Shown here in pieces: positions 1-64,000 of a DNA stretch of 64,000 nucleotides. The position numbers and the translations under genes were made by a program. How positions within the stretch are numbered: the first letter of the stretch is position 1; the number at the start of each line of letters is the position of its first letter. This DNA comes from Arenicola marina (Eukaryota; Annelida; Polychaeta; Arenicolidae), in NCBI GenBank assembly GCA_964019135.1, contig OZ025248.1, positions 46,059,670-46,123,669 of the forward strand, read 5' to 3'. The notes below the pieces were generated by a model. The model did no database searches. It was given only the letters and a program-made list of their open reading frames with translations, and had not been told where the DNA came from.

Positions 1-33
1 TGACACCAAATACACCCACACCCAAAGCAAAAC

Positions 34-58
34 ATTGCACAACCGCATATTGTGCAAT
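34..58. repeat. Short perfect inverted repeat
   Basis: ATTGCACAA (34-42) and TTGTGCAAT (50-58) are perfect reverse complements separated by a 7-base loop. The hairpin sits directly outside the left end of the first minisatellite. Each arm also resembles a C/EBP half-site (TTGCACAA). No function is shown. Confidence 0.6.
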
Positions 59-1749
59 GATGATATGATATGTATACACTGGGTAGCTCCCCGCTATATG
101 TATACACTGGATGGCGCCCCGCTATATGTATACACTGGATGACGCCCCGCTATATGTATACACTGGATGACGCCCCGCTATATGTATACACTGGATGACC
201 ACCCGCTATATGTATACACTGGATGACGCCCCGCTATATGTGTACACTGGATGACGCCCCACTATATGTATACACTGGATGACGCCCCGCTATATGTATA
301 CACTGGATGACGCCCCGCTATATGTATACACTGGATGGCGCCCCGCTATATGTATACACTGGATGGCTCCCCGCTATATGTATACACTGGATGGCGCCCC
401 GCTATATGTATGCACTGGATGGGGCCCCGCTATATGTATACACTGGATGGCTCCCCGCTATATGTGTACACTGGATGGCACCCCGCTATATGTATATACT
501 GGATGACGCCCCGCTATATGTATACACTGGATAGCTCCCCGCTATATGTATACACTGGATGAAGCCCGCTATATGTATACACTGGATGGCGCCCCGCTAT
601 ATGTATACACTGGATGGCGCCCCGCTATATGTGTACACTGGATGGCGCCCCGCTATATGTATACACCGGATGACACCCCGCTATATGTATACACTGGATG
701 GCGCCCCGCTATATGTATACACTGGATGGCGCCCCACTATATGTATACACTGGATGGCTCCCCGCTATATGTATACACTGAATGATGCCCCGCTATATGT
801 GTACACTGTATGGCGCCCCGCTATATGTATACACTGGATGACGCCCCGCTATATGTATACACTGGATGACCAACCGCTATATGTATACACTGGATGACGC
901 CCCGCTATATGCATACACTGGATGACGCCCGCTATATGTATACACTGGATGGCGCCCCGCTATATGTATACACTGGATGACCACCCGCTATATGTATACA
1001 CTGGATGGCGCCCCACTATATGTATACACTGGATGACCACCCGCTATATATGTATACACTGGATGGCGCCCCGCTATATCTGTACACTGGATGACCACCC
1101 GCTATATATGTATACACTGGATGGCGCCCCGCTATATGTATACACTGGATGACCACCCGCTATATGTATACACTGGATGGCGCCCCACTATATGTATACA
1201 CTGGATGACCACCCGCTATATATGTATACACTGGATGGCGCCCCACTATATGTATACACTGGATGGCGCCCCACTATATGTATACACTGGATGACCACCC
1301 GCTATATATGTATACACTGGATGGCGCCCCGCTATATGTATACACTGGATGGCTCCCCGCTATATGTATACACTGGATGGCGCCCCGCTATATGTATACA
1401 CTGGATGACCACCCGCTATATGTATACACTGGATGGCTCCCCGCTATATGTGTACACTGAATGACGCCCCGCTATATGTGCACACTGGATGGCGTCCCGC
1501 TATATGTGTACACTGGATGGCGTCCCGCTATATGTGTACACTGGATGACCACCCGCTATATGTATACACTGGATGGCGCCCCGCTATATGTATACACTGG
1601 ATGACCACCCGCTATATGTATACACTGGATGGCGCCCCACTATATGTATACAGTGGATGGCGCCCCGCTATATGTATACACTGGATGACCACCCGCTATA
1701 TGTATACACTGGATGGCGCCCCGCTATATGTATACACTGGATGGCGCCC

Positions 1750-4700
1750 CGCTATATGTATACACTGGATGACCACCCGCTATATGTATACACTGGATGG
1801 CTCCCCGCTATATGTGTACACTGAATGACGCCCCGCTATATGTGCACACTGGATGGCGTCCCGCTATATGTGTACACTGGATGGCGTCCCGCTATATGTG
1901 TACACTGGATGGCGCCCCGCTATATGTATACACTGGATGACCACCCGCTATATGTATACACTGGATGGCTCCCCGCTATATGTGTACACTGAATGACGCC
2001 CCGCTATATGTGTACACTGGATGGCGTCCCGCTATATGTGTACACTGGATGGCGTCCCGCTATATGTGTACACTGAATGACGCCCCGCTATATGTGTACA
2101 CTGGATGGCGTCCCGCTATATGTGTACACTGGATGGCGTCCCGCTATATGTATACACTGGATGGCGCCCCGCTATATGTATACACTGGATGGCTCCCCGC
2201 TATATGTATACACTGGATGACGCCCCGCTATATGTATACACTGGATGGCGCCCCGCTATATGTATACACTGGATGGCCTACCGCTATATGTATACACTGG
2301 ATGGCTCCCCGCTATATGTATACACTTAATGACGCCCCGCTATATGTATACACTGGATGGCGCCCCGCTATATGTGTACACTGGATGGCGTCCCGTTATA
2401 TGTGTACACTGGATGGCGCCCCGCTATATGTATACACTGGATGACCACCCGCTATATGTATACACTGGATGGCTCCCCGCTATATGTATAGACTGAATGA
2501 CGCCCCACTATATGTATACACTGGATGGCGCCCCGCTATATGTGCACACTGGATGGCGTCCCGCTATATGTGTACACTGGATGGCGCCCCGCTATATGTA
2601 TACACTGGATGACCACCCGCTATATGTATACACTGGATGGCTCCCCGCTATATGTATACACTGGATGGCGCCCCGCTATATGTATACACTGGATGGCTCC
2701 CCGCTATATGTGTACACTGGATGGCGCCCCGCTATATGTGTAGACTGGATGGCGCCCCGCTATATGTATACACTGGATGACCACCCGCTATATGTATACA
2801 CTGGATGGCTCCCCGCTATATGTATACACTGGATGGCGCCCCACTATATGTATACACTGGATGGCGCCCCACTATATGTATACACTGGATGGCGCCCCGC
2901 TATATGTATACACTGGATGGCGCCCCGCTATATGTGTACACTGGATGGCACCCCGCTATATGTGTACACTGGATGACGCCCCGCTATATGTATACACTGG
3001 ATGACGACCCGCTATATGTATACACTGGATGGCGCCCCGCTATATGTATACACTGGATGGCTCCCCGCTATATGTGTACACTGGATGGCACCCCGCTATA
3101 TGTATATACTGGATGACGCCCCGCTATATGTATACACTGGATAGCTCCCCGCTATATGTATACACTGGATGACGCCCGCTATATGTATACACTGGATGGC
3201 GCCCCGCTATATGTATACACTGGATGGCGCCCCGCTATATGTGTACACTGGATGGCGCCCCGCTATATGTATACACCGAATGACACCCCGCTATATGTAT
3301 ACACTGGATGGCGCCCCGCTATATGTATACACTGGATGGCGCCCCACTATATGTGTACACTGGATGGCGCCCCGCTATATGTATACCCTGGATGGCGCCC
3401 CGCTATATGTGTACACTGGATGACGCCCGCTATATGTATACACTGGATGGCGTCCCGCTATATGTGTACACTGGATGGCGCCCCGCTATATGTATACACT
3501 GGATGGCGCCCCGCTATATGTATACACTGGATGGCGTCCCGCTATATGTGTACACTGGATGACGCCCGCTATATGTATACACTGGATGGCGACCCGCTAT
3601 ATGTGTACACTGGATGACGACCCGCTTTATGTATACACTGGATGGCGCCCCGCTATATGTATACACTGGATGGCTCCCCGCTATATGTATACACTGGATG
3701 GCGCCCCGCTATATGTATACACTGGATGGCGTCCCGCTACATGTGTACACTGGATGGCTCCCCGCTATATGTATACACTGGATGACCACCCGCTATATGT
3801 ATACACTGGATGACGCCCCGCTATATGTGTACACTGGATGACGCCCCGCTATATGCGTACACTGGATGACGCCCCGCTATATGTATACACTGGATGGCTC
3901 CCCGCTATATGTATACACTGGATGACGCCCCGCTATATGTGTACACTGGATGACGCCCCGCTATATGTATACACTGGATGGCTCCCCGCTATATGTATAC
4001 ACTGGATGACGCCCCGCTATATGTATACACTGGATGGCTCCCCGCTATATGTATACACTGGATGGCGCCCCGCTATATGTATACACTCGATGGTGCCCCG
4101 CTATATGTATACACTCGATGGCGTCCCGCTATATGTATACACTGGATGACGTCCCGCTATATGTATACACTGGATGACGCCCGGCTATATGTATACACTG
4201 GATGACGCCCGCTATATGTATACACTGGATGGCGCCCCGCTATATGTATACACTGGATGGCGCCCCGCTATATGTATACACTGGATGGCGTCCCGCTATA
4301 TGTATACACTGGATGGCGCCACGCTATATGTATACACTGGATGGCGCCCCGCTATATGTATACACTGGATGACGCCCGGCTATATGTATACACTGGATGA
4401 CGCCCGCTATATGTATACACTGGATGGCTCCCCGCTATATGTATACACTGGATGGCGCCCCGCAATATGTATACACTGGATGACGCCCCGCTATATGTAT
4501 ACACTGGATGACGCCCCGCTATATGTGTGCACTGGATGACGACCCGATATGCATACACTGGATGACCACCCGCTATATGTATACACTGGGTGACGCCCCG
4601 CTATATGTATACACTGGATGACGCCCCGCTCTATGTATACACTGGATGACGCCCCGCTATATGTATACACTGGATGGCGCCCCGCTATATGTATACACTG

Positions 4701-7700
4701 GATGGCGCCCCGCTATATGTGTACACTGGATGACGCCCCGCTATATGTGTACACTGGATGACGCCCCGCTATATGTATACACTGGATGGCTCCCCGCTAT
4801 ATGTATACACTGGATGACCACCCGCTATATGTATACACTGGATGACGCCCCGCTATATGTGTACACTGGATGACGCCCCGCTATATGTATACACTGGATG
4901 ACGCCCCGCTATATTTATACACTGGATGGCTCCCCGCTATATGTATACACTGGATGACGACCCGCTATATGTATACACTGGATGGCTCCCCGCTATATGT
5001 ATACACTGGATGGCGCCCCGCTATATGTATACACTCGATGGTGCCCCGCTATATGTATACACTCGATGGCGTCCCGCTATATGTATACCCTGGATGGCGC
5101 CCCGCTATATGTATACACTGGATGGCGCCCCGCTATATGTATTTACTGGATGGCGCCCCGCTATATGTATACACTGGATGGCTCCCCGCTATATTTATGC
5201 ACTGGATGACCACCCGCTATATGTATACACTGGATGACGCCCCGCTATATGTATACACTGGATGACGCCCCGCTATATGTGTACACTGGATGACGCCCCG
5301 CTATATGCGTACACTGGATGACGCCCCGCTATATGTATACACTGGATGGCTCCCCGCTATATGTATACACTGGATGACGCCCCGCTATATGTGTACACTG
5401 GATGACGCCCCGCTATATGTATACACTGGATGGCTCCCCGCTATATGTATACACTGGATGACGCCCCGCTATATGTATACACTGGATGGCTCGCCGCTAT
5501 ATGTATACACTGGATGGCGCCCCGCTATATGTATACACTCGATGGTGCCCCGCTATATGTATACACTCGATGGCGTCCCGCTATATGTATACACTGGATG
5601 ACGTCCCGCTATATGTATACACTGGATGACGCCCGGCTATATGTATACACTGGATGACGCCCGCTATATGTATACACTGGATGGCGCCCCGCTATATGTA
5701 TACACTGGATGGCGCCCCGCTATATGTATACACTGGATGGCGTCCCGCTATATGTATACACTGGATGGCGCCACGCTATATGTATACACTGGATGGCGCC
5801 CCGCTATATGTATACACTGGATGGCGCCCCGCTATATGTATACACTGGATGGCGCCCCGCTATATGTATACACTGGATGGCTCCCCGCTATATGTATACA
5901 CTGGATGACGCCCCGCTATATGTGTACACTGGATGACACCCCGCTATATGTATACACTGGATGGCGTTCCGCTATATGTGTACACTGGCTGGCGTCCCGC
6001 TATATGTATACACTGGATGACGCCCGCTATATGTGTACACTGGATAACGCCCCGCTATATGTATACACTGGATGACGCCCGCGATATGTGTACACTGGAT
6101 GACACCCCGCTATATGTATACACTGGATGGCGCCCCGCTATATGTTTACACTGGATGACACCCCGCTATATGTATACACTGGATGGCGCGCCGCTATATG
6201 TGTACACTGGATGACCAACCGCTATATGTATACACTAGATGACGCCCCGCTATATGCATACACTGGATGACGCCCGCTATATGTATACACTGGATGGCGC
6301 CCCGCTATATGTATACACTGGATGGCGCGCCGCTATATGTATACACTGGATGACGCCCGCTATATGTATACACTGGATGGCGCGCCGCTATATGTGTACA
6401 CTGGATAACCAACCGCTATATGTATACACTAGATGACGCCCCGCTATATGCATACACTGGATGACGCCCGCTATATGTATACACTGGATGGCTCCCCGCT
6501 ATATGTATACACTGGATGGCGCGCCGCTATATGTATACACTGGATGACGCCCGCTATATGTATACACTGGATGACGCCCGCTATATGTATACACTAGATG
6601 ACGCCCCGCTATATGCATACACTGGATGACGCCGCTATATGTATACACTGGATGGCGCCCCGCTATATGTATACACTGGATGGCGCGCCGCTATATGTGT
6701 ACACTGGATGACACCCCGCTATATGTATACACTGGATGGCGCGCCGCTATATGTGTACACTGGATGACGACCCGCTATATGTATACACTGGATGGCTCCC
6801 CGCTATATGTATACACTGGATGACGCCCCGCTATATGTGTACACTGGATGACGCCCCGCTATATGTATACACTGGATGGCTCCCCGCTATATGTATACAC
6901 TGGATGACCACCCGCTATATGTATACACTGGATGACGCCCCGCTATATGTGTACACTGGATGACGCCCCGCTATATGTATACACTGGATGACGCCCCGCT
7001 ATATGTATACACTGGATGGCTCCCCGCTATATGTATACACTGGATGACGCCCCGCTATATGTATACACTGGATGGCTCCTCGCTATATGTATGCACTGGA
7101 TGGCGCCCCGCTATATGTATACACTGGATGGCGCCCCGCTATATGTCTTCACTGGATGGCGCCCCGCTATATGTATGCACTGGATGACGCCCCGCTATAT
7201 GTATACCCTGGATGGCGCCCCGCTATATGTGTACACTGGATGGCGCCCCGCTATATGTGTACACTGGATGGCTCTCCGCTATATGTGTACACTGGATGAC
7301 GCCCGCTATATGTATACACTGGATGGCGTCCCGCTATATGTGTACACTGGATGGCGCCCCGCTATATGTATACACTGGATGGCGCCCCGCTATATGTATA
7401 CCCTGGATGGCGCCCCGCTATATGTATACACTGGATGGCGTCCCGCTATATGTGTACACTGGATGGCGCCCCGCTATATGTATACACTGGATGGCGCCCC
7501 GCTATATGTATACACTGGATGGCGTCCCGCTATATGTGTACACTGGATGACGCCCGCTATATGTATACACTGGATGGCGACCCGCTATATGTGTACACTG
7601 GATGACGACCCGCTATATGTATACACTGGATGGCTCCCCGCTATATGTATACACTGGATGACCACCCGCTATATGTATACACTGGATGACGCCCCGCTAT

Positions 7701-7996
7701 ATGTGTACACTGGATGACGCCCCGCTTCATGTATACACTGGATGGCGCCCCGCTATATGTATACACCGGATGGCTCCCCGCTATATGTATACACTGGATG
7801 GCGCCCCGCTATATGTATACACTGGATGGCGTCCCGCTATATGTGTACACTGGATGGCTCCCCGCTATATGTATACACTGGAAGGCGCCCCGCTATATGT
7901 ATACACTGGATGGCGTCCCGCTATATGTGTACACTAGATGACGCCCGCTATATGTATACACTGGATGGCGACCCGCTATATGTCTACACTGGATGA
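1750..7996 (+). repeat. Higher-order block, copy 1, of the 28-bp array
   Basis: This multi-kilobase stretch recurs as a near-identical copy further right. The same order of variant units is seen at offsets of 6642 bp (1965 matches 8607), 6530 bp (3156 matches 9686), 6279 bp (4646, 4870, 5626 and 6239 match 10925, 11149, 11905 and 12518) and 6336 bp (7686 matches 14022). Offset steps such as 112 and 56 bp are whole numbers of 28-bp units, so the copies have since gained or lost units. Part of the block (3838-4340) is also repeated inside it at an offset of 1452 bp (5290-5790). Confidence 0.8.
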
Positions 7997-8389
7997 CGAC
8001 CCGCCATATGTATACACTGGATGGCTCCCCGCTATATGTATACACTGGATGACCACCCGCTATATGTATACACTGGATGACGCCCCGCTATATGTGTACA
8101 CTGGATGACGCCCCGCTATATGTATACACTGGATGACGCCCCGCTATATGTATACACTGGATGGCTCCCCGCTATATGTATACACTGGATGGCGCCCCGC
8201 AATATGTATACACTGGATGACGCCCCGCTATATGTATACACTGGATGACGCCCCGCTATATGTGTACACTGGATGACGACCCGATATGCATACACTGGAT
8301 GACCACCCGCTATATGTATACACTGGATGACGCCCCGCTATATGTATACACTGGATGACGCCCCGCTCTATGTATACACTGGATGACGC

Positions 8390-11300
8390 CCCGCTATATG
8401 TATACACTGGATGACCACCCGCTATATGTATACACTGGATGGCTCCCCGCTATATGTGTACACTGAATGACGCCCCGCTATATGTGTACACTGGATGGCG
8501 TCCCGCTATATGTGTACACTGGACGGCGTCCCGCTATATGTGTACACTGGATGGCGCCCCGCTATATGTATACACTGGATGACCACCCGCTATATGTATA
8601 CACTGGATGGCTCCCCGCTATATGTGTACACTGAATGACGCCCCGCTATATGTGTACACTGGATGGCGTCCCGCTATATGTGTACACTGGATGGCGTCCC
8701 GCTATATGTGTACACTGAATGACGCCCCGCTATATGTGTACACTGGATGGCGTCCCGCTATATGTGTACACTGGATGGCGTCCCGCTATATGTATACACT
8801 GGATGGCGCCCCGCTATATGTATACACTGGATGGCTCCCCGCTATATGTATACACTGGATGACGCCCCGCTATATGTATACACTGGATGGCGCCCCGCTA
8901 TATGTATACACTGGATGGCCTACCGCTATATGTATACACTGGATGGCTCCCCGCTATATGTATACACTTAATGACGCCCCGCTATATGTATACACTGGAT
9001 GGCGCCCCGCTATATGTGTACACTGGATGGCGTCCCGCTATATGTGTACACTGGATGGCGCCCCGCTATATGTATACACTGGATGACCACCCGCTATATG
9101 TATACACTGGATGGCTCCCCGCTATATGTATAGACTGAATGACGCCCCACTATATGTATACACTGGATGGCGCCCCGCTATATGTGTACACTGGATGGCG
9201 TCCCGCTATATGTGTACACTGGATGGCGCCCCGCTATATGTATACACTGGATGACCACCCGCTATATGTATACACTGGATGGCTCCCCGCTATATGTATA
9301 CACTGGATGACCACCCGCTATATGTATACACTGGATGGCTCCCCGCTATATGTATACACTGGATGGCGCCCCACTATATGTATACACTGGATGGCGCCCC
9401 ACTATATGTATACACTGGATGGCGCCCCGCTATATGTATACACTGGATGGCGCCCCGCTATATGTGTACACTGGATGGCACCCCGCTATATGTGTACACT
9501 GGATGACGCCCCGCTATATGTATACACTGGATGACGACCCGCTATATGTATACACTGGATGGCGCCCCGCTATATGTATACACTGGATGGCTCCCCGCTA
9601 TATGTGTACACTGGATGGCACCCCGCTATATGTATATACTGGATGACGCCCCGCTATATGTATACACTGGATAGCTCCCCGCTATATGTATACACTGGAT
9701 GACGCCCGCTATATGTGTACACTGGATGGCGCCCCGCTATATGTATACACTGGATGGCGCCCCGCTATATGTGTACACTGGATGGCGCCCCGCTATATGT
9801 ATACACCGAATGACACCCCGCTATATGTATACACTGGATGGCGCCCCGCTATATGGATACACTGGATGGCGCCCCACTATATGTGTACACTGGATGGCGC
9901 CCCGCTATATGTATACCCTGGATGGCGCCCCGCTATATGTGTACACTGGATGACGCCCGCTATATGTATACACTGGATGGCGTCCCGCTATATGTGTACA
10001 CTGGATGGCGCCCCGCTATATGTATACACTGGATGGCGCCCCGCTATATGTGTACACTGGATGGCGTCCCGCTATATGTGTACACTGGATGACGCCCGCT
10101 ATATGTATACACTGGATGGCGACCCGCTATATGTGTACACTGGATGACGACCCGCTATATGTATACACTGGATGGCTCCCCGCTATATGTATACACTGGA
10201 TGACCACCCGCTATATGTATACACTGGATGACGCCCCGCTATATGTGTACACTGGATGACGCCCCGCTTTATGTATACACTGGATGGCGCCCCGCTATAT
10301 GTATACACTGGATGGCTCCCCGCTATATGTATACACTGGATGGCGCCCCGCTATATGTATACACTGGATGGCGTCCCGCTACATGTGTACACTGGATGGC
10401 TCCCCGCTATATGTATACACTGGATGGCGCCCCGCTATATGTATACACTGGATGGCGTCCCGCTATATGTGTACACTAGATGACGCCCGCTATATGTATA
10501 CCCTGGATGGCGACCCGCTATATGTATACAATGGATGACGACCCGCTATATGTATACACTGGATGGCTCCCCGCTATATGTATACACGGGATGACCACCC
10601 GCTATATGTATACACTGGATGACGCCCCGCTATATGTGTACACTGGATGACGCCCCGCTATATGTATACACTGGATGACGCCCCGCTATATGTATACACT
10701 TGATGGCTCCCCGCTATATGTATACACTGGATGGCGCCCCGCAATATGTATACACTGGATGACGCCCCGCTATATGTATACACTGGATGACGCCCCGCTA
10801 TATGTGTGCACTGGATGACGACCCGATATGCATACACTGGATGACCACCCGCTATATGTATACACTGGGTGACTCCCCGCTATATGTATACACTGGATGA
10901 CGCCCCGCTCTATGTATACACTGGATGACGCCCCGCTATATGTATACACTGGATGGCGCCCCGCTATATGTATACACTGGATGGCGCCCCGCTATATGTG
11001 TACACTGGATGACGCCCCGCTATATGTGTACACTGGATGACGCCCCGCTATATGTATACACTGGATGGCTCCCCGCTATATGTATACACTGGATGACCAC
11101 CCGCTATATGTATACACTGGATGACGCCCCGCTATATGTGTACACTGGATGACGCCCCGCTATATGTATACACTGGATGACGCCCCGCTATATTTATACA
11201 CTGGATGGCTCCCCGCTATATGTATACACTGGATGACGACCCGCTATATGTATACACTGGATGGCTCCCCGCTATATGTATACACTGGATGGCGCCCCGC

Positions 11301-14300
11301 TATATGTATACACTCGATGGTGCCCCGCTATATGTATACACTCGATGGCGTCCCGCTATATGTATACCCTGGATGGCGCCCCGCTATATGTATACACTGG
11401 ATGGCGCCCCGCTATATGTATTTACTGGATGGCGCCCCGCTATATGTATACACTGGATGGCTCCCCGCTATATTTATGCACTGGATGACCACCCGCTATA
11501 TGTATACACTGGATGACGCCCCGCTATATGTATACACTGGATGACGCCCCGCTATATGTGTACACTGGATGACGCCCCGCTATATGTGTACACTGGATGA
11601 CGCCCCGCTATATGTATACACTGGATGGCTCCCCGCTATATGTATACACTGGATGACGCCCCGCTATATGTGTACACTGGATGACGCCCCGCTATATGTA
11701 TACACTGGATGGCTCCCCGCTATATGTATACACTGGATGACGCCCCGCTATATGTATACACTGGATGGCTCCCCGCTATATGTATACACTGGATGGCGCC
11801 CCGCTATATGTATACACTCGATGGTGCCCCGCTATATGTATACACTCGATGGCGTCCCGCTATATGTATACACTGGATGACGTCCCGCTATATGTATACA
11901 CTGGATGACGCCCGGCTATATGTATACACTGGATGACGCCCGCTATATGTATACACTGGATGGCGCCCCGCTATATGTATACACTGGATGGCGCCCCGCT
12001 ATATGTATACACTGGATGGCGTCCCGCTATATGTATACACTGGATGGCGCCACGCTATATGTATACACTGGATGGCGCCCCGCTATATGTATACACTGGA
12101 TGGCGCCCCGCTATATGTATACACTGGATGGCGCCCCGCTATATGTATACACTGGATGGCTCCCCGCTTTATGTATACACTGGATGACGCCCCGCTATAT
12201 GTGTACACTGGATGACACCCCGCTATATGTATACACTGGATGGCGTTCCGCTATATGTGTACACTGGCTGGCGTCCCGCTATATGTATACACTGGATGAC
12301 GCCCGCTATATGTGTACACTGGATAACGCCCCGCTATATGTATACACTGGATGACGCCCGCTATATGTGTACACTGGATGACACCCCGCTATATGTATAC
12401 ACTGGATGGCGCCCCGCTATATGTGTACACTGGATGACACCCCGCTATATGTATACACTGGATGGCGCGCCGCTATATGTGTACACTGGATGACCAACCG
12501 CTATATGTATACACTAGATGACGCCCCGCTATATGCATACACTGGATGACGCCCGCTATATGTATACACTGGATGGCGCCCCGCTATATGTATACACTGG
12601 ATGGCGCGCCGCTATATGTATACACTGGATGACGCCCGCTATATGTATACACTGGATGGCGCGCCGCTATATGTGTACACTGGATAACCAACCGCTATAT
12701 GTATACACTAGATGACGCCCCGCTATATGCATACACTGGATGACGCCCGCTATATGTATACACTGGATGGCTCCCCGCTATATGTATACACTGGATGGCG
12801 CGCCGCTATATGTATACACTGGATGACGCCCGCTATATGTATACACTGGATGACGCCCGCTATATGTATACACTAGATGACGCCCCGCTATATGCATACA
12901 CTGGATGACGCCCGCTATATGTATACACTGGATGGCGCCCCGCTATATGTATACACTGGATGGCGCGCCGCTATATGTGTACACTGGATGACACCCCGCT
13001 ATATGTATACACTGGATGGCGCGCCGCTATATGTGTACACTGGATGACGACCCGCTATATGTATACACTGGATGGCTCCCCGCTATATGTATACACTGGA
13101 TGACGCCCCGCTATATGTGTACACTGGATGACGCCCCGCTATATGTATACACTGGATGGCTCCCCGCTATATGTATACACTGGATGACCACCCGCTATAT
13201 GTATACACTGGATGACGCCCCGCTATATGTGTACACTGGATGACGCCCCGCTATATGTATACACTGGATGACGCCCCGCTATATGTGTACACTGGATGGC
13301 TCCCCGCTATATGTATACACTGGATGACGCCCCGCTATATGTATACACTGGATGGCTCCCCGCTATATGTATGCACTGGATGGCGCCCCGCTATATGTAT
13401 ACACTGGATGGCGCCCCGCTATATGTCTTCACTGGATGGCGCCCCGCTATATGTATGCACTGGATGACGCCCCGCTATATGTATACCCTGGATGGCGCCC
13501 CGCTATATGTGTACACTGGATGGCGCCCCGCTATATGTGTACACTGGATGGCTCTCCGCTATATGTGTACACTGGATGACGCCCGCTATATGTATACACT
13601 GGATGGCGTCCCGCTATATGTGTACACTGGATGGCGCCCCGCTATATGTATACACTGGATGGCGCCCCGCTATATGTATACCCTGGATGGCGCCCCGCTA
13701 TATGTATACACTGGATGGCGTCCCGCTATATGTGTACACTGGATGACCACCCGCTATATGTATACACTGGATGACGCCCCGCTATATGTGTACACTGGAT
13801 GACGCCCCGCTATATGTATACACTGGATGACGCCCCGCTATATGTATACACTGGATGGCTCCCCGCTATATGTGTACACTGGATGACGCCCGCTATATGT
13901 ATACACTGGATGGCGACCCGCTATATGTGTACACTGGATGACGACCCGCTATATGTATACACTGGATGGCTCCCCGCTATATGTATACACTGGATGACCA
14001 CCCGCTATATGTATACACTGGATGACGCCCCGCTATATGTGTACACTGGATGACGCCCCGCTTCATGTATACACTGGATGGCGCCCCGCTATATGTATAC
14101 ACCGGATGGCTCCCCGCTATATGTATACACTGGATGGCGCCCCGCTATATGTATACACTGGATGGCGTCCCGCTATATGTGTACACTGGATGGCTCCCCG
14201 CTATATGTATACACTGGAAGGCGCCCCGCTATATGTATACACTGGATGGCGTCCCGCTATATGTGTACACTAGATGACGCCCGCTATATGTATACACTGG

Positions 14301-14340
14301 ATGGCGACCCGCTATATGTCTACACTGGATGACGACCCGC
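8390..14340 (+). repeat. Higher-order block, copy 2, of the 28-bp array
   Basis: This is the second copy of the block at 1750-7996, with the same succession of variant units and only scattered single-base differences. Rare variants serve as markers. GCAATATG occurs near 4463, 8200, 10742 and 14536, and the shortened ACCCGATATGCATAC unit near 4545, 8280, 10824 and 14590. The stretch 4870-5265 recurs at 11149 and again at 14999, showing a further partial round of duplication. Confidence 0.78.
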
Positions 14341-17300
14341 CATATGTATACACTGGATGGCTCCCCGCTATATGTATACACTGGATGACCACCCGCTATA
14401 TGTATACACTGGATGACGCCCCGCTATATGTGTACACTGGATGACGCCCCGCTATATGTATACACTGGATGACGCCCCGCTATATGTATACACTGGATGG
14501 CTCCCCGCTATATGTATACACTGGATGGCGCCCCGCAATATGTATACACTGGATGACGCCCCGCTATATGTATACACTGGATGACGACCCGATATGCATA
14601 CACTGGATGACCACCCGCCATATGTATACACTGGATGACGCCCCGCTATATGTATACACTGGATGACGCCCCGCTCTATGTATACACTGGATGACGCCCC
14701 GCTATATGTATACACTGGATGACGCCCCGCTATATGTATACACTGGATGGCTCCCCGCTATATGTATACACTGGATTACGCCCCGCTATATGTATACACT
14801 GGATGGCGCCCCGCTATATGTATACACTGGATGGCGCCCCGCTATATGTATACACTGGATGACGCCCCGCTATATGTGTACACTGGATGACGCCCCGCTA
14901 TATGTATACACTGGATGGCTCCCCGCTATATGTATACACTGGATGACCACCCGCTATATGTATACACTGGATGACGCCCCGCTATATGTGTACACTGGAT
15001 GACGCCCCGCTATATGTATACACTGGATGACGCCCCGCTATATTTATACACTGGATGGCTCCCCGCTATATGTATACACTGGATGACGACCCGCTATATG
15101 TATACACTGGATGGCTCCCCGCTATATGTATACACTGGATGGCGCCCCGCTATATGTATACACTCGATGGTGCCCCGCTATATGTATACACTCGATGGCG
15201 TCCCGCTATATGTATACCCTGGATGGCGCCCCGCTATATGTATACACTGGATGGCGCCCCGCTATATGTATTTACTGGATGGCGCCCCGCTATATGTATA
15301 CACTGGATGGCTCCCCGCTATATTTATGCACTGGATGACCACCCGCTATATGTATACACTGGATGACGCCCCGCTATATGTATACACTGGATGACGCCCC
15401 GCTATATGTGTACACTGGATGACGCCCCGCTATATGTGTACACTGGATGACGCCCCGCTATATGTATACACTGGATGGCTCCCCGCTATATGTATACACT
15501 GGATGACCACCCGCTATATGTATACACTGGATGACGCCCCGCTATATGTGTACACTGGATGACGCCCCGCTATATGTATACACTGGATGGCTCCCCGCTA
15601 TATGTATACACTGGATGACCACCCGCTATATGTATACACTGGATGACGCCCCGCTATATGTGTACACTGGATGACGCCCCGCTATATGTATACACTGGAT
15701 GACGCCCCGCTATATGTATACACTGGATGGCTCCCCGCTATATGTATACACTGGATGACGACCCGCTATATGTATACACTGGATGGCTCCCCGCTATATG
15801 TATACACTGGATGGCTCCCCGCTATATGTATACACTGGATGACCACCCGCTATATGTATACACTGGATGACGCCCCGCTATATGTATACACTGGATGACG
15901 CCCCGCTATATGTATACACTGGATGGCCACCCGCTATATGTATACACTGGATGACCACCCGCTATATGTATACACTGGATGGCTCCCCGCTATATGTATA
16001 CACTGGATGGTGCCCCGCTATATGTATACACTCGATGGCGTCCCGCTATATGTATACCCTGGATGGCGCCCCGCTATATGTATACACTGGATGGCGCCCC
16101 GCTATATGTATTTACTGGATGGCGCCCCGCTATATGTATACACTGGATGGCTCCCCGCTATATTTATACACTGGATGACCACCCGCTATATGTATACACT
16201 GGATGACGCCCCGCTACTTGTATACACTGGATGACGCCCCGCTATATGTGTACACTGGATGACGCCCCGCTATATGTGTACACTGGATGACGCCCCGCTA
16301 TATGTATACACTGGATGGCTCCCCGCTATATGTATACACTGGATGACCACCCGCTATATGTATACACTGGATGACGCCCCGCTATATGTGTACACTGGAT
16401 GACGCCCCGCTATATGTATACACTGGATGGCTCCCCGCTATATGTATACACTGGATGACCACCCGCTATATGTATACACTGGATGACGCCCCGCTATATG
16501 TGTACACTGGATGACGCCCCGCTATATATATACACTGGATGACGCCCCGCTATATGTATACACTGGATGGCTTCCCGCTATATGTATACACTGGATGACG
16601 ACCCGCTATATGTATACACTGGATGGCTCCCCGCTATATGTATACACTGGATGGCGCCCCGCTATATGTATACACTCGATGGTACCCCGCTATATGTATT
16701 CACTCGATGGCGTCCCGCTATATGTATACACTGGATGACGCCCGCTATATGTATACACTGGATGACGCCCGCTATATGTATACACTGGATGGCGACCCGC
16801 TATATGTATACACTGGATGGCGACCCGCTATATGTATACACTGGATGGCGCCCCGCTATATGTATACACTCGATGGTGCCCCGCTATATGTATACACTCG
16901 ATGGCGTCCCGCTATATGTATACACTGGATGACGTCCCGCTATATGTATACACTGGATGACGCCCGGCTATATGTATACACTGGATGACGCCCGCTATAT
17001 GTATACACTGGATGGCGCCCCGCTATATGTATACACTGGATGGCGCCCCGCTATATGTATACACTGGATGGCGCCCCGCTATATGTGTACACTGGATGGC
17101 GTCCCGCTATATGTGTACACTGGATGGCACCCCGCTATATGTATACACTGGATGGCGTTCCGCTATATGTGTACACTGGATGGCGCCCCGCTTTATGTAT
17201 ACACTGGATGTCGTCCCGCTATATGTGTACACTGGATGACGCCCCGCTATATGTATACACTGGATGACGCCCCGCTATATGTATACACTGGATGGCGCCC

Positions 17301-17494
17301 CGCTATATGTATACACTGGATGGCGCCCCGCTATATGTGTACACTGGATAGCTCCCCGTTATATGTATACACTGGATAGCTCTCCGCTATATGTCTTCAC
17401 TGGATGGCGCCCCGCTATATGTATACACTGGATGATAACATGGCTCGGTCAAGTTCGTTAGCGGGGTATGTACGTAAAAAAAATCGCAAATTTT

Positions 17495-20400
17495 AACCCT
17501 CTCCTACCAGGGTCCGCCCTGACACCCTTTCCTTATAGTGTGCGCCCTGACAACCCTGGCATTCTCTCGTACTAGTGTCCGCCCTGACACCCTTTTCTTA
17601 CAGAATCCGACCTGGCAACCTTTCGTTCCAGTATGCTCACGGCCACCCTCTCCTACCAGTGTCCACCCTGACACCTTCTCCCACCAGTGTCCCCCATGAC
17701 ACCCAATCTTACCAGTGTCCGCCCTGAAACCCAATCTTACCAGTGTCCGCCCTGACACCCTCTCCCACCAGTGTCCGTGCTGACACCCTCTCCTACCAGT
17801 GTCCGCCCTGACACCCTCTCTACCAGTGTCCACCCTGACACCCTCTCCTGCCAGTGTCCACCCTGACACCCTCTCCCACCAGTGTCCCCCATGACACCCA
17901 ATCTTACCAGTGTCCGCCCTGAAACCCAATCTTACCAGTGTCCGCCCTGAAACCCAATCTTACCAGTGTCCGATCTGAAACCCAATCTTACCAGTGTCCG
18001 CTCTGAAACCCAATCTTACCAGTGTCCGCCCTGACACCTTTCCTACCAGTGTCCGCCCTGACACCCTTTTCTTCTAGTGTCCGCCCTGACAACCCTGGCA
18101 TTCTCTCATACAAGTGTTCGCTCTGACACCCTCTCCCACATGTGCCCGACTTGGCACCCTCTCCTACCTTTGTCGGCCATGACACCCTATCCTACCAGTG
18201 TCCGCCTTGACACCCTTTCATACTACTGTCCGCCCTATCATACTCTCCTACCAGTGTCCACCCCGCCACCCCCAACCGGTGTCCGCCATGACACCCTTTT
18301 TTACCAGTGCCCGGTCTGACACCTACTCTTAACAGTGGCCGCCCTGGAGACACTCTCGTACCAGTGTCCGTCCTGACACTGTCTCCTACTAGTGTCCGCC
18401 CTGACACCCTCTCCTACCAGTCTCTGCCATGACACCATCTTCTACCAGTGTCCGCCCTGATATCCTCTCCTACTAGTGTCCGCCCTGACACCCTTCCCTA
18501 CTAGTGTCCGCCCGATCACACTCTCCTACCAGTGTCCGCTCCGACACCCTCTTCTACCAGTGTCCGCCCTGATACCCTCTCCTATCAGTCTCTGCCCTGA
18601 CACCCTCTCCTACTAGTGTCCGCCCTGACACCCTCCCCTACTAGTGTCCGCCCGATCACACTCTCCTACCAGTGTCCGCTCCGACACCCTCTTCTACCAG
18701 TGTCCGCCCTAAAACCCTCTCCTACCAGTGTCCGCCCTGACATCCTCTCCTACTAGTGTCCGCCCTGACACCTTTTGTAACCAGTGTCCGCCCTGGCAAC
18801 CTCTCCAACCAGTGTACTCCCTGACACCCAATCCTGCCAGCGTCCTCCCTGACTCCCTCTCTTACCAGTGTCCGACCAGACACCTTCTCTAACCAGTGTC
18901 CACCCAGATACCCTCTCCTACCAGTGTCCGCAAAGACACCCTCTCCTGCCAGTGTCCACCCTGACACCCTCTCCCACCAGTGTCCCCCATGACACCCAAT
19001 CTTACCAGTGTCCGCCCTGAAACCCAATCTTACCAGTGTCCGCCCTGAAACCCAATCTTACCAGTGTCCGATCTGAAACCCAATCTTACCAGTGTCCGCT
19101 CTGAAACCCAATCTTACCAGTGTCCGCCCTGACACCTTTCCTACCAGTGTCCGCCCTGACACCCTTTTCTTCTAGTGTCCGCCCTGACAACCCTGGCATT
19201 CTCTCGTACTAGTGTCCGCCCTGACACCCTTTTCTTACAGAATCCGACCTGGCAACCTTTCGTTCCAGTATGCTCACGGCCACCCTCTCCTACCAGTGTC
19301 CACCCTGACACCTTCTCCCACCAGTGTCCCCCATGACACCCAATCTTACCAGTGTCCGCCCTGAAACCCAATCTTACCAGTGTCCGCCCTGACACCCTCT
19401 CCCACCAGTGTCCGTGCTGACACCCTCTCCTACCAGTGTCCGCCCTGACACCCTCTCTACCAGTGTCCACCCTGACACCCTCTCCTGCCAGTGTCCACCC
19501 TGACACCCTCTCCCACCAGTGTCCCCCATGACACCCAATCTTACCAGTGTCCGCCCTGAAACCCAATCTTACCAGTGTCCGCCCTGAAACCCAATCTTAC
19601 CAGTGTCCGATCTGAAACCCAATCTTACCAGTGTCCGCTCTGAAACCCAATCTTACCAGTGTCCGCCCTGACACCTTTCCTACCAGTGTCCGCCCTGACA
19701 CCCTTTTCTTCTAGTGTCCGCCCTGACAACCCTGGCATTCTCTCATACAAGTGTTCGCTCTGACACCCTCTCCCACATGTGCCCGACTTGGCACCCTCTC
19801 CTACCTTTGTCGGCCATGACACCCTATCCTACCAGTGTCCGCCTTGACACCCTTTCATACTACTGTCCGCCCTATCATACTCTCCTACCAGTGTCCACCC
19901 CGCCACCCCCAACCGGTGTCCGCCATGACACCCTTTTTTACCAGTGCCCGGTCTGACACCTACTCTTAACAGTGGCCGCCCTGGAGACACTCTCGTACCA
20001 GTGTCCGTCCTGACACTGTCTCCTACTAGTGTCCGCCCTGACACCCTCTCCTACCAGTCTCTGCCATGACACCATCTTCTACCAGTGTCCGCCCTGATAT
20101 CCTCTCCTACTAGTGTCCGCCCTGACACCCTTCCCTACTAGTGTCCGCCCGATCACACTCTCCTACCAGTGTCCGCTCCGACACCCTCTTCTACCAGTGT
20201 CCGCCCTGATACCCTCTCCTATCAGTCTCTGCCCTGACACCCTCTCCTACTAGTGTCCGCCCTGACACCCTCCCCTACTAGTGTCCGCCCGATCACACTC
20301 TCCTACCAGTGTCCGCTCCGACACCCTCTTCTACCAGTGTCCGCCCTAAAACCCTCTCCTACCAGTGTCCGCCCTGACATCCTCTCCTACTAGTGTCCGC

Positions 20401-23034
20401 CCTGACACCTTTTGTAACCAGTGTCCGCCCTGGCAACCTCTCCAACCAGTGTACTCCCTGACACCCAATCCTGCCAGCGTCCTCCCTGACTCCCTCTCTT
20501 ACCAGTGTCCGACCAGACACCTTCTCTAACCAGTGTCCACCCAGATACCCTCTCCTACCAGTGTCCGCAAAGACACCCTCTCCTGCCAGTGTCCACCCTG
20601 ACACCCTCTCCCACCAGTGTCCCCCATGACACCCAATCTTACCAGTGTCCGCCCTGAAACCCAATCTTACCAGTGTCCGCCCTGAAACCCAATCTTACCA
20701 GTGTCCGATCTGAAACCCAATCTTACCAGTGTCCGCTCTGAAACCCAATCTTACCAGTGTCCGCCCTGACACCTTTCCTACCAGTGTCCGCCCTGACACC
20801 CTTTTCTTCTAGTGTCCGCCCTGACAACCCTGGCATTCTCTCATACAAGTGTTCGCTCTGACACCCTCTCCCACATGTGCCCGACTTGGCACCCTCTCCT
20901 ACCTTTGTCGGCCATGACACCCTATCCTACCAGTGTCCGCCTTGACACCCTTTCATACTACTGTCCGCCCTATCATACTCTCCTACCAGTGTCCACCCCG
21001 CCACCCCCAACCGGTGTCCGCCATGACACCCTTTTTTACCAGTGCCCGGTCTGACACCTACTCTTAACAGTGGCCGCCCTGGAGACACTCTCGTACCAGT
21101 GTCCGTCCTGACACTGTCTCCTACTAGTGTCCGCCCTGACACCCTCTCCTACCAGTCTCTGCCATGACACCATCTTCTACCAGTGTCCGCCCTGATATCC
21201 TCTCCTACTAGTGTCCGCCCTGACACCCTTCCCTACTAGTGTCCGCCCGATCACACTCTCCTACCAGTGTCCGCTCCGACACCCTCTTCTACCAGTGTCC
21301 GCCCTGATACCCTCTCCTATCAGTCTCTGCCCTGACACCCTCTCCTACTAGTGTCCGCCCTGACACCCTCCCCTACTAGTGTCCGCCCGATCACACTCTC
21401 CTACCAGTGTCCGCTCCGACACCCTCTTCTACCAGTGTCCGCCCTAAAACCCTCTCCTACCAGTGTCCGCCCTGACATCCTCTCCTACTAGTGTCCGCCC
21501 TGACACCTTTTGTAACCAGTGTCCGCCCTGGCAACCTCTCCAACCAGTGTACTCCCTGACACCCAATCCTGCCAGCGTCCTCCCTGACTTCCTCTCTTAC
21601 CAGTGTCCGACCAGACACCTTCTCTAACCAGTGTCCACCCAGATACCCTCTCCTACCAGTGTCCGCAAAGACACCCTCTCCTGCCAGTGTCCGCCCTCAC
21701 ACCCTCTCCTACCAGTGTCCGCCCTGACACCCTCTCCTACCAGTCTCTGCCATGACACCATCTCTTACCAGTGTCCGCCCTGACACCCTCTACTACCAGT
21801 GTCCGCCCTGACACCCTCTCCTACCAGTGTCCGCCCTGACATCCTCTCCTACTAGTGTCCGCCCGATCACACTCTCCTACCATAGTCCGCCCTGACACTT
21901 TCTGTAACCAGTGTCCGCCTTGACACCCTCTCCTACTAGAGTCCGCCCTGACACCCAATCTTACCAATGTCCGCCCTGACTCCCTCTCCTTCCAGTGTCC
22001 GCCCTGACCCCCTCTCCTACCAGTGTCCGTCCTGACATCCTCTCCTACCAGTGTCCTCCCTGACACATAATCCTATCAGTGTTCGCCCTGACACATAATC
22101 CTCTCAGTGTCCGCCCTGACACACTCTCCTACCAGTGTCCGTCCTGACATCCTCTCCTACCAGTGTTCGCCCTGACACATAATCCTCTCAGTGTCCGCCC
22201 TGACACCCTCTCCTACCAGTGTCCGCCCTGACACCCTCTCCTACCAGTGTCCGCCCGGACACCCTCTCCTACTAGTGTCCGCCCTGGCACCCTCTCCTAC
22301 CAGTGTTCGCCCTGACACATAATCCTCCCAGTGTTCGCCCTGACACATAATCCTCTCTGTGTCCGCCCGGACACCCTCTCCTACTAGTGTCCGCCCTGGC
22401 ACCCTCTCCTACCAGTGTTCGCCCTGACACATAATCCTCCCAGTGTCCGCCCTGACACCCTCTGCTGCCAGCCTCCGCCCTGATATCCAATCCCACCAAT
22501 GTCCGCCCTGACACCCTCTCCTACCAGTGCCCGCCCTGACACCCTGTCTTACCAGTGTCTGCCCTGACACCCTCTCCCACACGTGTTCGCACTGACATCT
22601 TCTTCTATTAGTGTCAGACCTGACACCCTCCCCTACTAGTGTCCGCAATATCACACTTTCCTACCAGTTTCCGTCCAGACAACCACTCCTACCAGTGTCC
22701 ATCCTGACACCCTCTCCTACCAGTGTCCGCCCTGAAACCCGCTCCTAAAAGTGTCCACCCTGACACCGGCTCCTAGAAGTGTCCACCCTGACACCCTCTC
22801 CTGCCAGCGTCCGCCATGACATCCAATCCCACCAGTGTCCGCCCTGACACCCTCTCCTTCTAGTGTCCGCCCTGACACCCTTTCCTACCAATGTCCTCCC
22901 TGACACCCTCTCCCACCAGTGTCCGCGATGGCACCCTCTCCTACCAATGTCCGCCCTGCCACCCTCTCCCACCATTGTCCGCCCTGCCACCCTCTCCCAC
23001 CATTGTCCGCCCTGCCACCCTCTCCTACCAGTGT
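17495..23034 (+). repeat. Second 28-bp minisatellite array, about 198 units
   Basis: The unit is 28 bp and built on CCAGTGTCCGCCCTGACACC followed by CTCTCCTA. It is pyrimidine-rich on the plus strand and has no evident sequence kinship with the 28-bp array to its left, from which it is separated by about 60 bp (17434-17494). Variant tails include CAATCTTA, CTTTTCTT and ATAATCCT. Minus-strand open frames up to 141 codons are repeat by-products. Confidence 0.96.
17504..21680 (+). repeat. Higher-order duplications of 1637 and 1098 bp in the second array
   Basis: The unit order from 17504 recurs from 19141 (offset 1637 bp; further anchors 17988 to 19625 and 18722 to 20359). A third partial copy follows at an offset of 1098 bp (19625 to 20723, 20359 to 21457), ending near 21680. 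The copies look almost identical over long stretches, with a few differences near the start of the first copy, so the duplications are recent or are homogenised. Confidence 0.85.
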
Positions 23035-23617
23035 AGTGAGCAGGGGGCTAGGAGCTAGGAGGCTAGGAGGCAGGTTCCCATGGCGACCAGGCTGCTGTTT
23101 ACGTTCCGGGATAGAACCTTAATATTTTATGAGGCTCATCGCGGCCTAGTTTTAACTTCTAACTACAATTGTCCTTTATCAACTAAAAACTGACTGAGAG
23201 TCGTCCCTTTCACAGTCATTTCAAGCTAATCAGCCTCCCATGGTAAACAGGCTTGAGATCCAGGTCTCGTCTATGCGCCCACCCCCCGCCCGGTCACCCA
23301 CCCGCCCCTTCCTAGTGTTTTGGTTAGCGCTTTATAGCGCAGCTTAGCTCCTGGCCTCGAGGTTCCTTGGCCCACTTTAGCCCTTCTGTGTGCACGCGCG
23401 GCCTGAAACACTAATTCCTTTCATTTCATTCCATTCTATTTGATTTCCGTCGACGATGGCAAAGTGAACCCTGCGCGGTGACTCGTGACCCCTAGACCGG
23501 TGCACAATCGCCGTCTAAAGTGCCAATCAAGAGGCAAGTCATTTGAGGCAAAGGATGCGCCATCTGCGGCCGCTTGATGACGCTGGAAGCGGTCCGATAG
23601 CGGACCGGGGTCACGCG

Positions 23618-23653
23618 CACGGGGGCTAGGGTCACGTGAGCTGGGGTCACGTG
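23618..23653. promoter_or_regulatory. Clustered GGGTCACG motifs with two CACGTG E-boxes
   Basis: Three GGGTCACG-type motifs occur within 36 bp, and two of them complete the palindrome CACGTG (23633-23638 and 23648-23653). CACGTG is the class B E-box bound by bHLH-zip factors such as USF, MITF and Myc/Max. That is family knowledge; binding here is inference. Confidence 0.4.
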
Positions 23654-23879
23654 TCTGCCATTGTGCACACCGGTCGCAGGTGTTAACGGACCTCTGGACC
23701 AGCCTCTGACGTGAGCATCAGGTATGTATCAGTCACTGATCTCACGCAGGGTACCATGAATGTGTACCCCGTACCAAATATCAACTTACCCAGTGCATAC
23801 ACCAAGCCGGCGGCCCTGAGTTCGATTGCCGGTAGCGACGTCGTGATTTGCTTATCCAAAGCCCTATTGTCTCATGTAC

Positions 23880-24056
23880 CCTGTCTGTCTCTCGTGCCTT
23901 TCTCCCATCCCCGCCTGTAGCCCTCTCTGGTGCTCTATCCCCCCCCCCCCACCTACCCTGGCTGTGTCTCGTGCCTTTCTCCCATCCCCGCCTATAGCCC
24001 TCTCTGGTGCTCTATCCCCCTCCCCCCCCCCCCCACCTACCCTGTCCGTGTCTCGT
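23880..24056 (+). repeat. Two-copy direct repeat of about 90 bp with C homopolymers
   Basis: A segment starting near CTGTCTCTCGTGCC and ending in a run of C followed by ACCTACCCTG occurs twice in tandem, with small differences in the length of the C tract. A third, incomplete start (TGTCTCGTGCCCC) follows. Confidence 0.75.
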
Positions 24057-25461
24057 GCCCCGCCCCTTCGCCGCCCCAGCCATAACCTTCGGGTGAGGCG
24101 TGGGGCGAGGTCTGGCCGCCAAGGATAGTCCATGACGACTGCCATACGGAGACGACTGCCAAGGCGTCCGGATCTAGACCTCCCCCATCCACCCCCCCCC
24201 CCTCTCCCCAGCCCCGTGTTGATCTAAATGTACGTGGGGCTCATGTGCATTTAGAGTGACATCACCCCGCAAGGTACCCCCAGGTGCCCGGCCCCACGGG
24301 GGGGGGCTGGGGGTGGCACCGGGTTCAGTTAGAAGGTGGTGGGGGGAGGAGGGATAGGGAGTGGGTCGGCCACCGGCCAATGGTGGTTATCACGCCAACT
24401 ATAGACCATCAGTGTCAGGCCAAGCAAAGGAGAGCGACATTTAGTCTGCCAGAGCCAGATGGATGTCCACTTTGGGGCGATATGATATTGCCGGAGTCGT
24501 AATGAAGCCATTTAGTCTGTGGGCCGGTCCTCCGTCCAGGTCACCCGCCGGCCCCTTGAAGCGTTCAGCGGGCTGTCTCTCTACAACCCCCATCCCCACC
24601 CTGCCACCCCCTCGTGTAACAGGCCCCCGGGTGCCCCATTTCTATCCCGTCCCGAAACAAGCGTGTATCATTGCCGCTAGCTGGAGTCAGCACCGCCCCA
24701 CCCCCGCCTAGCCCCGCCCAGCCCCGTCTGCTCCCCTGCCCTGCAGCCGCCCTCGACCCCCTGACCCCCCCGGGCAGGCAGACACCCCGCCGGCCGCCGA
24801 GCTGATGGTGCCCTCCGAGACAGCCACTAGTCGACCGCCGCCCGGTGCCTGACGACGCCTGCGGGTGGTGGGTGTTACGCCGGGGAGCACTGGTCAGTCA
24901 GTCAGTGACTGGTGAGTGGGGCGGTCAGGGCACAGAGCCAGGGAACGCTCGGCGGCACTTCTCGCCGCGGAGCCAGCACCGAGCCAGGGCAACGGCCGCG
25001 GCAACTGCGACAGGAAGCCTGAGGCAAGGTGAGGAGGAAGGAGGGTGGCGGGAGGAGAGTGTGGGACGGCAGCTGGCGTCTGTGCCAACCAGTTTTTGGT
25101 CTGTGCCACAGGGGGCCACTGCAGCCACGGAGCCAGGGGGCGAGGGGGCGAGGGGGCCAGGCAGGCACGGACGTCAGGCCACCGCTAGCACCGGTGGCGG
25201 AGATTCCCACGTCGCTAATGTCCGTGCAGGATTGCCGTCAAGGCATGATTTACGTTCACAGAGGAATAAGAGGTCGTTGAGTAGGACACACTCGGCAGAG
25301 GTGACAGCGCCAAGAGGTGTAACACCAATAAGTCCGGCGTCGCCCCGCGCCCCCCCCCCCATACACTGGTCGGCGGCGCGGTAATTAGCCCGGGACACCT
25401 CCACATGTGGCACCGGTAGCCTCACCACCAACACCTGTACCACCTGAACCACCACCACCGC

Positions 25462-25485
25462 CAGCAGCAGCAGCAGCAGCAGCAG
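25462..25485 (+). repeat. (CAG)8 microsatellite
   Basis: Eight perfect CAG triplets. On the minus strand they give a run of leucines in an otherwise unsupported open frame. Confidence 0.9.
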
Positions 25486-25621
25486 TGATGCGAATTGGAT
25501 GCTCCCATACTGCTTGCACCCTGCATCCCTACTCGTGGCCCTGGCACGACAATAACAACCATAACGTGTCGTCGTCATAAACAGCGTAGCCGGCGAGGTT
25601 ATCTCTCGTGGCGGACTCTCT

Positions 25622-26075
25622 GGTCCCTGGGTCGGCGGTCCCTGGTCCCTGGGTCGGCGGTTCCTGGTCCCTGGGTCGGTGGTTCCTGGTCCCTGGGTCG
25701 GCGGTTCCTGGTCCCTGGGTCGGCGGTTCCCGGTCCCTGGGTCGGCGGTTCCTGGTCCCTGGGTCGGTGGTCCCTGGCTCCTGGGTCGTTGGTCCCTGGT
25801 CCCTGGGTCGGCGGTCTAGGGTCGGCGGTCCCTGGTCCCTGGGTCGGCGGTCCCTGGCTCCTGGGTCGGCGGTCCCTGGTCCCTGGGTCGGCGGTCCCTG
25901 GCTCCTGGGTCGGCGGTTCCTGGTCCCTGGGTCGGCGGTCCCTGGTCCCTGGGTCGGCGGTTCCTGGTCCCTGGGTCGGCGGTTCCTGGTCCCTGGGGCG
26001 GCAGTCCCTGGCTCCTGGGTCGTTGGTCCCTGGTCCGTGGGTCGGTGTCCTCTGGGTCGGCGTTCCCTGGATCGG
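25622..26075 (+). repeat. 22-bp minisatellite, about 20 units
   Basis: The unit is 22 bp and built on GGTCCCTGGGTCGGCGG followed by TTCCT or TCCCT. One unit near 25811 is shortened. Open frames exist on both strands (plus 208 codons, minus 251 codons) with a 22-residue periodicity. These come from the unit length not being a multiple of three and are not called as genes. Confidence 0.93.
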
Positions 26076-26218
26076 GCGGGAGGGAGGGAGTGAGAGCCGG
26101 AGGGCGGGAGGGAGGGAGTGAGAGCCGGCGGGCGGGAGGAAGGGAGTGAGAGCCGGAGGGCGGGAGGGAGGGAGTGAGAGCCGGAGGGCGGGAGGGAGGG
26201 AGTGAGAGCCGGAGGGCG
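26076..26218 (+). repeat. G-rich 28-bp minisatellite, about 5 units
   Basis: The unit is 28 bp, with GGGCGGGAGGGAGGGAGTGA followed by GAGCCGGA. Its many G runs of three give it quadruplex potential on the plus strand. It directly follows the 22-bp array. Confidence 0.92.
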
Positions 26219-27382
26219 GCCGCCGAAGCAGACTCGCCAACGGCGCCTCAATTGGTTGCCCCTAAAGGCGCTCGGAGAATGCAACCCAATTAGGTGTCAG
26301 AAATGGGGGTACGCTGAGGGAGGGGAAGAGGGAGGGGGAGGGGAGGAGAGAGGTGGATGGGGAAGGAGCTGCGTGGGTGAGTGGGTGGGTGGGCGTGGAC
26401 GGCGTCTATCGCTGCGCTGTACACCACTTGGCGGTCAGGAAGACGTAACGTGTTCACCGCTAGTTCCACATCCGCCTCTCCGCTCCGTGGTGCTCTAGCG
26501 CTCCGCTCCTCGCCCACCTGTGTGATATGCCCTGAGGCGGGTGGGTGGGAGGGGGGCGGATGGTGATGTCATTGAGGCAAGGATAACGGCCTTCTTCTGG
26601 TCCGGTGGACGCCGAGACGCCAGCGAGAGCCACGCACACAGCGGGCGGCGTCCTTCCGCTCTTCATTTATTTAGCCTCATCGAGCGAACATCCGGGCAAT
26701 AATAATACGAGACATAACCAGTCTACTCCCCTACGAGATGGCATACTGGATGTAGGCTACGCACAGATCAGGTGATGTAGAGCCGCGGGTGACCCACAAC
26801 GAGAGGATAATGACCAGCGAACGAGGAGCGTGCTGGCTCCGACGGGACACTACCGATCTCGGTCCTTTTGTGGGTGATTCGAGGATAAATATTGACGTCC
26901 TGTTACAAAGAGGCTAATGTCACACCACTTCGCCGCGGAGGACCGCCTCTTCACCGCGGAGTGATATCCTGTGGAGTAAGTAGGATGGGGAGGTTTTGAA
27001 TGGAGCTTGTAGCGCCATTGGTGGTTAACGCGCCGCTTCCGTATCAACGCTTGGGGATGTTTTACCCACGCTGCCACGGGCCCTGTTGCGGACCACGTGG
27101 TGACAATCAACGCCAAATGTCTGTCTTAGGGTCGTTCATTTCCATCGGGGCGGCTGTCCACGCAATACGTGTTCGCTTATTACCGTGCCATTTGGCGGCA
27201 TCTTTAGAGTTTGAGTAATTCCACTGATGGTCCAGTGAAAACCTTGCTAAAGTGAGGAAAAGTGGGCGATACTGTTGCCTTGGGACGGGAAAGTGGGTGC
27301 ATCGGAGTGTACCCCCCAGCAAGGCGCGGTAGGGGTAGGCGGGGCGCCCTACCTCCCCCCGGGGGGGTTGGGGAGGAAGGCC
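26219..27382 (+). promoter_or_regulatory. 5' flank and probable leader of the rapsyn-like gene
   Basis: This stretch holds no recognisable coding region. 26310-26370 is a purine, G-run tract. No TATA box is positioned convincingly; GATAAATATT at about 26883 is a weak candidate. A perfect 10-bp palindrome ACCACGTGGT lies at 27092-27101. The start codon at 27383 has G at -3 and G at +4, a good Kozak context. An upstream in-frame ATG at 27275 would add 36 residues that do not resemble rapsyn and would bury the N-terminal glycine, so it is not chosen. Confidence 0.4.
27092..27101. promoter_or_regulatory. Palindromic CACGTG E-box
   Basis: ACCACGTGGT is a perfect 10-bp palindrome centred on CACGTG, about 290 bp upstream of the rapsyn-like start codon. 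It is a candidate bHLH site; occupancy is inference. Confidence 0.35.
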
Positions 27383-28069
27383 ATGGGTCAGGCTCTGGCC
27401 AAGAAGGACATCCAGCAGGGCATACGGCTCTACCAGGGCCAACAGTACGACATGGCCATCCGCAAATGGAAGCGGAGTCTGCACCGCCTACACAGCCGAC
27501 ACCAGCGCTTCCTCACGCTGGGCTACCTGGCCACGGCCCACGGCGACTTCGGCCACTTCCGGGACATGCTGGCCTACGCAGTGATGCAGATCGACCTGGC
27601 GAACGAGGCCGAGTCATCGGTGATGCGCGCCGAGGCCTACCTCAACCTGGCCCGCAGCAACGAGCGGCTGTGCGAGTACCACAAGGCCGTGGCCTACTGC
27701 CGCCACTGCCTGCAGACCCAGCCCCTGGACATGCGGGTCCACGGCCACGTCTACCTCATCCAGGGCAAGGCCTACTTCGGCTTCAGCAATTTCGCCAAGT
27801 CGATGGAGATGCTGGAGTACGCCATGCGTATCGCCAGACAGGCCGGGGACGCGGAGCTAGAGCTGGAGGTATACACCACGCTGGGACACATCTTCTGCCT
27901 GCTGCGGGACAGCGAGAAGGCGCTCAGGTTCCACAGCAAGGCCGCTGAGCTGGCTCAGGGACTCGAACCTCCAGACCCCAGCGCCAAGTACCACCGCCAG
28001 ACAGCGCTTAACATGGCCCAGGCCTACGCCAGCGACAGCCGACTGGAGGAGGCGGCGGAGTGCTGCCAG
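27383..28069 (+). CDS. RAPSN: Rapsyn-like protein, first coding exon (partial)
   Basis: Rapsyn is the cytoplasmic, membrane-anchored scaffold that clusters acetylcholine receptors at synapses. This exon encodes 229 residues that follow vertebrate rapsyn almost without gaps. The start MGQ matches the N-myristoylation signal of the family. Residues 86-93 read YLNLARSN, as in the human protein, and include the asparagine equivalent to human N88. Tetratricopeptide repeats lie at about 6-39, 43-76, 83-116, 123-156 and 163-196; a sixth begins near 206 and is cut by the exon end after ECCQ. The exon ends in phase 0 at CAG followed by GTAAGT, at the position matching human residue 229. Nearly all codons end in G or C. 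About 180 further residues are expected (the remaining TPRs, a coiled coil and a RING-H2 domain), but none were found in the window. The last 12 codons form the first unit of the 46-bp array that follows. Confidence 0.88.
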
Positions 28070-30142
28070 GTAAGTCAGTGACAACCGGTTAGAGGAGGTG
28101 ACGGAGTGCTGCCAGGTAAGTCAGTGACAACCGGTTAGAGGCGGTGACGGAGTGCTGCCAGGTAAGTCAGTGACAGCCGACTGGAGGAGGCGGCGGAGTG
28201 CTGCCAGGTAAGTCAGTGACAGCCGACTGGAGGAGGCGGCGGAGTGCTGCCAGGTAAGTCAGTGACAACCGGTTAGAGGAGGTGACGGAGTGCTGTCAGG
28301 TAAGTCAGTGACAGCCGACTGGAGGAGGCGGCGGAGTGCTGCCAGGTAAGTCAGTGACAGCCGACTGGAGGAGGCGGCGGAGTGCTGCCAGGTAAGTCAG
28401 TGACAGCCGACTGGAGGAGGCGGCGGAGTGCTGCCAGGTAAGTCAGTGACAGCCGACTGGAGGAGGCGGCGGAGTGCTGCCAGGTAAGTCAGTGACAGCC
28501 GACTGGAGGAGGCGGCGGAGTGCTGCCAGGTAAGTCAGTGACAGCCGACTGGAGGAGGCGGCGGCGTGCTGCCAGGTAAGTCAGTGACAGCCGACTGGAG
28601 GAGGCGGCGGAGTGCTGCCAGGTAAGTCAGTGACAGCCGACTGGAGGAGGCGGCGGCGTGCTGCCAGGTAAGTCAGTGACAGCCGACTGGAGGAGGCGGC
28701 GGCGTGCTGCCAGGTAAGTCAGTGACAGCCGACTGGAGGAGGCGGCGGAGTGCTGCCAGGTAAGTCAGTGACAGCCGACTGGAGGAGGCGGCGCAGTGCT
28801 GCCAGGTAAGTCAGTGACAGCCGACTGGAGGAGGCGGCGGAGTGCTGCCAGGTAAGTCAGTGACAGCCGACTGGAAGAGACGGCGGAGTGCTGCCAGGTA
28901 AGTCAATGACAGCCGACTGGAGGAGGCGGCGGAGTGCTGCCAGGTAAGTCAGTGACAGCCGACTGGAGGAGGCGGCGGAGTGCTGCCAGGTAAGTCAGTG
29001 ACAACCGGTTAGAGGAGGTGACGGAGTGCTGCCAGGTAAGTCAGTGACAGCCGACTGGAGGAGGCGGCGGAGTGCTGCCAGGTAAGTCAGTGACAGCCGA
29101 CTGGAGGAGGCGGCGGAGTGCTGCCAGGTAAGTCAGTGACAACCGGTTAGAGGAGGTGACGGAGTGCTGCCAGGTAAGTCAGTGACAGCCGACTGGAGGA
29201 GGCGGCGGAGTGCTGCCAGGTAAGTCAGTGACAACCGGTTAGAGGAGGTGACGGAGTGCTGCCAGGTAAGTCAGTGACAGCCGATTGGAGGAGGCGGCGG
29301 AGTGCTGCCAGGTAAGTCAGTGACAGCCAACTGGAGGCGGTGACGGATTGCTGCCAGGTAAGTCAGTGACAGCCGGTTAGAGGCGGTGACGGAGTGCTGC
29401 CAGGTAAGTCAGTGACAGCCGACTGGAGGAGGCGGCGGAGTGCTGCCAGGTAAGTCAGTGACAGCCGACTGGAGGAGGCGGCGGAGTGCTGCCAGGTAAG
29501 TCAGTGACAACCGGTTAGAGGAGGTGACGGAGTGCTGCCAGGTAAGTCAGTGACAGCCGACTGGAGGAGGCGGCGGAGTGCTGCCAGGTAAGTCAGTGAC
29601 AGCCGACTGGAGGGGGCGGCGGAGTGCTGCCAGGTAAGTCAGTGACAACCGGTTAGAGGAGGTGACGGAGTGCTGCTAGGTAAGTCAGTGACAGCCGACT
29701 GGAGGAGGCGGCGGAGTGCTGCCAGGTAAGTCAGTGACAACCAACTGGAGGCGGTGACGGAGTGATGCCAGGCAAGTCAGTGACAGCCGGTTAGAGGCGG
29801 TGACGGAGTGCTGCCAGGTAAGTCAGTGACAACCGGTTAGAGGGGGCGACGGAGTGCTGCCAGGTAAGTCAGTGACAGCCGACTGGAGGAGGCGGCGGAG
29901 TGCTGCCAGGTAGGTCAGTGACAGCCGACTGGAGGAGGCGGCGGAGTGCTGCCAGGTAAGTCAGTGACAACCGGTTAGAGGCGGTGACGGAGTGCTGCCA
30001 GGTAAGTCAGCGACAGCCGACTGGAGGAGGCGGCGGAGTGCTGCCAGGTAAGTCAGTGACAGCCGCCTGGAGGAGGCGGCGGAGTGCTGCCAGGTAAGTC
30101 AGTGACAGCCGGTTAGAGGGGGTGACTGAATGATGCCAGGTA
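28034..30142 (+). repeat. 46-bp minisatellite made from the exon end and splice donor, 46 units
   Basis: The first unit is coding (residues DSRLEEAAECCQ plus donor GTAAGTCAGT). It is then repeated in register: the GT of the exon donor is at 28070 and that of the last unit at 30140, which is exactly 45 times 46 bp. Two main variants alternate, one carrying CCGACTGGAGGAGGCGGCGG and the other CCGGTTAGAGGAGGTGACGG. The 3' half of the unit, including CAGGTAAGT, is almost invariant. Visible exceptions include TAGGTAAGT near 29675, a GC-type donor near 29770, GTAGGT near 29910 and GTAAGC in the last unit. Confidence 0.95.
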
Positions 30143-31540
30143 AGCAACAGCTGCTTTGGCGGATACCTGTATGTATTTACCTCTTGACGTGTAAATTCTT
30201 GTGCCCGCTGGCAGAGGGTGGGGGTGGGGGATCCGATGGAAACAAAGTGGGAGAAGGAGAAGTTCGACATGTGAACGGAGTTCCAAGAGTTCTCGATTAG
30301 TATCCCTCCCACCTCCCTCTCGGCCCCCTCCCACCTCCCGCTCGGCCCCCTCCCACCCGCCCCCGGAAGCCCCATTGATCATTCACCAGTGCTAACGATT
30401 TGTACATTAACGCTCGACATCCTTCCGCAGCGAATGGTGTGCTACTCAGGAAAGAGGAAGCCGTTTGATGGGGATGCTGGTAGATATGTTGTTTGGCTGC
30501 TCATAATAATTACACCTGCGATGAATGAACGAATTGGTGTTTTTTGCCACTTGTGTGCACACAAGGATTTAACTGGATCAAAGAACCCCCCATTGTGATG
30601 GAGGATGAACATATATCCCTGGCTAAAGCCGACTAAGTGCCATAAATCCAGATCAGTTTTGGTCAAACGCTTGAAGAATAAAATAAGCAAGTCGTGTCTA
30701 ATAGCTCAGTTAACATCACCATCATTAAATATCCAGGATTCTATCTTTGGAACAAAACAAAAACCTTTCGTGATGGGAAAATACTTTCAACCCTTCCACC
30801 GGTTCTTCATTCCTATTGGATGGGAACAATTGTTGTTAGCAGTGGACCCAACGGGTTTTGGTCAGTGAGTTCGCCGCCTTGATAGTATCATATACAAGTT
30901 AACATCTGTCTAGGCGACCCTTGTCACTTTGCGAAAAAAATCAACCAGCAGAACAGGTACACCACCTGTGCTGCCTCTAGTTAGCCATTCTGCACTTAAC
31001 ATGAATTGTTATTCCAGAAGTTTTTTGGCGGGGGTTGTTTTTCTGGAGGGGGCCATGTCTGAGTAAGTCAGCCCCGAGCAGGCACCCAATAAACAGTGCG
31101 GACCAATAAAGGAACCCTTGCAGCATGATCCACGTGAGAGGGGGGGGGTGGGTCTCGCCCCCGCCATCGTTGACTTGTTTGCCTCAATCACATATAGTAT
31201 GGAGGGGAGGGCGTAATTATTTCGCCACACAGTGTGCGATCGCCCCCCCCCCCTTCCCCACCCCACGTCGTCCCTTTCCCACTGCCACATGAACCGGAAT
31301 TAAAAAGGGTGGAGTGGGGTAGGGTGGTAACGCGTACGTCGGTGACTATATTGAATGAGCGGTCCCCATCCACTTTACTGCCTGGAAACAAGTAATGTAG
31401 CCAAGGAAAGAGCTATTAGCATGGGCAACCCTACATAGTCTACCCATATGCGGAGACTCGGTGAATGCAGACCTGAAATGTCAAGTATTGCACCTTTGTT
31501 GCCCCATTGCTCATATGCATTGTCTGTGGATGGGTATTGT

Positions 31541-31550
31541 TATATAAAGG
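31541..31550 (+). promoter_or_regulatory. Isolated TATA-like box
   Basis: TATATAAAGG followed by GCAGTGG is a strong TATA match. The only downstream frame is a 25-codon open frame from an ATG at 31687, which I do not recognise. No gene can be attached to it, so this may be chance. Confidence 0.2.
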
Positions 31551-32709
31551 GCAGTGGCCAAAACATATAGGTGACATTTGATGCAACAAGAGGCCTGTGC
31601 CCCGCAACATTGCTCAACATTGTTTATTACAATCGTCATCGTGATGTATTGTCTAGGCCCTATGTGAACCGTTCCCTTTCTTCATAATGGCTGCCAAGAA
31701 CTTGTACATTTGTGTGGGAACGTGTGGCCATCTTGTGTACTACGTCATCAAAACTGTGATATAAGAAGGATCGCCATTCCTGTTCCAGTAAATGATTATT
31801 GTGATATTATAATTGGACCGACCATCAGTCTTGTAACTTGCCCCCAGCTGCCAGTATTGCCCGTATTGGTAAGTGTAAGTACAAATGTTAGTTTTCGGTA
31901 GTGTGACACACAAGCTCTGATTATATCACATTATATGTTAGTTTTTAAATTCATATTTAACGTTGTTTGTAACAGATCGCAATTAACCGTTATTTACATT
32001 TCACGAATGACGTGCCAGGACCGACAGCACGGTTCGATAAGCAAACCATCTGCATTGGACGGGACTCGCAGAAATATCGCCGATGAGCAAGGCGAGAGTT
32101 CAAATGTCAATGTGAAATCACGCAGGTTTGGACAGAACCCTTTGACGTCACTTTATTGAGGCCGGAAACTCACACAAAAGACCACTCTCTTCCGATTGGG
32201 TGTTATGACTGGCATTGGCGGATGCAAGGGACAAAGGAGGTTAGTGTCCAGGACTGAAAGTCCAATGGAACCCTCCCTCTCCATATCACGCTGTATCATG
32301 GAGTGGGTTGCCTATTGAAATGACTAAACTCGTTAATACCACAAGGCCTGTTCTATGCCTTCGCCGAATAAACTTGTTTACATTATATTGCATAATAGAC
32401 CGTTCCAGATACCCCTGGCGACATCTATCAACAAATCTGTCAAAAATAGACACTGCGTGTTTCGGGTTAGAAAACCGATTCTCGCATGCGTTTACTATGC
32501 ACACGTATGGGGTTGGTTCAGGTGCCCGGCTTCAACGTTTCTTCTTCCAGGTGTTGGCTGGTTCTATGACATTGTTATTCACAGAACAAACACACAAGAT
32601 GTTTCTATAAACTTTCCTGCAAGTATTACATTTCATAATGGAATCACAGCTTATATTTCACTAGATTAAGAACAGTCCTATTTGTTAGGCTCCCCATTCG
32701 ACATTCCTG

Positions 32710-32722
32710 GTTGCTACGCAAC
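32710..32722. promoter_or_regulatory. X-box (RFX-type) palindrome
   Basis: GTTGC-TAC-GCAAC is a perfect inverted repeat matching the RFX X-box pattern (RFX factors are known to bind such sites). No gene is seen next to it. Confidence 0.25.
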
Positions 32723-33469
32723 TAGGCCAATGCCACTCGAGTGCACTCAGATTCGCGTTGTAAAGACAGTGTATACCGGTCAATATAATCGCTTTATAAC
32801 AGATCAGCTGTTTTCTCGGCTTTTATGCCTCCATCTCATTCTGAAAATGGTGTTATTTGTTAGTCAATATATTTATCTGTACAAAGTGGGGTTTATTAAC
32901 CTGTGATAAACCGTCGAAAGTGATGCAGTTATAAGGCAGTACTCGCCATTTACACGCCATGCAGCACAGAACGAGCTAGAACTCACCCGAAACACGCGCC
33001 TGCCATAATTTCCCCTGGAACTGTCTATTAGACATGATATCTAGTAATCAGATACCCCCCACCCAGCCCCTCCCCACCCACCACACCTTTGTTTCTTCTA
33101 TCCCTGGACTTAATTGCTGTTGTTTTTACTAACCTTTCGGTGGGTCTCGTGCATCAAGCCAGGGGGGGGGGGTGTCCAGGCCAGTGAAGGTGGGTCAAGG
33201 TGGTGATGTTTGAACGTTCGTGTCCATGAGATGCTATGATTCCTAAGGCTCTGACCTCGAATAATACTTTATTAATGCCGAGAATAACTCGACGGGTCTG
33301 CTTGACTGGTCAGCTACATTACTATCATACCCCCCCCCCCCGGCCCCGCCCCCCCCCCCATCCAGGGTTAAAGTGGATGGCGTACATTTTGCATTGAAAA
33401 TGCTCATATATGAAACAGGTGGCGGGGACCGACGCCCGGGATAACCCCTCAAGCCCTCACGCCTCCCAC

Positions 33470-33487
33470 CCCTAGATCCGCCACTGA
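33470..33487 (-). mobile_element. Possible terminal inverted repeat of a hAT-like DNA element
   Basis: On the minus strand this end reads CAGTGGCGGATCTAGGGG, which resembles the CAGTGGCG ends common in invertebrate hAT-type elements. A weaker counterpart (CATTGGCGGATGCAAGGG) occurs on the plus strand at about 32214. No matching target duplication could be seen, so the call stays weak. Confidence 0.25.
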
Positions 33488-34079
33488 CTGTATCTCACTG
33501 TTGTATGTGTGGGGAGAGAGATTTGTTTAATATGCTTACTGGGGGCTGCCTTTTCCGTACTGAAATGGCACAATGATAAATGGCGCTGCTTGACATGTTA
33601 GGCTTCACATGCGCCCTTTGCAATATTACAATATGAAACTGTTTGTAATAGTCACTGGCGATGCTTTCCATAATGTAACGGTTTCATTACCCCGGAGGCT
33701 AACACAGACCTTGGTGACGTATTTACACTGTTATTCTGTGTCCGTGGCTCTCTCCATGAACGACAATCGTAGCGACGTCCATCAAAGGAGCGTTCTGGCT
33801 CACGATGTACCCATGGCAACGTGGATGCCGCGCGTCTCGTTGACCCCAGGGTCTTACTGCAAACACTGAGGGCGGCAGAGTGGGCAACGAAGCCATGTAC
33901 TACACGTGGAGGGGGAGGGGGCAGGGGACCCTTGGGGTGGCTCGGCCTCTCGTGAGAGGGAGGTTGAAGCATCGTTCTCGGGATCTCGGAGTGTCACTGA
34001 GTAGATACTGATAGGTGACCTTGGAAACTCGCCGCTCTGGGAGCTAGAGTGCTGGCGAGAATTAAACAATGACCATCAG

Positions 34080-35600
34080 CTTCTTCCCGTGGTTATATCT
34101 TTTTATATATTTCTTGGTTATTAATAATACATGATAAATGAGTTGGCTGTGTAAGATCTTACGTTCGTCTAATATACAGGATTGAATATTAAATGGTAAG
34201 GATCGAAATATTGCATAACTAATTCAACCATATTATTAAAAGAGACCACAAAGGTTTTATATACCGGCAACTAACCAACAAATGATTTATAGTTTCTAGT
34301 TCGCTTCCGCAAAACTCTTTCATTGGTTGTCGACTTACATTTATCAAGAAAAATAGTCGTCACAAGTGCTCTATATAAGAATAAATACTGGAAGCTCCTC
34401 GTACTTTCGTTAATGGTACAGTGCCATGTATATATTTGACTCCCATTTCCCGCTATCTATCTGTTTGTTAAATACTTCTGCCTACTTTTCTTCATTCTTT
34501 AATCCAAGGACCCAACCAGTTTTCTATAACCATATTTGCACAGGTGTTTTGAATTTTAAATAGACGCTGTCCACCTACAAAGTGTGGTACTTTTGCATTG
34601 GCATTTCTACTCACCTCCTTCCATTCGCGGGGTTTTCAATGAATCAAGCTATAAAAATCTACGAAGCTTAGATCTATATGATCTATATGGCATCAACAAG
34701 AGTGCGCAAGTAGACGCACCATTGTATAGAATATTAACGAACCTGGTGAAAGACCTTCCGACACCACATGAACGAAGCACCTGGTATTTCCAGCTTAAAG
34801 TTTATAAAACGTAACATGAAACCCGTCAGTGCCAGGTGACATCATTTTTCATATTCATTACCACCTCTGCTAGTTCGCTCATCTCAATATCCCCTTCACA
34901 CAACTTTCTTTGTGCAACGCTTAATATTTTCACATTTTTATTATTTAAGAAAGATGCAATATGACAGGCAGCTTTTTTCCCATCTTGCCTTCTGTACAAC
35001 GATACATAGTAGTGCATTTTTTCCCATAATATTTATTCTTGCTTAAAAACTTCTTTCCATTTATCAGTAGTCTATGAATGAACTTATTCAGTGACACATA
35101 ATTTTTCTTCTCTATTCTATTCTTCACCTTCTTTATAACATCGTGATTTGAACCTCAGAAACACACCTTTCATGCGTGGCAGTCTTATCTGTTCCAGTTT
35201 AGATTTGAGTTCATCTAATCGTTCCTGACCCGATTGGCTATCTTTATTAAATGTTTCAAGTTCATTGCTTTGTCGCTTTATACTACTTTCTTCTTTTCTG
35301 TAACCATTTTCTTATAATTGCTGTAACTTATGGTTTTTACTCTGATTCCCAACTTCAGCATTTCAAAGAACAACTGATCGTTCATTATCAAATTATTGCT
35401 ACCAGCACTATTGTTCTCAGCTGAAACTCAATTGTGTGTAAAATACATTCGGCTACCAGCTGTCCATATGCGGAATCCCTCAAAAGCGATGCGTTAAATT
35501 TCCAAAATCTTTTAACTTCATTTGCCCGATAAAAGTCAACGTTAATGCTAATTAAGGAGTAATCTGTTCTCTACCCTGATCTAACATCTGCCCTCTGCAC
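34080..35600 (-). mobile_element. Degenerate L1/Tx1-type LINE ORF2 fragment
   Basis: Read on the minus strand, pieces of a LINE ORF2 appear in the expected order. About 35592-35430 gives the endonuclease end (RTDYSLISI, then FWKFNASLLRD, matching the SDHS...FWKLNxSLLxD signature). About 35370-35300 gives LFFEMLKLGIRVKTISY, the connector. About 34980-34950 shows KARWEKS. About 34915-34830 gives LCEGDIEMSELAEVVMNMK, the entry to the reverse transcriptase. About 34320-34220 gives CGSELETINHLLVSC followed by KPLW, the C-terminal zinc-knuckle region. The frames are broken by several stops and shifts. The distance between the RT entry and the C-terminal region (about 500 bp) is too short to hold the RT core, so the catalytic part appears deleted. 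The 5' truncation lies near 35600; the 3' limit is uncertain. Confidence 0.82.
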
Positions 35601-36993
35601 AGCCGCTGACAGAGTACCCTGTCCCTTATCGTCCGTTTTCACGGGGGTCGTGGCCCCACTGCTGTGTCGCCGGCACTTCTCACTCTTTCTCCTGCCCATT
35701 GAGACGGCCACCTACCTAAACAGGCATGTCGAATGGTGCAATGCCGCCTGTCTGGCTCCGCACAATCAGTATCAGATATATATTCCAAATAATGATGCGG
35801 CCGACAATAGTAATCGGGACATTTTCTCTCGCGGTGTTCCCGGTATCCTTACACAGTTTCTATTTCATAGTGACTATACACTGGACGCCCGTTTACTGTA
35901 AATGCCATGCTGTTCCTAAGGAACACAATTATGTTAAGGAGAATGCCCATGTAACAGTACATTCGTGAAAAAGAATGAACGAGGCGCAAGCCTCGTACAT
36001 ATCCTTTCAAGAATGAACTGTAACACGGGTATTCTCTGACTTAAAGTACGGTGAGCCTCACCTGTTCCCAGTAGCGTGAATATGAGTCCTATGAGATGCA
36101 CATTGCATCTCGCTTCCAAAACCAATAAAATAGCTGGCAGAAGCCGGACCGTCTTTCATCTTAGAACCCACGAAATGTATTATTGTAGTACATGGCCCCG
36201 GGGAAAACGGTAGGCTAATTGAGTCGCACGTGTCCTAAGATAAAACAATGGTTCGCCCCAACATGGAAGAACCGTCGGACCCCGCAGCCAAAGGCAGATT
36301 AGTTCATCTGTAGATTGCAAGAATGAAGTTTCGAATCGAGGCGCGTAGGCTACTTTACCGGGATTACATGTCCTTATACAGGCGATCATTGTCATTTGAA
36401 TAATATATGATGCAATCGTACAAATTATTGGATGCTAAAAAGATATGATATGCAGCGATGTTATGATGATGGAAACAAGGAACATAACGTTAAGTTTGTT
36501 GATGGATATGATACGCATTTGGCTGCGGAATATGTCGTTGGTAGTAAATGTAGACCATAAAAAATCCTTTCTCAATGTGACGGAATTGATGAAGCAAAAC
36601 AAATAATATGTCAGTAAACGGATTTCAAAAATGTTGCCCGCTACGACTCAGCGGCGCCAGGCCCCTGATCGCATTGATAGGCATGAAAGCGACTGTCAGT
36701 AAGAGGGAAGACGACCAACTGATGAGGACCAGACAATGACAAGGGACAGCTCGAGGTCTATCATGGGTCATCGGGGTCTCGCCCACCACAGACAGACACG
36801 GTGACTGTTCGCCTCCCCGCTCCGCCAGGCGGCAGTCACGTCGGCCGGACGGCCGGCGACGGCAGACACGGCAGACACGGCAGACACGGCGGCAGGGGCG
36901 TGTCCTGTCCTATACGGGGCCGCGGGGTCAACGTTACGGACGTCAGTCTTCATTGGCAGCCGCCGCTGGGGGAGGAAGAGCAGACGTGAGGCG
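35601..36993. other. Unique DNA without a recognisable gene
   Basis: Mixed-composition DNA with only short open frames. The right end turns GC-rich from about 36780 and carries four tandem copies of a 9-bp GGCAGACAC-type unit at 36860-36890, immediately before the 17-bp array. Confidence 0.5.
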
Positions 36994-37238
36994 GCAGCGG
37001 CGTCCACAGCACAGCGGCGTCCACTGCACAGCGGCGTCCACTGCACAGCGGCGTCCACAGCACAGCGGCGTCCACAGCACAGCGGCGTCCACAGCACAGC
37101 GGCGTCCACAGCACAGCGGCGTCCACACCACAGCGGCGGCCACAGCACAGCGGCGGCCACATCACAGCGGGGTCCACAGCACAGCGGCGTCCACAGCACA
37201 GCGGCGTCCACACCACAGCGGCGTCCACAACACAGGCG
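36994..37238 (+). repeat. 17-bp minisatellite, about 14 units
   Basis: The unit is CACAGCGGCGTCCACAG, with variants CTG for CAG at the end and GCGGCC for GCGTCC. It runs straight into the 16-bp array through units that look intermediate. Confidence 0.93.
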
Positions 37239-39505
37239 TCATCCCCTAAACACGCCATCCCTCACAAACGTCATCCCTCACACACGTCATCCCTTACCCA
37301 CGTCATCCCTCACATATGTCATCCCTCACACACGTCATATCTCACACACGTCATCCCTCACACACGTCATCCTTCACAGACGTCATATTTCACACACGTC
37401 ACCCCTCACATACGTCACCCCTCACATACGTCATCCCTCACACACGTTTTCCCTCACATACGTCATCCCTCACACACGTCCTCCCTCACACGCGTCCTCC
37501 CTCACACACCTCACCCCTCACATACGTCCTCTCTCACACACGTCCTCCCGCACACGCGTCCTCCCTCACACACCTCACCCCTCACACACGTCATCCCTCA
37601 CATACGTCATTCCTCACACACCTCACCCCTCACATACGTCATCCCTCACACACGCCCTCCCTCACATACGTCATCCCTCACACACGTCCTCCCTCGCACA
37701 CGTCACCCCTCACACACGTCCTCATTCACAGACGTCATCCCTCACACACGTCATCCCTCACACATGCCACCCCTCACACACGTCACCCCTTACACACGTC
37801 ACCCCTCACACACGTCATCCCTCACACATGTCCCCCTCACACACGTCCTCCTTTACAGACGTCATCCCTCACACACGTCATCCCTCACACACGTCACCCC
37901 TCACACACGTCACCCCTCACACACGTCACCCCTCACACACGTCATCCCTCACACACGTCATCCCTCACACACGTCATCCCTCACACATGTCCCCCTCACA
38001 CACGTCACCCCTTACACACGTCACCCCTCACACACGTCATCCCTCACACATGTCCCCCTCACACACGTCATCCCTCACACATGTCACCCCTCACACACGT
38101 CACCCCTTACACACGTCACCCCTCACACACGTCATCCCTCACACATGTCCCCCTCACACACGTCATCCCTCACACATGTCACCCCTCACACACGTCACTC
38201 CTTACACACGTCACCCCTCACACACGTCATCCCTCACACATGTCCCCCTAACACACGTCCTCCTTTACAGACGTCATCCCTCACACACGTCACCCCTCAC
38301 ACATGTCATCCCTCGCACACGTCATGCCTCACACACGTCATCCCTCACACACGTCATTCCTCACACACGTCACCCTCACACACGTATTCCTTTACAGACG
38401 TCATCCCTCACACACGTCATCCCTCACACATGTCACCCCTCACACACGTCACCCCTCACACACGTCACCCCTCACACACGTCATCCCTCACACATGTCCC
38501 CCTCACACGTCCTCCTTTACAGACGTCATCCCTCACACGTCATCCCTCACACACGTCCTCCTTTACAGACGTCATCCCTCACACACGTCATCCCTCACAC
38601 ATGTCACCCCTCACACACGTCACCCCTCACACACGTCATCCCTCACACATGTCCCCCTCACATACGTCACCCCTCACACACGTCATCCCTCACACACGTC
38701 ATCCCTCACACACGTCACCCCTCACACACCTCACCCCTCACACACGTCACCCCTCACACACGTCACCCCTCACACACGTCATCCCTCACACATGTCCCCC
38801 TCACATACGTCACCCCTCACACACGTCCTCCCTCACACACGTCCTCCCTCGCACACGTCCTCCCTCACACATGTCACCCCTCACACACGTCACCCCTCAC
38901 ATACGTCACCCCTCACACACGTCATCCCTCACACACGTCCTCCCTCACACACGTCATCCCTCACACACGTCATCCCTCACACACGTCCTCCCTCACACAC
39001 GTCCTCCCTCGCACACGTCATCCCTCACATACGTCATCCCTCACACACGTCCTCCCTCACACACGTCCTCCCTCGCACACGTCATCCCTCACACACGTCA
39101 TCCCTCACACACGTCATCCCTCACACACGTCCTCCTTCACAGACGTCATCCCTCACACACGTCCTCCCTCACACACGTCATCCCTCACAGACGTCATATT
39201 TCACACACGGCATCCCTCACACACGTCACCACTCAATAACGTCATCCCTCACACACGTTTTCCCTCACATACGTCATCCCTCACACACGTCCTCCCTCAC
39301 ACACGTCATCCCTCACACACGTCATCCCTCACACACGTCATCCCTCACACATGTCACCCCTCACACACGTCATCCCTCACACACGTCCTCCCTCACATAC
39401 GTCATCCCTCACACACGTCCTCCCTCACACACGTCCTCCCTCACACACGTCACCCCTCACACACATCACCCCTCACACACGTCACCCCTCACACACGTTG
39501 TTCCC
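37239..39505 (+). repeat. 16-bp minisatellite, about 142 units
   Basis: The unit is CACACACGTCATCCCT, with variants CACCCCT, CCTCCCT, CACATGTC and TTCACAGACGTC. The unit is stop-free and 16 is not a multiple of three, so every plus frame encodes the same 16-residue period (for example PSHTSSLTHVIPHTRH) and frames up to 584 codons stay open. They are not called as genes because nothing else supports coding. Confidence 0.95.
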
Positions 39506-40088
39506 CCACTACTCAAGCCTCGTGCTCGGCTGTCGCGGATCCGCGCCACGTGACTGCCCTGATGTCGTGCGGTGTCACGTGATGACATTACAACCAGGGT
39601 GGACATGGATTAGTGGAGATCAGAGACGACGGTCCCCTGGCGGTCCGATGGACTGCAGCCGGGGATTACACGCGGTGATGGCCCGGGCCATCGGCCGCCG
39701 GCATAAACCGCCGCGCGCCGCTCCCCGACATGGCGGATTAGGCCGGGGATGGCGGCATGGGTGGGTATTATGGTAATGTGTATGGACAGGGCTGGTAGGG
39801 TAAGGGGGTGGGGGGGGGGGGCGAGGCGGGGCGGGGCGGGTTGTACGGGGCGATGGGGCTGGTTTGTGGGGGGTGGGGTGGAGCAAGGCTAACCAGGACG
39901 CCTGACCTTTGTGAAGGACTTGATGACTTGGCCGGTAATCCCGACTCTTTGAATCACAATGTAGGCAGGATGTGGGGGCGGGAGGCCTTGTGGCCGGCCA
40001 GGGAGGGAGAGAGGGACGAAGGACATATGCAAGTTATGGAGACACTCAAGTTAACAATGACCGGATTTTTGGATGTCCCCGTCAAGTA
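39506..40088. other. GC-rich unique spacer with E-boxes and a G-rich tract
   Basis: There is no recognisable gene. Two CACGTG motifs lie at 39547-39552 and 39576-39581. A tract of long G runs at about 39795-39840 (GGGGGTGGGGG and CGGGGCGGGGCGGG) is a strong candidate for quadruplex formation on the plus strand. Confidence 0.5.
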
Positions 40089-40600
40089 TGACAACGACGT
40101 TACCATCCAGTATCACCCCAATATCACCCCGATGTCACTCCCATGTCATCCCGATGTCACCCCGATATCACCCCGATGTCACTCCCATATCATCCCGATC
40201 TCACCCCGAAATCACCCCGATGTGACTCCCATATCATCCCGTTGTCACCCCGATATCACCCCGATGTCACTCCGATGTCACCCCGATATCACCCCGATGT
40301 GACTCCCATATCATCCCGTTGTCACCCCGATATCACCCCGATGTCACTCCCATATCATCCCGATATCACCCCGATATCACTCCGATGTCACCCCGATATC
40401 ACCCCGATGTGACTCCCATGTCATCCCGATGTCACCCCGATATCACTCCGATGTCACCCCGATATCACCCCGATGTGACTCCCATGTCATCCCGATGTCA
40501 CCCCGATATCACCCCGATGTCACTCCTATATCATCCCGATGTCACCCCGATATCACCCCGATGTCACTCCCATGTCACCCTGATGTCACCCCGGTTGGTA
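40089..40600 (+). repeat. 11-bp minisatellite, about 46 units
   Basis: The unit is an 11-mer of the type ATCACCCCGAT, GTCACCCCGAT or GTCACTCCCAT. The variants recur in longer patterns of several units. Plus-strand frames with an 11-residue period (HPDVTPMSPRY) are by-products. Confidence 0.93.
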
Positions 40601-40656
40601 CGCGTCAGAGACAGTGTAGGCCTATATATGGCCAAAGGTTCAAAGAGCAGGGCATG

Positions 40657-41296
40657 CTGTAAGGTGGTGGGTGGGGGGGGGGACAGAGTGTAAGGTGATG
40701 GTTTGGGGGATAGGTTGTAAGGTGGTGGGTGGGGGGACAGGCTGTAAGGTGGTGGGTGGGGGGACAAGCTGTATGGTGGTGGGTGGGGGCGGACAGGCTG
40801 TAAGTTGATGGCTGGGGGGACAAGCTGTATGGTGGAGGGTGGGGGACAGGCTGTAAGGTGATGGCTGGGGGGACAAGCTGTATGGTGGAGGGTGGGGGAC
40901 AGGCTGTAAGGTGATGGCTGGGGGGACAAGCTGTATAGTGGAGGGTGGGGGGACAGGCTGTAAGGTGGAGGCTGGGGGGACAAGCTGTATGGTGGTGGGT
41001 GGGGGGACAGGCTGTAAGGTGATGGCTGGGGGGACAAGCTGTATAGTGGAGGGTGGGGGACAGGCTGTAAGGTGATGGCTGGGGGGACAAGCTGTATGGT
41101 GGAGGGTGGGGGACAGGCTGTAAGGTGATGGCTGGGGGGACAAGCTGTATAGTGGAGGGTGGGGGGACAGGCTGTAAGGTGGAGGCTGGTGGGACAAGCT
41201 GTATAGTGGAGGGTGGGGGACAGGCTGTAAGGTGATGGCTGGGGGGACAAGCTGTATGGTGGTGGGTGGGGGGACAGGCTGTAAGGTGGAGGCTGT
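40657..41296 (+). repeat. G-rich 27/26-bp minisatellite, about 24 units
   Basis: Two unit types alternate. A 27-mer contains GGTGATGGCTGGGGGG then ACAAGCTGTAT, and a 26-mer contains GGTGGAGGGTGGGGG then ACAGGCTGTAA, giving a 53-bp dimer in the middle of the array. Every unit has several G runs, so quadruplexes are likely on the plus strand. Minus-strand frames rich in proline, serine and histidine are by-products. Confidence 0.93.
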
Positions 41297-42499
41297 ATCG
41301 CCCAGCGCTGCCATTGGAGCGGGACATCCCAGGGGGTCCAGGGGGCGCTCGGGGACCCGCTATCAGCGCCCTCACGCGGCAGCCAGGTCACGTTGGAGAT
41401 TGTCCGGCGCGTGATCACATGGAAGCGAAGGATAACTTCCGCTGTTGCGCGGTCCAATGTTTGACGAGTCTGTCTGTGTGTCTGTCCAGTCGCCACTGCG
41501 GTGTCCCCGGGTCACAGACAGGTCGGGATGCCTAGGGGAAGGGCAGCCGCTGCCAGAACAACCTACGGTCACTTACAGCCAGCCTTCTGGCTCGCCACTG
41601 TCAACGTATGATTGTCAGCAGTGATTATACTTCCTCCTATATCTGTGGTCGGTGCTTTTAATACCCATTTCTGTTTCTGTTACGTGCCCTCACTGTAACC
41701 CTACGCCTGTGTGATATCAGAGTCTGTGGATCTAAATAGCCAGCTTCGGGCCTCTCCCCTGAGGCTACCTTCCCCCTCCCCTTCCCATCCGTAACCGCCA
41801 CCGCCCACCCCTCGTCTGCACGGTGACCCAATCCGTCCGGCCCTCCCAGCACACAGCGCCATCGCGCAAGTGATATTCCTCGGAAGGCTGCCCTCTCGCC
41901 GGCTTGATTTAGTACATCCGGGTCTTGCCGGCTATTGGTGGCTGGCATTATAGGGGATGCGGCGATAAAACCTGAACAGTGTATGGACACGCCGCTGGAG
42001 AGGTCGACTGGGACGCCAAGACATAAATCACTAAGAAGAACTGCGCAGGAGGCGAGGAATTGACTCCGCACAAGGACAATATTTTGACAATAGTTTTTCT
42101 ATGTATCATAGCCGGCTTCCTGGACAACCTGGTGATATTCTGTTGGCCCGGCAACGCACATCATTTCATCTCCATAACACGGGTATTCAGGACCTTTATT
42201 GAAGAAAGTATTAAGCGCATGTGCAAACCCTTCGATAAAACATTTTGTGACAAGCATTTCCTTCTTTTAGTAATGCCGCCAATACTATTAAGGCGAAAAC
42301 AGCGCCTTTATCCGAAGCGGGATATGCTAATAGGATGCAGATTATTGGACGTCGTCTTCCGCTTCTCCGGGCAACAAAGCCACGTCCGGGAAGCCAAGAA
42401 AAGGCTGTTCCGGTTGCGCGAGAAAGATGAATACGAGAATAGGTTTGGGGACAAGGCAATTTCATTCAGAAGAAGAACAAATATTACCATGTCTGCAAA
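41297..42499. other. Unique spacer between arrays
   Basis: GC-rich at the left, with readable but ambiguous frames on both strands at 41310-41440. The right half is AT-richer. Only the open frame listed separately is longer than about 140 codons. Confidence 0.45.
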
Positions 42500-42536
42500 C
42501 GGGAGAGGGACATATCACCGTGTGTCGTACGACTAG
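42060..42536 (+). other. Open frame of 158 codons, unrecognised
   Basis: The frame starts MTPHKDNILTIVFLC, has a hydrophobic stretch at about residues 9-30, then a basic, arginine-rich second half, and runs into the first units of the 33-bp array before stopping. I recognise no family. It shows neither the strong G/C third-position bias of the rapsyn exon nor splice signals that I trust, so it may be a chance frame. Confidence 0.2.
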
Positions 42537-45500
42537 ATGGGGACCTATCACTGTGTGTCGTACGACGGGATGGGGACCTATCACTGTGTGTCGTACGACG
42601 GGATGGGGACCTATCACTGTGTGTCGTACGACGGGAGGGGGACCTATCACTGTGTGTCGTACGACGGGATAGGGGACCTATCACTGTGTGTCGTACGACG
42701 GGATAGGGGACCTATCACTGTGTGTCGTACGACGGGATGGGGACCTATCACTCTGTGTCGTACGACGGGAGGGGGACCTATCACTGTGTGTCGTACGACG
42801 GGAGGGGGACCTATCACTGTGTGTCGTACGACTGGAGGGGGACCTATCACTGTGTGTCGTACGACGGGAGGGGGACCTATCACTGTGTGTCGTACGACTG
42901 GAGGGGGACCTATCACTGTGTGTCGTACGACTGGAGGGGGACCTTTCACTGTGTGTCGTACGACGGGAGGGGGACCTATCACTGTGTGTGGTACAACGGG
43001 ATGGGGACCTATCACTGTGTGTCGTACGACGGGAGGGGGACCTATCACTGTGTGTCGTACGACGGGATGGGGACCTATCACTGTGTCGTACGACTGGAGG
43101 GGGAGCTATCACTGTGTGTCGTACGACGGGATGGGGACCTATCACTGTGTGTCGTACGACGGGAGGGAGACCTATTACTGTGTGTCGTACGACTGGAGGG
43201 GGACCTATCAATGTGTGTCGTACGACTGGAGGGGGACCTATCACTGTGTGTCGTACGACGGGAGGGGGACCTATCACTGTGTGTCGTACGACGGGATGGG
43301 GACCTATCACTGTGTCGTACGACTGGAGGGGGAGCTATCACTGTGTGTCGTACGACGGGATGGGGACCTATCACTGTGTGTCGTACGACGGGAGGGAGAC
43401 CTATTACTGTGTGTCGTACGACTGGAGGGGGACCTATCAATGTGTGTCGTACGACTGGAGGGGGACCTATCACTGTGTCGTACGGCTGGAGGGGCACCTA
43501 TCACTGTGTGTCGTACGACGGGATAGGGACCTATCATTGTGTGTCGTACGACGGGAGGGGGACCTATCACTGTGTGTCGTACGACTGGAGGGGGACCTAT
43601 CACTGTGTGTCGTACGACGGGATGGGGACCTATCACTGTGTGTCGTACGACGGGATGGGGACCTATCACTGTGTGTCGTACGACGGGATGGGGAACTATC
43701 ACTGTGTGTCGTACGATGGGATGGGGAACTGTCACTGTGTGTCGTACGACGGGATGGGAAACTATCACTGTGTGTCGTACGACGGGATGGGGACCTATCA
43801 CTGTGTGTCGTACGACGGGATGGGGAACTATCACTGTGTGTCGTACGACGGGATGGGGACCTATCACTGTGTGTCGTACGACGGGATGGGGACCTGTCAC
43901 TGTGTGTGGTACGACGGGATGGGGAACTATCACTGTGTGTGGTACGATGGGATGGGGACCTGTCACTGTGTGTGGTACGACGGGAGGGGGACCTATCACT
44001 GTGTGTCGTACGACGGGATGGGGAACTATCACTGTGTGTCGTACGATGGGATGGGGAACTGTCACTGTGTGTCGTACGACGGGAGGGGGACCTATCACTG
44101 TGTGTCGTACGACGGGATGGGGACTTATCACTGTGTGTCGTACGACGGGATGGGGAACTATCACTGTGTGTCGTACGACGGGATGGGGACCTATCACTGT
44201 GTGTCGTACGACGGGATGGGGACCTGTCACTGTGTGTGGTACGACGGGATGGGGAACTATCACTGTGTGTCGTACGATGGGATGGGGACCTGTCACTGTG
44301 TGTGGTACGACGGGAGGGGGACCTATCACTGTGTGTGGTACGACGGGATGGGGACCTATCACTGTGTGTCGTACGACGGGATGGGGACCTATCACTGTGT
44401 GTGGTACGACGGGAGGGGGACCTATCACTGTGTGTCGTAAGACGGGATGGCGACCTATCACTGTGTGTCGTACGACTGGAGGGGGACCTATCACTGTGTG
44501 TCGTACGACGGGAGGGGGACCTATCACTGTGTGTCGTACGACGGGAGGGGGACCTATCACTGTGTGTCGTACGACGGGAGGGGGACCTATCACTGTGTGT
44601 CGTACGACGGGATGGGGAACTATCACTGTGTGTCGTACGACTGGAGGGGGACCTGTCACTGTCTGTCGTACGACGGGATGGGGAACTATCACTGTGTCGT
44701 ACGACGGGATGGGGACCTATCACTGTGTGTCGTACGACGGGATGGGGAACTATCACTGTGTGTCGTACGACGGGATGGGGGAACTATCACTGTGTGTCGT
44801 ACGATGGGATGGGGACCTGTCACTGTGTGTGGTACGACGGGAGGGGGACCTATCACTGTGTGTTGTACGACGGGATGGGGACCTATCACTGTGTGTGGTA
44901 CGACGGGATGGGGACCTATCACTGTGTGTCGTACGACGGGATGGGGACCTATCACTGTGTGTGGTACGACGGGAGGGGGACCTATCACTGTGTGTCGTAC
45001 GACGGGATGGGGACCTATCACTGTGTGTCGTACGACGGGATGGGGACCTGTCACTGTGTGTGGTACGACGGGATGGGGAACTATCACTGTGTGTCGTACG
45101 ATGGGATGGGGACCTGTCACTGTGTGTGGTACGACGGGAGGGGGACCTATCACTGTGTGTGGTACGACGGGATGGGGACCTATCACTGTGTGTCGTACGA
45201 CGGGATGGGGACCTATCACTGTGTGTGGTACGACGGGAGGGGGACCTATCACTGTGTGTCGTAAGACGGGATGGCGACCTATCACTGTGTGTCGTACGAC
45301 TGGAGGGGGACCTATCACTGTGTGTCGTACGACGGGAGGGGGACCTATCACTGTGTGTCGTACGATGGGATGGCGACCTATCACTGTGTGTCGTACGACG
45401 GGAGGGGGACCTATCACTGTGTGTCGTACGACGGGATGGGGAACTATCACTGTGTGTCGTACGACTGGAGGGGGACCTGTCACTGTCTGTCGTACGACGG

Positions 45501-47514
45501 GATGGGGAACTATCACTGTGTCGTACGACGGGATGGGGACCTATCACTGTGTGTCGTACGACGGGATGGGGAACTATCACTGTGTGTCGTACGACGGGAT
45601 GGGGGAACTATCACTGTGTGTCGTACGATGGGATGGGGACCTGTCACTGTGTGTGGTACGACGGGAGGGGGACCTATCACTGTGTGTTGTACGACGGGAT
45701 GGGGACCTATCACTGTGTGTGGTACGACGGGATGGGGACCTATCACTGTGTGTCGTACGACGGGATGGGGACCTATCACTGTGTGTGGTACGACGGGAGG
45801 GGGACCTATCACTGTGTGTCGTACGACGGGATGGGGACCTATCACTGTGTGTCGTACGACGGGAGGGGGACCTATCACTGTGTGTCGTACGACTGGAGGG
45901 GGACCTATTACTGTGTGTCGTACGATGGGATGGGGACCTATCACTGTGTGTCGTACGACGGGAGGGGGACCTATCACTGTGTGTCGTACGAATGGATGGG
46001 GACCTATCACTGTGTGTCGTACGACGGGATGGCGACCTATCACTGTGTGTCGTACGACTGGAGGGGGACCTATCACTGTGTGTCGTACGACGGGAGGGGG
46101 ACCTATCACTGTGTGTCGTACGACGGGATGGGGACCTATCACTGTGTGTCGTACGACTGGAGGGGGACCTATTACTGTGTGTCGTACGATGGGATGGGGA
46201 CCTATCACTGTGTGTCGTACGACGGGAGGGGGACCTATCACTGTGTGTCGTACGACGAGATAGGGACCTATCACTGTGTGTCGTACGACGGGATGGGGAC
46301 CTATCACTGTGTGTCGTACGACGGGATTGGGACCTGTCGCTGTGTGTGGTACGACGGGATGGGGACCTATCACTGTGTGTCGTACGACTGGAGGGGGACC
46401 TATTACTGTGTGTCGTACGATGGGATGGGGACCTATCACTGTGTGTCGTACGACGGGAGGGGGACCTATCACTGTGTGTCGTACGACGAGATAGGGACCT
46501 ATCACTGTGTGTCGTACGACGGGATGGGGACCTATCACTGTGTGTCGTACGACGGGATTGGGACTTGTCGCTGTGTGTGGTACGACGGGAGGGGGACCTA
46601 TCACTGTGTGTCGTACGACGGGATGGGGACCTACCACTGTGTGTCGTACGACGAGATGGGGACCTATTACTGTGTTTCGTACGATGGGATGGGGACCTAT
46701 CACTGTGTGTCGTACGACGGGAGGGGGACCTATCACTGTGTGTCGTACGACGGGATGGGGACCTATCACTGTGTGTCGTACGACGGGAGGGGGACCTATC
46801 ACTGTGTGTCGTACGACTGGAGGGGGACCTATCACTGTGTGTGGTACGACGGAGGGGGACCTATCACTGTGTGTGGTACGACGGGAGGGGGACCTATCAC
46901 TGTGTATCGTACGACGGGATTGGGACCTGTCGCTGTGTGTGGTACGACGGGAGGGGGACCTATCACTGTGTGTCGTACGACGGGATGGGGACCTACCACT
47001 GTGTGTCGTACGACGAGATGGGGACCTATTACTGTGTTTCGTACGATGGGATGGGGACCTATCACTGTGTGTCGTACGACGGGAGGGGGACCTATCACTG
47101 TGTGTCGTACGACTGGATGGGGACCTATCACTGTGTGTCGTACGACGGGAGGGGGACCTATCACTGTGTGTCGTACGACTGGAGGGGGACCTATCACTGT
47201 GTGTGGTACGACGGAGGGGGACCTATCACTGTGTGTGGTACGACGGGAGGGGGACCTATCACTGTGTATCGTACGACGGGATGGGGACCTATTACTGTGT
47301 GTCGTACGATGGGATGGGGATCTATCACTGTGTGTCGTACGACGGGAGGGGGACCTATCACTGTGTGTCGTACGACTGGAGGGGGACCTATCACTGTGTG
47401 TCGTACGACTGGAGGGGGACCTATCACTGTGTGTCGTACGACGGGATGGGGACCTATCACTGTGTGTCGTACGACGGGATGGGGACCTATCACTGTGTGT
47501 CGTACGACTGGAGG
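42500..47514 (+). repeat. 33-bp minisatellite, about 152 units
   Basis: The unit is 33 bp, built on GGGGACCTATCACTGTGTGT followed by CGTACGACGGGAT. It contains the 10-bp palindrome GTCGTACGAC. The unit length is a multiple of three and five of six frames lack stops, so very long frames occur on both strands (up to 1330 codons on plus at 43539-47531 and 461 on minus). Indels of one or two bases shift them between the repeats GWGPITVCRTT, GMGTYHCVSYD and DGDLSLCVVRR. Nothing else supports translation. Confidence 0.96.
43870..45600 (+). repeat. 824-bp tandem duplication inside the 33-bp array
   Basis: A run of variant units recurs at an offset of 824 bp. Marker pairs are GTCGTAAGACGGGATGGCG at about 44436 and 45260, and the shortened CACTGTGTCGTACGACGG units at about 44690 and 45514. 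824 is one base short of 25 units, which fits a shared 1-bp indel. A smaller repeat with an offset of 229 bp joins about 43082 and 43311. Confidence 0.8.
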
Positions 47515-47604
47515 GATCGTCTGGCACATGACACACAGACCAAGGCCGTTCTCGTCGTCCTCGCCGTATATGACACTACCGCCATCTGGTTTGCTTGAGC
47601 TGTC
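47515..47604 (-). other. Exon-like segment beside the 33-bp array, weak
   Basis: On the minus strand TTAAACAG is followed by an open reading of about 30 codons (DSSSKPDGGSVIYGEDDENG, then LGLCVMCQTIP) that looks compositionally coding and ends where the array begins. No donor is convincing and no homologue is recognised. The opposite strand is open too, so this is only a candidate. Confidence 0.2.
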
Positions 47605-48229
47605 CTGTTTAATTGATTGGTCATGTAAACGCCTGGAGTACGTGAAAAGTACAGTAGCATCTACGATACGGGATGTCCTTATTGCTAAATGACATGTGCT
47701 AGCCGCCATTCTGACGTAAGCGTGTAACCTTCACCGCGAAGACCAACCTGTGCGCCTCCTCCTCATTACAATTAGTCTCTGGCTATTCTCAACGTACGTT
47801 GGTTGTTGTCATTTCCTTTCCCAACAAGCTGAATGCGATGAGTAGACTCACCTGTATAGCGTAAAATTCTTAAAGATCAGCCTTTCTGCTGTCTGGCTAA
47901 CGATGGTTGTCTGAACACTCCTACTAGACTTGTCAGATGCGCTTCAAGGGATGACTCCTTTCATCCCAAAATACGGTCCATCATAATTGCATGATGTCTG
48001 GCACCAAGGCAAGACGCTATGCTACGTGGTCGGGGACTAATGAGACGAGATTGTCAAGCATAGCTTTAGAAAACGAAAATCGATGCCAATATTATGGGTA
48101 CATATTCCACCACATATGAGTCTATATATGTCACATATGACACTCGATGTCCATACCCGAAAAAAATTTCAGTACCCGGAACAGATCTGAGCCAATCTAC
48201 CGTTTCCGGCTCTCTCTGAAGAATACTTT
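47605..48229. other. Unique DNA, nothing recognised
   Basis: No gene, array or known element could be supported. Confidence 0.4.
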
Positions 48230-48475
48230 CAACAAACAGCGGGTCTCTAGACCCAATATTAACGGAGTTATACGGAAAAACTTGCTTCGTGAATTTGACC
48301 TTGCTGTGACCTTGACCGCGAATGCGTGACCTTGATCAATATGATCATCCGACCCCAAATACTAATGCCATGTCATACGCAAGGCGTCGGTTGTCTGAAT
48401 AAATTGTCTCCTTCATGGCGAAATTGAGTCGTTTTTCAGCCAAAATGCAGGAAATTAATTTGGTCGAACCTATGG
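48230..48475 (+). repeat. Dispersed repeat copy A with TGACCTTGACC motifs
   Basis: This segment is homologous to 49070-49310. Shared landmarks in order are TCTCTAGACCCAATATTAA, a GGAAAAAC...TTCGTGA block, TTGACCTTGCTGTGACCTTG, CCCAAATA.TAATG, CGCAAGG, CTTCATGG and GCCAAAATGC. The copies differ enough to be old. The family was not named. Confidence 0.75.
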
Positions 48476-48560
48476 AAGACCGAGGGCAGGATTTCGTATG
48501 AAAAATGACTGATCGAGCGGGTTTGGGGACTTCTGAAACAGTAGCCTCTACATGCGACAC

Positions 48561-48630
48561 GCCACTTTGGCGTAGTTGATAAGGCTTTCGACTTTGGGTA
48601 TGAAGGTTGGGTGGTCAAACCCGGCTGGGT
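48561..48630 (+). mobile_element. tRNA-like head of a SINE, tentative
   Basis: TGGCGTAGTTGATAAGGC (48568-48585) matches the pol III A box, and GTGGTCAAACCC (48611-48622) is a degenerate B box at a tRNA-like distance. The T-rich stretch that follows could belong to the body or tail. It lies between the two dispersed-repeat copies. Confidence 0.4.
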
Positions 48631-49069
48631 GCCTATTTTTATTTTTTTCGTTTTTATGCTGGAAACACATTTTGGTTGATATAAAAGAAACATTCGGCCC
48701 GCGGGCGTCACTTTTTGAATATAGAATTGCAAAGGGCTAGCGACAACATTGGGGTGTAGGCCGAAACGTCATCTCGATCCGTCTTCAAGTGGCCGCATCG
48801 AGTCTTTATAATGGGATTGACCATGTTAATGTTTGATTATTTCCTTGCGTCCAAACCACTGGTTCCATTTCGATGGCATTTGACACACATGATGTCAGTA
48901 ATATTGGTACATATACAACTACATAAAGGTAATCTAGCTGCATGCATGTAATCACCGCATTTTTTAATAATTTTTATTAGGTTACATCCAATAACTCAAA
49001 CACTATCAATGTGAGGTGAAATCTGAGGCCACATTACTATTGCGCCTGTCTCTGACTAATACTCTGAGA

Positions 49070-49620
49070 CCAACCGCGGATCTCTAGACCCAATATTAAT
49101 CGAGTTACGCGGGAAAACATGTTTCGTGACATTGACCTTGCTGTGACCTTGACCTTGGCTGCGTGACCTGGACCGATGCAGCACTTCGCGCCCAAATAAT
49201 AATGTCAAGTTGCACGCAAGGTGTTGTTTGTCTGACTTGTGCCCTTCATGGAAAAATTGAAGAGAACTTCTTCCCGCCAAAATGCTCCCGTAGGGTCACA
49301 TGTTAAACTTTTGGAATTTTTTGCAGAACAACTATTTAGGCGATTTGCACAATTTTAAGACGATATATAAGGTATCTATAGGCCCAATACAAGAAATAAT
49401 TTGGAGGGTCATTAAATGAAAACTGTGACAGTAGTATCTTTCAATGGTTAAGCGAATTTTGAAGAAAAAAATCTTGTGACCTTGACCTTTGACCTACATT
49501 GCTCATCTACGAACTTAACCTGACGATTGCTATAATGCGTGACAAGACAAACAGACAGGCAGACAGACAGACGGATAAACCGAACACACCGACATAAGAC
49601 GAAAGTCATTATTACACATA
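49070..49620 (+). repeat. Dispersed repeat copy B, longer, ending in a CAGA-rich tail
   Basis: The first 240 bp match copy A. The copy continues through an AT-rich middle to TGACCTTGACCTTTGACCT (49477-49495) and a CAGA-type microsatellite (49549-49572), ending near 49620. This layout resembles repeats I associate with molluscan genomes, which is recollection and not a database match. Confidence 0.6.
49477..49495 (-). promoter_or_regulatory. Nuclear-receptor element: DR1 plus an extra half-site
   Basis: On the minus strand this reads AGGTCAAAGGTCAAGGTCA, a perfect DR1 (AGGTCA-A-AGGTCA) overlapping TCAAGGTCA, the extended half-site preferred by ERR and NR5A receptors. The match to the motifs is seen; any activity is inference. 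It belongs to the dispersed repeat. Confidence 0.45.
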
Positions 49621-50030
49621 TTGCCTCAGGCAGCGATATGATTGGTTCCTGACTGCCATGGTGAGCGTTTACTTCTGCCTTGTCAGGAAATAAACGTCAT
49701 TACCATTGATATATATATCCACTGACAGTGTGCAGCGCTGAATGGCTCGGGACAATTGGCTCTATTACCAATTACAAGCAGGCCAGTTTATAGCCGGATT
49801 GGTCGCTGGGTGTTTTTGCCACAAGCCAGGGGGTCGGTCCGACCGCTAGTGCGTTAGCGCCAACGACGGCCTGCGGGGAGAAGTGACACCGCCATAGCAC
49901 TGCTCCTCGCCTCTTGCCAGCTGCAAAAGGACACACAGAAATAGAGCAACATTACCTGTTGAGGCCTGTTTTGCGCAGGTGACTTCCAATTCATTTCCTG
50001 TTTTCCCCTTGTGACCCGGAGAACATTAGC
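49621..50030. other. Unique spacer before the 31-bp array
   Basis: Contains a good minus-strand acceptor-like sequence (TGTGTGTCCTTTTGCAG, ending near 49921) followed by an open frame of about 48 codons of no recognised family. No gene can be supported. Confidence 0.35.
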
Positions 50031-53000
50031 GATGCAGTAGTAGTGTACATCCTTCAGGTTACTAAAAATGTTGGTGTACATCCTTCAGGTCATTAACAAT
50101 AGTGGTGTACATCCTTTAGGTCATTAACAATAGTGGTGTACATCCTTCAGGTTACTAAAAATATTGGTGTACATCCTTCAGGTCACTAACAATAGTGGTG
50201 TACATCCTTCAGGTCACTAACATAAGTGGTGTACATCCTTCAGGTCACTAACAATAGTGGTGTACATCCTTCAGGTCACTAACAATAGTGGTGTACATCC
50301 TTCAGGTTACTAAAAATATTGGTGTACATCCTTCAGGTCACTAAAAATAGCGGTGTACATCCTTCAGGTCACTAACAATAGTGGTGTACATCCTTCAGGT
50401 CACTAACAATAGTGGTGTACATCCTTCAGGTCAGTAACAATAGTGGTGTACATCCTTCAGGTCACTAACAATAGTGGTGTACATCTTTCAGGTCACTAAC
50501 AATAGTAGTGTACATCCATCAGGTCACTAACAATAGTGGTGTATATCCTTCAGGTCATTAACAATAGTGGTGTACATCCTTCAGGTCACTAACAATAGTG
50601 GTGTAATCCTTCAGGTCACTAACAATAGTGGTGTACATCCTTCAGGTCATTAACAATAGTAGTGTACATCCATCAGGTCACTAACAATAGTGATGTACAT
50701 CCTTCAGGTCACTAACAATAGTGGTGTACATCCTTCAGGTCAACAACAAGAGTGGTGTACATCCTTCAGGTCATTAACAATAGTGGTGTACATCCTTCAG
50801 GTCACTAAAAATAGTGGTGTACATCCTTCAGGTCGACAACAATAGTGGTGTACATCCTTCAGGTCACTAACAATAGTGGTGTACATCTTTCAGGTCAATA
50901 ACATTAGTGGTGTACATCCTTCAGGTCACTAACAATAGTGGTGTACATCCTTCAGGTCACTAACAATAGTGGTGTACATCCTTCAGGTCACTAACAATAG
51001 TGGTGTACATCCTTCAGGTCACTAACAATAGTGGTGTACATCCTTCAGTTCACTAACAATAGTGGTGAACATCCTTCAGGTCAACAACAATAGTGGTGTA
51101 CATCCTTCAGGTCATTAACAATAGTGGTGTACATCCTTCAGGTCACTAAAAATAGTGGTGTACATCCTTCAGGTCACTAAAAATAGCGGTGTACATCCTT
51201 CAGGTCACTAACAATAGTGGTGTACATCCTTCAGGTTACTAAAAATATTGGTGTACATCCTTCAGGTCACTAAAAATAGCGGTGTACATCCTTCAGGTCA
51301 CTAACAATAGTGGTGTACATCCTTCAGGTCACTAACAATAGTGGTGTACATCCTTCAGGTCACTAACAATAGTGGTGTACATCCTTCAGGTCACTAACAA
51401 TAGTGGTGTACATCTTTCAGGTCACTAACAATAGTAGTGTACATCCATCAGGTCACTAACAATAGTGGTGTATATCCTTCAGGTCATTAACAATAGTGGT
51501 GTACATCCTTCAGGTAACTAACAATAGTGGTGTAATCCTTCAGGTCACTAACAATAGTGGTGTACATCCTTCAGGTCATTAACAATAGTAGTGTACATCC
51601 ATCAGGTCACTAACAATAGTGGTGTACATCCTTCAGGTCACTAACAATAGTGGTGTACATCCTTCAGGTCAACAACAATAGTGGTGTACATCCTTCAGGT
51701 CATTAACAATAGTGGTGTACATCCTTCAGGTCACTAACAATAGTGGTGTAATCCTTCAGGTCACTAACAATAGTGGTGTACATCCTTCAGGTCATTAACA
51801 ATAGTAGTGTACATCCTTCAGGTCGACAACAATAGTGGTGTACATCCTTCAGGTCACTAACAATAGTGGTGTACATCTTTCAGGTCAACAACATTAGTGG
51901 TGTACATCCTTCAGGTCACTAACAATAGTGGTGTACATCCTTCAGGTCACTAACAATAGTGGTGTACATCCTTCAGGTCACTAACAATAGTGGTGTACAT
52001 CCTTCAGGTCACTAACATAAGTGGTGTACATCCTTCAGGTCACTAACAATAGTGGTGAACATCCTTCAGGTCAACAACAATAGTGGTGTACATCCTTCAG
52101 GTCACTAACAATAGTGGTGTACATCCTTCAGGTCACTAACAATAGTGGTGTACATCCTTCAGGTCAACAACAATAGTGGTGTACATCTTTCAGGTCAACA
52201 ACATTAGTGGTGTACATCCTTCAGGTCACTAACAATAGTGGTGTACATCCTTCAGGTCATTAACAATAGTGGTGTACATCCTTCAGGTCACTAACAATAG
52301 TGGTGTACACCCTTCAGGTCACGAACAATAGTGGTGTACATCCGTCAGGTCAACAACAATAGTGGTGTACATCCTTCAGGTCACTAACAATAGTGGTGTA
52401 CATCTTTCAAGTCAACAACATTAGTGGTGTACATCTTTCAGGTCAACAACAATAGTGGTGTACATCCTTCAGGTCACTATCAATAGTGGTGTACATCCTT
52501 CAGGTCACTAACAATAGTGGTGCACATCCTTCAGGTCATTAACAATAGTGGTGTACATCCTTCAGGTCAACAACAATAGTGGCGCACATCTTTCAGGTCA
52601 ACAACAATAGTGGTGTACATCCTTCAGATCACTAACAATAGTGGTGTACATCCTTCAGGTTACTAAAAATATTGGTGTACATCCTTCAGGTCATTACCAA
52701 TAGTGGTGTACATCCTTTAGGTCATTAACAATAGTGGTGTACATCCTTCAGGTTACTAAAAATATTGGTGTACATCCTTCAGGTCACTAACAATAGTGGT
52801 GTACATCCTTCAGGTCACTAACAATAGTGGTGTACATCCTTCAGGTCACTAACAATAGTGGTGTACATCCTTCAGGTTACTAAAAATATTGGTGTACATC
52901 CTTCAGGTCACTAAAAATAGCGGTGTACATCCTTCAGGTCACTAACAATAGTGGTGTACATCCTTCAGGTCACTAACAATAGTGGTGTACATCCTTCAGG

Positions 53001-56000
53001 TCACTAACAATAGTGGTGTACATCCTTCAGGTCACTAACAATAGTGGTGTACATCTTTCAGGTCACTAACAATAGTAGTGTACATCCATCAGGTCACTAA
53101 CAATAGTGGTGTATATCCTTCAGGTCATTAACAATAGTGGTGTACATCCTTCAGGTCACTAACAATAGTGGTGTACATCCTTCAGGTCACTAACAATAGT
53201 GGTGTACATCCTTCAGGTCATTAACAATAGTAGTGTACATCCATCAGGTCACTAACAATAGTGGTGTACATCCTTCAGGTCACTAACAATAGTGGTGTAC
53301 ATCCTTCAGGTCAACAACAATAGTGGTGTACATCCTTCAGGTCATTCACAATAGTGGTGTACATCCTTCAGGTCACTAAAAATAGTGGTGTACATCCTTC
53401 AGGTCGACAACAATAGTGGTGTACATCCTTCAGGTCACTAACAATAGTGGTGTACATCCTTCAGGTCACTAACAATAGTGGTGTACATCCTTCAGGTCAC
53501 TAACATAAGTGGTGTACATCCTTCAGGTCACTAACAATAGTGGTGAACATCCTTCAGGTCAACAACAATAGTGGTGTACATCCTTCAGGTCACTAACAAT
53601 AGTGGTGTACATCCTTCAGGTCACTAACATTAGTGGTGTACATCCTTCAGGTCAACAACAATAGTGGTGTACATCTTTCAGGTCAACAACATTAGTGGTG
53701 TACATCCTTCAGGTCACTAACAATAGTGGTGTACATCCTTCAGGTCATTAACAATAGTGGTGTACATCCTTCAGGTCACTAACAATAGTGGTGTACACCC
53801 TTCAGGTCACGAACAATAGTGGTGTACATCCGTCAGGTCAACAACAATAGTGGTGTACATCCTTCAGGTCACTAACAATAGTGGTGTACATCTTTCAAGT
53901 CAACAACATTAGTGGTGTACATCTTTCAGGTCAACAACAATAGTGGTGTACATCCTTCAGGTCACTATCAATAGTGGTGTACATCCTTCAGGTCACTAAC
54001 AATAGTGGTGCACATCCTTCAGGTCATTAACAATAGTGGTGTACATCCTTCAGGTCAACAACAATAGTGGCGCACATCTTTCAGGTCAACAACAATAGTG
54101 GTGTACATCCTTCAGATCACTAACAATAGTGGTGTACATCCTTCAGGTTACTAAAAATATTGGTGTACATCCTTCAGGTCATTACCAATAGTGGTGTACA
54201 TCCTTTAGGTCATTAACAATAGTGGTGTACATCCTTCAGGTTACTAAAAATATTGGTGTACATCCTTCAGGTCACTAACAATAGTGGTGTACATCCTTCA
54301 GGTCACTAACAATAGTGGTGTACATCCTTCAGGTCACTAACAATAGTGGTGTACATCCTTCAGGTTACTAAAAATATTGGTGTACATCCTTCAGGTCACT
54401 AAAAATAGCGGTGTACATCCTTCAGGTCACTAACAATAGTGGTGTACATCCTTCAGGTCACTAACAATAGTGGTGTACATCCTTCAGGTCACTAACAATA
54501 GTGGTGTACATCCTTCAGGTCACTAACAATAGTGGTGTACATCTTTCAGGTCACTAACAATAGTAGTGTACATCCATCAGGTCACTAACAATAGTGGTGT
54601 ATATCCTTCAGGTCATTAACAATAGTGGTGTACATCCTTCAGGTCACTAACAATAGTGGTGTACATCCTTCAGGTCACTAACAATAGTGGTGTACATCCT
54701 TCAGGTCATTAACAATAGTAGTGTACATCCATCAGGTCACTAACAATAGTGGTGTACATCCTTCAGGTCACTAACAATAGTGGTGTACATCCTTCAGGTC
54801 AACAACAATAGTGGTGTACATCCTTCAGGTCATTCACAATAGTGGTGTACATCCTTCAGGTCACTAAAAATAGTGGTGTACATCCTTCAGGTCGACAACA
54901 ATAGTGGTGTACATCCTTCAGGTCACTAACAATAGTGGTGTACATCCTTCAGGTCACTAACAATAGTGGTGTACATCCTTCAGGTCATTAACAATAGTGG
55001 TGTACATCCTTCAGGTCACTAACAATAGTGGTGTACATCCTTCAGGTTACTAAAAATATTGGTGTACATCCTTCAGGTCACAAAAAATAGCGGTGTACAT
55101 CCTTCAGGTCACTAACAATAGTGGTGTACATCCTTCAGGTCACTAACAATAGTGGTGTACATCCTTCAGGTCACTAACAATAGTGGTGTACATCCTTCAG
55201 GTCACTAACAATAGTGGTGTACATCTTTCAGGTCACTAACAATAGTAGTGTACATCCATCAGGTCACTAACAATAGTGGTTTATATCCTTCAGGTCATTA
55301 ACAATAGTGGTGTACATCCTTCAGGTCACTAACAATAGTGGTGTACATCCTTCAGGTCATTAACAATAGTAGTGTACATCCATCAGGTCACTAACAATAG
55401 TGGTGTACATCCTTCAGGTCGCTAACAATAGTGGTGTACATCCTTCAGGTCAACAACAATAGTGGTGTACATCCTTCAGGTCATTAACAATAGTGGTGTA
55501 CATCCTTCAGGTCACTAAAAATAGTGGTGTACATCCTTCAGGTCGACAACAATAGTGGTGTACATCCTTCAGGTCACTAACAATAGTGGTGTACATCTTT
55601 CAGGTCAACAACATTAGTGGTGTACATCCTTCAGGTCACTAACAATAGTGGTGTACATCCTTCAGGTCACTAACAATAGTGGTGTACATCCTTCAGGTCA
55701 CTAACAATAGTGGTGTACATCCTTCAGATCACTAACAATAGTGGTGTACATCCTTCAGGTTACTAAAAATATTGGTGTACATCCTTCAGGTCATTAACAA
55801 TAGTGGTGTACATCCTTCAGGTCATTAACAATAGTGGTGTACATCCTTCAGGTTACTAAAAATATTGGTGTACATCCTTCAGGTCACTAACAATAGTGGT
55901 GTACATCCTTCAGGTCACTAACAATAGTGGTGTACATCCTTCAGGTCATTAACAATAGTGGTGTACATCCTTCAGGTCACTAACAATAGTGGTGTACATC

Positions 56001-59000
56001 CTTCAGGTTACTAAAAATATTGGTGTACATCCTTCAGGTCACTAAAAATAGCGGTGTACATCCTTCAGGTCACTAACAATAGTGGTGTACATCCTTCAGG
56101 TCACTAACAATAGTGGTGTACATCCTTCAGGTCACTAACAATAGTGGTGTACATCCTTCAGGTCACTAACAATAGTGGTGTACATCCTTCAGGTTACTAA
56201 AAATATTGGTGTACATCCTTCAGGTCACTAAAAATAGCGGTGTACATCCTTCAGGTCACTAACAATAGTGGTGTACATCCTTCAGGTCACTAACAATAGT
56301 GGTGTACATCCTTCAGGTCACTAACAATAGTGGTGTACATCCTTCAGGTCACTAACAATAGTGGTGTACATCTTTCAGGTCACTAACAATAGTAGTGTAC
56401 ATCCATCAGGTCACTAACAATAGTGGTGTATATCCTTCAGGTCATTAACAATAGTGGTGTACATCCTTCAGGTCACTAACAATAGTGGTGTACATCCTTC
56501 AGGTCACTAACAATAGTGGTGTACATCCTTCAGGTCATTAACAATAGTAGTGTACATCCATCAGGTCACTAACAATAGTGGTGTACATCCTTCAGGTCAC
56601 TAACAATAGTGGTGTACATCCTTCAGGTCAACAACAATAGTGGTGTACATCCTTCAGGTCATTCACAATAGTGGTGTACATCCTTCAGGTCACTAAAAAT
56701 AGTGGTGTACATCCTTCAGGTCGACAACAATAGTGGTGTACATCCTTCAGGTCACTAACAATAGTGGTGTACATCTTTCAGGTCAACAACATTAGTGGTG
56801 TACATCCTTCAGGTCACTAACAATAGTGGTGTACATCCTTCAGGTCACTAACAATAGTGGTGTACATCCTTCAGGTCACTAACAATAGTGGTGTACATCC
56901 TTCAGGTCACTAACAATAGTGGTGTACATGCTTCAGGTCAACAACAATAGTGGTGTACATCCTTCAGGTCACTAACAATAGTGGTGTACATCCTTCAGGT
57001 CACTAACAATAGTGGTGTACATCCTTCAGGTCAACAACAATAGTGGTGTACATCTTTCAGGTCAACAACATTAGTGGTGTACATCCTTCAGGTCACTAAC
57101 AATAGTGGTGTACATCCTTCAGGTCATTAACAATAGTGGTGTACATCCTTCAGGTCACTAACAATAGTGGTGTACATCCTTCAGGTCACGAACAATAGTG
57201 GTGTACATCCGTCAGGTCAACAACGATAGTGGTGTACATCCTTCAGGTCACTAACAATAGTGGTGTACATCTTTCAAGTCAACAACATTAGTGGTGTACA
57301 TCTTTCAGGTCAACAACAATAGTGGTGTACATCCTTCAGGTCACTATCAATAGTGGTGTACATCCTTCAGGTCACTAACAATAGTGGTGCACATCCTTCA
57401 GGTCATTAACAATAGTGGTGTACATCCTTCAGGTCAACAACAATAGTGGCGCACATCTTTCAGGTCAACAACAATAGTGGTGTACATCCTTCAGATCACT
57501 AACAATAGTGGTGTACATCCTTCAGGTTACTAAAAATATTGGTGTACATCCTTCAGGTCATTAACAATAGTGGTGTACATCCTTCAGGTCATTAACAATA
57601 GTGGTGTACATCCTTCAGGTTACTAAAAATATTGGTGTACATCCTTCAGGTCACTAACAATAGTGGTGTACATCCTTCAGGTCACTAACAATAGTGGTGT
57701 ACATCCTTCAGGTCATTAACAATAGTGGTGTACATCCTTCAGGTCACTAACAATAGTGGTGTACATCCTTCAGGTTACTAAAAATATTGGTGTACATCCT
57801 TCAGGTCACTAAAAATAGCGGTGTACATCCTTCAGGTCACTAACAATAGTGGTGTACATCCTTCAGGTCACTAACAATAGTGGTGTACATCCTTCAGGTC
57901 ACTAACAATAGTGGTGTACATCCTTCAGGTCACTAACAATAGTGGTGTACATCTTTCAGGTCACTAACAATAGTAGTGTACATCCATCAGGTCACTAACA
58001 ATAGTGGTTTATATCCTTCAGGTCATTAACAATAGTGGTGTACATCCTTCAGGTCACTAACAATAGTGGTGTACATCCTTCAGGTCATTAACAATAGTAG
58101 TGTACATCCATCAGGTCACTAACAATAGTGGTGTACATCCTTCAGGTCGCTAACAATAGTGGTGTACATCCTTCAGGTCAACAACAATAGTGGTGTACAT
58201 CCTTCAGGTCATTAACAATAGTGGTGTACATCCTTCAGGTCACTAAAAATAGTGGTGTACATCCTTCAGGTCGACAACAATAGTGGTGTACATCCTTCAG
58301 GTCACTAACAATAGTGGTGTACATCTTTCAGGTCAACAACATTAGTGGTGTACATCCTTCAGGTCACTAACAATAGTGGTGTACATCCTTCAGGTCACTA
58401 ACAATAGTGGTGTACATCCTTCAGGTCACTAACAATAGTGGTGTACATCCTTCAGATCACTAACAATAGTGGTGTACATCCTTCAGGTTACTAAAAATAT
58501 TGGTGTACATCCTTCAGGTCATTAACAATAGTGGTGTACATCCTTCAGGTCATTAACAATAGTGGTGTACATCCTTCAGGTTACTAAAAATATTGGTGTA
58601 CATCCTTCAGGTCACTAACAATAGTGGTGTACATCCTTCAGGTCACTAACAATAGTGGTGTACATCCTTCAGGTCATTGACAATAGTGGTGTACATCCTT
58701 CAGGTCACTAACAATAGTGGTGTACATCCTTCAGGTTACTAAAAATATTGGTGTACATCCTTCAGGTCACTAAAAATAGCGGTGTACATCCTTCAGGTCA
58801 CTAACAATAGTGGTGTACATCCTTCAGGTCACTAACAATAGTGGTGTACATCCTTCAGGTCACTAACAATAGTGGTGTACATCCTTCAGGTCACTAACAA
58901 TAGTGGTGTACATCTTTCAGGTCACTAACAATAGTAGTGTACATCCATCAGGTCACTAAAAATAGTGGTTTATATCCTTCAGGTCATTAACAATAGTGGT

Positions 59001-61904
59001 GTACATCCTTCAGGTCACTAACAATAGTGGTGTACATCCTTCAGGTCATTAACAATAGTAGTGTACATCCATCAGGTCACTAACAATAGTGGTGTACATC
59101 CTTCAGGTCGCTAACAATAGTGGTGTACATCCTTCAGGTCAACAACAATAGTGGTGTACATCCTTCAGGTCATTAACAATAGTGGTGTACATCCTTCAGG
59201 TCACTAAAAATAGTGGTGTACATCCTTCAGGTCGACAACAATAGTGGTGTACATCCTTCAGGTCACTAACAATAGTGGTGTACATCTTTCAGGTCAACAA
59301 CATTAGTGGTGTACATCCTTCAGGTCACTAACAATAGTGGTGTACATCCTTCAGGTCACTAACAATAGTGGTGTACATCCTTCAGGTCACTAACAATAGT
59401 GGTGTACATCCTTCAGGTCACTAACAATAGTGGTGTACATCCTTCAGGTCAACAACAATAGTGGTGTACATCCTTCAGGTCACTAACAATAGTGGTGTAC
59501 ATCCTTCAGGTCACTAACAATAGTGGTGTACATCCTTCAGGTCACTAACAATAGTGGTGTACATCTTTCAGGTCAACAACATTAGTGGTGTACATCCTTC
59601 AGGTCACTAACAATAGTGGTGTACATCCTTCAGGTCATTAACAATAGTGGTGTACATCCTTCAGGTCACTAACAATAGTGGTGTACATCCTTCAGGTCAC
59701 GAACAATAGTGGTGTACATCCGTCAGGTCAACAACAATAGTGGTGTACATCCTTCAGGTCACTAACAATAGTGGTGTACATCTTTCAAGTCAACAACATT
59801 AGTGGTGTACATCTTTCAGGTCAACAACAATAGTGGTGTACATCCTTCAGGTCACTAACAATAGTGGTGTACATCCTTCAGGTCACTAACAATAGTGGTG
59901 TACATCCTTCAGGTCATTAACAATAGTGGTGTACATCCTTCAGGTCAACAACAATAGTGGCGCACATCTTTCAGGTCAACAACAATAGTGGTGTACATCC
60001 TTCAGATCACTAATAATGCTGGTGTACATCCTTCAGGTCACTAACAATAGTGGTGTACATCCTTCAGGTCACTAACGATAGTGGTGTACATCCTTCAGGT
60101 CACTAACAATAGTGGTGTACATCCTTCAGGTCACTAACAATAGTGGTGTACATCCTTCAGGTCAACAACGATAGTGGTGTTCATCCTTCAGGTCACTAAC
60201 AATAGTGCTGTACATCCTTCAGGTCACTAACAATAGTGGTGTACATCCTTCAGGTCATTAACAATAGTGGTGTACATTCTTCAGGTCGCTAACAATAGTG
60301 GTGTACATCCTTCAGGTCAACAACAATAGTGGTGTACATCCTTCAGGTCAACAACGATAGTGGTGTACATCGTTCAGGTCACTAACAATAGTGGTGTACA
60401 TCCTTCAGGTCAACAACAATAGTGGTGTACATCCTTCAGATCACTAACAATGCTGGTGTACATCCTTCAGGTCACTAACAATAGTGGTGTACATCCTTCA
60501 GGTCACTAACGATAGTGGTGTACATCCTTCAGGTCACTAAGAATAGTGGTGTACATCCTTCAGGTCACTAACAATAGTGGTGTACATCCTTCAGGTCACT
60601 AACAATAGTGGTGTACATCCTTCAGGTCAACAACGATAGTGGTGTACATCCTTCAGGTCACTAACAATAGTGGTGTACATCTTTCAGGTCAAAAACATTT
60701 GTGGTGTACGTCTTTCAGGTCAACAACAATAGTGGTGTACATCCTTCAGGTCAACAACAATAGTGGTGTACATCCTTCAGGTCACTAACCATAGTGGTGT
60801 ACATCCTTCAGGTCATTAACAATAGTGGTGTACATTCTTCAGGTCACTAACAATAGTGGTGTACATCCTTCAGGTCAACAACAATAGTGGTGTACATCCT
60901 TCAGGTCAACAACGATAGTGGTGTACATCGTTCAGGTCACTAACAATAGTGGTGTACATCCTTCAGGTCAACAACAATAGTGGTGTACATCCTTCAGATC
61001 ACTAACAATGCTGGTGTACATCCTTCAGGTCACTAACAATAGTGGTGTACATCCTTCAGGTCACTAACGATAGTGGTGTACTTCCTTGAGGTCACTAACA
61101 ATAGTGGTGTACATCCTTCAGGTCACTAACAATAGTGGTGTACATCCTTCAGGTCAACAACGATAGTGGTGTACATCCTTCAGGTCACTAACAATAGTGG
61201 TGTACATCTTTCAGGTCAACAAAATTAGTGGTGTACATCTTTCAGGTCAACAACAATAGTGGTGTACATCCTTCAGGTCACTAACAATAGTGGTGTACAT
61301 CCTTCAGGTCACTAACAATAGTGGTGTACATCCTTCAGGTCACGAACAATAGTGGTGTACATCCTTCAGGTCACTAACAATAGTGGTGTACATCGTTCAG
61401 GTCAACAACGATAGTGGTGTACATCGTTCAGGTCAACAACGATAGTGGTGTACATCGTTCAGGTCAACAACATTAGTGGTGTACATCTTTCAGGTCAACA
61501 ACAATAGTGGTGTACATCCTTTAGGTCACTAACAATAGTGGTGTACATCCTTCAGGTCACTAACAATAGTGGTGTACATCCTTCAGGTCATTACCAATAG
61601 TGGTGTACATCCTTCAGGTCATTAACAATAGTGGTGTACATCCTTCAGGTCACTAACAATAGTGGTGTACATCCTTCAGGTCAACAACGATAGTGGTGTA
61701 CATCGTTCAGGTCACTAACAATAGTGGTGTACATCTTTCAGGTCACTAACAATAGTGGTGTGCATCCTTCAGGTCACTAACAATAGTGGTGTACATCCTT
61801 CAGGTCAACAACGATAGTGGTGTACATCCTTCAGGTCACTAACAATAGTGGTGTACATCCTTCAGGTCACTAACAATAGTGGTGTACATCCTTCAGGTCA
61901 CTAA
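50031..61904 (+). repeat. 31-bp minisatellite, about 383 units
   Basis: The unit is 31 bp, with AGTGGTGTACATCCTTCAGG followed by TCACTAACAAT. Common variants are TCATTAACAAT, TCAACAACAAT, TTACTAAAAAT, TCGACAACAAT and CATCTTTCAGG. The palindrome TGTACA is in every standard unit. It is interrupted by no visible insertion across almost 12 kb. Confidence 0.97.
52581..58967 (+). repeat. Higher-order periods in the 31-bp array (1488, 2728 and 961 bp)
   Basis: Rare variants recur at whole-unit distances. TCATTACCAATAG is at 52691 and 54179 (1488 bp, 48 units). GGTTTATATCC is at 55278, 58006 and 58967 (2728 bp or 88 units, then 961 bp or 31 units). GGCGCACATC is at about 52581 and 54069 (1488 bp), and again near 57446 and 59948. 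Confidence 0.82.
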
Positions 61905-63386
61905 CAACATCATTCGACCGTTGATGAGAAGAGCTGTGGCCTGGAGCGGAAGCCTGTTGACGGCCATTAAGCGTGGGCGATAATTGATAGGTAAAGCCAG
62001 CTAGGGAAAGTACTTGGATGCAAGACCTAAGACGTAGGGATACAAGTCCAGACATCATGATGAACCCCCAATCGAGGTATCAATGCTTCCTGTAGGTTTC
62101 ACCCTAAGATTCACCAATAGCCTTAAATAAGCTTGGGCACTTATTGCAACTTAAGGGAAGAGACCACGTGGCGTAGGCACATCAATCCTTGACCCTACCA
62201 GTTTGGCTGTAGTACTATTGTCTCCCGGACGACAAGGTATATGATCATCATTGTCTAGCTAATCCACGTATCTAACACAGTACACAGCTCGGAGTGGGAT
62301 GAGGCTGGGGACCAGGAACTATGGACTGGGTGGGCGCCGCCCGTGTTCATAACAATGGCGTCCGTTACGCACGTCAAGTGCGTGTGCGCCGTAGCCTCAT
62401 CAGCCTGTGGCGGTAGTATTCATCATCCCACATGACATTTATTTTAAAGATCTGGCGTATTTCTTATTCTGAAAACGTGTGTTCTTTGCCGGGGCAAAAA
62501 ACGCCTGGGAATATCATGCTTAGCGCTAAGTAGATTTGCAAAAGTAGGCCCAAGTATGGTTTATGAAATACCGTCCACGGTGTCTGTACGCCTGTACTCT
62601 TGTAATATGACACCGAATAGATCGATCTTTATTGATTGAAGCTTTTCATCTCGTAACTCAACCACAGCTTAAGCAACACATTCTCCCCCAGCCGCACCCC
62701 CTCACCCCCCCCCCCCCCACGGCAGACCTCGCCCTGCCCCACCATGCTCGGATATTTACTGCCGGGCCGTGAGTAACTGCAATCGGTGGATATCGTCGTT
62801 CCAGCGTATTTTTCATACAGCAAATATCCGTTTGGTACCATCGATAACACACATGTTGGGGTTTTGTGTGTCCAACAGTTCTTTACTTTCTTACGTCGTG
62901 TTTGTTTAAATGCGCATGCGCAATGCTGCCGGTGTGACAGGCTGTTCTTGCCGTGAGCGCTGTCGCGTCCACGACCCTGAGACCAAATATAGACTCCATA
63001 GTCCGAAGTAATGATTTATTCCAAGAACACAATCTGGCGATAGTGTTTCTGTGTGTGACGGAGCCATCTGGGAGCCTTCTCTATCCCCTCGGTGCCATCA
63101 CCGCAGCTTTAAAGTAACACGACATCAATAATATGTCTGTTGCTAATCGACATTCCCACCGCGAGCTTCCTGCAACCGGAAGCCGCAGTGCACGCCGGGA
63201 TCTCTGGACGGTTCGACACGCACCGGTGTCACCAGATGTCGCTGGGGATTTGTTTAGCAAAAAACCGCCAACGTCTCGCGTCTCATTCCCCTCTTCCATG
63301 AAACGGCTCCCTCATCACTATTTGCCTTGGATATCATCTCGTCGACTGTCAGCTGCATGGGTTTTATCTCTCACAGCGTGACTGAA
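61905..63386. other. Unique DNA between the last two arrays
   Basis: No gene is supported. The first 80 bp continue an open plus frame from the array without a recognised product. A C homopolymer sits near 62707-62720. On the minus strand AATAAA occurs at 63012-63017, a fitting distance for the 3' end of the terminal-exon candidate at 63387. Confidence 0.45.
62911..62922. promoter_or_regulatory. NRF1-type palindrome
   Basis: TGCGCATGCGCA is the perfect 12-bp NRF1 consensus palindrome, usually found in promoters. No start site can be assigned nearby. Confidence 0.35.
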
Positions 63387-63459
63387 CTATCGCTTGTCCC
63401 CCAGACACTTGGTCTCCGCGATCTGCTTCAGCATGCACTTCACCTCGCCGAGTGAGTCT
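63387..63459 (-). CDS. Candidate terminal exon of an unknown gene (partial)
   Basis: On the minus strand an AG at 63461-63460 is followed by about 23 codons and a TAG stop at 63389-63387. The residues are charged and helix-like (LGEVKCMLKQIAETKCLGDK), and nearly all codons end in G or C, as in the rapsyn exon. A polyadenylation signal AATAAA follows 370 bp downstream at 63017-63012. The protein is not recognised; a short C-terminal coil would fit. The pyrimidine tract before the acceptor is poor. The plus strand offers a rival reading, with TCGCTTGTCCCCCAG as acceptor and GTGAGT (63452-63457) as donor of a 47-bp exon. One of the two may be real, or neither. Confidence 0.3.
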
Positions 63460-63461
63460 CT

Positions 63462-64000
63462 GCTTTGACCACTATTGCAGGCAGCTGTAGCTGGCGTGCG
63501 CGGCTTTGACAAGCATTGCAGACAGCTATAGCTGTTATGCGCGTCTTTGACCACCGTTGCCGGCAGCTGTAGCTGTCATACGCGGCTTTGACCACCGTTG
63601 CAGACAGCTATAGCTGTTGTGCGCGGCTTTGACCACCGTTGCAGGCCGCTATAGCTGTCATGCGCTGCTTTAACCACCATTGCAGACAGCTGTAGCTGCC
63701 GTGCGTGGCTTGGACCACCATTGCAGACAGCTGTAGTTGTCGCGCGCGGCTTTGATCACCATTGCAGACAGCTATAGCTGTCATGCGCTGCTTTAACCAC
63801 CATTGCAGACAGCTGTAGCTGCCGTGCGTGGCTTGGACCACCATTGCAGGCAGCTGTAGCTGCCGTGCGCGGCTTTGACCACCATTGCATACAGCTACAG
63901 CTGCCGTGCGCGGCTTTGACCACCATTGCAGGCAGCTGTAGTTGTCGTGCGCGGCTTTGACCACCATTGCAGACAGCTGTAGTTGTCGTGCGCGGCTTGG
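63462..64000 (+). repeat. 41-bp minisatellite, about 13 units, continuing past the window
   Basis: The unit is 41 bp, with GCTTTGACCACCATTGCAGA followed by CAGCTGTAGCTGTCGTGCGCG. It contains the palindrome ACAGCTGT. The array begins at 63462, at the acceptor side of the candidate minus-strand exon. It is cut by the window edge. Confidence 0.94.

Follow-up and report, generated by a model that had tools for sequence, protein, structure and literature searches.

A tandem array of 46 units copies the end of a rapsyn exon and its 5' splice donor in Arenicola marina

We analyzed a 64-kb stretch of Arenicola marina DNA (hereafter, the window), in which the final bases of the first rapsyn coding exon, together with the opening bases of the intron that follows, recur as a 46-bp tandem repeat of 46 units. 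We consider it probable (roughly 0.75) that this is a minisatellite of the type called a "mirage" in lancelets, which was seeded by the exon, is now intronic, grew by ordinary repeat turnover, and is tolerated by normal splicing. The array was most likely tolerated rather than selected. Features are listed in Table 1.

Table 1. Location of the exon, the array, and the splicing features in the window
Feature	Position	Strand	Remarks
Rapsyn coding exon	27383-28069	+	229 codons; MGQ start; ends with CAG in phase 0
46-bp minisatellite	28030-30144	+	TRF and 46-bp stepping; 46 copies, 0 indels; covers exon end and donor
First 5' splice donor, CAG/GTAAGTCAG	28070-28078	+	Only donor leaving the frame open
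In-frame TGA	28079-28081	+	Met if donor 1 is skipped: V-S-Q, then stop
Donor of unit 46, GTAAGCAACA	30140-30149	+	Last and most diverged unit; non-repeat sequence 3' of it

The exon and the anatomy of the array

The exon shows the features expected of rapsyn, namely the N-terminal region, TPRs, and an MGQ start with glycine at position 2. Its product matched the Pfam model Rapsyn_N (1.7e-19) and several TPR models. When aligned with a provisional human rapsyn sequence (used here and below), 96 of 231 aligned positions were identical (42%, three gaps) and no frame break was found; the alignment begins at MGQ and extends to the final codon 5' of the donor, paired with human E230. The assignment of the gene to rapsyn in the initial annotation was therefore supported by both the Pfam match and the alignment to the provisional human sequence. 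Gly2 of rapsyn is the myristoylation site, as stated in PMC10494853. A PDB sequence search with the exon product returned 17 sequences (best 4.6e-17), none of which was named rapsyn. We take all 17 to be TPR-type proteins. The end of the exon is a putative boundary, placed by homology and by the donor motif.

Unit 1 consists of 28034-28069, i.e., 12 codons (DSRLEEAAECCQ), and the first 10 intron bases (GTAAGTCAGT), which agrees with the composition initially proposed (the last 12 codons plus the first 10 intron bases). The TRF row for the array (28030-30144, period 46, 46.0 copies) gave 91% matches and 0% indels with a score of 3460, and all 46 units were in register when the sequence was cut in 46-bp steps from 28034. 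Of the initially annotated span, 28034-30142, the start was retained as the first base of the 46 units, whereas the TRF repeat ends at 30144. The boundary of the unit is in any case arbitrary: CAG at 28030-28032, 5' of unit 1, matches the repeat as well. We found 18 distinct unit sequences, and 22 of the 46 units, unit 1 counted, were identical to unit 1. There are two main unit types, DSRLEEAAECCQ and DNRLEEVTECCQ, and mixed forms exist (e.g., units 29 and 38). Unit 46 departs from the consensus at 13 of its 46 positions, and the 46 bases that follow it do so at 36.

The initial annotation had also noted that the array shows no length drift. The observation itself was confirmed, with no indels and a spacing of 2070 bp (45 x 46) between the GT dinucleotides of the first and last donors (28070 and 30140), but it did not prove special relative to other arrays. 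Absence of indels was dropped as a special sign after comparison with five other long arrays in the window: off-period k-mer gaps were 0 of 42 here and 44 of 556, 13 of 94, 9 of 93, 11 of 126, and 3 of 332 in the others, such that four of the five compared arrays had 7.9 to 13.8% of gaps off-period. The steady 46-bp register is the tidy end of this range and is not unique.

Splice donors, reading frame, and constraint

The donor 9-mer CAGGTAAGT is perfect in 42 of the 46 units, and each of the remaining four donors (TAGGTAAGT, CAGGCAAGT, CAGGTAGGT, and CAGGTAAGC, one unit each) is one base off. GT is kept in 45 of 46 units, with GC in unit 38. Both strands of the window contain 42 occurrences of CAGGTAAGT, all within the array; 100 shuffles yielded 0.57 on average and never more than 3. 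The array had been described at the outset as 46 in-register 5' splice sites and as dozens of near-perfect donors in a row; the former holds under TRF and the 46-bp cutting, and the latter under the 42 perfect copies, none of which has a counterpart elsewhere in the window. In the 15 bases scored upstream of each of the seven AG positions in the consensus unit, the pyrimidine content is 27-47%, and acceptor-like sites within this unit look poor.

The in-frame TGA at 28079-28081 is located upstream of donors 2-46, and all of these donors therefore include it (the frame was followed explicitly for donors 1-5, 45, and 46, and the consequence was deduced from the stop position for the rest). Because the frame ends after V-S-Q, only donor 1 can yield intact rapsyn. 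Given this stop and a unit length indivisible by 3, no series of rapsyn isoforms results. On these grounds, donor 1 is the predicted productive splice site. When 5' sites are equal, the intron-proximal one is often preferred. The 45 near-perfect downstream donors should compete with donor 1, and the neutral reading thus requires a bias in donor choice.

We detected no selective constraint on the donors or on the copied codons, at low power: 28 distinct changes, all from a single array, entered these tests. Variable positions accounted for 4 of 9 in the donor and 19 of 37 elsewhere in the unit (Fisher p = 1.0). In the copied codons, we counted 20 distinct changes (8 synonymous, 10 nonsynonymous, and 2 creating stops), whereas 22 of the 108 possible single changes in these codons are synonymous. 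By plain count, the synonymous share was above expectation (8/20 versus 22/108, P = 0.036), a weak hint of an earlier coding phase in the evolution of the copies. With separate weights for transitions and transversions, the expected number was 5.6 against the 8 observed (P of 8 or more = 0.16); additionally omitting changes private to the last unit left 6 of 18 synonymous (P = 0.40), and the test on transitions alone gave p = 0.57. A stop was found within the copied codons of 3 of the 46 units.

These results bear on whether the array works as a splicing switch, in some respects like that of human IFI6, in which regulated distal donors would produce unproductive messages and copy number would tune the rapsyn dose via nonsense-mediated decay. 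The 42 perfect donors and the stop included by every distal donor would suit such a switch, as would the use of two downstream repeat units as donors in IFI6 (PMC4526556). Nevertheless, we regard it as unlikely, given that constraint on the donors was not detected, albeit at low power, and that no alternative protein set arises from a unit that is not a multiple of three with a stop after donor 1.

Origin of the array and its setting

The homology with human rapsyn reaches the last codon of the exon. The 36 coding bases copied in the array are therefore ancestral, and the exon seeded the array rather than the reverse. This homology, obtained with the provisional human sequence, shows the direction to have been exon first. 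The initial proposal that a coding exon border became the seed of a tandem array thus stands, on the basis of both the unit anatomy and the homology up to the last codon.

From this starting point, we infer the duplication mechanism, the splicing outcome, and the neutrality of the array. The 3' end of the rapsyn exon and the start of the intron would have been duplicated in tandem, and the copies would have multiplied inside the intron via slippage or unequal exchange, i.e., ordinary repeat turnover. The other 45 units would then be intronic copies, whose donors, if used, would add V-S-Q and a stop; use of donors 2-46 would consequently yield truncated or NMD-targeted messages. The array would persist as normal splicing tolerates it, perhaps aided by cap-proximal donor preference and by splicing enhancers within the long exon that precedes it. 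Units three apart were 0.947 alike, a value that none of 2000 shuffles attained (p = 0.004 when the highest unit similarity over lags 1-12 is taken), and this similarity at lag three suggests block amplification. A slippage junction between the CAG/AGC motifs of the exon and the intron was also considered and was dropped by eye, as their spacing misfits the 46-bp register.

The array could be real in kind while its 46 copies reflect expansion or collapse in the assembly. Long arrays are generally prone to misassembly, and PMC3087553 describes one mirage as apparently misassembled in the lancelet draft genome. However, 18 distinct units, a structured order, and a diverged last unit are unlike simple duplicated reads, and we consider an assembly artefact or a wrong copy number improbable.

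The window is rich in tandem arrays. Thirteen arrays, obtained by merging 26 TRF rows with overlapping rows joined, occupy 46785 of 64000 bp (73%); short arrays at 23625-23653, 26318-26365, 30304-30357, and 36859-36890 were left out of this number. With the rapsyn array included, 943 of the 17215 non-array positions (5.5%) lie 46 bp or less from an array edge, and an array that meets an exon border is therefore not extraordinary here. The rapsyn exon was the only exon recognised in the window when 11 open stretches were scanned against Pfam. Among the open stretches listed, 10 longer ones outside or at array edges were scanned, and nine had no match at E 0.01; the tenth had a single sub-cut-off match (RecA_dep_nuc, E 0.009, 16.6 versus 26.9 bits) in the array at 40111. 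An Rfam scan gave no family at the gathering threshold.

The other arrays of the window have their own features. A 28-bp array of approximately 622 copies extends over more than 17 kb (68-17434). A second 28-bp array (17496-23034, approximately 197 copies) includes pyrimidine-rich CTCTCCTACCAG, similar by eye to a 3' splice acceptor; no exon was recognised next to this array. The 33-bp array at 42499-47512 (approximately 152 copies) has open stretches of 863, 1024, and 1328 aa in three plus-strand frames, one of which reads GTYHCVSY by eye, and the open stretch that enters this array (42027-42533) had no Pfam match at E 0.01. The consensus of a 31-bp array (50038-61907, approximately 383 copies) holds CAGGTCACT on the rapsyn strand, with a 7/9 match to a splice donor. 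Finally, a 41-bp array that runs up to the window end (63462-64000) has TTGCAG acceptor-like motifs in its unit, by eye.

We found no next rapsyn exon in 30150-64000 by tblastn with the provisional human rapsyn sequence. Apart from hits to the exon and to its copies in the array, the strongest downstream match (62938-63027; E 0.88, or E 0.35 with human residues 229-412 alone) was considered noise. When the same region was scanned without gaps with residues 231-412 of that sequence, there was one plus-strand segment at score 38, and the controls gave one minus-strand segment at score 40 and none with the reversed sequence. The C-terminal TPRs, the coiled coil, and RING-H2 were likewise not found in 30150-64000 and may lie beyond the window. 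Accordingly, either the intron is longer than 33.8 kb or the next exon was missed. The splice variants found in PMC10494853 include c.532, c.912, and c.913, among others; none of those found is at c.690. Judging from the alignment to the provisional human sequence, an intron preceding c.532 in human would map within this exon, which has no interruption at that point.

The lack of a rapsyn exon in the following 33.8 kb might also indicate that the exon comes from a pseudogene or a truncated copy, in which case the array would have no splicing consequence. The 229 open codons, the MGQ start, the Pfam match, and the 42% identity to the provisional human rapsyn sequence with no frame break argue against such an origin and render it quite unlikely. 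Decidedly improbable, too, is a role of the array as a U1 snRNP platform, in which 45 near-perfect decoy donors, placed shortly after the genuine donor in a very long intron, would control how much rapsyn splicing is productive relative to unproductive, or would shield the intron from premature polyadenylation, with copy number tuning receptor clustering. We give hardly any credence to a store of variant codons of the DSRLEEAAECCQ and DNRLEEVTECCQ types from which gene conversion would supply the exon, as the plain synonymous excess (P = 0.036) is not significant with transitions weighed (P = 0.16) and stops occur in 3 of 46 units, although the two main unit types are present and 21 of the 45 other units equal the exon end exactly, such that exon and array either exchange sequence or separated recently.

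Comparison with known systems

Arrays of this kind have precedents. The initial annotation knew of no established example, a claim that does not hold in view of the lancelet mirages (PMC3087553, PMC3902484) and human IFI6 (PMC4526556). The term mirage denotes exon-intron boundaries duplicated in tandem in the manner of a minisatellite, and the hosts described include Adh3, troponin C (TnC), the globins BflGb6 and BflGb9, and PGBD5, of which PMC3902484 adds PGBD5 and cites TnC; the turnover of the clusters resembles that of other minisatellites (PMC3087553, PMC3902484). Further traits of the class are undisturbed regular splicing, length differences among haplotypes, somatic instability, and a cephalochordate host. 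Reported units are 10-72 bp long in Adh3 and 150-160 bp in the globins (PMC3087553), and copy numbers are 6 and 3 in the BflGb6 haplotypes and 2 to 7, depending on the assembly, in PGBD5 (PMC3087553, PMC3902484). The rapsyn array is likewise a tandem repeat across an exon-intron boundary that copies splice signals, with many units carrying them (GT in 45 of 46, perfect CAGGTAAGT in 42 of 46), and its 46-bp unit is within the range given in PMC3087553.

Human IFI6 (6-16) is similar in that a minisatellite supplies multiple splice donor sites (Turri 1995, cited in PMC4526556); two downstream repeat units serve as donors, and three mRNA species are made (PMC4526556). Repeat donors that give rise to in-frame alternative proteins, as in IFI6, were not found here, because 46 is not a multiple of 3 and a stop is present at 28079-28081. 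The IFI6 unit is 12 nt long, is present in approximately 26 copies, and stays in frame, whereas the rapsyn unit is 46 nt long with a stop after donor 1.

In the model of Rogers, tandem AG/GT duplication creates copies of splice borders as raw material for introns (PMC3087553; see also PMC2891723 and PMC4974935), and mirages have been proposed as such raw material for new introns (PMC3087553). The rapsyn array differs from this kind of intron gain: it is located in an apparently existing intron, and no new intron was shown.

With 46 near-equal donors of which only the first can be productive, the locus provides a natural test of 5' splice site choice by the spliceosome and of the extent to which a gene can bear duplicated donors, and the mirage class gains a large member. 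The kind is already known; it is the number of units that sets the rapsyn array apart, with 46 units of the 5' donor against 2-7 in the globins and PGBD5.
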